Shown piece by piece: positions 1 through 64,000 of a DNA stretch of 64,000 nt. Numbering within the stretch: the stretch's first letter is position 1; each line of letters opens with the position of its first letter. A program made the translations under genes and the position numbers. The notes beneath the pieces are model-generated. The model made no database searches. It was not told the DNA's origin and saw only the letters and a list, made by a program, of their open reading frames with translations. Origin of the DNA: Lineus longissimus (taxonomy: Eukaryota > Nemertea > Pilidiophora > Heteronemertea > Lineidae); contig NC_088311.1 of NCBI RefSeq assembly GCF_910592395.1, positions 7,878,501 through 7,942,500 on the forward strand, given 5' to 3'.

Positions 1-72
1 CAGGGTACCAAGCTATCAAAACATGCAATATCAGGGTATATCACATATATACATCACATATCACTTTTTCAG

Positions 73-251
73 AAACCTGGCAAGATGACTGGCCATATGC
101 CAGAAGTGATCCTGAATAACTTCAACACTCGTCTTGGACATTCTGTAGGCCGACTTCTAGCATCTCTATTCCCTCATGATCCCGAGTTTCAAGGAAGGCG
201 AGTAGTCACTTTGCACAACCAGAGGGACTTCATATTCTTTAGGCAACACAG
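73..251 (+). CDS. RPF1: RPF1 exon (third from last), Brix domain
   Basis: Exon of ribosome production factor 1, a nucleolar Brix-domain protein needed for 60S pre-rRNA processing. The acceptor is cttttttcag-like (ag at 71-72) and the donor is cacag|gtatg at 251/252. The frame is 0 in and two bases over out. It encodes the conserved Brix core: [18 protein letters not shown], then LFPHDPEF and [12 protein letters not shown], matching the animal RPF1 pattern closely. The exon continues a coding frame from upstream of the window, since the residues before the first internal Met (KPGK) fit the family. The true start codon is therefore outside the window and the Met at 85 is internal. The rest of the gene follows at 610 and 1041. 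Confidence 0.94.
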
Positions 252-609
252 GTATGTCATCAATCTGCCACTTGCAGAAAGACTTAATGAGGAATCACTG
301 TGGACAGTCAATGGTGCCTCTGTGGACTCTCAGCTCGCCGTCAAGAGGCCCCTTGTTCAAGCCCCACAGTTAAACTTTCTTACACCTTCCTGTTGTATAA
401 ATGGGTACCAGTCAGAAATGGTTAGGTTGTAGCACTGATTGAACTGCTTCTCTGTGTTCTACTGCTAGGTTTCAGGATAGACTGGGTAGAAGTGTTGAGT
501 TGGCTGACAACCTCTACCACAGTCGATATAAGACTGTAACCTCAATGCCAACTTTAACTGACAAGCTTACTTCATTTTATCATTGATACCAGCTTTCACA
601 CTGTTTCAG

Positions 610-736
610 GTATGAGTTTAGGAATGCCAAAAAAGCTGGACTGCTTGAACTTGGTCCACGTTTCACGTTGAAATTACGGTCATTGCAGAAAGGCACTTTT
701 GACTCAAAGTATGGGGAATATGAATGGGTCCATAAG
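610..736 (+). CDS. RPF1: RPF1 exon (second from last)
   Basis: Acceptor ctgtttcag at 601-609, donor cataag|gtaag at 736/737, 127 nt, which completes the split Arg codon left by the previous exon. It encodes the C-terminal Brix strand region with [20 protein letters not shown] followed by [11 protein letters not shown]. This is the most conserved signature of RPF1, thought to contact RNA through the sigma70-like Brix motif. Frame and length agree with a normal, intact gene. Confidence 0.95.
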
Positions 737-1040
737 GTAAGATCTTTGTATTAATCAAGCAAAACTAAAAAAAAAGTCTATTAAAAGAAGGTGGCAGGTG
801 GAGGAGGGCAATTTCAGACAATTATCAAACTTCCTTGTGTTGTCTTATGACTAATTGTAAAATCAACATAAGCCATTTGAATAGATACTTTACAGAGCCA
901 AGCTTACAATTTGAACCAAAGCGGTCTTAGTGCAACAAGAATTTGGCAAAGTCAATGAACATTTCATATGAAATTGTTATTTCCAATAAAATGTAACGAC
1001 TTCTTACCACTATGGTTAACTTGCTGTTTTGTCCTTCCAG

Positions 1041-1082
1041 CGTCACGAGATGGAAACAAGCAGAAGAAAGTTTTTCCTGTGA
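1041..1082 (+). CDS. RPF1: RPF1 terminal coding exon
   Basis: Acceptor gtccttccag at 1031-1040 and 14 codons ending in TGA at 1080-1082. It encodes RHEMETSRRKFFL-stop, the basic C-terminal tail typical of RPF1. The gene is transcribed toward the PDE10A-like gene on the other strand. A candidate poly(A) signal aataaa lies at 1673-1678, about 590 nt downstream, but nothing proves its use. Confidence 0.94.
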   Translation, partial: RHEMETSRRKFFL

Positions 1083-1935
1083 CAGAATTACGAGGAGTAT
1101 TTGCATTTACGGATATATTGCGTATGTGAATTAGAAACGTGAAATAGAGAATTAAAATCGCTCATCAGACATCTATGATGGAAATGTGCATCTCAATAGA
1201 GGAAAAGTTTGATACAGTCACCAGTGGAGGATTTTTCAATGGTTTAATCTGATTGTCAAGCGGTTGTCATCATTTCATCCTTTTACTGGTTTCTTTAGAA
1301 ATTTGAACTCCTTGCCATCCAGTACTGTGAAAAAGGACTTCTGATTCTACCATGAACAAACTGTATGCAGTGATCTGTATGTCCCTCTAAGGCTGTGTAT
1401 CAGTTGGATGTTCCCTTGTGGACTGGTGGCGTTGTTCCCATTATCTCCAGTGCTTGTTCCCGGTGCAACCACTGGGAATATCGAATAAGTCAAACTGAGG
1501 TAAATCTTGGGTGTGGCGCACAGAAACATCACCAGTAAACACGGAACAAGAAAAATTGCACAGGCAAACAGTCTATGGAAACACACCTGACTACAGTGAA
1601 AACTTGTCTCCTGTTCAGTTATAAAGTCTTTCTCATGGAACTGAACAACACTTCCCAACACTTAAGCATCAGAATAAAGTAACTTATGTCCACAAGGGTG
1701 TACCCATCTTGCAATGTATAATTTGAGAGAGATTGTAAAAACAAGTATTTTAACTGATTTTTGGCTCTTTGATTTCTTTGGATGTTACAACAATATCCAC
1801 CACAACTCCAGACAAAGACGCCACCTAGGTTGTGCCCAATGCATTGCCAACCTCCCAATATCAGAATCTATTTTTGTAAAGGACATACACAAGTATTGCC
1901 ATAAACTTTCAAGTATCAGACCCTTTTCTTGAAAG
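1083..1935 (+). other. RPF1 3' UTR / intergenic
   Basis: No coding potential is seen. The first few hundred bases are probably the RPF1 3' untranslated region, with the only obvious aataaa at 1673-1678. The satellite block begins where gagatgagacagtc words first appear, near 1936. Confidence 0.5.
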
Positions 1936-4900
1936 AAGTGAGGGAGATGAGACAGTCTCGGCAAGCCCAATTTGGGCCTGGCATCTCCACTAGCTTTCCA
2001 AAACTTTCATGGAGATGAGACAGTCGAAGCCAGGCCGAGTCAGAACTCGCACTTCACTTGCTTGCCAGTATCTTGAGAGAGATGAGACGGTCAAAACAAT
2101 CGGGCCTGGCACTTCCATTGGTTTGCCAGCATGGTAAAGATTTGAGACATTTCCAACCAAACAAAATTAAGTCTCGCAACTCCACCATCTATAGCCGAAA
2201 CTCTGAGGGTTGAGACAAGTCACAATCAGACCATTGGGCTGGCACCTCCACCGTTTAAAAACACGGAGTGAAAGACAATACAGTCACAACCTCGCCAAAT
2301 TGGGCCTGGCAGCTCCAGTGGTTCGCCAGCATGGAGGAGAGTTGACACTGTCACAACCAAACGGAATTGGGCCTCGTACCTCCACTGTCGAGCCAACTTG
2401 GTGATAGAGATGAGACAATCGCAATCAGACAGAGATATGCCTCTCATCTCCACCATCTAGGCAACATGGCGAGAGAGGTGCGACAGTCACAACTGGGCCA
2501 AAACGGGCATGGGAGCTCCAGTGTACAATTTTTATAACCGACACAGCGAGAAAGATGAAACAGTCGCACCTGGTCGAATTAGGCGTCGCACCTCCACCAC
2601 CTAGCCAACTCGGTGATAGAGATGAGACAGTCACAACAAGACAGAGCTAGGCCTCGCACCTCCACCATCGAGGCAACATGGCGAGAGAGATGCTACAGTC
2701 ACAACCGGGCCGAAACGGGCATGGGAGCTCCACTGTACAATGTGTATATTACCGACACGGCGAGAAAGATGAAACAGTCGCAACCTGGCCAAATCGGGCC
2801 TGGCATCTACAATACACGGCCAACACGGTGAGATCGAGACAGTCACAACCTCACCGAATTGGGACCTGCTCTTTCACCACCTGGCTAACACAGTGCGAGA
2901 TGAGACAGTCACAACCAAACCGAATTGGGCCACGCAGCTCCATCATCTAGGCAACACAGTGAGAGTTGAGAACGATCAATACAATCAATTGGGCATAACA
3001 GCTCTATTACAGCCAATACGATGAGAGAGATGAGAAAGTCACACCAGGCCGACTCAGAAAGGACACTTCAACTGGAATGCCAGCACTAGAAGAGATGAGA
3101 CAGTGGCAGTCTGACCTCATTAGGCTTGGCACCTCCATCATCTGGCCAACACGGTGAGAGAGATGAGACAGTCACATCCGAACTGATTTGGGTCTGGCAC
3201 CTTCACTCACTTACCCGCATGGTGAGAGGGAAGAGGCAGTCCTAACCTGCCGAATTGTGCTTCGCACCTCTATAGACAAACCAACACAGTGAGATAGGCA
3301 ATACAGTCACAACAAGGCCGTATATCGGGCCTGGCAGCACTGTAGACCAAACACGGTGAGAGAGAGGACACAGTCACGACCTGACCGAATTTGGCCTTGC
3401 ACCTCCACCATCGAGCCAAAAACGGCGAGAGAGATGTGACGGTCACATCCGGACCGAATTGCGTCTGGCAACTTTTCCCACTTGCCGGCATGGTAAGATC
3501 GAGACAGTCGCAACCGATAATCTCGAGGGCCTGGACACCTCCACCATCTAGGGAACACGGTGAAAGAGATGAGATAGTCACAGTCATAACTAAAAAACCG
3601 ATTAGGATGTCGCAGCTGCAGTGGTTCGCCAGCATGGTGGAGAGACGACACTGTCACAACCAAACGAAATTGGGCCTCGTACCTCCACCGTTGAGACAAC
3701 TTGGTGATAGACATGAGACAATCATAATCAGACAGAGATAGGCCTCGCACCTCCACCATCTAGGCAACATGGCGAGAGAGATGAGACAATCACAACCGGG
3801 ACGAAACGGGCATAGGAGCTCCACTGTACAATGTGTATAACCGACACGGCCGGAAAGATGAAACAGTCGCAACCTGACAGAATCGGGCCTGGCATCTCCA
3901 ATACACGGCCAACACGGTGAGATCGAGACAGTCACAACCTGACCGAATTGGGACCTGCTCTTTCACCATCTGGCTAACACAGTGCGAGATGAGACAGTCA
4001 CAACCAAACCGATTTGGGCCTCACAGCTCCATCATCTAGCCAACACAGTGAAAGAGTTGAGACCTAACAATAGATGAGCGAGATGAGACAATCTTGCCAA
4101 CAAGGTGTGAGAGATGAGACAGTCACATCCGAACTGAATTGGGTCTGGCACCTTCACTCACTTACCCGCATGGTGATAGGGAAGAGGAAGTCCAAACCTG
4201 CCGAACTGTGCCTCGCACCTCCATAGACAAACCAACACAGTAAGATAGGCACAACCAGGCCGTATCGGTCCTGGCAGCTCTGTAGACCAAACACGGTGTG
4301 AGAGATGACACAGTCACGACCTGACCAAATTTGGCCTCGCACCTCCACCATCTAGCCAAAAACGGCGAGAGAGATGCGACGGTCACATCCGGACAGAATT
4401 GCGTCTGGCATCTTTACCCACTTGCCGCCATGGTAAGATCGAGACAGTCGCAACCGATAATCTCGAGGGCCTGGACACCTCCACCATCTAGGGAACACGG
4501 TGAGGGAGATGAGATAGTCACAGTCACAACTAAAAAACCGATTAGGATGTCGCAGCTCCAGTGGTTCGCCAGCATGGTGAAGAGACGACACTGTCACAAT
4601 CAAACGGACTTGGGCCTCGTACCTCCACCGTTGAGACAACTTGGTGATAGAGATAAGACAATCACAATCAGACAGAGATAGGCCTTGCACCTCCAACATC
4701 TAGGCAACATGGCGAGAGAGATGCGACAGTCACAACCGGGCCGAAACGGGCATGGGAGCTCCACTCCAGTCACGACCTGACTGAATTCGGCCTCGCACCT
4801 CCACCATCTAGCCAAAACGGCGAGAGAGATGCGACGGTCACATCCGAACCGAATTGCGTCTGGCACCTTTTCCAACTTGCCGGCATGGTAAGATCAAGAC

Positions 4901-5133
4901 AGTCGCAACCGATAATCTCAAGGGCCTGGACACCTCCACCATCTAGGGAACACGGTGAGGGTGATGAGATAGTCACAGTCACAACTAAAAAACCGATTAG
5001 GATGTCGCAGCTCCAGTGGTTCGCCAGCATGGTGGAGAGACGACACTGTCACAACCAAACGAAATTGGGCCTCGTACCGCCACCGTTGAGACAACTTGGT
5101 GATAGACATGAGACAATCACAATCAGACAGAGA
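1936..5133 (+). repeat. Satellite block, left arm
   Basis: Degenerate tandem monomers of roughly 66-78 bp. They are built around gagagatgagacagtcacaa, then a segment such as ccgaattgggcctggcacct, then ccaccatctagccaacacgg. Subtypes recur as higher-order units: the word ctggcagc-ctgtagacc is at 3331 and 4271, 940 bp apart. A distinctive subtype with aaaaaaccgattaggatgtc appears near 3593, 4533 and 4988. Open frames on both strands here are by-products of the repeat and show no known domain or start context. Confidence 0.93.
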
Positions 5134-7935
5134 TATACACATTGTACAGTGGAGCTCCCATGCCCGTTTCGGCCCGGTTGTGACTGTCACAACTCTCTCG
5201 CCGTTTTGGCTAGATGGTGGAGGTGCGAGGCCGAATTCAGTCAGGTTGTGACTGGAGTGGAGCTCCCATGCCCGTTTCGGCCCGGTTGTGACTGTCGCAT
5301 CTCTCTCGCCATGTTGCCTAGATGTTGGAGGTGCAAGGCCTATCTCTGTCTGATTGTGATTGTCTTATCTCTATCACCAAGTTGTCTCAACGGTGGAGGC
5401 ACGAGGCCCAATTCCGTTTGGTTGTGACAGTGTCGTCGCTCCACCATGCTGGCGAACCACTGGAGCTGCGACATCCTAATCGGTTTTTTAGTTATGACTG
5501 TGACTATCTCATCTCCCTCACCGTGTTCCCTAGATGGTGGAAGTGTCCGGGCCCTCGAGATTATTGGTTGCGACTGTCTCGATCTGACCATGCCGGAAAG
5601 TGGGTAAAGGTGTCAGACGTAATTCGGTTCGGATGTTACCGTCGCATCTCTCTCGCCGTGTTAGCGAGATGGTGGAGGTGCGAGGCCAAATTCGGTCAGC
5701 TCGTGACTGTGTCATCTATCTCACCGTGTTTGGTCGACAGAGCTGCCAGGCTCGATACGGCCTGGTTGTGACTGTATTGCCTATCTCACTGTGTTGGTTT
5801 GTATATGGAGATGCGAGGCACAATTCGGCAAGTAAGAACTGCCACTTCCCTCTCACCATGCGGGTAAGTGAGTGAAGGTGTCAGACCCAATTCAGTTCGG
5901 ATGTGACTGTCTCATCTCTCTCACCGTGTTGGTCAGATGGTGGAGGTGCCAAGCCCAAAGAGGTCAGACTGTGACTGTCTCATCTCTTCCAATGCTGGCA
6001 TTCCAGTCGAAGTGTCATTTATGAGTCGGCCTAGTTGTGACTTTCTCATCTCTCTCATCGTGTTGGCCATAATGGAGCTGTTATGCCCAATTGGGTGTAT
6101 TGCTCAGTCTGAACTCTCACTGTGTTGCCTGGATGATGGAGCTGCGTGGCCCAAATCGGTTTGGTTGTGACTGTCTCATCTCGCACTGTGTTAGCCACTG
6201 AGATGGTGAAAGAGCAGGTCCCAATTCGGTCAGGTTGTGACTGTCTCGATCTCACCGTGTTGGCCGTGTATGGGAGATGTCAGGCCCGATTCGGTCAGGT
6301 TGCGACTGTTTCGTCTTTCTCGCCGTGTTGGTTATACACATTGTACAGTGGAGCTCCCATGCCCGTTTCGGCCCGGTAGTGACTGTCACATCTCTCTCGC
6401 CATGTTGCCTAGATGGTGGAGGTGCGAGGCATATCACTATCTGATTGTGATTGTCTTATCTCTATCACCAAGTTGGCTCGACGGTGGAGGCACGAGGCCC
6501 AATTCCGTTTGGTTGTGACAGTGTCGTCGCTCCACCATGCTGGCGAACCACTGGAGCTGCGAAATCCTAATCGGTTTTTTAGTTGTGACTGTGACTATCT
6601 CATCTCCGTCCCTGTGTTCCCTAGATGGTGGAGGTGTCCGGGCCCTTGAGATTATCGGTTGCGACTGTCTCGATCTTACCATGCCGGAAAGTGGGTAAAG
6701 GTGCCAGACGTAATTTGGTTCGGATGTTACCGTCGCATCTCTCTCGCCGTGTTAGCGAGATGGTGGAGGTGCGAGGCTAAACTCGGCCAGGTCGTGACTG
6801 TGTCATCTATCTCACCGTGTTTGGTCTACAGAGCTGCCAGGCTCGATACGGCCTGGTTGTGACTGTATTGCCTATCTCACTGTTTTGGTTTGTCTATGGA
6901 GGTGTGAGGCACAATTCGGCAGGTTAGGACTGCCCCTTCCCTCTCACCATGCGGATAAGTGAGTGAAGGTGTCAGACCCAATTCAGTTCGGATGTGACTG
7001 TCTCATCTCTCTCACCGTGTTGGCAAGATGGTGGAGGTGCCAAGACGAATGAGGTCTGACTGCAACTGTCTCATCTCTTCTAATGCTGGCATTCCAGTCG
7101 TAGTGTCATTTCTGAGTCGGCCTGGTTGTGACTTTCCTATCTCTCTCATCGTGTTGGCTATAATGGAGCTGTTTTCCCAATTCGGTGTATTGTTCGGTCT
7201 CAACTCTTTCACTGTGTTGGCTAGATGATGGAGCTGCGTGGTCCAAATCGGTTTGGTTGTGACTGTCTCATCTCGCACTGTGTTAGCCAGATGGTCAAAG
7301 AGCAGGTCCCAATTCGGTCAGGTTGTGACTGTCTCGATCTCACCGTTTTGGCCGTGTATTGCAGATGCCAGGCCCGATTCGGTCAGGTTGCGACTGTTTC
7401 ATCTTTCTCCCGCCGTGACGGTTATACACATTGTACAGTGGAGCTCCCATGCCCGTTTGTGACTGTCGCATCTCTCTCGCCATGTTGCCTAGATGGTGGA
7501 GGTGCGAGGCCTATCTCTGTCTGATTGTGATTGTCTCATGTCTATCACCAAGTTGTCTCAACGGTGGAGGTACGAGGCCCAATTTCGTTTGGTTGTGACA
7601 GTGTCGTCTCTCCACCATGCTGGCGAACCACTGGAGCTGCGACATCCTAATCGGTTTTTTAGTTGTGATTGTGACTATCCCATCTCCCTCACCGTGTTCC
7701 CTAGATGGTGGAGATGTTCGGGCACTCGAGATTATCGGTTGCGACTGTCTCGATCTTACCATGCCGGCAAGTGGGTAATGGTGCCAGACGCAATTCGGTC
7801 CGGATGTGACCGTCGCACCTCTCTCGCCGTGTTGGCTAGATGGTGGAGGTGCGAGGCCAAATTCGGTCAGGTCGTGACTGTGTCATCTCTCTCACCGTGT
7901 TTGGTCTACAGAGCTGCCAGGCCTGACACAGCCTA
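5134..7935 (-). repeat. Satellite block, right arm (inverted)
   Basis: Same monomer family as 1936-5133 but in reverse orientation: from here rightwards the words read as reverse complements, e.g. ggttgtgactgtctcatctc and ggtggaggtgcgaggc. The switch is abrupt, at gacagagata|tacacattgt. The landmark agctgccagg lies at 5741, agctgccag at 6832 and 7912, so the higher-order unit here is 1080-1091 bp. The two arms can form a nearly loop-free hairpin about 3 kb long. Confidence 0.93.
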
Positions 7936-8087
7936 GGATGTCACGTGTAGGACATGTGACAATCCCAGGAGGCCTTTCTGTCTGGGAAAAAAAGACAAGA
8001 CACATGTTTAATTTCTATCTGATGTTTTTCTTATTTGAATCAATGGCTGACAAACACTTTGAAATGATGGATGAGATTAACAGTACT
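7936..8087. other. Spacer after satellite
   Basis: Unique sequence between the satellite and the TTAA-flanked element at 8088. No gene or motif seen. Confidence 0.4.
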
Positions 8088-8309
8088 TTAAAGGGGGGCT
8101 ATAGGCAAAGAAGAGGGTTACATTGGCCATCTTCGGGTGATAAATATGCACAGTGAGGGCACTTGGGCATGTTTGATTCACCACTAAATATATTCCTTGT
8201 ACAAGCCTGGATAGTTTGGACATATAAACTGTCAGATGGGAGAGATCCCTATTGGCAACTTCATTTAACTTTATCATGCCTACTTTACTGCTGCCTATAG
8301 TCCCTTTAA
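8088..8309. mobile_element. TTAA-flanked MITE, copy 1
   Basis: Short element with TTAA at both ends (8088-8091 and 8306-8309) and inverted termini: aggggggctataggcaa on the left and, reversed, agggactataggcagcag on the right. It has no coding capacity. TTAA target choice and an AGGG terminus are typical of piggyBac-type non-autonomous elements. Related termini are seen at 14500-14719 and 58554-58698. Confidence 0.72.
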
Positions 8310-8644
8310 CTAATGACAATAACTTCTACTTGATAGATTTTCAACACTTTAAAGGATATGATTGAAGAAGGAGGACCCCTCCAGTTTAAAGGGCAATGCT
8401 TCAAATTTCACCAGACAAACACATCTTCAAACAACATTTGCAATACCTATGAATATTGATATGGTACCCTTGTGGCCACAGTTCAAGAAGAATGTGTTTT
8501 TTTCTAAAAGGTTAATATCAATAACAGAAGTGTCCATGAATGTCTGGTAAAATCCAATGTATTTTCAAATAACCTTGAATGCACTTGAACATTCAGGGTG
8601 TGTCATAGAAAGTGCACACAACGATCACATGGCCATTTTGTATA

Positions 8645-8865
8645 TACTGTGGAACCTTCCTTAGCAGACACCTCTTTAATAAGGATGCATTCTTCATTAC
8701 GGACACTAACTGTGGTCTCAAATTGGTTGTATCCATTCATTTTGACCTCTCTAATCAGGACAGCTCTTTATGAAGGACATTTCTTGTTAGTCCTGAGGGT
8801 GTCTCTAATCAGGACAGCTCCAAGGGTGTCCTTTATTTTGTAACAGAAATACAGTGCATGTACCT
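8645..8865. mobile_element. Probable DNA-transposon relic
   Basis: Contains actgtggaaccttccttagc at the left and aatacagtgca at the right as an imperfect inverted end pair. Internally ctctaatcaggacagctc occurs twice exactly (8751 region and 8803-8820). The cagtggaacc plus taat-aggacac pattern resembles ends of pogo/Tigger-type MITEs. No transposase is seen. Confidence 0.4.
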
Positions 8866-10980
8866 AACAACCATTCTTCTTTCAAGGACAAGACAGCTCA
8901 CTAAATTTCAATTTCAAATTTAAGTTTAATTTTTTTTAATTTTTGAAAATGAACGGAGTGAGTAGTCATTTAAGCTATCATTGTAGGATGCTATTTTCAT
9001 CATTTGACAAATTTATCACTGGCATGATGTGCTCTACTATTACCCGTTGAATAATTACAACAACAATAGATTAATTTATTGTCAATAATTACAACAATAT
9101 ACAATAATAATTAACATTACTTTACGCCTACACAAATTAACATAAAATGTGTAAGCATGTTTCCAATCAATAACTTAAAAATGTACAATGCATCAAAATG
9201 CATATTGAATGCAATTATATACTAAATAACCCTACATGTACATGAAAATAACTTTCAACAACTATACTTTGTACAATGTGATGATGTCTCAGGAATAGGA
9301 GAAATTTACAAAATGGTTAAAAAGACCAGTTTACACGATAATAACTTTGTGTTACATGTATCATCAACCTGTTGAGAATGTATGTATTTATGCCAGGGGA
9401 GAATGCCAGGCCTTCCAACTGCTGAGTAGCCAGCCCTGGGAAAGACCTGAGAGAAGACCAGGAAAATTTGAAAATTCCTTCATGCATATTTTGCAATATG
9501 TTGGTATCAGCAGAACAGATTGGTGATGCCTTAGACTCATGATGCATACATATCATAAAACCTACTTTCGTCAAACACTCCATGAATGCAATTTTTTCAA
9601 CATCATTGTAAAGCTTTCTCCTTTCTTAGCACAAGACAGCTCACTAAGTTGGGAAGCTGGACTAATTATCCAACATAGAGAAGGGTACCACTGCAAGAAC
9701 GGCTCTAACTCTTTCATTGTCTTGGCTTGGTGTCTTGTTGATAAAATAGTACATGTAAACATATAGAAAGAAAGAAATTGACAAGGTACACCTCGGGAAT
9801 GAGATATGTTGGTTTTTCATGGCTTCCATGGCTTCTTTTCAATTTCAATATTAAGTGGTCCCTATTCCAACATGTCCAATTAAAGGTATTTGAGAATTGT
9901 GGGCTCCGCCCTACTCTGAATTTTGTAGACAGATGAAATACTAATCAATTATATTTGATGAGATGAGATGAGAAAACATGAATGATTCAGACCAGTAAGT
10001 TGGACCTTAAGATAAACTATCTAACTAGAACAAGACAGGCATTAAGAAAATACACCCCACCTCACAATCAGAAATGTGGTAGGGGAATATATTGCCAACT
10101 TGCTCCATTTCCAAAGATGATGACCCCGCTTCCAATTCCTACGGCAATGAATGGAACCACATGATGACTTGCAATGACTGAGGTTAAAACAGGATGTTTC
10201 TAAATCGCCATGGTAACTACATACACTGTATACACCTATTGTGATGATGTCATGGGTACAGAAATTTCTCCATATGTATACTGGTCCAACGCTCCACAGC
10301 CCCAACATCTCAAGTCACGTTCCCTTTACAGGGAAATCTATAAATCTGAATGCTTTTTTCCAAGTGGCACTGTTTTTGACATCGGGTGCGTCTGGCTCAA
10401 CTGTCATTTCATAACAAAGTCTTATCACATTTTATCCAAGTTTAACGTCATCAAAACCTGAATTTTCCATCACAGACTAACACCAACACATTTGGCATTT
10501 TCACAAACGAATTCAAACATGGTCTTAACTCAATTCGACACGATGCACCCTTCCTATACATTTTTCAACTCCTCCTTCTCCATATCTGTTCCCCTTCAAT
10601 TAATCAACTGAATGTGGCCATTTTCTAATCATGATCAGGATTTCAATTGTCAAATCACTAACCCAAGCAACGAGTTTCAAGAGAACAGGTCCATAACTGA
10701 CCTGGCTCCTGCTACCAGGGCCCCAAGTTTTCAGTTTCCATGGATCTAGGCAGACAGATCACCTTGGTCACACGACCCTATTTCTACACCAGGCAGCTCA
10801 TGTTCATCCTGCATTGTGGACCACTCAGCATTGTCCGTACAGCTTACAACATCCTACATGTAGAGGCACATCTCTAAGTCTGAATCACAATTCCTGAGTC
10901 CATTTTAAACATTTCTCTGCTTTAAATGTCTATGTCACATCCGAATTCAGGGATAGGTCAGGTCACCCTGGAACCTCCCC
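8866..10980. other. PDE10A 3' UTR / convergent intergenic
   Basis: No exon found. The right part is probably the 3' untranslated region of the minus-strand PDE10A-like gene. No aataaa on the minus strand lies close to the stop, and the nearest candidates are more than 1.5 kb away. The segment around 9404-9440 (ccttccaactgctgag) is a dispersed repeat also found near 54546-54580. Confidence 0.4.
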
Positions 10981-11074
10981 CTAGCTCTCCTCAGCTTTCC
11001 CTTCCAATGCCTCTTTTGCTTCTCTATCCTCCTTGTGTTTTTCAGCTAATTCTTTCCATCGCTTCAGGTTGTCC
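10981..11074 (-). CDS. PDE10A: PDE10A-like exon 25, C-terminus
   Basis: 94 coding nt, acceptor gtttttgtag, stop TAG at 10981-10983. Encodes [20 protein letters not shown], then [11 protein letters not shown]. DNLxxWxxL is the last catalytic helix, followed by a Lys/Glu-rich tail shorter than the mammalian one. Confidence 0.94.
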
Positions 11075-14000
11075 CTACAAAAACAAAATGATGACAACAA
11101 TATACTTTCTTAAAATACATTCTTGACATGTAAACACAGCAATTTTAAAATAAAACACAAAAAGAAACCTTCCAGTAGACCTCCTGACCACTAGCTACTG
11201 AGCCACTAGACCACAGTGCTCGTGGGAAAGTTGATCGGGAACCAACAAGTAAAATGCATCCTTACCTTGCTCCTTCAACCATGGGTGTAGTCTCGGGCAT
11301 GACTAATGCCAACAGCTCATAGCATGGCAGGCAGATACCAACGATGAAGCCAACCTAGAAACAAACACAAAACGAAAGTGAGAAGAAGATTTTTCTCCAA
11401 ATAAAGTAAAGTAGCCTTTTTAGTACAATTATAGCCCCTCAAGAGTACAAAACAGCCGACAGCTATGCCTGTGGTCTTTTACTTTTGCTGAACACTCAAG
11501 CAGGCAGGTCAAACATTTTCTTAAGACAACTAGAGGCCTACTATTATTACTTATGAGAAATCCATGAAGATGGTTCAGTTAGTGATCAACGGTGCAATGT
11601 AAAACACAGTAGAAGCAAACCATGAACTACGATCAAAATTCAGTTCAAAACACAGCAGTAAAAATAGAAGGAACCAACACCAAAATGCAACTAAAGCAGT
11701 GAAGGGACAATAATTTCAGGAATAACGACCAATAAGCTTTGAAATGTTGACTTTAGTGATAACAGATTCTAAAATTACAAGGTTTGTGGAAATCTTTGAG
11801 CTTGTCTGCTATGCTAAAACGAAAAACTCAGACAAGATGCTACAAGGACATCTATGCATGATCGATCTGAATGACTCAATGGTCTGCCATATCTTCAATA
11901 TCTCTGCATGGCTGACATTATTGTCCCTTTAAGAAAGCACGGCTGACCTGCAAGTCTCACAGCCAGTTTTGGGAGGTGAAGCATGCTCAACACAACAGGG
12001 TTACAGGACACTTGCCATTTGCCAATCCCTTTCACCAACACACCTATTTTGAGAAATGATTTTTTTAAAAGTGTCCTTCCTGACAGTGATGGCTATTGAC
12101 AAATGGCAATTTGGTAAGGTAAAGTGGCACAATTATACACCCTGCAGTGTAGAAAACTGCTGCTGTACTCATTATTATGCACACAGAAGCTACATGTATA
12201 ATTGTACCACCTTACTTTACATGATGGATATAGCTACAGAAACAATGGATAAAATTATTTAGAACTTCCAGATTGTTTTATTTGTCAATTTTGATTTTAC
12301 GGTGGGAGGATCAGGAATAAGGAATAAAAAATATTTTTTTGCTTGGAGCTGCTCTCAAACACAGGCATTAAACATGTTTTTTGTACACTGTTTTTTCACA
12401 ACACTAAATTTAATATGTAGTTCATGCAGCTGGTTTAGTTTGGGTGTGAATACAATATCGAGTTCCTGAAAGCATAACATGGCATTAGCACAACTATAGT
12501 GTAACATTCATCCCCAAGTGATTTCAGTATTCCAACAATCACAAAGCTTATAAATGTATTCTTGAAACGCACTCTAGAAACCAACAGGAAGATGTGGGAA
12601 ACCGTTTTCTACCATAGGCTTTGACACAGCTGGAACACAATTACACGTTACGAAAATTCACCACTTTATTCAGGAATACATTTAAGAACAGTGTGTGTCT
12701 TCTTCTATGATCATCGAAAACCCAAAAATATACAATGTAAGGTCATGTAGAACAATTATAGCCCCAATACAGTTATAGACTTTGTGTGCATTAATGTATA
12801 GTGTCAGTGTTTTCCACACTGTAATAACTATCATTGTAGCGTGGCTATAATTGCACCAGTTTACCTTACAAATTTGCACTGAGTATAGACAACAACTAAA
12901 GCCAGCATGCATGTGCATGTACCTGCGATTCTGGAAGTTCATGGGCAAAGTCGCGATCCATCATACGAATTGGAGCCTGTCCCTGGCGTTTTTCCTCATC
13001 TCCCTAGCGAGGCCATGAGCAAAAGGGATTAGTGTTATTAGCCAAATTAAAGACAGACAGAAAGGCATGTTGGTCTTTGCATTGATTTTAGGGTCATGTT
13101 GGCACCCAGTTGTTGTATATATAAAAGTTTCCACATCATTAGAGAAAAATTCCAGACGTTTCTTTTTCCCAACCCAGTCCCAGGTCAAGAAATGTTTGCA
13201 ACTTCATCCTGTTATCCAACATGACCCTAAAAAGATTACAGCACCATGCACCGAAGTACTATTATAAAAAGTACACCAAGGTTTGGAAACAGGAACATTT
13301 TGGGCATTTCAGGTCCGATTTGGACACCAAATCAGATTTGGTATGTCGTAATGCAAAGATATTTTCATTCAAAGAGTTCTGCGTCATGGACAGTGGTCAT
13401 TGCCCCATGTTATATTTCCAAATCTTGGCGAGATGAGGTCATGGTGTGGTACAACTGGTACCTGGCTGTTGGGCAACTCGTCCGCTTTGTCACGGTCCAT
13501 CATAGCCATGGGTGTGCCTCCGTTACGCTTCTCCTCGTCTCCCTGTTCATGGCAACCGAAGTAGCGGAGTAAAAGTTAAGATATTTTGAATAATTAAAAT
13601 CTCAATTAATCGCAGCCATGGAAAAGTGATCCCGTCTTGTCTTGTGAGAACAAAATCTAGATAATACAATCAACAGAATTGACATTGGTCAGTCCTAGAT
13701 GTAACATTATTATTGCCATCCAAGCAAGTTGATTTCAGCATGTAAGACCACTGTATAAACAAATATCTATCATGCATAAACTCTGTTGAAATATTTAAAA
13801 CAACATAAATAGCTTGTTGACAACAGAATTGAAATATTGAATTGAAGATCCCTTACCTTCAATGTCTTCACTAAAACACTTATTCATGTAGATAATTTCA
13901 AAACATATCATAAACTTAAAGGGAACTGGAACCGCCGAGCGATTTATTCAACTTTTCGACTTTCACCGCCCGAGAAAGTCAAACTTCCAACTTCCTATTC

Positions 14001-17000
14001 GAGTTCAGATTAGTAGCTCTGCCCCCAGTGCCCGAGCATGCGCAGTTCAATTTGTTATTATTGAGAATCATGTGAGAATCACGTGAGTCATGCGATCTTT
14101 CATTCATGAGTTTTCGTAGTAAATTCCATAGTAGTGACGTCACTCAATGATTGACAGCTAGGCGCCATGTTTCATTAATGCCTCGTTCTGATCACCCGAT
14201 ACGTGGGAAATGAAAACGAGGTCATACGAACTGGCTTGGCGGTTTCAGTTCCCTTTAAATGAACTATCAAGCTTTAGAAACAACCTTACCTGTTGCCAAA
14301 ATTCCTCCATAATGATATGGACGACATCTTTCTGCATCTGCCAAGGTTTAAACATGGCACAAAGATCGGATGCTGTCATGCACAGCTCCATGATAAGGCG
14401 TCTACAACAAGAGACAACATCAAATCAGCATGCAGCGGAGGGAGAGGGAGAGGGAGAGGGAGAGGGAGAAAGTACATGCACATCATAGGACACTCATTAT
14501 TAAAGAGGAAATATGGCCAGGAGCCGAGTAGGTCAGATAAAGTTACACAAACACACAAATAGAGGTCTCTCCTATCTCACATTACATCAATCACGCTTGT
14601 ACATTGAATATGTTAATCCCTGAATTAAACATGACACAGTTCCCAAACTTTGCACAAATTAAGATACCCGAGTTGGATATGAAGAGAAACTTGAGCTCCT
14701 GCCCATAGCCCCCCTTTAACAGTTGCTGGGTCTAGACCTAACACCCAAAGAAGATGTGAAGTCTGACCACATGCAGTCAGGTGTCCGGAATCTTGGAATG
14801 GAGACAGAAAGAACATCAAAATGTCTTTGGGTACGATAACGGAGATGAACTGAAAACCACATGGACTAACAACGAATAAGACAGCTAGAATAGTATACAG
14901 TATGATAGCAAAACCCTCTCTTGCTGTGATGGGAATGCGAACAGGAATGAGAAACGTTCATGGCCGATCAGACCTCAGACAGGATAGCGCAATCCTCCCT
15001 AATATTCATACAACAAAAATATCAAGAAGGTCAACAACATCAAAACATATTTTCCATTCATTTGGGCTACAACATCAATTATCTTTTGTACCTGGGCATA
15101 GAACTCCTCAAAGATCACCTTGACAGTTTCACACTGCACTGTCCAAGGTTTGATACTTGCGCACAGATCACATCCAGTCATTGCAATCGCTTGCACTAGT
15201 CGCCTGATTGGCAGAAATTGAAACAAATTTTTAGTTTGATCGTAGGTCTGGAGAAATATTCTACAATGAATGTTTGTCTTTTGTAACTATCTGTGAAATT
15301 ACTTTATCTCTGAGAGCACCGGACCATGTCATCAGCCAAGAATAAAGTGTTCAGCAAATGAGCAATTTTTCTTCCTCCGACGGCAGTGTTAACATGACTA
15401 TTGCGACTGAAAAGCGGTTACTAACTGGTGAAGTCGCAATCTATTGTCACGTTGACTGGGCTGTGTTTTTGCTGAATGCTAAATGCGATCTAGTTTTAAC
15501 CAAAACTACATTCCATCATGTTATTTTCCTGCACTTACATGTTCATGTAAAAAGATACTTTGCAGTTTTTGCTTCCTTATATTTCTGCATATGTGTGGCA
15601 GCAACGTTACTTCTGGACTGTACTCTAACAGCTTATTGCCATGGCGATTGCTTACCTGTGTTCATCTTCTTCCCAATGGAACTCATTTTTGTCCACAATC
15701 TCGCGTAATTTGGCTCGATTTCCAAAGAAAAGGGCCAAGTCTGTTGCTAAGATGCAGTGGCGGATGTCACCGAGAACCTGCTTGTATTCATCTGAGGATA
15801 AGTGCTTGAATATGTTATGGCCATCGTGCTGGAATAGACAATGACAAGTTGAGGACAATGTCACAATCAGGCAAAGACAAATTGAGGACGACGTCACAAT
15901 CTACACTCAATTCGCACCTTTCCCGACGCAGGAATTTGTGACAGATGAAACTGGCCAATCAGAATCACTGTACTCAATCGTGGTGATGATGTCTGTGCCA
16001 AACAGGTTGATAGCAGGTCTGTCTGATTGACCAGAACACACAACCAGACATCCTGCATTCCTGCTTGAAGTGGTGAATATTTTTGATTTACAAAGGATCA
16101 GACAAATCCCAAGATAATGTAATAACCCCTCTTGACCACCTAGCCTTCAGCATAACAATATTCCTGCAGGCAGAGACTATTGGTATCACATGAATGAAAG
16201 TAAACTGCAAAGTTTACTAAACTTTGTGGATAATTTCGATACAAGAAGCAGATAATTCGCTTGGCCCCCCTCACATTTTGAAATCTTAGCCGAAACCAAA
16301 CCTAAGAAAGAATACTGAAAGAATACTGAAACCAAACATCTTTAGCAAGAATACTTAACAGTTGATATAACCAAAGCATACAACACACATGCCTCTCATG
16401 CAATAACAGAATGTTCCAACTTCAAGACGACCCCCCCCAAAAAAAATTAAGCAAGGATCCTCAAAGGACAAATCATCGGCTGATCTAGCTGATCCTTTGT
16501 ACTTTTCCATGAGCTTGCGTTGTTTTTGTCCACTATTGTTTAATCCACACAATATTTTGATTAATCCTGCTGATCTTATGCACATAGTTTTTGACCAGCT
16601 GATAGAGCTAGTACCTTTCACTGACATCACTATGAGCATGTGAAGATGTGCGCAAACTACTTTTTATCGATCGGGCATCGTAGATCAAGTAGTTTTTAAA
16701 CAGATCAAGCTGAGGTAGGCAGAAATGCCGCATAGATCAAGCTCTGGTAGGCTGATATAGCTACGATTTGGGCAAGATAAACTGAAATAGCTTGATCACG
16801 GCCAATGATCTGGTCCAACTGGAATCCTTGCCACATGGATAAATATTGCCCTAAGCATTTGTATTGAACAAATGTGTAAATGAAACATGCAATACACATC
16901 GTTCCCTTTGAGACATTCATGCACTCATGAAGCTTGAGAGACAGTCAAGTTATATCAAGGTACAGAATTGATAGGATGAGACCAGACATGAACAATGTGA

Positions 17001-20000
17001 TGTAATAGGAGAGACATTTCACTTGTTCAACTGCTTAACAAGTATTTAAAGTTATGGACTTGTTTCTGCAAACATTTTGGTAAGGGAGCAGTGACCCTGG
17101 CTATAACCTAACTAAATCATTCATTGGGAAATGAAATTAATTAAGGGAAGCGTGCAAAGCCAGCAATTTTGGTTGAAAGCGCATATTCAAGCGGTGACAA
17201 AATTATGTAGCATGCTTGTAATTGGGTGTGATATATATTTTCCCCAAAAAACACCCAGCCCTTTTCGATTTGAATGCTATGTGTACATATATTACTGTAT
17301 TTACATTACACATGTCGTTGGGTAGGGATAATATGGCACCATGCAAGCAGGACATCGAAAAAGCACAAAAATAGGAGAGAAAAAATGGGCTAATAGGGAT
17401 GTGGATGCCAATTTTAAATTTTAAATTGAGGGACATGTGGATCACAGGATTTTTAGAGAGCAAAAGAGGAGGATTATAAAGACACATAGTGGGGGATTAG
17501 GGAAGTGCCACCAGCCAAAAATTCTAACATTGTTCGTAATAGCGACTAAAACCAGCAAATCTATTAAAAGGTTAAGTGCAAATCATGATTTAATTCCCAG
17601 TTTACATTGAGAGTGTTGTGGACAAGATACTGTTGATTGAAAAAGAGACAGAATAACATGCAGGCACTCATCAGCTGTACTCGATTATAGTAACATACCA
17701 ATGATTTATGGCAATGCCATCGAATTCTGATAAAATACCATTTTGTAATGGTAAAATGCCATTGATTTATGATATAATACAGTTATTTATAGTACATGTA
17801 CATTGTATAATGCCATTAATATGATAAAATACCACTGATTTAAGGTAAGATAACATTAACTATGGTAAATGCCATTGATTCATGGTACACCATTGATTTA
17901 TGGTCAAATGTAATTGTTTTATGGTTGATAAATACACACATTACTTTGCTGTAAAAGTGTAATATCACTTCTGACCGGTTTTGATAACAAATCCACTTCA
18001 GTTCAACCAACAATCACATGCCCACATGGCATGCAGTTAAATAGTTAGCACAAAATGTAAACTGGCTTAAAGTGATTTGTCAGTGAACATCGTGATGAAT
18101 GATACTAATTTCTTACTTGTAGTACAGTGACAGTGTGATTAAAATGGTGGTTTTCCATGGGAGAGGAGGAGTATATAGCAGCTAGTGGGGACGAGTTACT
18201 CTTGAGAAAACTGTTAGTTTTGCCACGGTGGTCCACATCATGGCACAGACATGCAACAAAGAATGTTAGACACTGAAATGAGGAAAGCAGAATTACGTAA
18301 GAAAAGCATCGAGGCTAAGTTTTCCCAAAGGAAAGGTAAGACCTTGATTCCTTGTGGACTTGCCGAGGCAGAGCTAGAATTATCCCTCTACTAGTTTCCT
18401 GCGGGTGGCTAGGGCAAGTATTGCTTTGAGGAGTAAATGGAGACAGCAAATGGAACAGGACAGGAGAGACTTAACCAAGCTGTTAGTTGAGGAGAAACTG
18501 ATGCATAGCAACCATGGTTGCCAGGCAACAGTCGTTACTTGGCAACCAATTCAAAATGTCTTGGTAACAACCAGTAAAACGGTAATTACAGACGACTTGA
18601 GAAAAAACAAGTCAGGATCAGGTTTTTCTTTTTCAATTATAGATCCAACAGAATTACTTTTCAAAAGCAAAGAAGTAATGAACAATATTTATCAATTTCT
18701 TCAATATCCTAAGAGCTTGGTCTCGTTGATTGTATTATGAGGAAAGGAAAGTATTAATACAGGCTTTACCTAATTTCTGACCAGAGGAATTGAATGGGCC
18801 AAATGAGCTCAAGTTGAGCTGATTCTTCAAAGTTAAGCATGACTAGTAAGTTAGTTTCGTAAACTGTAAGACCATATTTTGGGTTTTTTCCCTTAATTTT
18901 TATTATCCTTATTGATCCTGTGGTCAGCGATTAGGCAAAATGATGATGAAAATGAAAGGACACAGCTGCATTGCCGCCTCGTCAGGCCAAGCTATTGAAA
19001 ATATCAACCGGTACCTGTAGTATTGTGACAGTTTGATTGAAATGATGGTGTTCCATGGTCGAGGTGGAATAGATAGCTGCCAGGGGTGAGGCGCTTTTGA
19101 CCATGAATGCATTTGTCTTTCCACGGTGGTCAAGGTCGTGGCATAGACATGCAACAAACAGGGCCAGGCGCTGAAATAGAATTCGACATGATGAATAAAC
19201 GTGGATTTTTCTGACTCGTTGATTGTAGTACTGTACGGGAGGAGAAAACCTGGCAATAAGGAAACCGACGCTGTCGAAAAGAGTCGCCCTCTTTATAACA
19301 TGAGTAGCAGGGCGACCTGGAATCGAACTCGGGACATCAGGGGTGACAGGAGCTGATTTTTTTCGTTGCGTCACTCCGACAGTCAGTTTATTTTGGCTAT
19401 TAGTGCAATGCTTTATGCTTTGGATAACACCATTGCCGCAAATTGAGTGCCCCCCCTCCAAAATTCAAATGTTTGATTTCTCGAAATGTGAGTTTTCTGT
19501 TCCTTGGATGCAATTAAAAAGAGATCTGAAATAAATGCCACAAAAATTAAATGATTGCAACTTACCTTCATTTCATCAATGCTGGTCTGATATATATACA
19601 TGTATCCAAATGTTGTTTTTTTATTTATTTTCACCAAAAATGTAATGTCACATTGTGAAATTAAGAAGCGTGAACAATTCAACTCTAATACATGTACATT
19701 AACCATTATAATAAACACCACATCCTATATTTAGTCAAAGCCAATTGAAAATTTAACAACTTTTAGCTTCACATATATTTAACAGTTTTGACATGTGTTT
19801 GACAGTAAATTTACAAGAAGTTTATGAAGATCAAAGTAGGTTCTATATTCACAGTTTTCTTGAACTTACTTCTAGAGGAGTAAAAGTGTTTTCCGTGGTT
19901 TTGATGACGGTAAACATGGCGTGTGCCACGGAGAACGCATGCGCCCAGTTGTGGTAGGGTACATTCCGGTAGTTCTTCCGTACGGTTAATGTAAACCGCA

Positions 20001-23000
20001 TTAAGCTATCCAGCTCGAACCTGAAGAAACAATAGGGGAAAAATAGTACGACTTTTGAGACCATGATGACACAAGTTCAATGTTCACATGTAAGCTTTAC
20101 GGCAAATGTAGGGTGGGTCACAAAAAAACAAGTTCAATACCAAATATGAAATCGTACAAATGGTACAAAGGCTACACCTCTCATATTTTTGACAATATTT
20201 ATTTTATCTTTGCCACATGCATTGACAATCTGAATTCCATAAATCAAGTATTGGGAAAATAATAGCTGTTGAAGTTTTACATCATGATGGCAACTACAGC
20301 CTACACTAATCCTACTGCAGCAAACAGGAACATCATGAATCATCGAATGGAATGACCCCAACACGCCTTAAATCCACTTCCAGTCATTTTGGGAAAGATT
20401 AGTAAGACAGTTGAGAGGAAATCACGAGTTTTTCTTGCGGTTATAAAAAGGTTTGTTTAACCGAACTCACGGACATCTGACCATTGGGACAGAGTTTATT
20501 TAGTTACGATTTCCTGCGTGGAATATGTTAGCAGAGAAAGACAATCAAGAGAACTATTAATCTGACCCACTTGACTCCAGCATCTAGTCCCCTTTAAACC
20601 TACCATCTCAGTGTTATAAGACGTGTTTGAAACTATATAATTCTAAATAGTCAGAAATACGCATACAAATATATCTCAACATATGCATACAAATTTATTA
20701 TAGTTAGTTGCAGCAACAAGCACAGCTAGAAGCAGACTATGATAAGGCCAGCACACTGATGAAACAAATGTGACATTCATGTACATGTAGCTCCAATGTG
20801 TTTGGGTTATAACATGGCTAAATCACGAGTGTTTACATGGCTTCATATGCATCTGTTTGAATTTGTTTGAGTTATAACATGGAAAGCATGTGTTTGTGTT
20901 ATAATGTGACATTGTGTGTTTGTGATATGACATGGAGTGTTCTTTATAACATGGCATGCATACATTTCTGTTATAATGTTGTATGCATAGTGCTTGTAAT
21001 ATAACACAAAACGAACTGTTCTCTGAAACAATATCATTATCATTCAACAATCTTGTGTTACGTTGATCGGGAAATTCAGCGACGATTCCGATGAAGACAA
21101 TCGTGTAGCAATCGGAGATCAGTTGTGCTTTAGGTAACATGCAGATACATGAACTATGGGAAAAGGATTCTGTTACCACCACCTATAGATTACTATGTGC
21201 TGCTTCAATGTTCATGAATTAGCCTGTCATCTAGTTGACAATTTGCATATCAACATAAAAGGGACAAAAATCACACTGGTACCATGACTTAAATCAATGA
21301 GAGAAACTTAATTTAATCCCAATCTCTCAAGGCCCTGGATTAAGTGACGGATATGTGCATCAAAGCAAGAACTGCAGGGCTATCAGGTAGTACTTAATAT
21401 TTACAATAGCAGCAAATAAATTTGAAAAAAACTTGTCTATTGCCTGGTTCAACCAATTGCATAAATCAACCAATTTACTATGTTTCCGCTGGGCAGCTAT
21501 ACGTCCACAGTACTGTATATAATTTCTTACTACCGTTTCAATCAACCTTTTGGTACATGTTTGACATTTTTCGTCAAATCGTCTTGCTGGCTTTATCATA
21601 GTAGCTTAATTAATTCCTAATTAGTTTAATAAAACACCAATCTGGATAGTTTTCTTCGTCGAGATTATATATGTCTACACTTTGTTGTTATATACTTGAA
21701 CCTCTTTTTAAGGGCCTACAAGCATATACACTCTATCAAGTATATATACCTTTCTTCATTATCTGGGTCCCTAGAAATGACGAGAAAAAAATGCGTCGCT
21801 TGAAATTTCTAAAAAGTCAACATCATTTTGAAAAACCTCTTTAATGGGGAATACGAAAAGTCCAGGCTAATTCAGGAAATTCAAGCCAGAGTTATGTTGT
21901 TATTATTTAAACGTTAAAGGGATGAACTCATGTTACTTCACAGTCCAATGAGAAATTCATTGTCTTTCCTCTTCTCTACGATAAATTTGCATGCAGTTAC
22001 AAATATTTTTACTAACTTCAGCCCCATTCACAATTGACATCCGTCCTACTTCCCATCAGTGACGGGCGATGTACGCGCGTGTTGCGCGCCAATGATGCCC
22101 TTATCTCTCTATGTTTCGCATAAATTACGTGCGCCCTACACGCTGAGTAGCGCGTAAATGCCGCAATTTACGGGACGTCAATTGTGACTAGGACTGTACT
22201 ACATGTAATTGACTTAAACTCCTATAACTTCTAGGACTTCACAAAAATATTAAACGGCCTATAGTTTGACATACAATACGCTGAAAGCAAAACACGTCAT
22301 AAAGTGCTGCACACAACATTATGGGCTATAAATAGAAACAAACATTGTCCTAGGGCAGTTATATGCACACCAACCCAATGAAACTTGGCATTTCGAGTAT
22401 TCGTAATATCAGTGTACACAAAGGCACTGTTGCTGAAATTTATACTTAGTGTGTATAATTATGCACAATGGAAAAGTTTCAAATTCAAGTTAAATTTTCA
22501 AATTTTGGACAAATCGAGTGCAGTAGACCTTTAACACTGGAGTGTGAAAAGTTGCCAAACTGTCTCGCACAGTGCGAATTTATCTCAGTTAAAGAAAGCT
22601 GTGATTGCGGTGTTACGGTTTTAAATTAAGTCAGCCAAAACCTCAATTATAAATTCTTTAAACTACACGAACTTAAATGACTTGTATATAGAACTGTGAA
22701 GAATTCGTTTGCAGGTCATGAAAATTTGAGGTTTACGATTTTCTTTTGGTAGAATGCAAGTCATCAATAACTAAAAAGTACCGGGTAGCTATGATACAGC
22801 AATAATAACTCATTTTGAGGACCCTACTTTATACAGAATTTACAATTACTCCTTTAATGGAATGCAATTCTGAGAATTCACGGTTACTCCTTTAACTGGA
22901 CGTAACTGGACAACCAAATTACCCATGATCTGCTAACGAACGTGAAATAAGTGCTAACAGTAACGAATCAAGTGATTTCAGACAAATTAGCATAAGAATA

Positions 23001-26000
23001 ACCCTACCTGATTGGTTTTTGTTGGTCATTACTGAATATCAAAGTTAGGTTACATCAGAACAACGAAAAGTTTCTTCTTTACAAGAAAGAGTTCATAATA
23101 AACAGAAAAGTTTCTTCTACACAAGTTGTAATGTCAGAAACATTTCTTTTGCAGAAGTTGTTAATGGTAGAACAACAGAAAAGTAACAATTGCGGGAAGA
23201 TAATTTCCTCTGCAGATGGTACATTTGTAGTAATCCATCAGAAGAACTATATTCGGTGCAGTAAGGTTGCATTTAGAATGCTTTGGATTTTCGAACAAAA
23301 TAAAGCAATCAGACAACGGAAAATATAACTGAAATCATGTCAGACTGAGGCAATTGATTCAAAGCTTCACGAAAGAGTTGCAATCCATTCTAGACAGAAA
23401 CTGAACATGCAGTAACTGACCATTAGACTTACCGCTGCATTCTGAACAAATCCTGGAACATGTAGATCACCACCAATGGTTTGTTATCACCGTCGATGGC
23501 CCATGGCGAGAACTGGTACCTAAAAAGTGGGAAAGTGCATTGGTGTAAAAACTGATAATGGGTGCATGGGGGACCAACTCAAACATTACCATGGGCACTG
23601 CGTTGGCCAGGGAATGGAGTGTTGAATTTTTGCACAGGTCTTAGTTTCACGACAAACCAGATCGTCACGAAAAAGCAAAATTAAAACACTAGCAATATTT
23701 TCTGGTTTACAGTATATCTCATTTTGCAAATGAAATTTCAAATTTATTCAACGTTTTAGAATTGTAATGCCGTAATAAAGGAATTTTCGACCATGGAATT
23801 GTGGTTACTTACGAGCAGATTTCTGGCATTTGTTCTGGCAGGTGTTTTGACTTGAGCGCCCCCAACTCCTGGTCTGAACACTGACTGTGGTATGACAGCA
23901 CTTCGAGCGCTACTTTGTACTTTTGCTCGGAGCGGCGGATCTTCTCGTAGAGTTTGGCGTGGTGGAGGGCAAGCCCGCAGTAAACGGCGAACGTTTCGAA
24001 GGACTCCTCGTCCGATGTGTTGAAGGTACCGTGTAGCTTGTTCACCATCTGTACCACACCGATGATGCTGGAACAAACACAATCATCACGTAAAAGTTTA
24101 GGACTTATTCGCATCTCAAATGATGACACTCGGGCCCGGTTATTCAAAGCCTGGTTAGTTTAGTGGGGGAGCCCTTGCGATTTGGCTATAGCGGTGACCA
24201 CACCAGCAGCTAAGCCCAACTATTCATGCCAACGGAGGAATCTCGGAGGCTACCAAACCAGATAGCAAAGCTTTGAACAAACGGGCCCAGGTGTCCCCCT
24301 CCTTCAGCCTGTCACCTATAGAGTTTGAAGGGAGGGGTATAGGCATGAAGTAGATGGTCCAATTTGTGGTCTCCAGATGCTTTTTGCAGTAAGAGGGCCT
24401 TGTTTGACTCATTCGTGATGCAAGCAAGTGCTCATACAAGTGGGAATATAACTGATGTAATGTGAGATAGATACTTTGGTGACTATGTATTTCTTAACCT
24501 GGCCCACCTGTCGTCTGCCTATAGCCATCTCCCTTCAAGATGACAACTCAACACCAAGTGTCTCTTTAATAAACTAATCAAGACAGTTAAAAACAAGGAG
24601 GTTTTTTGATGACAATTCCCTAGTAACTCTATCATCCAACAACCAGAATCACAAGGACTGCAACACCAGAGAGAAGAAATGTCTTTTTACCTTCCCTTGA
24701 TGAGGATAGGCATGCAGAGTATTGTTGTCGTAGTATAACCAGTCTGAAGATCAACATCCCTGGAAGGGAAATCAAAGTTATACAGGTATACATAGTTTAA
24801 GGACATTATGAGGGCAAAGATGACAAAAATGCAGGACTTTGCAGCACAACATGGAAGCAGTGTTTGACCTTGCAGGTCAATAGATCGTTGCAGGGACGTT
24901 GTGACCTCACAACTTGGTGTGTCAAGATGCTGGTACCGTACTTAGGCCTTACCTGTTAAATCTTTCATCCTGGTAGGCATCTGGAATATTCAACGTTTCC
25001 CCTGTTGAGGCCACATGACCAGCTATGCCCTTGTCCATGGGAAACCTAGCAGAGAAACAGAAATATTTTCAGACGGATGCAACACCCTAATCCGTCATTT
25101 ATTACCACATCAAGCACACACCAGTCAAAACAAGCCAAATATACCTGCAAGTTACAAGGATCTTTAACTTAAGCAAACAAGACGGTTTGGCAAGGTAGCA
25201 TCTGAATGAAGAAAAGATTTGACTTTCTCTAATATCTACTGCTCTTCAGATTCATTTTCAATTAATCTACAAAATGTATGGTAAGGTGGTACAATTATGG
25301 CCTGTCTATTTGGTCTCGGCGGTCTATCTCTGATGAGTAACTGGGCACAGGATGACTGCCCAAGTTGCCCTCGTCTTTTCACTTACAACAAATCCATGCA
25401 TATCCTAGTAAGACCCAGCAATATAGCAGTGGCCATAGCTACGATAGTAGCCCATTCGCACCACCAGGGGGCAAAGATGGAGTACCTGCACAACTCTTAT
25501 GAATGATGACACTAATATTCTAACAAGAAGGTGACACTCACACCGTGCAACAAATGATGGAGAGGTAAATTTAGGAACACAGAAAATACCATGCAACTAA
25601 AGCTGGTGCTCTTCCTCAACACTGATAAGCATTCAGATAAGTAAAATCAGCATACATGTACAAAGATAGTTCAATCTTATTTCAAGCAGAAGAAGCCCAA
25701 GCCTATTTACAACACTGCCTCACATGTAAACCTTTCTAACCTAATTCCCATATCAAAATTTTGGGATATGTGTGCCAAGTTGGTGACGAAATTGTAACTC
25801 ATCGCTCTTTCTTCTATGCGGTTAGCCTAAAAAGCTGATTCCAACAAAAGTGACATCAGTGACTTCAAAGTACATGTAAGTGCTCTGGAGAAAAAGTGGA
25901 TAGTGACAAAAACGGTACTTTTGTCCACAATTAGCTAAGAATCTGCCCAAATCACAATGTACACCTCTGACCCAATTAGAGAGCACTTTTGACTGAGCAG

Positions 26001-29000
26001 GAAACAAATATGCTAAAATTCCACTTCCGTTTTCGTGATGTGGTTTATCTTTCAGCAGGCACTGCCTGCTTCGTGAAGCCAACAGTTCAAAGCAAACTCA
26101 GATTGTGACAAGCGGTATTTCTACTAAAAGCAAGACCACGATAGAATGCGCAAACCTGATTTCTTTGTCGCACTGTAAGCCCGCCTCTTCCGATTCATCG
26201 ATGTTACCCGTGTCGAAGATGCGGGCATACAACTCTTGCGAATGGGGATCGAGTAGAAAGAGCGATGCCCGGTCCGCATTCACTAGTGTTTTCGCATAAT
26301 TCTGTTTGAAAAAGATTAAAGGAGACAAAATGCAGAGGTGAAAAAAATCATGCAAGAACAGACATGCAAAGGGGGGCAACTGCAACCATAAAGGGGTTGA
26401 TCCATGACTAACGAAATGCTGATGCACAAAATTTAAAGGTGAACTATAGTTTGGGATTTAGGGGATGAAAAACATGACATACACCAGGTTCAGACAATTT
26501 ATTAAACATGTTCCCACATGCAGATTCTAACAACAACTCAAAAGTCCCATACACCACAAATATTTGACTGGCATCATGTGCTCAAATGACTTAGTTTTTT
26601 CTCATCTAGTTTTAAGTTTTTGTATTCCCACAATGCTTATTATGTGGCTACAGGATCTTCCAAAATTTCAGGTGAGTTGGCGGCCATTTTGTATCTTGGT
26701 GGCCATTTTTGAATGCATACAGAACCCAGTGTGTCCCAAGCTGATATGAGAGGCTGTTTTAGATGGTACATTGTTTATACAAAGCAAGTTTTTTTCATTA
26801 AAAAGGAAAAAGCCCAAAGATCAACACCACAAGTTTAAGGTAAAAAGTAATTAAAAATATCAAAAACAATGTGCTGGTCTTGCAAGAGAAAAGTGTACCA
26901 TCAACTAAAGTGCATCAAATCTAACATTTTTAAGTGCAGAAAAACCCCCCTGATAAAAGTCAAATATTTGAGGTGCTTTATATCAAACACAGATAATAAA
27001 AGATAGATGAAGGACAGGCCCAAACCTGATTTCCTTTTTCTGACTAGTCTCCGGCTGAGGTCCGAGACCATTCCCTATGTCAAATATCCGCGCATACAAC
27101 TCACGTGTTTGATAATCGACTAGGAATAATGACGCTCGGTCGGCGCTCACTAATTTTTGTGCATAGTTCTAGAGAGAGGAAATGGGGATATTTCAAGTTA
27201 GGGAGCACTCTAAAATTTGTGTCTCGGTAAACCACAAAATAGGAGACATTGTGGTACGGAAGAACATAAACATGTAAATCCTTTTGCTGCGGTAGCCATT
27301 TTCGGGCCAACACCATCTTGCGCTGACAGTGGATACCAATACTGAACAGAGCCGCTTACTTTTATCTGAACGGTCAAAACTCATCAAAAGTGTCGCCATC
27401 TAAACTATTAAGATGAAAGAAAAATCCCCAAGTGCATTTGGCACGTTTAGATAGGGTTTGCCCAAGTGCTGGGCATGACGTGCCCTACATACGTCACCCG
27501 CACTTTACAAGGCGGGGAACATGACGTGCTATGCCCATCACCTGCAGCAAAAAGGTTAATATAACTCTTAGACAGAAGTCAATCACTTATTCACCCCATG
27601 TACAAATTAAACCTTTATCGCACTGGTGAATAAGAGGTTTAACAGTAACAGGCCGATAGTTTAAAAGTGAGTTCTCCTTAGGATTTGATCAACTTTACAG
27701 ATTAATCGAAAACATGATACTAATTAACTTACCATGATCTTCATGATGACCATGTCCATGCTCACAATGTCTTGAAATATTGACCTAAAAAAATTATGAA
27801 TGAAATGAAAAGTTGACCAAGGGAACTATGAGCCATCAAAGTATCAATGGTGGACATACCCGTTGAGTTCAATACAAGGATATCACAGATATCTGGCCCT
27901 GACCTACTCAAACCCTGGTTCAGAGGTCACCAGGATATTGCCCAGACTCAGTCTTCTGCTTGGTTTGTGAAGTGGTTCAAATAGGGATCTCATCAGAATC
28001 ACATTGATCCTTTGGTGGCAATTCCTTAAGGATTTTTTTCAAATATTTCAAGGAGTACTAAGAATTAGTAACTTACTTTGTGACAGCCAAGAGAAAATCG
28101 TTCAACTTTCTCTGAGTGGTCATGCTGTGATACATCTGGAACAAATATGAAAATGTGTCAGTTTGGATGGAAAATTCGAAAGAAAGGCCGATATTTCTTG
28201 TTTAATTGAAAATTTAAAAAATATCTTTATAATCCTATAGTATTAAAGTGCCACATACAGCAAAGGTGTGATTCAACAACAGCGGTTTACATTTAGAGTT
28301 TTGCCACTTTCACAGGCTTTGGAGTTATTTATCATTGCTGAGCCAATATCTTACAATGAAAATAATCCAATGCCCGTGAAATTTGCATGGTTCCCAGTTT
28401 CACCGCTGTAGTGGAACTATAAGCGTAAGGGTACAGTAGGTTGAAAGTCACAAGTTGGTACAGACAGAAAGTGTTGGAGTCAACGAATTATCAAGTCTCC
28501 ATAAAGTGTGTCTCCCTGCTTTAAGATTCTCATCCACTCTCTGATGCTTTGATAGAGTGTAGGAAGAAAGTGGAAAAGGAGGGAAGGTTTGAACAAAATG
28601 AAAGAATTTGAAAAGGTAGGGAAGGTTAAACCTCACAATTGACCCTACACAAGGACATTAAATAAGTAAGGACGCCACAAAAAATAGAACACTAACACAG
28701 CACAGGAAAGACACTTTTATGTATTACAGAAATTGTGTTTGATGAAATAAACCTTTGTACTCAACAGAGTCCTACAAGAAAACTATCCAGATGCCCACTC
28801 TTTAGTGAGAAGAACTGGATCTCCATTGCTAGTCCATTGTGATTGAATACTTGTCCTTACACTAAAGACTTTCAGGAGGTCAGCCGTGGACAGAGACAGG
28901 AGCCTCCAAGTGTCATTCACCTATGATTAGTGGAGGATGGAGGATGGTCAGCTGATGTCATTAGAGTGACTTCCTTCAGTCAGTGTACTGAGGATGTCTT

Positions 29001-32000
29001 TTTTATAGTGCAAGGATGAAATATTTACAAGGTAAATTTCTGAATGTGATAAAAGATATTTCATCATGATCATGACCACTGAAAACAAAATAACGTTTTA
29101 AGCCTGAGTATGTGCAGGGGGCATGCTATTATTGTGTGTGCTGGTGGTTGGAGGAACAGCTACTATGACTGCAACCACAGCAACAGGGACAATCACTAAA
29201 ACAGAATGAAAACGCATTAAGGTCACCAATACAAATGCTCAAGTCATTTTAAACATAGTACGATGCCATTTCAAGGCACAGAAAAGTTCATTTGTCAAAC
29301 TACTTCCAGCTCATTACCGCTGTATTTTGGACATTGAAATGAATCGGTCAAACCAATTTCAAAATCACAATTTTGATTTATCAATATCCTGCTACATTGT
29401 CCACCAGATGGGACGCATTCTATTTTAGTCGAACCAATAAAAGCCATTTCATTATTCCAATCTCATCAATACCATCCAATATTGTAGCATTTGCCATGGC
29501 AATCTTGCAATAAGATGGGGAAAATCATATATACGTACTCTTAAATCACTATTAAACAGTGGTCCTGAATTTGATAAGTCTACTTTCTTTGGACCATCCA
29601 ACTTTAGCCATGAATCCTTTGCCACAAAAAAGGGCATTGGGGGACTACAGGCAGGAGTTAGTGGTCAAATTGGTAGTCTTCTGGTGATCAGTATGCTTCG
29701 ATGTACTGTGAGATATGAGAGACCCCTACTGGCAACGTTGGGTAATTTGATCTGACCTATCTGGGTCCTACCTATAGCGCCCCTTTATAAAGTTTGTTCA
29801 AAAACATCAGATTTCAGGACCATCATTCAAAAGTAACTCAAAATGTCTAAAACCAAGGCATCTAACACCAAATGTGGTAAAATGGGACAAACCTCCTCTG
29901 CATTTGATTTCTACGAAAAATGACAGACAAATGACAAACAGTTAGAAAGTTTTGTGGGGGCTAGGGAACAATTCTGAATGCTAGGAAGACTATATGGACA
30001 CATAAACAATCGCATAAGAAATTCTATGCTTATATTTTTTCTAGCTTTATCACTGTAAATAAGTAGAAACCTTTGTTTTCTTGAACTGTCAACGAAAATT
30101 TATTTCAAACCTAGTGCCTGGTTGTCTGATCGTTGTTTTTATGCATGTAACATGTGTAAGAAGATATCATAAACACACAATCCATATTTATCTAGATTCT
30201 CAAGTCCATAAGATATAAATTTATTTTCAACAAACTAGATTCTTAAGTCTAAAAGATATAAATTTATTCTAGCAACAACTTCGTTAAGAACAATATACTT
30301 ATACACATTTATGCCACACTGAACCACCATCAGCAGATTACATTTTACATGTAAAGAGAATTTTAGCCCATCCATAAGACAGAAAAAATGATCAAAATAA
30401 TGAAAATAAGGTTTAAACACAATCAGTGAACTTCAGTGCAGTACAGATAGTCTTAATTGATTTTTGGTAGACATATCATGGCTTTAAAGAATGTAGTTGT
30501 CATCAAAATTTTAATTAGAATATAAGGATGGATGCAGCAAATTCCCCATCATTTCAGTTTCTTATAGTGCCGATTAGGTCTAAAGTTTACTTTGAATTTA
30601 TCATGTGGTTTGACATATGTACACAAGACAGTGCAAGATGGAAGAGAAATCAAGTGAATATATCATGAAAGTGCCACATGCAGAAGGAGTGGAAAAACTG
30701 TACAGAAATACAAAACGATTGGCTAATACCTAAAGGAGTATACTCGAGAATGGTACATTAAACCAACTATTCCCCCAAGGGACTGCCAAGTACCCAAGTA
30801 ATTGAGGCAGAAAGCTTCGACTCAAATTATACCGAAATGACACAAAATGAGCACAGCCTCTTTAAGGTAAGGTAAGATGATACAATTATAGCCTCAGTGT
30901 GCGCCAATATGTAACACCAGTTCTTTTCAACACCGTTGGGTTATAGTACTTTGCTATAAACGTACCAATTTACCTTAATCAGTAATGTTTGTGAAAACCT
31001 TGTTTTTCACCACTCCTGGGGATTTTTAAACTCTCCACCCGCAGAAAAAACCAAAAAAAACCCGAAAAAACCCTGTGTTCTTCATTCTAGGGACAAAGTG
31101 GCTCTTCGTCCTTACAAAGGAGACACAAATTAACAACGAAAAAATAGATAATCATTTCATGCATTGAAAATGTCATTGACGTTACCTCAGCATAGTACAG
31201 CGCTATTGTTCCCCAAACTAGGTAGCTGCTACAAATCTGGCGGGGAAAAAGCAATTAGCTAATGTTAGTATGTGATATCATGTTAGATGGAAGGCAGTAT
31301 TAACTGTTATTCTGAAAGCCAGCCTAACTTCACAATACATGTACTTACCTGTGAAAAATTTGCTAAAATACAATGCTTTTTTCACCAAACTAGGGTGGAT
31401 CAGTACAATTCTATATACAAAGGAGGTGTGTTTGTTAGTAATGAGCTACCAGATCGGATGGGAATATTTTTTCTTCGATGAAAATTGACATTTCAATTAA
31501 AGGCTCCATTTATTAAAAAATTTGAAATTTTAAATAGAATTCAAAAATTTCTAATCAATCAAATAAATATATTCATGTACTGAACTGATAAATACTATGA
31601 ATATCAAATTTCCGCAAATTTGCATGCATTATAACTGCAGAGACAATGTTTAAATAATGGCCTTTGCCTTAAAGGAGGCTTGTAGCCACTCTTCTGGGAA
31701 GCATTTAAAAATGTCAATCTGTTAGCTCGTTTTTTTCAATATCAAATTTTTTAAGAGGCGAGGTTTGGGGATGCGTCATGGCGAGTTTGAATAAATCAGA
31801 GCCGAAATAATCAGACAAATCAATGCGTCAATGAAGTGTATCATTTTGATAAAAGACATTCCCCATTCGCTAGTATTGACTTTTATGTATATTTCTGCAA
31901 AGGTAATATACTTAATATGCCTGAGAAAATTTTTCAGAAAATATACTTGTCTTCTGGTTAAGACAATTCAGGTTACATGTATGCCAAATATTTGGTCTAA

Positions 32001-35000
32001 TGTCTTTAAACAAAGCCTGCGTGCACCAGTATTTAGCGATATATAAGTGATTTTGTCACTCAAACCTCGGATGTAAATTCAATAGAGTAGACGCATTTCA
32101 TTAAATAAGTCCATTAAATCAGAGAAATTACTCGCTAATTACATTATTCCTGAGACTATATCACCTAATGAGCTTTGGAGCTGAGAAAATTTTTCAAATA
32201 ACCAAAATTTTCCTCCATGGAATAAGAAGCAATTGTACTAGGAGCTGAAATAATTTGGCTTATTAGGTCTTTAACGCATGAAGCATTGTGTATTGCACGA
32301 ACAGCAGTAAGTTTTGTCTTGACCGTCTGGCTAAGAAAGGAGGGTGAAAATAAAGCATCTAACATAGCAATCATGTTAGACGCATTCTGTTTTGGCACTG
32401 GCAGGGAAAAAAGGCCAGATTTATTTCTGGTTTACCTCAGCACATTGGACGCCTACTTGTCCCCATATTATGTAACTGCTGGTGATCTAAAAAACAGAGG
32501 TTAGTTAGTCAGCACAACAACTAATTATTTGATAAGGGCTGAGCCTATTCGATGCTGGCAATTTGAAACAAAATGATAAATGATAATCATAAGTGTTGCA
32601 TAATGGATAAAATTGCAAAAACAGATAGATGAGGATTTATACCAAGTTGGCATTGCTTAATTTCATCAAAGAACGAAAATGAAGATTCCAAAATGACTGA
32701 TTTGCGATTTCATTAGTTTCAAATTCTCAGCAAAAGCCAATTTATGATTAGTTGTTACTGCATTCTGCAACCCAAACATTTGGTAAAGCGTTCCAAGGGA
32801 CAAAGCAGTTCCTTGAGGAAGCTTTCCAAAACATCCACCTCACCTCAAGAGGAGCAATGCCAACTGTACATATGCAGTGTGATTGTGTGTTCAAATGTAC
32901 AGTTGACACTATCAACCAAGATGAGATGGACAATGTGATGCAACACTTTACCTCATCTAACTTTAATACCAACTGACTCCACATAATATAACTGGCAGCA
33001 ACCTGAAGACATACACATAGAATTCAGCAAAATCGGTTGAGAAATCGAAACATGTTCTTATCTTCAAGTTGGAGCTTCAGTAAAACTATCAATTCAAAAG
33101 TGACAAAGATTTCTTCTCCAAAACCAATGCAGAAGTTAACCTGAGATTTTTATGTCGATCAGAGCAGAAATCTGTGGCTACAAACCAAAATTGTCAGACT
33201 AGTGTTTCATGAACCATCCAGGTCTATCAAAGGTACTGGCTTCACTTCGTCATAGCTTCAGACTTCTACCCCAGGCTGATATTCAAAGATGCCTTTTTGA
33301 AAACCGTGTCTATGCTATTTTTCATAAAGTATATTGGGTGTGGTACATTGCCCACTATGCTATCACCCCATAAGATATAAAAGATATCGCAGGTAACATC
33401 GTTTTCATGACAGGCTGTAAATTTGGTCTGAGGACCAGATATTAGCTTTTGGCACGTACAGTTCCTTTTATAACAATCAAGTACCTTTTTCTTTTAATGA
33501 AATGGAGACATTAATCCAATGGTAAGCAACTAAGATCATGAACACAAAAACAACATGACATCATAAAGCTTTTTAACAACTTTGAACTTTCCATAAAAGG
33601 TATATATTCATTTTTCGATCATGTTTTTTTCTTCATCATGGAGGTAGGAAATGCTTAGTTGAACTTACTTCTTCATCTTCCTCTGCAAACGATGGATTCC
33701 CTGCAGTCCGGTACAGCTCTACCACCCCTGAAGAAGAAGAAGAAGAAGAATATAATCAGTTACCATTTACAAGAAACCCAGTTCACTGACAGGAAAACCT
33801 CACGTCCACTGGTGATGCATTGCACTAAGAAACTTATCTGAAGTTGGAATGGGAGTCAGGACACTGTGAAACCTCTTTATTGCCCAACTTCCCAATACAA
33901 GGAAAATGGCCTCGCATAATCAGCAATGATATTAGCTGCGCTTACACCACGAAATATTGGTGGACCAATTGCACTTACACCACCACATTGCCGCGACAAA
34001 TTGGTTCGGCAATCCATTGCCGATACAAATTGCCGAGCTAATTTGTCCCACCAAGCTTGATGGTCCAAATTCGCCCGGCTTGTTAAAAGCTCGGCTTTGT
34101 CGTCGTGTACGCGCAAATGGATCGGCAATTAGCTAGTTAGATGGTTCGGCTCCAGGCGGCGCTTTCGAAATGGCGCTTTCTGCCAAGGCTTTCCGCGTTC
34201 TGCTTATTGTTTGCGCGCCATCTGTAGCCGGATTTTATAACTAGCTGCAGCGCTGGTGTAAGCGCTTGGTGGATTTTCGATGGTGCGGCATTGGTTCCCG
34301 AACCAAGATTGGTGGTCCATTTTCAGGTGGTGTAAGTGCGGCTATAGTTGATGAAGACTGAGGTATGGATGACCTAGGTATTGAACACCTTGGTATTGAG
34401 CATTTTGGCATTGATTGTCTTGGTATTGAACCTCAATATCCAATTAGCAATTTGGCACGCATGAGATGTGTCAATCAATTTCTATCAGGTTACTAAGGTT
34501 TTCAATAAAATGATCCGGGGAGAGATGCCAGCAGATGAAGCGGAAACTTTTAGAGAGTGAATCCTCTGATGGAGAAAATGCTATTTCTGATGGCTGGCGT
34601 CAATGAGGGACTTTATCAACAAAAGATGGCAGCAGTAGTTACCGGTCAAATACAGTACAGACTCTCTTTGTTGGCGAACTTGAGGAGGGACTGGAAACTA
34701 CTGCCTTTGCCTTTGGGTCATAAGGTTCCTCATTAAAGTGGCATGCTTCATGATTGGAGATGGTGTAACCCACGTATCTACACCAGGAAATTTATTCAAG
34801 GTAAAACATCAAACAGTTCCTGACCTCCGGCAGAATGTAATAACTAAATCAAGGCAACCAAAACTTGTGGAGCAAGACCGAGCAATTGTGTCTTCAGACT
34901 CAATTAACTATCTAAAGACAGAAGTGAATTGAGTTAATTGTGAGAATGATGACCTACCTACAACTTCTCCATTCGAGTGTGTGATAGGCTGCGCTAATAC

Positions 35001-38000
35001 TGATTGAGCATGTTCTCCATTTATTGCAACTCCCTCGGGAAACCTTTCATCCTGAAGGAGAAGAAACCAAATCAATGAAACCATTAGCGAAAGAACGGCC
35101 AACAATTATGAATGGCATGGTTACAGGCGACAAGGAAAAAATACTCGGCTAGTCTCCGTAACTCAGCAAATCAGTCTGGTGAACATTAACCCATTCAATT
35201 CCATGTTCAAGAAAAATCTCGCCACACCTGTTTGCTAACCTTCTCTTTCGTTCTAGTGACAATGCTGGATGAATAAGGACAACATGCCTTGATGCGATTT
35301 AGCTGAAAGCTCCATTACAAAATTGCAACATAGTGCCAAAAAGTTCCTTCACCGGCAAGATGGATATATGGGCAGATTGATCTATCAATTGATTTTTGAT
35401 ACTGGTATATCTTCAAACGCCTGTGACCACATGGTGCAATGGAGGTCCAGGTGGGCAGAGAGAATACACATTGGCCATGTTGGTCTGCTTGCAGAATGTA
35501 CTCACCCCTAAAATTTCATTTATTCGTACTGTTTCTTTGGTCTCTGCTACGTAGGCTGCTATACAAGTACCACGGCCCACTCTTTGTGAAAATGATGAGG
35601 TTTTGTTGCTGAAAAAAGATCATCAAGTTTTCAATTTACCAGCCTGGTGATTTTGATAAAAGGCTATAAACTTCTACAGTCAATGGGCAACAATAGTTAA
35701 CGGACATTAGACACAAGTTAGACACATGTTTCTCCAATCAAGTTCTGATATTACTTTTTTCAATAAAAATATGTTTCAACAAAGCAACATATGTGCTGGT
35801 TTGTTCTGATGACCCTTAACATATAACAGTTTAAAAAAAACAACTCAGTATCAGAAGAAATTGCATGCAACTTACTTGTTTGTGTTTGGATTGAAACAAT
35901 AAAGTTCCTGAAAGAAAGAGAAAAGAAAACTATTGACTCAACAAATCTTCATGAACTTTACCAAAATTTGCTCAATCCTCACCAAATCTGTCTTCAAAAC
36001 TGCAAGATAGTGTTCCAGTGATAGTCATCAATGTAACCATCATCCTCCATTTGCTAATGGGTACAGTGTTCATGGGTACAGAAGGGATCAATGTAAGATA
36101 GTATTTCACCACAAGTGGGCTCAGGTGCCACTAAGAACGTCATAAAGTACCCTGTTGTCTTTCCCATTGTAGCGATTGTTTCCAATCGAGGTGGAAGCCA
36201 CTACCTACGGCATTGCCAGGAGGTCACTTTAGAGAGTACACACTCGACAGACTGCAACCACACCATATTTTGCCCTTAAGCAAATCATGAGCACCATTCA
36301 TTGACATGGTTACTGCCTCTGACATATCTGATCTGATGGTGGAGACCAGTTTAAAGGGATTCCTTTATAAGCCTCTTGCTATGGACTTCAACTAAAGGTA
36401 GAAGCGTACCATTTCCTTTTAAAAGCAATTTGGCCGATGGCAGGTTTAGGGATAGCTCATATTGAGCTGGTAAACCAGACAGGTGGACTGGGGGCTAAGG
36501 TTATGACTGCATAGCTGCATATTTTTCAGCAATGCCCCTTATGTTATACACTAGAACGTTTCCACTGAGGACAGCCTTGGTACTACCAGTGTTGTCCCTT
36601 ATTGGGAGTTGTCTTAATTCGTACCAAGGTCGAATTGAATAGAAATGACCGAATTTGGGATCCAAAGCAATCTCCCTGTAGAGATGCTGTCATGCTAACA
36701 GAGATAATATTGAAACCAGATTCCCTGCTTAAGGGTGATGGTATATCACAAAGTCTCTGAATAAAGGCCCCACCACAAACAAAGGTTATGGTATCAAAGA
36801 TAAGCATCTTACCTGACTGTTTTCATCTATGAGATAAAGATTGTACCCATCAGCATTGACCACTGAAACCAAAGCAGAATCCATTAGGGATATAATGATT
36901 AGAACAATCAGTCGGATATAGCCATGGAACCATCACCACGTTTCTCTTTTATTGGGGGAAGTTGGTGGCATGTTTGATATTGAAGAATTTGGTTCAAGAA
37001 CACGATAGTGCTGAACAGCAAACCCCAGTCGCATCATGTGGAATCAGAAGCGACCTCTTCCAGTATCTCCAACTGCTCCAAGTCAAGGCCAACAAGCAAT
37101 ATTTCCAAAGGGAATATGTAGTCCATTTCCAAAGTGACTGAGTAGTCTATTAAAGGCATTCGTCATTGAATGTTGAAAGTTGAAATTTGTAATTAAATTT
37201 AAGTTTTCAATTGCATGAATACATACTGAATACAAATTTCAACATTGCCGTTGCATATACAAATATACGAATTCTATGTGTACCAAGTTCCAGCATATTT
37301 GGATGCATGATAACTGTACAACGACATTGTGTATAATGCATTTTTTTTCCTGGACCACCAGTGATTTATGAGCGGTGTTTCTCTTTGATGGTATCTGTCA
37401 CCTCCCTTACCTGATGCTACACATGTGGTGAGTTCGTTAAGCACCTGTGCCTTGTTTGGATGTTGATGAATGTCCCGCGTAAGCTCTTGGAGCATTTTCC
37501 GCTTGTCGGCGTGCACACAGAACTGAAAACACAAGAGAAAAATATCATATACTTTTTGCATTTTTTCAACCAGGTATTGTGCACTGTGTAATATTCAGTA
37601 AAATTAGAACTAAGGAAATGCACCAATAACCTTTTTTTCCAATGAAATAAGACACCTTGGAAAAAATGATAAGTGGTAAAATTATCATACTGTTATCAAG
37701 TATCCTTTATAGCTGACAGTATTTTTGCAACCGAGTATTAAAATCAGACGACTCAGATCTGTCAAGCTCATCTTATATCAGGAAATGTTCCCATCAATCC
37801 GCAAAATTCTATCATCTAACATCTGAAGACATATTATTGCCAGACATGCGTAAAATGGCCATTCGTGTTGCAACGTTATTCAATGAATTTTTTGGTGATG
37901 ATAGGCACAACGTCTTTGCGATTTGGTGATAATAATTCTTCTGATGTTACAAATGTAGAGTAGCATAACCAGAATAACCAGAATAGCCAACGGGCACGAC

Positions 38001-41000
38001 AGACTGTCTCTATTGATGTGAAGTTACCAGCCAAATCCATTTGGGAAAAAACCCTTTTCTCATGACATACACGACTAATTATGGCAAAAAAATTACTTTC
38101 AACGTAGTCAAGTAAATTATCTCCAGCCATTCAGGAGGATGTCCCTGTGGTAGATGATAGCAAGCTCACTTCTATCACATAAATATTTTTAAAAAACCAT
38201 TGACGATGTTAACGATATATTATTGATGTCATTATAACATAAAAAATCATGACATTCTCCTATGATAACAAGGAGGTTCCATCGAGTATTACAATAATCT
38301 CGTAATTTGTTTCTCATATATAGCTCCCTGTGACCTGATTTAAGTGTGCTGAATTGAACAGATTCGATACATTATTCTCGAATTGGTGTTTATATTATCC
38401 TACATTCAATAGCAGGTTGTATTGAGTCAATATTTGGTCGAACACTGAAACCAAACATTCAGCCCCTGATTGAGACATTTATCGCTGTTTATACGTGCTG
38501 TGGCCATGCAGAATGACTTCAAAAGCATAGCTTGATATAGCATTTGCGGTGAATAATAGACCAGGAGGATTCAATGAAAGTCCCAAATTGCATGTAAAAA
38601 GTTAAAAGGTAAACGGTAAAGTTCAGCAATATTAATTCGACTCTAATCAAAGCGCTTTAATACAAAGCTGTGAGTCCTCCAGGGATGTCAAGGGGCAGCT
38701 ACTTCAATGTGCACACTCTTAACCTTTGAACTTTGATTTTGTTTTTGAAGGTTTTTTACATTGCCAAGAGCATTGCAATTAACACAGTGAAGTTATAGGA
38801 ATGGCAAGTGACTCGGTCATTAGACTCAGTCATTTGCCGTCAAAACGATTCCTATTAGTTTTTAATAACCTTTGAATTCATACCACGAGGCATAACCGCA
38901 AGGTTGATGTTTTTTCTCACCAATGAATCTTAAAATGTCTTCGAATTTCCTGACAGACGACAGGTAGCATGATAACATCAATGCTAAGACTTAATAGCCG
39001 AATGGCAAGAGTGGTCGCTAACTCAGAGCGGGTGATACTCGGGACTTTTCGCAAGTGTGAAGCAAGAGGAGGATCAGACACACTCGATCCGACTCCTTTC
39101 CTTCCAGACACGCTTTTCACAATGTCAAAAGGGACATTCAACTTACCTTCCATTTTGATAAACTTGTTCTTCTATCATCATTTGGTTCTTCTGAAACTAC
39201 ACAATTTTGAACAAATCAGAACCTATATTCAACTTAGTGTAACAATTTACAGATGAATTTTGAGCCATGACGGAGTTCCGTAACCTCGAAAACTGGTGTG
39301 ACGTAACTGATGGACACCACCTGGATTAAGGTCGGGATGTCAAACTTGCTGGGGGAGACAGTTAACAACGATAGACAAAGATGTATATGAAACTAATCAT
39401 TTGTAACAGCTGTCAGATTCTAAGCTTTCAAAAACAACTCTACCTTTAACAATTCTCATACACAGTTTGACATTTTTTCCAAATGTCACAAAAATTACCC
39501 TCAACTACTTGTATATCTACGATATGCTGTGCTATCAAATCAAATTGGTCGCCAGAGGTGGTACGCAAATATCACATACTGATTGTCAATTGCAGGTGAC
39601 ATGACATTATTAGAAGTACCTGTATGAGAATGAATACATTCTGAATAATTTCTAAAAATTACCGCAAGTGAGCTATATAGATTGGCCTGAGGTAAAATAT
39701 GTGACTTTATCAGCAGGTTCGGTTGGTGACATTCATAGCACTTGAAACCCTTTTCTCTTTGAGATTGGATATTAGCATAATGGAATGAACATAAATGAGT
39801 CACTAGAAACAAAAAATACTTTTCAATTGGCTATGGAATGTAATCACCAAGCAAGACTGACCACCAAGCTATAGCCTACCGAGACCACAATTGCGGCCAG
39901 ATTCCAGCTGATACCCTAAGGCACCAATTTGGTATGCGAATCTACTGAGCGGCCAATTGATCAATTATCTCAGTTCGTTACGAAGCGGACATGACCTGAG
40001 GCTAGTGATGAGATGATGTCTTCCTTCCATGTGATGGAGACACAGGCAATGTGATAGCGAGTGACATAATTTTTCCCATCTGCGGTTACAAGATAATTTG
40101 ATTTTTGGCGGAGAGAGAAATACGGTATACTTGTTGCATATTCTCATACATCAGGGCCTCGTTGTTCAAAGCTCCACTACCTCCTAACAGTGGTTTGGTG
40201 GCCCCAAAACCACCATTGTCGTGCCACCAAGTTTCCACGCAAGATGTATTGGCTGAAGTCACAGACCTATACGTCAATGACGTCACACCTAGCATGCCCA
40301 AGCAAGAGTTGTCATTTTATCAGCCATGCGAGATGGTTCTTGTTGAAGGAATTCAAAGTACTCCTCTGTTACAAACTTGAGGATCTGATTCTTACGCATG
40401 TTTCCATTGAGGGAGTAAGTATGTATCGAGTGAAATGGCCTGATATTGTCAGGATGAAGGAGATGACGTACCACTGGGCGGTCTGCACAAATAACAATTA
40501 GTGTCTTTTGTAGTGCATCTTTTTATCGTAATGTTTAATGATTATTACATATCAACTTTAAGACTGGGGTCAATTTACCTTTAAGTTGCTTTGAAAACGG
40601 GAAACTAAAAGCAGATAATGACCCTGGATGCTTATCAGATTAAATTCATACTTCAAAGACAATGTATTTTAAACAAAATTAGTCTAGCATTTAAATATCT
40701 CGAAAGGGAAATGGCTTTGCTTGTGAAAAAGCTTTAACGTCAACATCAAAAGGCAGTAGAAACCAAAAATAATCAGCTAATCTACTTACAATGAACTATT
40801 TTGATGCAGGTGATGAGGTTGTCAAGGTTTGGGGCAAAATGGCAGCACCACCCGAGTGGCTTTCATTGAGACAACCAATACCCATAGTGAGGTACCAATT
40901 TCTATTTCTATATTTATTTGAATATTTAGAAACGGTCTTATATCGGTGAAACTACAGTATAGAGTATATCCTGGTTGCTTGTAAACTCACTCTGATTATA

Positions 41001-44000
41001 ATCAAACTGATTAAGATCTATAAATGCTCCACTTGTTGACACATGGACAATATTACCTATTTTGCATTTCGAGATATTCTTGCTCATTGCCAGTTTAGTA
41101 TGAAAAGCCATTATTACTTCAAAGGCCTTTCCTTGTGGGTAGGCAGGGGGAAAGCATAACAACACCAATCAAGCCAATGTAATGGCAATAGGCCAGTAAA
41201 AGTTTGGTATAAACCAACACTGATGTCGTCTCGTTATTCGAATTACTTGTACATACATGTACATGTAATTTCGAAAGAATTATATGAAAAAAACTGTTTA
41301 CCTTTGAATGCATGTATTCTTAAATCATTTTACTAGCAAATTTATGTTCTTCAGAAGGGAACATTTTGCCATAGGTGATGATGATGCTGATGATGATGAT
41401 GAGTATGATGATGACAGTGATGACGTTGACGATGACGACAACAATGATGATGATGAAGAGGAGGATGATGATGTCGATGATGATGGAGATCACAAAGTAG
41501 TGTGACTTAAACGTACCTGATAAGTCGTTACTATTTTTGTGTTTGTTCTGTTTTTGATGGTGCGACCGTCGTATGATCCATCTCTCCAGCTGGTCCTGAC
41601 TCACGTGAGAAAGGACGTATTTTTCGAGGAACTCGGGGTTGTCTTGTAGGTAAGACGTCACCTGGTCCTGGTGAAGGTCTGCAAGTAGAAGAACAAGAAG
41701 ATGGTTTCATTATTTACACAATAATTCAAGCAGATCATTTGGAATTCTTGGGGTCCATAGCCTCAGCACTCAGCCCATCATTGTACACTGCCAAATTTTT
41801 GGTGTTGAAATGAAAATTAGGTCGTACATGTACCAAAGAACTTTCTTGTACATAGAATCGGATATTCTTAAACAAAACCACTCGGCAGCGAAAGGGTTTA
41901 TGCAACTCATTGCAAACCCGGAAAAAGCTGCATAGCTTTTTAAAAAGATTTTTCGTGTTTATAGATCATAATGAAAATATCTGTCCACGAAAAAGAAAAT
42001 ATCATTCAAATTACTGTTATGGGGTTGTCAAAATGCCAGATTAATAGTATGCATAAGTGGCAATATCACAATAGTGTGAAATAAAAAAGGGCGACAAATA
42101 TTTCCGAGTATAGAGTAATGCCGTGATGGTCATACAACGCCTTATCTGCGCTAGGAAACCGCTAAGAAACCTCGAACATGCAAAAGCAATCAATCGAAAA
42201 GTAAAAATAGCACCTGCTGTAGAAGTATGGCATATCAAATATCACTCGCACACTTTAGCCCTTTTATGTCTAAAGACCCATACATTCATGTTTTTCTGCA
42301 TATTTTACAACTGACTGGATACCATGAAATTTTTGCAATGCTATAAGTTTGGCAAACAAATTTGATCATGATGTTCATTTGGCAAATAGGCTAACTATCG
42401 CACCTGCTGCCGAAGATGAGGACCTGATTGAGTGATAGTCCTCTGTCAAATGTTAAGTGGCAGATATGGTACCAGTCCAAATGACAATTTAACATCCCGC
42501 AAATCGCGTCATTGGCGCGTCATTGACATGCTACCCAGCGCGTATTATATATATGTATGCAAACATAGAGCATCACTGGTGTGCAACTAGGCGCGTAACT
42601 TCATTGTGCGTACCTTGGGTGTCACTGATGCGAAGTAGGACGGATGTCAAATGTTACTTGGACTTTAAAAGTGTTCATCTAACTTCACATTTAAACACCG
42701 ATCTAAACTGTAACCATTCAGCAGAGCACGAATGTGCTGCTCAATCAGCGCTACAAACCGCGCATTTCTGACCGTAGTACCAACTTATACTAAGAGTGGA
42801 GTAAGACAACTCAAACAAAACAATTTGCATAGAGTATCATGCCAACTGTGGCGTCTGACCCATTGGTCCACAGCAGCTCAACACGAAATTTCTCTCCCTG
42901 GAAACAACAATATAGCCACGGCAACATGACAATATGACTATCAATTGTGATTTAACCAATCAGCAGCTCATTTCCAATCACAATCATCATGTTGTCATGG
43001 CCATACAGTAGGTTATAGCAATATAACTTTCTCGTTTGCAGAGCGCTTAACTGATGATATACTATTTAAGGAAACCTACAGCGAAACGCTTTTAAAAATG
43101 GGGAGTTTTGAACGGCCCGGTTAAAACCTAAGGCGGGAATAAGCTTCCATTGATAAATGTTAGCAGTTTCAAGTTCCTCTCAGGTAGTTGCATATGTAGA
43201 CAATGAGCTACATAAGAAGTAATAACCAATTTAGTTATTTCTACCACGTTCAGCTAGTCTAAATAAAGACTTGTGCCACGACTTTAAGATATGGTAACGA
43301 CTTACAAATGAACAGAAAAACTGACTCCCGGAAGATGAGCAAAAAATATGATTGTTAACTTTTTCAAACCTTTGCAACGTAGTTTCCCGTAATCTGCAAC
43401 GGCCTTCTTGCTGGACTTTCCTCCCATTACGGCTCATAAGATCCTAGGTTGGTGTGTCGGTCATTCCAACTCCATTCAGGAGAATATTCGTGTAGTTGTG
43501 GTTTGTAACATTGGAGGTATCGGTTTAGATTTGTTTGATTGCCACACTTGTATTTAGTCTCAGCACTATTGTGATGAGTTAAAGGAAGAGTGCTGCAAAT
43601 TTTGTCTGTTGCACTTACGAATAGTAACAGAGTTGCTGTGTTGAGGGCCGTTCTGAGATGCATCCAAGAATGTACACAAAACATTCTAATGCACTGCGAG
43701 GAGAAAATGATGTACTCCCCAACTTCTTTAAAGGACCTCCCTGGCTTTGAGTTCGTTATGACGGCAGTCATGTGGGCTATGCCGCCTTTAAGTCGGGACA
43801 ATAGCGGACATAACAGTGATGTTATCGAAATACCATTATATTAATCACTTATCAGAGATTGCCGCAGAAATTTTATGCACTCGTTCTACTGCTACATCAT
43901 ACTACTACATCTGTTACCAAAAGATTATTTAGGACACACACATCTGAATTTGTGTTACATTTTATGGATGTGATATATTAAACCCATCATTATGGTTAAT

Positions 44001-47000
44001 AAAGAACAACCACAACAGAGCATATCCATCACTGCTACATCTGCCAGAAAATAACAATGCGCTTTGAAAATTCACCAATGGCAATGACTATGGCGCAAAT
44101 CTGTGTTGACCCAAAGCTATAACACATCACACCGAACAGATTGGTGGATGTTGTTGACCAGTACTGTCGTTCCTTTCTGATTAATACCGTAAACGCTTTT
44201 TTTCATGCTCGCAAAAGTATTAAGTTGCAATTTCAACTCGTAAGGATATCAAAGCAAGGGGGCCGACCCGCATGCATAAATCATAGTCGATATCCATTAC
44301 TTGCGTTCTAATGTTTGCCTGCACTTAAAAGTTGCATGCATGTTTTCACTTCTAATTCCAATCCACGCACAGAAAATTAAGTGTTTATCTTACATTTGAC
44401 CACATATAAGGCATAATATCATGTACGTCATTTGTAATCTTAAATGATTTATTTAATCCAACATGCACTGGACTTTTGTTGATGTCTGTTGTGCAGATTA
44501 CGCGGGTATAAATTTTTCAAATAAACTTTTGGTGGTTTGATATGAAAGCGAGCATCATGCATGGCAATTCTTGTTGCTAGTCCTTTATAGGCAAAACATG
44601 AAAAACTTTTCAGTAAGTCCAGACCCCAGGTGCACAATCAGCCATAGACACAACCAGCTAAGCATTATCTCCATCAGAAAAATTCATTTACAAAAGTAGC
44701 CTGAGGGCTTAACAGCAACATTATTCATGGTATTGCTATTGCCAATTTACCAATCAAGTTAAAAATCAAAAAAATTATAGTTATTATGCTTTTTAGAATA
44801 ATATACGACTGGAGTGTCATCAAGATCTAATTACTCCTATCTCTCATCATCCATAAATCATGAGACAAAATTAATTTGATATCAGAAAATCATCTTTCAC
44901 AAAGAAATTTTAAGAAAGGTTGACAGCGCCCATTGCTGGTTATTGGATTGCGCCAAATATTTACGAGGATAGACCTCCACCTGACACTGAGATGTCACCA
45001 AAGAGAGAAAATTAATTGCGGAGACGGTTTGATTGCTATCACCTCATGATAAAGTTTAAGATGATGGTGATGGCAGCCATCTTGGAATACAGAATATTAG
45101 TGGTGCCTTTGGTCTGGCCTTAAGGTGCAATGTCTAATCAAACCAGGTCAGGGTGCTTAAGTGTTGATGTCATTTAAATTATCATATTGACTTTGCTTGG
45201 CAGATATATACTTCACTGATAATCTTTTGTCATGAAAACAAGATAAAATTACGACTTTTCTATTTTGGAATAAGACACGCTATCAAACAGGTCACTTTAA
45301 TCGCCTGGTAGTTTAGATACTTCGTCAATGTTTGGTTCAGTAATTTTTACAGTCATTTTATCGCCAGTGACTGCCACTAAAACAACTTCCAAACAAAGAT
45401 GTTTATCTCTGCTACCAGCAGTAAAATCTTTATAGCGGATGTCAGCAAGTTCAAGAAGGAAATAGATAGTAAGGAAATAAACCAAGACTCTAGTGCCCTA
45501 CTGCTAATGAATGGTTATGCAAACTCCATGGACATGTATGTCATTAAATTAGTTGGCCTATTACCATCTTGACTCTCATACACTCCCTTACATACAGATA
45601 AATTGATGCGAGGTGAAAATTCTTGTGGTCAAAGGTGAACTAAAATGTTCACAAAGCATACGACAGCAATCCACACCATGACCACAAGAAGCTTCTGCAG
45701 TAACCCCAAAAAAGGCCTTTTTGGTCGCAATTATATAGAGTTCACGTTTTCACATCTAACCTGTCTCTGGTCACTTTTCACGTGTTACATATGAAGACAT
45801 GAAGAACAATCAAGCCATTTCCACATATGATTCACAATATCACTTTTCTCCATCAGTTTGTGGCCTCAGTTAGTTTCAAGGCCTAGGTCAGTTACCTTGT
45901 GACAAGTGAAACATGACAAGAAATAGTGTGAATCCCAAACAACACTGGCCTAGGAACCAATTATGGTGACCAACTAAGATGTTCTCCTTAATGTTTTCAA
46001 AAGACACAAACAATAAAATAAGTACATGTAAAAAGGTGACTTCTCACCAGTGCTGTATGTCTCATACTACTGACATTTCCTTGACCCTAAACCACCGGCC
46101 ACAATATCCTTGGATTAGAAAAACCCAAGGAACTTTTCAAAGTTATGAATAAGTTAAGGATGAGAAGTTTACCTTTACTCCGACTCATCTTGGGCTCCTA
46201 TATGTCCATATGATAGTCCCTGAGAAATGGCCACCGACAATTCCTATAGCACACTCTGATATATATGTACCGTTAACATAGAACTGTCAAATCACTGAGT
46301 CCTAAATAAGAATTGGCACAGATATCATATCAATATGCTTATGACTCGGTAAGCATATACACCTAGGTATATAGTAATACAAAATAAGAATCGAGAATAG
46401 GTCCCAACAAATCTGAACAAAGGACACAATATAAAGGCATAAATACAAAAAGATTAGGCCTACTTTTAGGCCCAAATGGACACCTACGTCTAGGCACTAT
46501 GAAAATCTTCTAAAGGTAATCTTATCACCAAAATAAAATATGCCAGTGCACTATCTATTATCGTGTCTTTTGAAGGCAATCTTGTTGCAAAAAAAATCAT
46601 CGGATTATTTTTAGAAATTCTTGGATCTTTGGAAACACCGATTCATTCTCATTCCTAATTTTATAACAAGCAACACATATATATTTGATATTAACTTTTT
46701 TGCATATCGCTATAGTTCTTGTGCCGTTAATGTAAACACGATTAGTGCCATGTGACTACCGTTCGAATTAGTTCAATCACCCAAAGCTACAAGGCCCTTA
46801 CGAAGCTTTCAGGCCATTTAACAGGGTCAAGGTATAGGCCTTTGACTAAAATAAGAAACAAAAATACTGCTAATGATACAGTATTGAGGACAATAGTTGA
46901 ACTTTTAAAGATAAAGTCAGCTAAATCTACAACTATAAAAAGGTCTATCGCACATTTAGTGTTTTTGGTTTCTAGCCCCCCAAACTCTGATCCAGGGGCA

Positions 47001-50000
47001 CTGCAGTTTGAAGTTTTGATAGGCATAAACCCCATGCAGTCAACAATCCTGGCCAGCAAAACATGTGTCCATTAGCTCTGTTGTAGCGTGGAATGATTGA
47101 AAAGTCCAGCTATCTTGGATATTCCCCAGGGTGGTCAAAGGGGGTAACCTTTCAAAGATGCTTCGATGGTTTTTGGGCAGAGGTAATTGATATCAGGCCC
47201 AAAATATACAAAGTGAAGAGCTGGTCATGGAAAAAGAACAACATGTATATACCAGTCCTCCCACTAAAATCTTAAAAAACTTATGGGCTATAACCATAAT
47301 TATATCTAAATAAGGCAATCAAAGAGATGATTAATATCGACTCTTGTGCAAATTTGATTTACAGCCAATATTTGATTGTGCATGCCAACTATAAAATAGG
47401 CAACCATTTTATTCATGGCATCTGTTGTCATGGAAATGTCCAAGCTGTTGTCATGGCAGCATTTTGTTTACATCAACTGATAACAAGGAGGTCCTTATGG
47501 TTATGAGGATATTGATTAGGTGTTCTAAGAGATGGTCACCTTGTTTTATATTCATCGCTGAATGTTGTTTTTGGATGAATATTGAAGTTTTGTCGAAGTA
47601 TCATCAAAACGTATGGATTTCCTGTCAGTCAATGACATCATTGATGTCTTGTCTTGTCAAGGTCACTTTTGAGATGAAGTTGTCCAACATCTCCATTTTC
47701 TCTCTAATAAAAGATACAAGAATCTACTCTCAAAATGCCTTGAAGGCCTACTCCATTTGAACAAAAATTTGAAATTTGAACTTGAATCTGAAGATTTCAA
47801 TGTGTAAAAACAGGAACTATGCCACCATAGGCCTATTGGCCATAGAAATGTTGCAGCCATTTACCATGTTCACCCAGAAAAATCCCGACTACATGTATAT
47901 ACAATCTGTTTATCCTGTTTTATAACGGGCAGATACCGACTATTAATTGGCAGTACTCGAATGGCAATATGCCACGTAAACTTAGCAATCATGGAATGAG
48001 AAGACACTATACAACACTGCTTATGTGATATCATTTTGGGTCATTTTTGGATGGATTTTCAGGGCAAACACAAGCGACGCTAAGATGCTGAAAATTTTGG
48101 AATGTAATGATAGGTACATAATCTGATTGATGCTAAAGCGAATATCGAAATCAATGCTAATTAACCATCTATTCTTCCAAATATCACGAAATGACAACTT
48201 GGACCTGTTCTCAAAATATCAACATTTTTTGAAAATTTTCTTCATGACACGGAAGACAATGTCAGTATGGTTGATGTTCTTTTGGGCCAGCCTTACTTAG
48301 TTTTTTACGGTCACTACATGAGAAAGCTCCGAAGGCTCATGAATTGACACTGGCCATATTAACAGCTAGGAAAGATGCTGATGTACAACATGTCCATGAT
48401 AAACAACACAGAAGCCTTACCTGGCGGTGTCTTAACCTCTCCCGTCGACTTGCCCTCACCTCCCCTGCCTCCGTGGCTTCCATTCAGATGTGCATGTGGA
48501 CTGTGACCTGCAAGAATAAAAACATTGCCACAAACGAAATATAAGCAGGAGCTGAAGGGGCCAACAGTAGGTCATCTTTGGCTGACTGAGATCCACAAGT
48601 TACAAACAATGCAGGAGCCTGTGTGTGGTCTGATATCAAATGAAATATATTCCTCATGCATGTCATACTGTGATGCACCGTGATGCTGTGATTCTGAAAA
48701 CAGCTAGTTATTCATGAAAATCTATTTAAAATCATTATATACAAAATGTACAGCAAACTTATTAGTAAACAGGACCCTAACTCGAAAATGCCAGCTGCAC
48801 CCGGCTTTTAATTCCCCTGCCCAGTGTGCAGGAGTCTCTATTGTGGGTGAACTTGTTGCTCAAATTTTGTACTTCATCCCAAGAAGAAACTACCGAAGGA
48901 CTAGGAGACACAGTACCTAGTGCATGAATAGTAATTATATCAGCATGACGAATACTTTGAAACGCGAGAGTGAAAATAAGTCCGAAGAATCAGTTATCAT
49001 CAAGAAATTTGACTACAGCAGCGTGATGTCAATTGTAACTCATGTTTTATAATAGCAACTCCTTTCAATAGAATATTTGACAATTGAAGATCATCTTCAC
49101 AGGCCCCTTAGGAGCTTCTGCCATTATGGTATCGAATACGACGGATAAACACCCTCCAATAGCAGGCCTTTTTGCATAGTTTCAAAATACACTCTCAATG
49201 TTTGATTCAGAGCACTTTAGGAGCGATACAAGGCTTGCTGTATAGAAGGATATGGATTAACATCGCTAAAGTATAAAGGAGTACAGGGAAATGTCCATGA
49301 AGTCTATAGTCAAGGTGACACAAGAGTTAAGGACTAGCTTTCCCCCTTCTACCATATGATATGCAAGAGGAGCCATCATGCACTTCGACTACCTCACGAG
49401 ATGGTTAGAAATATGGTATATAAGTATGCCATCAAAACTATATGTTTTTCATTTCCAGAATCTAACGAGCATGCTGCATACAATACAATGATAAACATAT
49501 ACATCTAGACCATGCAATCGAAGGAACCACCCTCATCTGAGCAGTTGTCCGAAACAAGTTTTGTCACTAATGCTAATCCTACAATCATGCATCCTACAAT
49601 CATGATGAAAATCTCTCATTTGCATAGGCAATCTGATGCCAAGAATCTACGATTGCGATCTGATGCCAAGAATCTGTGATTGCTGTATCTTGTAATCAAG
49701 ATCAAACCTACATGTACAATTACTGGTTTGCCTGCAGACGAGAGATATTTTTATCGCTTATTGCACTGATAATTGTCACACGTCACAGCAACAAAAATGG
49801 CTTGTTAGCGTGGCACTTTTCCTCAATGAAAGTCCCAGAGGATATCAAAGTCAGCAGAGCAGAACCCTTTAATAGACAACGCAGGAAGCAAGAAACTCTT
49901 CAAACTATTATACAATCTGTCAATGGTACAAACAAAAATCCAGACCGATATCTGGTAATGTATTCAACCACATTCAACAGGGTAAGCCAAACACAGTAGC

Positions 50001-50312
50001 ACCAACGAACGTCTCCAGACACCTTTATAACCAGCAACATCATTTAGGAGGCTTCCCATCTTTTACAACATCATACATGTATCAAGAAGTTACATGTATT
50101 CATCTTTTTATGTTTGATAGAAATGTAGACTCGCGGCAACCATAATCGTTTGGGTTGGTGCAAAATATCGCTACTGGCTGCATCGATGTGATTTTACATC
50201 TTGTACACATTATTGTGATTATTATTAACAACAAAGACAACACTGACCATGCTAAACAAATGACAATATGCCATGCAATATGACAGGCAGACCTTTTACC
50301 TTTAGAAGCCAT
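10981..50312 (-). CDS. PDE10A: PDE10A-like dual GAF cyclic-nucleotide phosphodiesterase (whole coding span)
   Basis: Hydrolyses cAMP and cGMP to 5'-AMP/GMP. Coding exons on the minus strand join in one frame with GT-AG sites throughout: 807 aa from the exon at 50300 or 779 aa from the alternative start at 46173; human PDE10A is about 780. Residues (long form): N-terminal helix ~34-87, GAF-A ~105-269, GAF-B ~290-480 with an NKLHGTF...DE (NKFDE) motif, catalytic domain ~520-780 with YHNWAHA, HDLDHRG, MTGCDLC and the clamp Gln at 747 followed by VGF. The N-terminal helix and the [12 protein letters not shown] and [11 protein letters not shown] segments point to PDE10A rather than PDE5/6/11. Five exon positions carry tandem alternatives (11a-c, 14a/b, 20a/b, 22a/b, 23a/b). 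No stop or frameshift lies in any chosen exon. Known PDE10 enzymes are GAF-B-regulated dimers, with membrane targeting set by the N-terminus. Confidence 0.93.
11175..11225 (-). repeat. tRNA-like fragment
   Basis: Minus strand reads tgtggtctagtggctcagta, similar to a tRNA A-box region, with no B box nearby. Probably a truncated tRNA-derived SINE. Confidence 0.25.
11266..11354 (-). CDS. PDE10A: PDE10A-like exon 24, catalytic domain
   Basis: 89 nt, phase 0 to 2, acceptor gtttctag, donor gcaag|gtaagg. Encodes [20 protein letters not shown], then ETTPMVEGA. The Phe three residues after the clamp Gln is the hydrophobic clamp partner. PCY-x-x-L and the P-x-x-x-P turn fit PDE10A. Confidence 0.95.
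11701..11933. mobile_element. MITE with agggacaataat ends
   Basis: Left agggacaataatttcagg and, reversed, right agggacaataatgtcagc followed by TTAA, about 230 bp apart, in the intron between exons 23b and 24. No coding capacity. Likely the same TTAA-targeting class as 8088-8309, though the left TTAA is not kept. Confidence 0.5.
12115..12219. mobile_element. MITE family B, copy 1
   Basis: Inverted ends of about 25 bp: taaggtaaagtggcacaatt at left and, reversed, taaagtaaggtggtacaatt at right. About 105 bp long. Related copies at 12738-12868 and 30868-30976. Confidence 0.65.
12738..12868. mobile_element. MITE family B, copy 2
   Basis: Inverted ends: left taaggtcatgtagaacaatt followed by atagcc; right, reversed, taaggtaaactggtgcaatt followed by atagcc. 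It ends 54 nt from exon 23b, so it could influence that exon's donor side. Confidence 0.65.
12923..13003 (-). CDS. PDE10A: PDE10A-like exon 23b, M-loop exon (alternative)
   Basis: 81 nt, phase 0 to 0, acceptor ctcgctag, donor tcgcag|gtacat. Encodes [20 protein letters not shown], then HELPESQ. 19 of 27 residues equal 23a, with K to F and D to H changes in the M-loop. The purine-clamp Gln is again the last residue. Confidence 0.92.
13462..13542 (-). CDS. PDE10A: PDE10A-like exon 23a, M-loop exon (alternative)
   Basis: 81 nt, phase 0 to 0, acceptor catgaacag, donor agccag|gtacca. Encodes [20 protein letters not shown], then DELPNSQ. MMDRDxxDE-x-P is the M-loop segment, and the final Gln aligns with the invariant glutamine that clamps the purine base. 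Copy 23b lies 458 nt downstream. Confidence 0.93.
13916..14258. mobile_element. TTAA-flanked MITE next to exon 22b
   Basis: TTAA at 13916-13919 and 14255-14258, with inverted ends agggaactggaaccgcc and (reversed) agggaactgaaaccgcc. It has no coding capacity and is GC-richer than its surroundings. It contains a perfect cAMP-response-element palindrome TGACGTCA at 14135-14142. It ends 31 nt from the donor of exon 22b. Confidence 0.72.
14290..14401 (-). CDS. PDE10A: PDE10A-like exon 22b, metal-Asp exon (alternative)
   Basis: 112 nt, phase 2 to 0, acceptor cttgttgtag, donor caacag|gtaagg. Encodes [20 protein letters not shown], then [18 protein letters not shown]. 18 of the 37 residues after the shared first Arg equal 22a, yet the metal-ligand Asp, KPW and EEF are kept. 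A ctctcc-type tract (minus strand) lies about 35-70 nt upstream of its acceptor. Confidence 0.92.
14437..14470 (-). repeat. Pyrimidine hexamer repeat upstream of exon 22b
   Basis: About five copies of a ggagag hexamer on the plus strand, i.e. ctctcc on the transcribed strand of the PDE10A-like gene, 36-69 nt before the exon 22b acceptor. Such tracts can bind polypyrimidine-tract proteins; that is inference. Confidence 0.8.
14500..14719. mobile_element. TTAA-flanked MITE, copy 2
   Basis: TTAA at 14500-14503 and 14716-14719. Left end agaggaaatatggccaggag; right end reversed aggggggctatgggcaggag. Same family as 8088-8309. It lies in the intron between exons 22a and 22b. Confidence 0.65.
15092..15203 (-). 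CDS. PDE10A: PDE10A-like exon 22a, metal-Asp exon (alternative)
   Basis: 112 nt, phase 2 to 0, acceptor ctgccaatcag, donor gcccag|gtacaa. Encodes [20 protein letters not shown], then [18 protein letters not shown]. The Asp of MTGCDL is the last metal ligand of PDE active sites, and KPW and the EEF helix are conserved. 112 nt is one more than a multiple of three, so 22a plus 22b in one mRNA would shift the frame. Confidence 0.93.
15656..15828 (-). CDS. PDE10A: PDE10A-like exon 21, catalytic domain
   Basis: 173 nt, phase 0 to 2, acceptor tctattccag, donor cacag|gtaagc. Encodes [20 protein letters not shown], then [20 protein letters not shown] and a loop ending WEEDEH. GHNIF-x-x-LSS-x-EY and ATDLALxFGNR are near-diagnostic for PDE10A. 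Single copy between the duplicated exons 20 and 22. Confidence 0.97.
15829..17690 (-). other. Intron 20b-21, downstream part
   Basis: No exon or known element recognised in this stretch of intron. Confidence 0.4.
17695..17935. repeat. Degenerate ~24-bp minisatellite
   Basis: About ten imperfect units around ccattgatttatggtaaaat in the intron just downstream of exon 20b (its donor is at 18116). Confidence 0.65.
18117..18272 (-). CDS. PDE10A: PDE10A-like exon 20b, HD metal-site exon (alternative)
   Basis: 156 nt, phase 0 to 0, acceptor ctcatttcag, donor ctacaa|gtaaga. Encodes [20 protein letters not shown], then [20 protein letters not shown] and [12 protein letters not shown]. 37 of 52 residues equal 20a. 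Metal-ligand His and Asp and the MExHHF block are kept, so an active enzyme is expected. Changes cluster in the loop after HRGKTN. No stop or splice damage, so it is not an obvious pseudo-exon. Confidence 0.92.
18507..18571. promoter_or_regulatory. Cluster of RFX (X-box)-like sites
   Basis: In the intron between exons 20a and 20b: GTTGCCAGGCAAC at 18517-18529 (a near-perfect X-box), overlapped by the palindrome GCAACCATGGTTGC at 18508-18521, then TTGGCAACC at 18539-18547 and TTGGTAACAACC at 18560-18571. RFX factors bind GTTGCC/GGCAAC half-sites. Regulatory use is inference. Confidence 0.4.
19015..19170 (-). CDS. PDE10A: PDE10A-like exon 20a, HD metal-site exon (alternative)
   Basis: 156 nt, phase 0 to 0, acceptor ctatttcag, donor ctacag|gtaccg. 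Encodes [20 protein letters not shown], then [20 protein letters not shown] and [19 protein letters not shown] supplies the metal-binding His and Asp; LAAxYSTSTMExHHF is the next conserved block. Length equals the mammalian exon segment (52 residues). Copy 20b lies 741 nt downstream. Confidence 0.94.
19301..19375 (-). repeat. tRNA-derived SINE fragment
   Basis: Minus strand has a perfect pol III B box GAGTTCGATTCC (19319-19330) and an A-box-like gtgacgcaacg (19364-19374) at tRNA spacing. No full cloverleaf, so a SINE head or tRNA pseudogene rather than a working tRNA. Confidence 0.5.
19870..20020 (-). CDS. PDE10A: PDE10A-like exon 19, catalytic domain PDE signature
   Basis: 151 nt, phase 2 to 0, acceptor tttcttcag, donor ctagaa|gtaagt. 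Encodes [20 protein letters not shown], then [20 protein letters not shown] and [11 protein letters not shown]. YHNWxHA carries the catalytic proton-donor His and the first metal-ligand His. Ends in phase 0, so either exon 20 copy can follow. Confidence 0.97.
20021..22026 (-). other. Intron 18-19, downstream part
   Basis: No exon seen. Around 20800-21010 there is a loose tandem pattern of tgtttgtgttataacatgg-like words. Confidence 0.4.
22027..22187. mobile_element. MITE family E, copy 1
   Basis: Inverted ends cacaattgacatccgtcc and (reversed) cacaattgacgtcccg, with a CpG-rich interior unlike the AT-rich surroundings (gcgcgtgttgcgcgcc). A diverged copy in opposite orientation is at 42483-42655. 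Confidence 0.6.
22188..23432 (-). other. Intron 18-19, upstream part
   Basis: AT-rich intron; no exon or element recognised. Confidence 0.4.
23433..23519 (-). CDS. PDE10A: PDE10A-like exon 18, start of catalytic domain
   Basis: 87 nt, phase 2 to 2, acceptor actttttag, donor cagcg|gtaag. Encodes [20 protein letters not shown], then MFQDLFRMQ. Matches the less conserved first catalytic helices of PDE10A. Followed by a 3.4-kb intron. Confidence 0.88.
23813..24067 (-). CDS. PDE10A: PDE10A-like exon 17, end of GAF-B and linker to catalytic domain
   Basis: 255 nt, phase 2 to 2, acceptor ttgttccag, donor tgctc|gtaagt. Encodes [20 protein letters not shown], then [20 protein letters not shown], followed by [20 protein letters not shown] and a charged linker ending LPEQMPEIC. 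The N-K-x4-F-x3-D-E arrangement is the NKFDE motif needed for GAF ligand binding. The LSYH word begins the catalytic region as in other PDEs. Confidence 0.96.
24132..24298. mobile_element. MITE family D
   Basis: Inverted ends gggcccggttattcaaagc and (reversed) gggcccgtttgttcaaagc, about 167 bp, in the intron between exons 16 and 17. A single end of the same type, gggcctcgttgttcaaagct, occurs at 40154-40173. Confidence 0.6.
24691..24759 (-). CDS. PDE10A: PDE10A-like exon 16, GAF-B
   Basis: 69 nt, phase 2 to 2, acceptor tcccttccag, donor gggaag|gtaaaa. Encodes [20 protein letters not shown], then IKG. TGY-T-x-x-ILCMPI is the GAF signature strand. Confidence 0.95.
24953..25045 (-). CDS. PDE10A: PDE10A-like exon 15, GAF-B
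   Basis: 93 nt, phase 2 to 2, acceptor tctgctag, donor aacag|gtaagg. Encodes [20 protein letters not shown], then [16 protein letters not shown]-x-VA-x-TGE-x-LNIPDAY is the canonical GAF-B signature shared with PDE5/10/11. Confidence 0.95.
25046..26155 (-). other. Intron 14b-15
   Basis: No third copy of exon 14 and no exon 15 duplicate found. A lone MITE family B end (ggtaaggtggtacaattatg) is at about 25280. Confidence 0.4.
26156..26301 (-). CDS. PDE10A: PDE10A-like exon 14b, GAF-B strand exon (alternative)
   Basis: 146 nt, phase 0 to 2, acceptor gtttttcaaacag-type, donor atcag|gtttgc. Encodes [20 protein letters not shown], then [20 protein letters not shown] and GLQCDKEI(R). The NADR word makes it closer than 14a to mammalian PDE10A GAF-B. 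About 27 of 47 aligned residues equal 14a, with most change in the loop after IFD. Confidence 0.9.
27026..27168 (-). CDS. PDE10A: PDE10A-like exon 14a, GAF-B strand exon (alternative)
   Basis: 143 nt, phase 0 to 2, acceptor tctctctag, donor atcag|gtttgg. Encodes [20 protein letters not shown], then [16 protein letters not shown] and a variable loop ending KKEI(R). It holds the ADRASLF strand that forms part of the GAF-B cyclic-nucleotide pocket. Copy 14b lies 723 nt downstream. One residue shorter than 14b. Since 143 is not a multiple of three, joining 14a to 14b would break the frame. Confidence 0.88.
27733..27784 (-). CDS. PDE10A: PDE10A-like exon 13, start of GAF-B
   Basis: 52 nt, phase 2 to 0, acceptor tttttttag, donor atcatg|gtaagt. 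Encodes [18 protein letters not shown], the helix entering GAF-B. It ends in phase 0, compatible with either exon 14 copy. Confidence 0.9.
28077..28135 (-). CDS. PDE10A: PDE10A-like exon 12, linker helix
   Basis: 59 nt, phase 0 to 2, acceptor ttgttccag, donor cacaaa|gtaagt. Encodes [19 protein letters not shown]. The LNDFLL word is identical to the linker helix of mammalian PDE10A. Confidence 0.93.
28136..30867 (-). other. Intron 11c-12, downstream part
   Basis: No exon seen. Around 29635-29795 there is a diverged element with ends like gggactacaggcaggag and, reversed, aggggcgctataggtagg, probably an old relative of 8088-8309. Confidence 0.4.
30868..30976. mobile_element. MITE family B, copy 3
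   Basis: Inverted ends taaggtaagatgatacaatt and (reversed) taaggtaaattggtacgttt, 109 bp, between exons 11c and 12. Confidence 0.65.
31186..31236 (-). CDS. PDE10A: PDE10A-like exon 11c (third alternative)
   Basis: 51 nt, phase 0 to 0, acceptor ccccgccag, donor gctgag|gtaacg. Encodes [17 protein letters not shown]. The helix faces differ between the three copies mainly in the last eight residues, which in the family contribute to the GAF-A/GAF-B connecting helix. Confidence 0.8.
32436..32486 (-). CDS. PDE10A: PDE10A-like exon 11b (second alternative)
   Basis: 51 nt, phase 0 to 0, acceptor ctgttttttag, donor gctgag|gtaaac. Encodes [17 protein letters not shown]. About 6 of 17 residues equal 11a and 8 of 17 equal 11c. 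Intact splice sites and no stop argue against a dead copy. Use in place of 11a/11c is inferred. Confidence 0.8.
32952..33002 (-). CDS. PDE10A: PDE10A-like exon 11a (first of three alternatives)
   Basis: 51 nt, phase 0 to 0, acceptor atgtcttcag, donor gatgag|gtaaag. Encodes [17 protein letters not shown]. It is the same 17-residue length as the mammalian PDE10A segment at this place (end helix of GAF-A running into the linker helix). Two further copies follow at 32436 and 31186. Shared with the other copies: SY, W and the last E. Confidence 0.82.
33669..33727 (-). CDS. PDE10A: PDE10A-like exon 10, GAF-A
   Basis: 59 nt, phase 1 to 0, acceptor preceded by a ttc repeat tract, donor gaagaa|gtaagt. 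Encodes [20 protein letters not shown], matching the LELYR...F...E segment of GAF-A. It ends in phase 0, so any of the three exon-11 copies can follow. Confidence 0.92.
33935..34342. mobile_element. MITE family C with TA target site
   Basis: Inverted ends gctgcgcttacaccac and (reversed) gccgcacttacaccac, each flanked by TA (33933-33934 and 34343-34344). The interior repeats aattgccg and ggttcggcaa motifs and is GC-richer than the intron. About 408 bp, with no transposase. TA duplication fits a Tc1/mariner-type origin. Confidence 0.65.
34958..35051 (-). CDS. PDE10A: PDE10A-like exon 9, GAF-A
   Basis: 94 nt, phase 0 to 1, acceptor tctccttcag, donor gttgtag|gtaggt. Encodes [20 protein letters not shown], then [16 protein letters not shown] and the SVL-x-x-PI strand are GAF landmarks. 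Confidence 0.92.
35506..35608 (-). CDS. PDE10A: PDE10A-like exon 8, GAF-A
   Basis: 103 nt, phase 2 to 0, acceptor cttttttcag, donor ttttaggg|gtgagt. Encodes [20 protein letters not shown], then [14 protein letters not shown]. The G-x-G-x-x-x-A-Y-V-A pattern is the GAF-A helix that caps the ligand pocket. Confidence 0.9.
35876..35907 (-). CDS. PDE10A: PDE10A-like exon 7, GAF-A
   Basis: 32 nt, phase 0 to 2, acceptor ctttctttcag, donor caaacaa|gtaagt. Encodes [10 protein letters not shown]. Small, but both splice sites are strong and the phase fits exons 6 and 8. Confidence 0.82.
36813..36862 (-). CDS. PDE10A: PDE10A-like exon 6, GAF-A
   Basis: 50 nt, phase 1 to 0, acceptor ggtttcag, donor cagtcag|gtaag. 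Encodes [17 protein letters not shown], corresponding to the ADGFALY strand of GAF-A in mammalian PDE10A. Confidence 0.9.
37411..37522 (-). CDS. PDE10A: PDE10A-like exon 5, start of GAF-A
   Basis: 112 nt, phase 0 to 1, acceptor gtgttttcag, donor gcatcag|gtaagg. Encodes [18 protein letters not shown], then [19 protein letters not shown]. It aligns with the helix leading into GAF-A of PDE10A (L-x-x-L-x-x-I pattern). Confidence 0.9.
39147..39190 (-). CDS. PDE10A: PDE10A-like exon 4, 44-nt small exon with RRTSL
   Basis: Acceptor tagtttcag, donor tggaag|gtaagt (perfect consensus). It is 44 nt, going from phase 1 to phase 0, exactly what is needed to join exon 3 (ends phase 1) to exon 5 (starts phase 0). 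Without it the two neighbours do not share a frame. It encodes (E)[19 protein letters not shown] fits the R-R-x-S-hydrophobic consensus for PKA. Confidence 0.78.
41376..41491. repeat. GAT/GAC-rich trinucleotide microsatellite
   Basis: Imperfect gatgatgac repeats over about 115 bp, starting 25 nt past the donor of exon 3. The plus-strand Asp-rich reading is a by-product with no gene context. Confidence 0.85.
41517..41678 (-). CDS. PDE10A: PDE10A-like exon 3, N-terminal helical segment
   Basis: 162 nt, phase 1 to 1. Acceptor ctacttgcag, donor ttatcag|gtacg. Encodes [20 protein letters not shown], then [18 protein letters not shown] and a Lys/His/Asn-rich tail. The pattern (acidic-V-x-x-YL-x-x-P...E-x-W-x-x-R) matches the conserved N-terminal helices of PDE10/PDE11. 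First exon common to both start variants. A GAT-rich microsatellite sits 25 nt past its donor. Confidence 0.9.
42483..42655. mobile_element. MITE family E, copy 2 (opposite orientation)
   Basis: gacaatttaacatcccgcaa at left and ggacggatgtcaaatgt at right. The interior aligns with the reverse complement of 22027-22187 (gcgtcattggcgcg, aaacatagag, gtcactgatg, gaagtaggacggatgtcaa). Confidence 0.6.
42656..46172 (-). other. Intron between start exon 1b and exon 3
   Basis: No exon or defined element recognised. An open minus-strand frame at 43427-43801 shows no domain, splice support or family resemblance. Confidence 0.4.
46173..46188 (-). CDS. PDE10A: PDE10A-like exon 1b (proximal alternative start)
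   Basis: Encodes MSRSK plus one base with donor GTAAACTT. Start context ccaagATGA has A at -3. It ends in phase 1 exactly like exons 1a and 2, and joins directly to exon 3 to give MSRSKDLHQDQV. A tatatat word lies about 70-80 nt upstream of this ATG on the minus strand (near 46257-46266) and might be a TATA element. Alternative first exons are known for mammalian PDE10A, where they set localisation. Confidence 0.6.
46189..48420 (-). other. Region upstream of start exon 1b
   Basis: For the proximal start this would be the promoter, and for the distal start an intron. No CpG-rich promoter seen. The only motif noted is the tatatat word near 46257-46266. Confidence 0.35.
48421..48507 (-). CDS. 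PDE10A: PDE10A-like exon 2, Gly/Ser/His-rich N-terminus
   Basis: 87 nt, phase 1 to 1, acceptor attcttgcag, donor ccgccag|gtaagg. Encodes [20 protein letters not shown] then STGEVKTPP, a disordered hydrophilic stretch. It is used only with exon 1a, because exon 1b lies downstream of it. Being a multiple of three, it could also be skipped. No family match expected in this variable region. Confidence 0.65.
49631..49680. repeat. Short direct repeat
   Basis: atctgatgccaagaatct occurs at 49631 and 49658 (27-bp period), between exons 1a and 2. Confidence 0.6.
50300..50312 (-). CDS. PDE10A: PDE10A-like exon 1a (distal start)
   Basis: Encodes MASK plus one base, then donor GTAAAAGG. The start context is strong (ggtATGg: purine at -3, G at +4). 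The frame is open upstream but has no other ATG before the GTG at 50469-50471, so this Met is the natural start. Phase 1 out fits exon 2 and also exon 3. Very short, so its call depends on the matching phase and on the sister start exon at 46173. Confidence 0.55.
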
Positions 50313-50559
50313 ACCAGGCTTATTTGGAGATTTGCTATAACGTGTGCTAGAGATATGCTTGGCGGCTAGAAAGAAGATGCCATAATAATTTTGAGAAATT
50401 CGATCAAGATTTGTCCATCTCAATGTATAGACTAACAAAATAAAGTATAGTATGGGGTTGACATTTGTCACTGACAGTCTTGGAAGACAGTCTTGCAGAA
50501 TAGTTTTTTATGTCCATGTTGGATGTAATGAAATAGTATCAATAAAATTCCTATTTCGA

Positions 50560-50940
50560 TGATGTGGTGCCCCTCTCGTGACATGAAAACTTCAAAAATT
50601 TAACAAGAGTTTGGTCTGTTACCCATCTTATGACATGAAACTTTACAATGGTTTTGATGTGCTGCCCCTCCCGTTTCAGGAAATCTTTAAAATCTTTACA
50701 ATGGTTTTGGTATGCTGCTTCTCTCGTAACACAAAACCTTTAAAATATTTACATCAGTTCTCAGGTGTGCCACCCACTCACAACACAGAAAATTTAAACA
50801 AAAATTAACAATGATTTTGGTGTGCCACCCCTCTTGTAACACAAAACCTTTAAAATGTTTACAATGGTTCTGGCGCCCCGCTCATGACATGAAACCTTCA
50901 AAAACTTTACAATGGTTTTGGTGTGCCGCCCCTCTCGGGC
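50560..50940. repeat. ~60-bp minisatellite just upstream of exon 1a
   Basis: About six degenerate units with the order: ggtgtgccaccc, ctctcgtaacacaaaacc, tttaaaatgtttacaatggt. It begins roughly 250 bp upstream of the exon 1a ATG, in the putative promoter region. Confidence 0.75.
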
Positions 50941-52099
50941 ATGACACGTTACATGATATATTGGTGTGAACGTTCATACCTGGCTGAACTTCATCCCCTT
51001 GGTCCTGTTTCAAACTCATCGTGTCGTTTATCACATGACAGCGGCACAATGGTGCTGTGCCCATTTTCAGTCATTCAATCGAAAAGATAAGGAAAGTTCT
51101 ATACGATCCAGTGCGTCAGAATCAAACAGCATATTCCTTTTATGGTTTCCTTTGAAAGGCTTTATGAATTTCATATCAAATCAAAATCCATAAACAAGAT
51201 TGAAAAGGAAGCACTTCAAGTGTTCATAAGTAATTGCAGTAATAAGAAAACCTAAATCCAAGTTGTGCATTGAGCTGATTGGAGCAACTTTCTACAAACT
51301 TTCCTTGAAATATATTCCAAAGAAGCAGAAGCCAACTGAAGTTAAGTTCCAAATTCCTGCAAGCATCTTCAACCTTCCGCAGATTACGGTGGAGTGAGAT
51401 CGAACGAGGAGCACATTCGACTTCGTCAACCCACTATTTCTCCGATACCTCAGATTATATATTGCTAATCAGGCAACACATTGGTTGGCAATATACCGCT
51501 GTCAAAAGTCATAGTTTGCACAGCGTTGTACGGAAGGAAGTATCATGAGAGGGAGACAAAAATAAACGTTGGCCAATGCGGTATTGTTTTCATAAATCAT
51601 AGATATAAAGAATAGTGGCAGTCGGATTTCTTTCAAATAAGCAGGCTTACGGAATATAAAACGGCCGCTCGAGGCAGCACCATGTTACTAATATAACACA
51701 AATCAATGGAATGCTGCCGGCTACACATCTGTTTTTCTGATTAGAAAGGCACAAGAAATCACAGAGGGGTTATGGCAGGTAAATGACTCAGAAAATATGA
51801 AACTCTCCAAGGAGTCACCCCGTAAGTGGAGTCGGTGGTTGGCAGGATATTACGATTAGATATGAGGATCATTATGTCATTGGAAAAAAAAAAATTCTGA
51901 AGCATTGTTATTGCGAATGATAAAATATTATTTGAACTTTGTTTGACACTAGTTGAGTTCATTCACGAAGCTCATCAGCATTGTTAGACAGCAGTTAAAT
52001 TATTTAATTGAAACAAAAAGTTGCACTTCTCATAGTTTGCATTGACCTTCTCCAGATCATGAAGTTTTCTTGACTTCCGACACAGGCAAAATGAAACTT

Positions 52100-52845
52100 T
52101 GGCATTGTTGTGAAGGTTAAACGCAAATGAGAAGTCCAAACGTATTTCAATCAGCATTCAACCCAAAACTTACAGGTTTTCACACAGCGGTCAAGGTTGA
52201 ATGCAAAGGAGAAGATCAAACAGGATTCTTGACAATCAGCATTCAACTAAACAGGATTCTTCAAAATCATCGTTCAACCAAAACCTCTTAAGGTTAAATG
52301 CAAATGAGAAGACCAAACATGATTCTCAACACTCATCATTCAACCAAAACCTGTAGTCTTTGGCATTGCTCTTAAGGTTGAATGCAAAGGAGAAGACCAA
52401 ACAGGTTTCTAGACAATCAGCATTCAACTAAAACCTAAAGTCTTTGGCAAAGCTGTGAAGGTTAAATGCAAATGAGAAGACCAGACATGATTCTCAACAC
52501 TCAGCATTCAACCAAAACCTGTAGTCTTTGGCATTGCTCTTAAGGTTGAATGCAAAGGAGAAGACCAAACAGGTCTCTAGACAATCAGCATTCAACTAAA
52601 ACCTAAAGTCTTTGGCAAAGCTGTGAAGGTTGAATGCAAATGAGAAGACCAAACAGGTCTCTAGACAATCAGTATTCAACCAAAACCTAAAGTCTTTGGC
52701 AAAGCTGTGAAGGTTGAATGCAAATGAGAAGACCAAACATGATTCTTAACACTCAGCATTCAACCAAAACCTGTAGTCTTTGGCATTGCTCTTAAGGTTG
52801 AATGCAAAGAAGAAGACCAAACAGGAGCATTCAACCAAAACGTCT
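52100..52845. repeat. 84-bp tandem repeat array with dimeric order
   Basis: Nine units start with aaggtt at 52113, 52193, 52290, 52374, 52458, 52542, 52626, 52710 and 52794: after the first two irregular steps the period is exactly 84. Two subtypes, cttaaggttgaatgcaaagg and gtgaaggttaaatgcaaatg, alternate over much of the array, giving a 168-bp dimer. Confidence 0.9.
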
Positions 52846-55140
52846 GAAAGAGCACGTTCCAAGAGAGTAGAGAAAAATCTCATCAATATTGCTTAGCACA
52901 GCCAATAATAATAAACAAAGACAAATATTGAGAACCAATGCTATTTCATGAGACAAAGGTACCATTGGACTGGAAGGCTTGAAAAGCCATAATGGAATAC
53001 CACGATAATTACGGTACGTGTAAATGGAGTCTGTTGCGTGTTTATTTCAAAAGAACTTTTCATGCAGAAAATCGTTTGAGACGATGTGGTATTACCACTT
53101 AAATAAAAAGTAAAGGGAATAAGATATGTATAGTCTGTGAGATCAAACGAATGTCGTTTCCCTTAGAGATCATTTTCTTTTTGGCAATTTATCTGGAAAT
53201 ATTATTATGATGAAAGAGAGTGTCGTCTGCAGAATATATTGACGAGGCTGATGACGACATCACAGCTGTTTCGCGACGTCAACCATGACGTATTAGCAAG
53301 TGGCATACTTTGTTGACAACGTCAGCAGGATCCAGTTGATGACCCTTGGTGACATCTTGCCGATTTTCGAAATCATGGGACCCTCTCAGGGCGCATATTC
53401 TTCTGTACATTTTTACATAAAGAATTTCTTTCTCTGTGGATTTTTTACCCTTTCTTCTGGAGACATGGGCATGAAATTTTCACAGATGAAAAGGAAAGAC
53501 GGCACGATATTACCAAATAGTTCATTACATATACTAAGTACTCACCCGTTTCTGTTTTTTTCTGTAAGGGGTCATAGTTCTTTTTCCTGTGCTTACTCCC
53601 ATTACCACCCATTTCTGTCCCTATCACTTTTCATGTTAACTCCAAGAAGCCCAGTTTATGAGATAGACGTCAGTAATCGCGAGCAATTTATGTACTTATA
53701 ATTCACGAATATCTGACACAAAGCACATGACAAATATGACGTCTTCAGTGCACATCTCGACAGGCACTTCACAAAACCTGAGCGGTAAATCTTGTTCGAC
53801 AAAATGTGTATGACATCAATCGACAGAAAGAAGGCTTAAAGGGACTTTACCACCATTTGATTTATGACTGCAAGAATTCTATGAAAATCAGCCATCAAAA
53901 ATCTACTGCTAAAAGTAGAAGCCAGTTTTGAATGCCCCCAATAACCTCTGGATATGAAAAAGACAATGACATTTTCACTTTCATCTGAAGTACATGTTCA
54001 TTTCAACAAATTTAGAGAAGTGTAGATTTCAAGAAGATCCGCTTTAAGACAACCTGTACATTGATTATTTCCATATATGTATTTAAGCCTAAAGTAAGTC
54101 TAATTGTCTATGTCAATAGACTTGAGCATATCTTTGAGGTACCTTAACTGTCATGTCACACTTCATTTGCTATACACAACTCAAGTCTCTCGACACAAAG
54201 AGAAAATATCGCTACAAGAAGATCTCGTCATTCTTTTTTGATGCATGTAAAGGCCTATGGGCAAACTGGCTTTCATATCATATAAATTTGTGAGGCGTGT
54301 AGTTGGTTATTCACATATTAAACTACATCAATAAACTGCCCATTCACTATTGGAACAAGACGGAGAGGTTTATGCAGTTAGATACAAGTATGGATCGGAC
54401 AGCCAAATGCAGGGCCACGTCGGTTAGGCATGGGAGCAACTGTAAATCAAAATATATTTTGTGACATTGCAACTTTGACATACATGTACTTTTAATTTGG
54501 CCACCCTAGGAATCAATTCCCCACCTTGCCAAGAATCGTGCCGGCCTTCCAACTTGCTGAGCTGGCCTGCCTTGGAAAAGTAGAAAGATCTTCAATAATT
54601 TTGGAAAAACTCTGGTGTCAGAGCCTTCTGATAAAAAATGTGTTCATCCGTTAATAAGGTTCTTCAAGCATGATTTCCGGTTTTATACATATGTAGTGGC
54701 CCAACAGTAATATCACTTGCCTTGTTTAAAAAACAGATTACATACCTGACATTGAAGAGGTATAACATTGACTTCAGAATATACCTGCACAACTTTCTCG
54801 CACCACCCTTACCAATGGCAGAATGGTATGTGTACGTTGACTGGTTTGGTTAATATCTTTTTTTGTGGCAAGTAACCAAAGAAACAAAACAAACAGAAAA
54901 ACAAAATTTACCCCCAGCTGTACTGGAACTGGGTACAGTCAGACAAAATTCACACCCAGCAAACAACAGGTTTTAAAAAAAATGTCTTACATAATGTCAA
55001 CCAAACAATTTTAGCACGACACTTTCAACAATACTTTTGCCCATCTTACTTAGAAGGAGAAGAGAAACACTCTTTGGAAAATAACTTCTTATTTGATGGA
55101 CGAAGCAAATGAGGGTTTAGTATCTACGTGTACGTAAATT
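52846..55140. other. Intergenic, no gene seen
   Basis: An open plus-strand frame at 53300-53701 has no recognisable domain and no splice or codon evidence. The area near 54546-54580 is a dispersed repeat also seen at 9404-9440. Confidence 0.35.
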
Positions 55141-55149
55141 GCTCAAGGA

Positions 55150-55232
55150 CAAAAAGACGAAACAGTGGCGATCCTTCCGGGAGTCGAACCCACACAACCT
55201 CCTGCTTAAACAAGCGTGCCACTGACCCCCAC
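55150..55232 (-). repeat. tRNA-like element (SINE head or pseudogene)
   Basis: Minus strand contains B box GGTTCGACTCC (55180-55190) and A-box-like ggtcagtgg (55219-55227) at tRNA distance, with tcccgg after the T loop. The acceptor and anticodon stems do not close convincingly, so I do not call a functional tRNA. Confidence 0.45.
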
Positions 55233-55864
55233 TGAGTTTTCAACTCGTGCTCGGAGAAAGCCATATAAATCTTAAGCAAGTAGCCAGAGACACCTACAAA
55301 AGTTAACAAGAACCAATGTCCTTAGTGGCGAAGTGAATAATGGAGCACGGTTCTTAATTGTCACGATAGACGGGAGGCGTTGCATATATATACTCAGACA
55401 GGCGCCCCAGGACAGCGACAGAATAAAGAAAGACTTGTTGGTTTAAAAGCGCCATTCTTGGTATGAGATATTACCTTTTGAAAACCACAATTCAAAGTCA
55501 GTGAAAGTAGAGGTCTTTCATACATTTCATAAGTGGGAGTTTCTTTCACAACTGAGCGATATCATTAATTTTAAAATCAAAATAAGGCAAGCAAACATAA
55601 GGCAAGGGAAAATTAACTACTGGTTTATGATTTTTCTTTATAGCTGCATATATACCTAGCCTGATACTGTAGTGTAGTATTGAGACATAAAGTTCTGCAA
55701 TGGTTTTTTTAACCATTTTACTGTGGACATAGTGGATGGACACTGAATGGGGATGAAAATCCAAATGGCCTCTGCTTCTGTTCGTGATCAGTCACTTGGT
55801 CCTTCTTTATTGCTATATTGTTTTAGGCTAATGTGTGGTTGAACGCTAATTGGCGACAAAATAA

Positions 55865-55945
55865 AAAAACTTTTCGGATTTTTCAATCAACACAAATATG
55901 CACCCCTGGGGGTTTTCAGAGAAATGAAAAACCTACCTCAAATGA
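55865..55945. repeat. Dispersed repeat (partner near 60045-60120)
   Basis: cacaaatatgcacccctggg then ggttttcagagaaatgaaa resembles cacaaatacgcacgccttag then gagttttcaagagacatgaa at 60058-60098, same orientation. Unknown family. Confidence 0.4.
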
Positions 55946-58553
55946 AAAACCTCTACAGGGTGGCCAAAAAACTCGAAAAGGTTTTTGAAAATCTCAAAAC
56001 CTTTTTATAGAGTGTACCACAAGATTTTTAGACATCTGTGTGAAAGAAATTCAAGTACCGGTAAAAGAGGTGACATGAAAAGTTGAGTTGGCATATCAAA
56101 TGCGTTGGGAAACATAGTTTTCTCATTGTCTAGTCTTGAAATGCCGTGACCACTGACCTGTTCTCTCCACATGGTTACCTCCCCGTGAAACGGAAAATGA
56201 TCACTTAAAGGCAGCGATATTGAGAACTGATAACGATCAGAATAATTCAAATGCAAGGTCAATGATTTTAATATGACGAAGTCATGGGCAAAGGAGCAAG
56301 AAAAGTGGAAGGAACTGTGTAACCAGATCTGCTATTCCCCGCGTCACGATTTGTCTAAGGCCTCTGGTCGCTAATTATAACTTAACACATTCTGGACAGA
56401 GGGCAATACTGGAAGTCCGATCACAATCTGTTACAGGGCCGTATAGCAGGGGGACGTGGTGGTGGCCAAGACATCCCTGAAGAGCGTTAGACAAAAAGTA
56501 GTATTCTGCCCCCCTTCTGCGCTCCTATTGCCACCTCCCAGACAAAAAGGTGAAATATGGCCTTGGTATGCAACACACTTTTCCTACTTTACGAAAAAAT
56601 TGCTTGCAGATTTGTGCGGCTGTATGGCCCTAACAAAAATCTGAATGACACTTTTCTCTTTTTTCACTGCATCATTCTCTGTTGGTCGTGAGAAGACTTT
56701 GCCAATTACTGACCATCCAGTTTCACATAAAGGGCAGTGACTGGCGTGTTTATCCTCAGGTACTGTCAATGTCATCAATCAATATTTTCTGCCGCCTCTC
56801 CAACAACGATGCTGGGGTGTGGCGACAATAACAAATTTACTCATTGAGTAGAGTCAAGGTGGGACATGCACATCTGTAGCTTTTTAAAGGTCATATTCCC
56901 AGGGGGGCTACTCTCGATAACGGTGTAGAGCATCCTTTGTAACCAGAGTTATTTACAGACCCCCTCCAGCGGTACAACAATTTTAAATAATTCACCTCTT
57001 TTGATGGCATATTTTTCATCACCACCGCCTACTGCTGGTATAGATTTGCAAACCCCCCATGTTAAATGGTGTCTTCCCTCTCCTTTCCTTGGCCAAAAGC
57101 TAGCTACAGGCCTGAATAATGTCCAGGCTAATTAGTTTCATTGTGAGGACACCTCAGTCTGAAACCTTCTCCAGTGACCGCTGTCAGTGCGCAAACAAAA
57201 GGTGACTTTACGGACAAAACTGTAAAATTTTTGTTTAATGCCAGTGTTGATGATTCAGTGCAAGATGATGACTATCGATAATAATACCGTATTCAGTTTT
57301 TCATATATTGATTTCAGAAATCATGAGAAAAATTATATAGAAATGAAACATGATCTGCAGTTAATGCAGTTTCTTGTTGACATGGACTCGGATTGAGCCC
57401 TGAAAAAAACATAATGACATGGCAGTATTTCTGCTATTACACTGACAGTAAAAAGAGCTAACAAAATACAGAAATATCATTCTCAAATTTCCTAAAGCAT
57501 ATTTGCTTGGGACCCATCTTTGCATGCCCGTGAGATGTTTTTTTCAAGCTGGCTCCAGGCCAACCACCGCATAATGGTCACCATAGAGGTTGACCCAGTT
57601 GGCTAATTTTGCGGTGGGTTCTCCCCGCCTGACATCACTAAATGGACCAGCCTCATTCCCCCACCTGGCAATTAGCTCCATCTGTGACGTGGTGTCTTTT
57701 CCGATATTGTTCTGCCGTTACATCCTAGAAATCATCAATGCAAGGCCAAAGCTGTTTCAACATTTCGACAAACATATGTATTGGCAAACCGGCTGTAAAA
57801 AGCTCTCTTTGGCACCACACAGAAATTCAGAGCTACACTTCACAGTTGAGCATAAGCACTGGGACTATCTGAAGATCCTTATACTGCCCATCAGTCCAAA
57901 ACCTTTAATAAATAAACAAAATTTAAGTGGATGGTCATGTTAATGCAAATTTATTTAAATGAGACTTTCGGATTTCAAGTTCTGGCCAAATGGTGGTGCC
58001 TCCGATATTTTACTGAAGACAGTTCTAACCTACACAATCTTTCTATATTTACTGTCACTTCAAATTTCAATGGTAAATAAAGCCTGGATGGAAAAGCGAA
58101 TCCAAATATGTACCATAAACTATTTATAGCTCAACAGCATTGAATCACCATTTCATATACAAACACAAAACTGAAGGCAGACTTGTCTTTCAGCATTGAA
58201 AATTCTTCATATTTTCCCAAATAAAGTTTAGCAGATACGAAGGGATTGTTCGAACAGTGGCATGATGTCAGTGCACTGAGAAGAGAAGAAGCGCCCAGTT
58301 ATCTAAAGCTTGTTGGGACGATCTTTGCCAGGGCTACATTCCAACATAACTTCCCAGCCTTCAATCACAGGTCAAAGAAACCTGCACCAATGCGAAAAAT
58401 CGCCCAATCAAAAGTTCATCAGCTGGTGTTAGGACCTGTCCACCAATAATGAACTTGGTTCCCACAGCAAGGACATTCTGGCACCATCCACAAACAAAAA
58501 TTGACCCCTGTTCCTCTCCTCACCAACACTGAATCCCATCAACTGATCCTATT
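55946..58553. other. Intergenic, no gene seen
   Basis: The open plus-strand frame 57590-57943 shows no domain or splice context; treated as chance. Confidence 0.35.
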
Positions 58554-58698
58554 TTAAAGGGAATCTATAGGCAGCAGCCAGGCAGATCAAATAAGTTTTT
58601 GTCTCTCTAATAGGGGTCACTCCCATCTCACAGTATACATTAGTCACATGAAGATGGACAAATTGACACCATGGCTCCTGCTTATAGTCCCGCTTTAA
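58554..58698. mobile_element. TTAA-flanked MITE, copy 3
   Basis: TTAA at 58554-58557 and 58695-58698. Ends agggaatctataggcagcag and (reversed) agcgggactataagcaggag. Same family as 8088-8309. Confidence 0.65.
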
Positions 58699-61600
58699 AT
58701 CATGATTACCATATGACGATTACTCCATCATTACACCTTTGAGGCATTAACTGATGAACATTTGATTGGATTCCCAATCCATTTTACAAAGGTAGAAACA
58801 AATATGAGCAAATTGTCACAGTCATGGAGCACCTTTAAGATGCATCAGCGAGAAAGATGATGGGCAAAATTGGCTCATTGCTATGCCAGACGAAGCTGAA
58901 CTGCTTATCCACAACGATCACCGGACATCCACAACAAAGGACAGGACATCCGGGATGGAGGGCATACGTCAGTGAACGAGACAAGAGAAACTGCTGATGG
59001 ATTTTGACTGAAGGGACGTAGAGAGAGTTATTGCCAACATGGCCCTGTACAGAGACTTCCCAGAGTCATCCTGAGATCAGGTTTTTGATACTCCTACCTC
59101 GTATATCAAGAGGCGGAGTATATTGAAAACCACTGGTTATGTCAGGATGTCCTAGAGTGTCCCCTAATCTATTCTTTATAGCCCCAGGAATCATTGTCCA
59201 TCAACAGAGGGTTAACATATAAATCAGTGCAGTTGCAATCAAGAACCTGAAAGCATTACCATAATTCAGGACATCAATACAGTTCTTTGGAGCACTAATT
59301 ACAGGTCCCTAGAGCACCTGATTAATTAGTTTCATTGTTGGTGCCACGGCTCGGTTTTAGATGCTGACAGAAAACACCTGCAGCTCCAGACATTATTTAG
59401 ATCAGACACATGAAAATATGAGTTCAAAGTAATGACAAAACCCGAAAATGGTGTTTTAAGATTTTTTTAAAATAAATGATATCAGATATTTTGCTATTTT
59501 GCTATTTTTGATATTTTGATATTTTGATATTTTAACATAATTTATAATATTTCAGGTTTTTTTACGGCAATATTGCCTCTCATTTGAAATGGACCATTTT
59601 AGCCCAATATGTCTATAATCCCATCTTTATAACAGGTAGTCTAATAGAGCTAGCCCATTAAACATTTAAATGTTAATAAATGAACTGTGCAATCTCTCTT
59701 GCATGTTTGGACATTATTTTCATATCTGAACTTTTCGTGATGTTATTTCTCTACACTAAAAATAAAAGGGCTGTTGTAATGTTTATCACAAAACCACAAG
59801 AAAAAAATAGCAAAAGAATTAATGAATACGATGTTTGACCAACAATAATAGGTACACACTTGGTAGCAAAAAAGACAAACATTTCAGTTGGTATATTTTT
59901 CTATGCATTGATACAGTGACCTGCCACTTGCTAGTATTTAGAAACAAAATAGTGAAATACAATGCAATGGTGAAGCTTTTCTAAATGGCTTGTTGTATAT
60001 TATACATGTGTAATTCCTTTACCTGAAATCTTAAAAAGGTTTTGAACTTTTTGGTCACCACAAATACGCACGCCTTAGGAGTTTTCAAGAGACATGAAAG
60101 ACGAATCCTCATAAACATCCCCTAAATGGACAATTTCAATCACTGCAATCTAAAAATCAAGACCGCATGCAACAAAATATCGATTGTTTGCGGTGTTCAT
60201 TGCAGGTGGTTGCAACGAGATGTAATATCAGTGATTGCAGCGATGACCTGCAATTGCTATCAAACCCAGCGATTGACCAGTGGTAATTGCTAGCAAGATT
60301 TTTTTTGCTGCAAATAGCAATGATAATAACTGCAGGTTGTGGAGATATATATGTCGTTTGCCGGATGCGTTAGACAGACCCTGATCAGGATAAAAGCTAT
60401 AGTTGACCATTGGGAAAGCTAGCTAGCAGCTTGTTCTCTGTATTTCAGCAAGAAGATGTACAAGTATAAGAGAAATGGTCTTTTTCTCTAGATTGGGATG
60501 GGTGAACATTTGGTATTGGGATTCTGATATCCACCCTCATTTCATTTCTTAATAGCAGGAGTTTTTCCCTCCCCTTCCTTCTTGACTATGATCCGGCCTT
60601 TGAATTTTGTGAAGGCTCGGGATGAATCTGATACATGCTCTTAACCTTAACCTTAACCTTTCAGATTGAACTATTGTACAAATGCACCGCAAGTATTAGG
60701 TTACTTCTGGACAGTAATGTAAGGAAGTGCTAATGCTTTTATTAAGTAATAAGAAAACACTGACGTCAATTACAGGAATTTCATGAGCACGATGAAAAAT
60801 CAACCGCATAGTTTACAATGTTTGTATTTGAACTATATCTCTTACAATATAAACAAATTTGTGGTAGTGTAAATGGTGATGCCTTCTCAAGCTGAATAGG
60901 TTGTTGCAGAAATGATTGAATATTTCAGTGAGAGATATGAAAGACAAAGAAAAGAATAAATCGAAAAACTAACAGGGTCAAACATGTCTTAAGAAATTTC
61001 CAAACGTGCAATGTATTGAATGTAACATTCAACAATTCTGTTGGACTGGATTTATTTATTTTACATGAATATAACTGCACTATTGCAAGATTTATTTCTA
61101 TTTACTCGAGGCATTAGAAAATACAATGGACATGAATGCTGTGACCCTTTAATTGAAAAGTTTGGTCCAGTATGAACTTAATAGTAACGAAATTGAATCT
61201 TAACACTAATAACCCAATAATGCTGCACACTCATAATTCATGTACAAAGTGCTCTCATAATGTAAATATTTCCCCAAATCAAAATTGTTAAGAAACACAA
61301 TGTAATGGACCACTTTGCAAGACACGCAATCATTTACATCGCACAGGTGAATATTTTTTCTTAACCAAATCATAAAACGAATGGCATGCTATCTTTTACT
61401 AATGACCACATTAATCATAAAAATGAAAGTAAGGCAATGTATCTCGTCACGCAATCAAATATATCATTCTACATTGATATCTTATTTGTAAGTTTATCAA
61501 ATTATATTGCATTCAATTTGGTTCATTCCCAAGTGTGTGTCGCAGGCTCATGCTGTTTTATAAAATGAGACAATTATCATGATGAGGGCACCGGCATCGT

Positions 61601-63690
61601 GTAATTCCGGATTGCGTGTAGACATAGACAAGATCTAACTAAGTTGCGCGAAGGATTTGAGGCAATTATGTCCAAATGGCAGATGCCTGTATGCCAAACT
61701 CAAAGACCACAAGCAGAGTTTGGCAATCCTGACTTCTAGAAAAACTTCTTTTTTATCTGAAGGTTTTGGTGTAAATACATGCATGCATTGGTCCTAAGGC
61801 TACTGAAACTCGATTTCATGGTTCTCGTCCCAACCCGCATCAAATATCGGGCCTGCAACGAAAAGGTTCACCACACCACAAACAGTTCATCATAATTTGA
61901 ACTCAATTTGGCTGTTTGCAGCCAATACATGACGTTGGACCTTTAAATCATCCTCCAGTGCAATATCTATACTGTTATTAAGTAAATAGATTGTTTTGAG
62001 AATGTGTATGTTTCTTCAGAAAGATGTCTCTGCATATTCTACCCTAAGACGATCGACCAACACTGAGGAAGAATTATGAAATCATCCAACTGTGAACGGC
62101 ACTACATGAGTCCTCTCACCCTTGAAAGAGTGAAAACCACATTATAAATACACGCCCATTTATCAATATCTATATATTCGGGTATAACCTTTGTGATAGT
62201 AGGTTCTAATAATCAATCACTTTACCACAATTTATCTATTATGGCGAACCAATGGATTTTCACGCAGCTGACACATGAGTGACCTGTGTGAAAGGACCCT
62301 TGTAAACACATCACATTGACAGTCTACAAGTGAAAGTCCTCAGTTTATTGAGTATATTCTCCAAATCGACTTGGCGAAATTTTGAATAATTTGACAATGA
62401 GTGATTTACTATAGTAGCATTAGGGGTCAGTGTGCTCGAAAAGTTCAACTTGTGACTGATTAAAGGGACCCATTTTGTCACATCATTGGATACAAGACAA
62501 TTTAATTCACGGTTATTTTTCAATCCTTGGTCCAGACACTGCCATCACTTGTCTATCTATTTCGCTACATCAAACAGAAATTATAGTAATTGCGGACAGG
62601 GATATGATTACATTCGTTTCGAAAATAGCAGGTAATGGGCCATCATCGTCAATATTATCATGCATAACAAACTATAAGGCATCAAGTTGTCATGGAAACA
62701 CGAAGCACCAAAGATGGCAGTCTGTGCATGCGGCAAGGATGGACTGATGTTAGAGATGGTTGATTTTGCTGCCTGGCGTGTAAAAACAACGTTTCGATTG
62801 ATTTCAGATGAATCAGTTTGTTAGACTGGGTCAATAAGCAATCCCAATGGAAGCACTTCACACTAAACAAATCTGACAGACACTTTGGAGTGTCCATCAG
62901 AGAAAAAACATGAAACACTACATACTAATACTATGGTATTTTTCAGAAGTAAGTGTCCGCATCCTTTTGGGCTGCTGTATAAATTACTGGGCCGATTTCT
63001 TAAAAGTTTTCCTAAGGGACCCAACACAATTGCTAAGTTAAAGTACTATTTCAAAATTGTGCGTTGCAAACGGGGCGTGAAACAAGAGGGCCTGAACTGT
63101 AGCATCAGGCCCATGAAGCATCTTCGACATACACATTCTAAAAAAAAACCATCACAAGTATGAAATCATGACGTACTAACAAATGAAAATTAGTACTGTA
63201 TGTGCTAATAGGTCACGAGGAAATGACAGTTCATCACAAAATAATACATCAAATAATTGTTATTTCATATGTAATTAACCACCGCATGATGATGCGTAAT
63301 ATCATAACCGTTCGTTACTGCGGCCAAGTTCAGGTCCTGACTAATTAGTATTCAAGAGTCCAGTGGACTCACGTGTAAATCATACCATTGCTAAATTACC
63401 ATATTTGTATACAAATGGCCACAATTGATGAATGTATAGCGTCATGGTTACTAATTATTTCTATAGCAACAGGTGAATGAAGGGAGCTATTAAGAATGAG
63501 AGGGTTCTGATTAGCCTGGTGACATGTTTGTTGAGGGGAGCAAATAAAACAGCTACTGCCAACACTAGGAGAGACAGGCCACATGGCTACATGATGTATC
63601 AATGGAGACAAAGCTGTGCTCAAGAGAACAAGGGATGCAATGAGACAACAACCAGGTTTATTAGAGACATAGGCCTGGCTCTGTAGTCTG
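58699..63690. other. Intergenic, AT-rich
   Basis: No gene seen. Contains a gatattttgatatttt tract near 59490-59535 and a short ccttaa hexamer run at about 60641-60660. Confidence 0.35.
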
Positions 63691-63759
63691 ACCACAAGAA
63701 GAAAATCGAATGCTAAGAAAAAGAAGAAGGAGGGAGAACTGAACTATCAGCGAATCGCG

Positions 63760-63935
63760 CATTTGTACGATTTGAACAGCCTCCGAGTTGAGCTCCTCAC
63801 CAGCAAAGCTGATGATCTTGCTCAATTTCGATAGCATTGACCAATCATATATGTGTCCACTCACTATGCCCTTCCAGTCGGTGCAGGAGGAGGAAGGACA
63901 CTTAGAGACAAAGGCGATCCAAGACCTTGATCATT
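63760..63935 (-). CDS. Possible exon of an unidentified gene
   Basis: Open minus-strand stretch that reads CPSSSCTDWKGIVSGHIYDW, then SMLSKLSKIISFAGEELNSE and AVQIVQMRDS. The amphipathic pattern looks protein-like, and a donor-like gctg|gtgagg occurs inside after FAG. A stop bounds it near 63940 upstream. I do not recognise a family and cannot fix the ends. It may be a 5' exon of a gene that continues beyond the window, or chance. Confidence 0.25.
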
Positions 63936-64000
63936 CTAGATGACTTTTAACAGTGACGGCTACACATATTCCCACAGTAGCAGAGAGAAATTTGTAAAAT

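Follow-up and report, generated by a model that had tools for sequence, protein, structure and literature searches.

Can a single cyclic nucleotide phosphodiesterase (PDE) gene encode many different enzymes by the exchange of short tandem exons? PDE enzymes destroy the messengers cAMP and cGMP, and PDE10 is a drug target. The question is raised by a PDE10-type gene on the minus strand of a 64-kb stretch of contig NC_088311.1 of the nemertean Lineus longissimus; this stretch is the window analysed here, and all positions are positions in it. A sequence-only reading had described five clusters of tandem alternative exons in this gene; the span that it gave, 12923-33002, runs exactly from the end of exon copy 23b to the start of copy 11a, and it did not name the strand. 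We consider it quite probable that five short exons were duplicated in tandem and that splicing as a rule picks a single copy from each cluster, which would give many PDE10 enzymes.

The locus and its enzyme family

The public model 'pde-5 isoform X4' (X4 below) can be placed within the window from residue 66 to residue 913, and its residues 1-65 have no match within the 64 kb. Protein P0001 contains PF01590 in two stretches, the GAF domains of its N-terminal part, and after them a PDEase_I domain (PF00233, 272.6 bits). Among PDB entries, PDE10A chains are the best match to the all-b catalytic domain (the exon copies are described below) at 294-299 bits, compared with at most 236 bits for PDE5-type chains, and human PDE10A aligns to this domain over 262 residues without a gap. 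The GAF-B domain with exon 14b has PDE10A 2zmf as its top PDB match at 215 bits, the runner-up scoring 182.5. A query with the whole core gives PDE5A the top score among the best 60 of 164 matches, which contain no full-length PDE10A chain. Judged by domain scores, this L. longissimus locus is a cyclic nucleotide phosphodiesterase gene of the PDE10 type ('pde-5' in RefSeq); it had been called a PDE10A gene, and the GAF-GAF-PDEase_I order and the catalytic and GAF-B scores bear out the PDE10 type. Hydrolysis of cAMP and cGMP, and cAMP binding by GAF-B, are predicted from this kinship. A self-comparison of plus-strand frames, not used as evidence, found mainly repeats, which lie at 2-8 kb and at 52 kb; among the matches listed the antisense frames of the exon 20 copies and of the exon 23 copies were also paired.

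Exon organisation

The following exons, given in transcription order on the minus strand, were placed by AG/GT splice sites and HMM matches unless noted otherwise. The single exon 10 (33669..33727; also mapped by X4) encodes the end of GAF-A and is followed in the GAF-A/GAF-B linker by three 17-residue copies of exon 11: 11a (32952..33002; evidence below), 11b (32436..32486; in X4) and 11c (31186..31236). Next are an 18 nt microexon encoding KSNAEE (29893..29910) and the single exons 12 (28077..28135) and 13 (27733..27784). Exon 14, a GAF-B segment, is present as 14a (27026..27168; signature Q..FDIG) and 14b (26156..26301; signature K..FDTG; in X4), both of them also placed in a tree. The single exons 15 (24953..25045), 16 (24691..24759), 17 (23813..24067) and 18 (23433..23519) precede two more microexons, NDQQKPI(R) (24 nt, 23008..23031) and DPDNEE(R) (21 nt, 21750..21770), and the single exon 19 (19870..20020), which starts the catalytic domain and is also supported by PDB alignment. 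The metal-binding segment is encoded by 20a (19015..19170; in X4) and 20b (18117..18272). After the single exon 21 (15656..15828) come 22a (15092..15203) and 22b (14290..14401; in X4), which carry a metal-binding Asp and a pocket helix and were both placed in a tree, and then 23a (13462..13542) and 23b (12923..13003; in X4), whose last residue is a Gln aligned with PDE10A Gln726; 22b and 23b were also placed by PDB alignment. The map ends with the single exon 24 (11266..11354) and with exon 25 (10980..11074), which holds the stop codon and was placed by its AG acceptor and X4. The three microexons, placed by X4 mapping and all present in X4, were overlooked by the sequence-only reading.

An AG acceptor is present in 22 of 22 mapped exons and a GT donor in all 21 that need one. 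Copies within a cluster agree in phase: 11a-c are 51 nt (phases 0-0), 14a and 14b are 143 and 146 nt (0-2), 20a and 20b are 156 nt (0-0), 22a and 22b are 112 nt (2-0) and 23a and 23b are 81 nt (0-0). The description of five tandem, splice-competent clusters of uniform phase is thus borne out, as is their placement in the GAF-A/GAF-B linker (11), GAF-B (14) and the catalytic domain (20, 22 and 23).

Exon-wise HMMs made from other homologues (P0001 excluded) were run against 3844 open pieces from both strands, with exon 25 left unscored. Two strong matches each were obtained for exon 14 (2.5e-26 and 5.1e-22), exon 20 (3.3e-38 and 1.1e-31), exon 22 (3.5e-24 and 2e-22) and exon 23 (5e-16 and 1.3e-15), and a single strong match for each of exons 10, 12, 13, 15-19, 21 and 24. 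The exon 11 HMM found 11c (3.1e-8) and, weakly, 11b (0.038), and 11a was absent from the seven matches listed; we accept 11a because its splice sites, position and phase fit and because the nemertean Tubulanus protein P0004 has a homologue of it (VAASHLLWSHLALKCEE), identical at 10 of 17 residues (counted by eye). Exon 11 is therefore present three times, exons 14, 20, 22 and 23 twice, and exons 12, 13, 15-19 and 21 once. Single intervening exons rule out duplication of one block, and the earlier view that these were separate small duplications holds.

Constraint on the exon copies

The proposed comparison of dN and dS between copies was run. In seven copy-versus-copy comparisons pN (0.16-0.45) lies below pS (0.55-0.93), and dS is infinite in five of them, 2.83 for 20a/20b and 1.01 for 11b/11c. 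Second codon positions are the best conserved in 7/7 comparisons. Residue identity between copies is 29-71%, and many identical residues are specified by different codons (16/28 in exon 14, 20/37 in exon 20, 9/18 in exon 22 and 12/19 in exon 23). Homologue columns that are at least 95% conserved are all kept in both copies of exons 14 (18/18), 22 (11/11) and 23 (7/7); in exon 20, 20a keeps 25/25 and 20b keeps 21/25, its four lost columns showing conservative-to-moderate changes. The exon copies are constrained and under selection.

The residues assigned to the active site (metal His and Asp, pocket Gln) are retained in every version. The metal-site motif is HDLDH in 20a and HDVDH in 20b, the metal Asp is kept in 22a and 22b, and Gln closes both 23a and 23b. 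The choice of exon 22 changes the residue aligned with Tyr693 of the PDE10A selectivity pocket, which is Phe in 22a and Met in 22b.

Reading frame and exon choice

All 384 combinations that take one copy per cluster (48) with each microexon in or out are open to the same stop codon. At clusters 14 and 22, inclusion of both copies or of neither gives a premature stop; exons 11, 20 and 23 are multiples of three (51, 156 and 81 nt), and any skip or doubling of them stays in frame. A one-of-two choice is thus forced by the reading frame at clusters 14 and 22 only, and the claim of mutually exclusive splicing at five clusters is supported by the frame for these two but not for 11, 20 and 23.

Copies within a cluster are spaced 458-1199 nt apart, which rules out steric exclusion through an intron too short for splicing. 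Intron pairing has no convincing signal as an enforcer of exclusion: in a single-species scan, 1 of 18 intron-intron pairs exceeded all 60 resampled controls, which were first-order Markov resamplings and not exact shuffles, and that pair spans the whole of cluster 14. The GTAAG donor is found in 9/10 constant core exons versus 2/11 alternative copies (p=0.0019) and, when nine upstream exons read by eye are included, in 14/19 versus 2/11 (p=0.0068), both comparisons being post hoc.

X4 contains 11b-14b-20a-22b-23b and the three microexons, that is, one copy per cluster with a and b types mixed, and it is the one L. longissimus isoform visible here; 11a, 11c, 14a, 20b, 22a and 23a (6/11 copies) were not seen in this protein. 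Combinatorial use is not supported as first stated, the visible isoform being this one mix of copies. The count of 96 enzymes is unsupported, with three microexons uncounted and the X4 start not found in the window; the two start exons on which it drew are unconfirmed, since X4 residues 1-65 lack a match there.

Homologues in other species

Exon 11 was compared in protein rows P0001-P0100, and a second listing covered 56 protein rows (P0001 included); all are protein models, which may join exons wrongly. Most of the rows listed carry a single copy. Five models have exon 11 copies in series (Tubulanus P0004, Dreissena P0011, Patella P0025, Saccostrea P0031 and Mytilus edulis P0038), one lacks exon 11 (M. 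edulis P0039), and Pinctada P0008 has serial copies of exon 23. These models speak against the strict exclusion that had been proposed for every cluster, and exclusion at cluster 11 is probably not strict.

In other spiralians (Tubulanus polymorphus, Mytilus edulis, Crassostrea virginica and gastropods), pde-5/PDE10 isoforms carry exons 14 and 22 in a type-a or a type-b version and exon 11 in one version or two. By these protein models, spiralian PDE10 shares at least part of the tandem-exon arrangement. Types a and b of exon 22 occur in separate M. edulis isoforms (P0039 and P0018) on opposite sides of a supported branch (97/83), and those of exon 14 are separated by a branch with support 80/96, gastropod models carrying both types in series. 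AU tests, run after the exon 22 tree was seen, reject a nemertean-only duplication for exon 22 (p=0.0198) and do not reject it for exon 14 (p=0.129); the trees contain 33-38 columns and used a simpler model with the mixture off. The exon 22 tree puts that duplication before the nemertean-mollusc split. An equal age for the exon 14 duplication is less firm, and because of its AU test it rests on the 80/96 branch and on those gastropod models. A rotifer groups with the b types in both trees and a bryozoan does so in the exon 14 tree; because of these placements and the shortness of the trees we do not date the duplications more closely.

Lineus differs from these relatives in two respects. No 20b-type segment was found elsewhere among 34 candidates, a weak absence, as the search missed even P0001 and 90% clustering hides members. 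The exon 23 version of molluscs has Glu in most proteins seen, versus the Gln of other PDE10 proteins.

Mechanism and alternatives

We propose that the spliceosome normally picks one copy per cluster, and that the resulting enzymes would have a common scaffold and catalytic machinery and would vary in the linker (11), the GAF-B segment of the putative cAMP-binding domain (14), the metal-binding segment (20) and the near-pocket pieces (22 and 23). At clusters 14 and 22 a wrong choice, both or none, would run into an early stop, so that the frame itself would enforce selection. At 11, 20 and 23 exclusion, if any, would come from regulated splice-site use; most copies have weak 5' splice sites, a sign of such regulation. 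We infer that every copy is used, that the choice is regulated and that it has biochemical effect.

For clusters 11, 20 and 23 there is a substantial chance, somewhat short of even, that the copies are instead ordinary in-frame cassettes, taken singly, in series or not at all, which would act as length switches (for example of the linker at 11). Their lengths divisible by three, the open frame after every skip or doubling, the serial or absent exon 11 of the six models named above and the serial exon 23 of P0008 all fit this reading; however, those models may have misjoined exons, most of the protein rows listed are single-copy, and the 52 extra residues of a doubled exon 20 should disrupt the catalytic domain. 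It is very improbable that the extra copies are relics, spliceable in appearance but unused or spliced as rare noise. That 6/11 copies are missing from the one visible isoform, and that 20b has no counterpart among the proteins found and has lost 4/25 conserved columns, would agree with decay. Unused copies should nevertheless have decayed visibly, because silent differences between copies are saturated or high, yet frames, splice sites and conserved residues are intact save for the four changes in 20b, and both types of exons 14 and 22 occur in other phyla. Insertion of the copies by an assembly artefact, whether from a second haplotype left unpurged or from a gene duplicate that had been collapsed, is a general possibility for which we found no specific support and which we regard as close to negligible. 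The published assembly report describes 79-fold PacBio long-read coverage and identification of haplotypic duplication (PMC8593623). Residue identities of 29-71% with high silent divergence lie far beyond haplotype divergence and rule out such a duplication; in addition, each exon that lies between the clusters is present once.

Relation to known genes and significance

The Lineus gene is like human PDE10A in its domain order (GAF, GAF, PDEase_I), and PDE10A is the best PDB match of its catalytic domain and GAF-B. Mammalian PDE10A is known with one version of each segment, whereas the linker, GAF-B, metal-site and pocket segments of Lineus come in two or three. The Lineus gene is like insect Dscam1 in having multiple clusters of putatively exclusive exons in one gene that could be combined into many isoforms. 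It encodes an enzyme, however, and has two or three copies per cluster, where Dscam1, a molecule of the cell surface, has far more. A further relative in kind is muscle myosin: Kollmar and Hatje (2014, PMC3912159) report that mutually exclusive exons form several clusters in arthropod and lophotrochozoan Mhc genes, seven of them in Capitella and two to four in several mollusc genes. On that account Mhc is likewise an enzyme gene with separate clusters of small diverged exons over its catalytic domain. The Lineus gene differs in belonging to the PDE10 family, in that the choice of exons would change a regulatory ligand domain as well as the region of the catalytic pocket, and in that two clusters are frame-locked and exclusion is putative. 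Multi-cluster alternative exons are a known kind of arrangement, to which this PDE10-type gene adds. The statement that no such phosphodiesterase had been described holds in that no report of a PDE gene with swappable exon clusters was found among the literature matches listed; public annotation, however, already models isoforms (X4, in a cluster of 20 member sequences).

A wider reading, which we offer as speculative and rather doubtful, is that cyclic-nucleotide breakdown in spiralians is served by a single PDE10 gene that splicing can programme and whose alternative exons, some pre-dating the nemertean-mollusc split, would set the GAF-B ligand response and the pocket cell-specifically and coordinately; the mollusc change from the otherwise invariant purine-binding Gln of exon 23 to Glu would then either shift the nucleotide preference or produce decoys that have lost catalysis.

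The exon 22 tree and, less firmly, that of exon 14 suggest that part of the arrangement is older than the parting of nemerteans and molluscs. Should the predicted use of the copies hold, the gene would supply natural matched sets of PDEs that differ only in short linker, ligand-domain and pocket pieces. Such sets would allow a direct test of the control of activity by the linker and GAF-B and would show which pocket residues set the nucleotide and inhibitor selectivity of PDE10, and a signalling enzyme would join myosin and Dscam among the genes with multiple clusters of alternative exons.

The PDE10-type gene and its tandem exons

The Lineus longissimus phosphodiesterase gene lies on the minus strand (exons are numbered, and tandem copies lettered, in transcription order). 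Its exons were first located with human PDE10A and PDE5A segments (approximate sequences) as queries, and each was then delimited by its splice sites and phase. The frame stays open between exon 10 and the exon 25 stop codon, an AG acceptor is present in 22 of 22 exons and a GT donor in all 21 that need one. Exon 11 is present in three copies and exons 14, 20, 22 and 23 in two each, with identical phase within each cluster. Per-exon HMMs, built from homologous proteins with the L. longissimus database protein P0001 excluded, and scored for exons 10–24, gave a single strong match each for exons 10, 12, 13, 15–19, 21 and 24 and two each for exons 14, 20, 22 and 23; the exon 11 HMM matched 11c at 3.1e-8 and 11b weakly at 0.038, and 11a is absent from the seven matches listed for it. 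Splice sites, shared phase and HMM matches (11a not being among these) confirm the tandem, splice-competent copies described in the sequence-only reading. Elsewhere, the window contains a dense repeat block at 2000–8100, with families about 0.9–1.1 kb apart and 212- and 108-base tandem units, and a tandem array at 52281–52826 (84-base unit, 6.5 copies, 252-base higher-order period).

The best match among the 120 listed (3014 matches, 7978 candidates scored) is P0001, "probable 3',5'-cyclic phosphodiesterase pde-5 isoform X4" of L. longissimus (a 20-member sequence cluster, one contig). X4 matches the window in exact peptides over residues 66–913, apart from residue 252, whose codon is taken to be split by an intron, indicating that the window holds the X4 locus. 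X4 residues 1–65 have no match in the 64-kb window and the X4 start is probably outside its edge, so the two start exons proposed earlier are putative. X4 combines first and second copies (11b, 14b, 20a, 22b and 23b) and includes three previously overlooked in-frame microexons on the minus strand, one of 18 nt in the linker before GAF-B (29910–29893) and two of 24 nt (23031–23008) and 21 nt (21770–21750) between GAF-B and the catalytic domain. With X4's start not found in the window and these microexons uncounted, the proposed 96 enzymes (48 cores with two start exons) are not established. Only X4's five copies are seen in an L. longissimus protein; the other six of the 11 are putative alternatives.

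In P0001, Pfam identifies two GAF stretches along with PDEase_I. The all-b catalytic domain aligns with human PDE10A over 262 residues without gaps at 299 bits (PDE5-type chains, 236 or less), and GAF-B with 14b best matches PDE10A 2zmf at 215 bits (next, 182.5). Counting against this assignment, for the whole core PDE5A is on top among the best 60 of 164 PDB matches, which include no full-length PDE10A chain. By best match the gene appears to be PDE10-type.

Age and relatives of the copies

Identity within clusters is 29–47% for exon 11, 61% for 14, 71% for 20, 49% for 22 and 70% for 23, and third codon positions match least in all seven comparisons (tied for least in 11b/11c). The dN/dS comparison suggested earlier has now been run by the Nei-Gojobori method, and pN between copies (0.16–0.45) is below pS (0.55–0.93); dS reaches saturation in five comparisons, whereas 20a and 20b differ by 2.83 and the youngest pair, 11b/11c, by 1.01. 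Columns at least 95% conserved in homologs are all kept in both copies of 14, 22 and 23; in exon 20 they are kept at 25/25 in 20a and 21/25 in 20b, and 20b is the weakest case for a constrained copy. Their age, conserved columns and low pN relative to pS make disuse of the copies unexpected.

In a tree of 49 exon-22 segments, 22b groups in a 22-row clade (support 97/83) together with Tubulanus, many molluscs and a rotifer, and 22a lies outside it, closest to Owenia and Penaeus; of the Mytilus edulis isoforms, P0018 is inside this clade and P0039 outside. A constraint that joins 22a and 22b is rejected (p=0.0198); the exon-14 b clade has support 80/96, and the corresponding constraint on 14a and 14b is not rejected (p=0.129), both trees being built on 33–38 columns with a simpler model. 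Queried alone, 20b gave 30 matches from 34 candidates, none of them a 20b-like segment, because the best (75% identical) is barely closer than 20a (71%). Taken as a whole, the analysis confirms what the sequence-only reading observed and supports its interpretation in part: the locus is a real, old and conserved multi-cluster tandem-exon PDE10-type gene.

To our knowledge the glutamine at PDE10A position 726, which closes exon 23, is invariant in phosphodiesterases. Among 130 homologous proteins it is Gln in 72 and Glu in 42, with no pattern match in 16; the Glu proteins (e.g. P0013, P0018 and P0030) comprise 37 with mollusc names and five without a name, and 24 of 25 distinct Glu segments are closer to 23a than to 23b. 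The search found mollusc Gln copies only in Crassostrea virginica P0040, whose exon 23 is a Gln version, and in Pinctada P0008, where a Gln copy precedes a Glu copy, which points to a possible splice swap by which molluscs may exchange Gln and Glu here. The Strongylocentrotus model P0002 repeats the exon 19–21 stretch in series, identical by eye; either the assembly or the model is wrong here, or this block was duplicated separately.

Proposed choice between copies

Mutual exclusion had been proposed at all five clusters. Inclusion of both copies or neither gives an early stop at clusters 14 and 22 because of the copy lengths (143/146 and 112/112 nt), and a one-of-two choice is likely there and probable at cluster 20. 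At clusters 11, 20 and 23 the frame stays open with any skip or doubling, and exclusion is not established at 11 and 23, given such in-frame doubling and the serial copies in models from other animals. Among rows P0001–P0100, exon 11 occurs twice in models of Tubulanus (P0004), Dreissena (P0011), Patella (P0025), Saccostrea (P0031) and M. edulis (P0038), and is missing from M. edulis X19 (P0039) and the shorter protein P0082; exon 23 is doubled in P0008, and exon 14, among 56 protein rows, in Nucella P0042 and Biomphalaria P0057 and P0071. Public gene models may err, yet copies in series recur.

As to mechanism, steric exclusion is ruled out by the 458–1199 nt introns between copies. Only one of 18 intron pairs exceeds all 60 resampled controls in intron-intron pairing, which we do not count as evidence; the best candidate helix relative to controls (27692 with 25275, above 60/60) would join the intron before 14a to that after 14b. 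Donors begin with GTAAG in 9/10 constant core exons versus 2/11 alternative copies (Fisher p=0.0019), or 14/19 versus 2/11 when nine upstream exons (5/9, by eye) are added (p=0.0068), both values being descriptive only since the comparison was conceived post hoc. Copies 14a and 14b share the unusual donor GTTTG, and the microexon donors are GTTTG, GTAGG and GTATA, none GTAAG. The non-GTAAG donors of the alternative copies may be a sign of regulated splicing.

Relation to known genes

Multi-cluster alternative exons, as predicted for the Lineus gene, occur in Capitella Mhc (seven clusters; PMC3912159) and insect Dscam1 (four), so the gene type is already known; as far as the literature matches listed reach, the PDE10 example is unreported in print. 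The earlier statement that no such phosphodiesterase had been described holds for the open-licence papers among those matches, where none was found on a phosphodiesterase or PDE10A gene with mutually exclusive, tandem or duplicated exons, but not for public gene models, which already contain isoforms of this gene.

Residues that differ between the copies

In PMC12982385 and PMC5748027, PDE10A Tyr683/Tyr693 is a selectivity-pocket residue and Gln716/Gln726 an inhibitor-contacted glutamine. When the a copies are read in the columns of the b copies' PDB alignment to PDE10A, 22a has Phe and 22b Met at the Tyr693 position, and the Gln726 glutamine is retained in 23a and 23b. Counted from these two anchors, 23a would have Ala and 23b Arg at position 702 (human Pro), and at position 708 (human Lys) 23a would have Lys and 23b Phe; both positions presumably line the pocket. 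For GAF-B, a docking paper (PMC6151459) describes Cys287 as important in cAMP binding and has Asp305 touching a ligand docked at the cAMP site. Counting along the GAF-B alignment places both in exon 14, where position 287 is Ala and Asp305 is retained in both copies; at the residue after it 14a has Ile and 14b Thr. The linker segment preceding GAF-B comes from exon 11. Judged from sequence, such copy differences may alter ligand or substrate handling by the enzyme.
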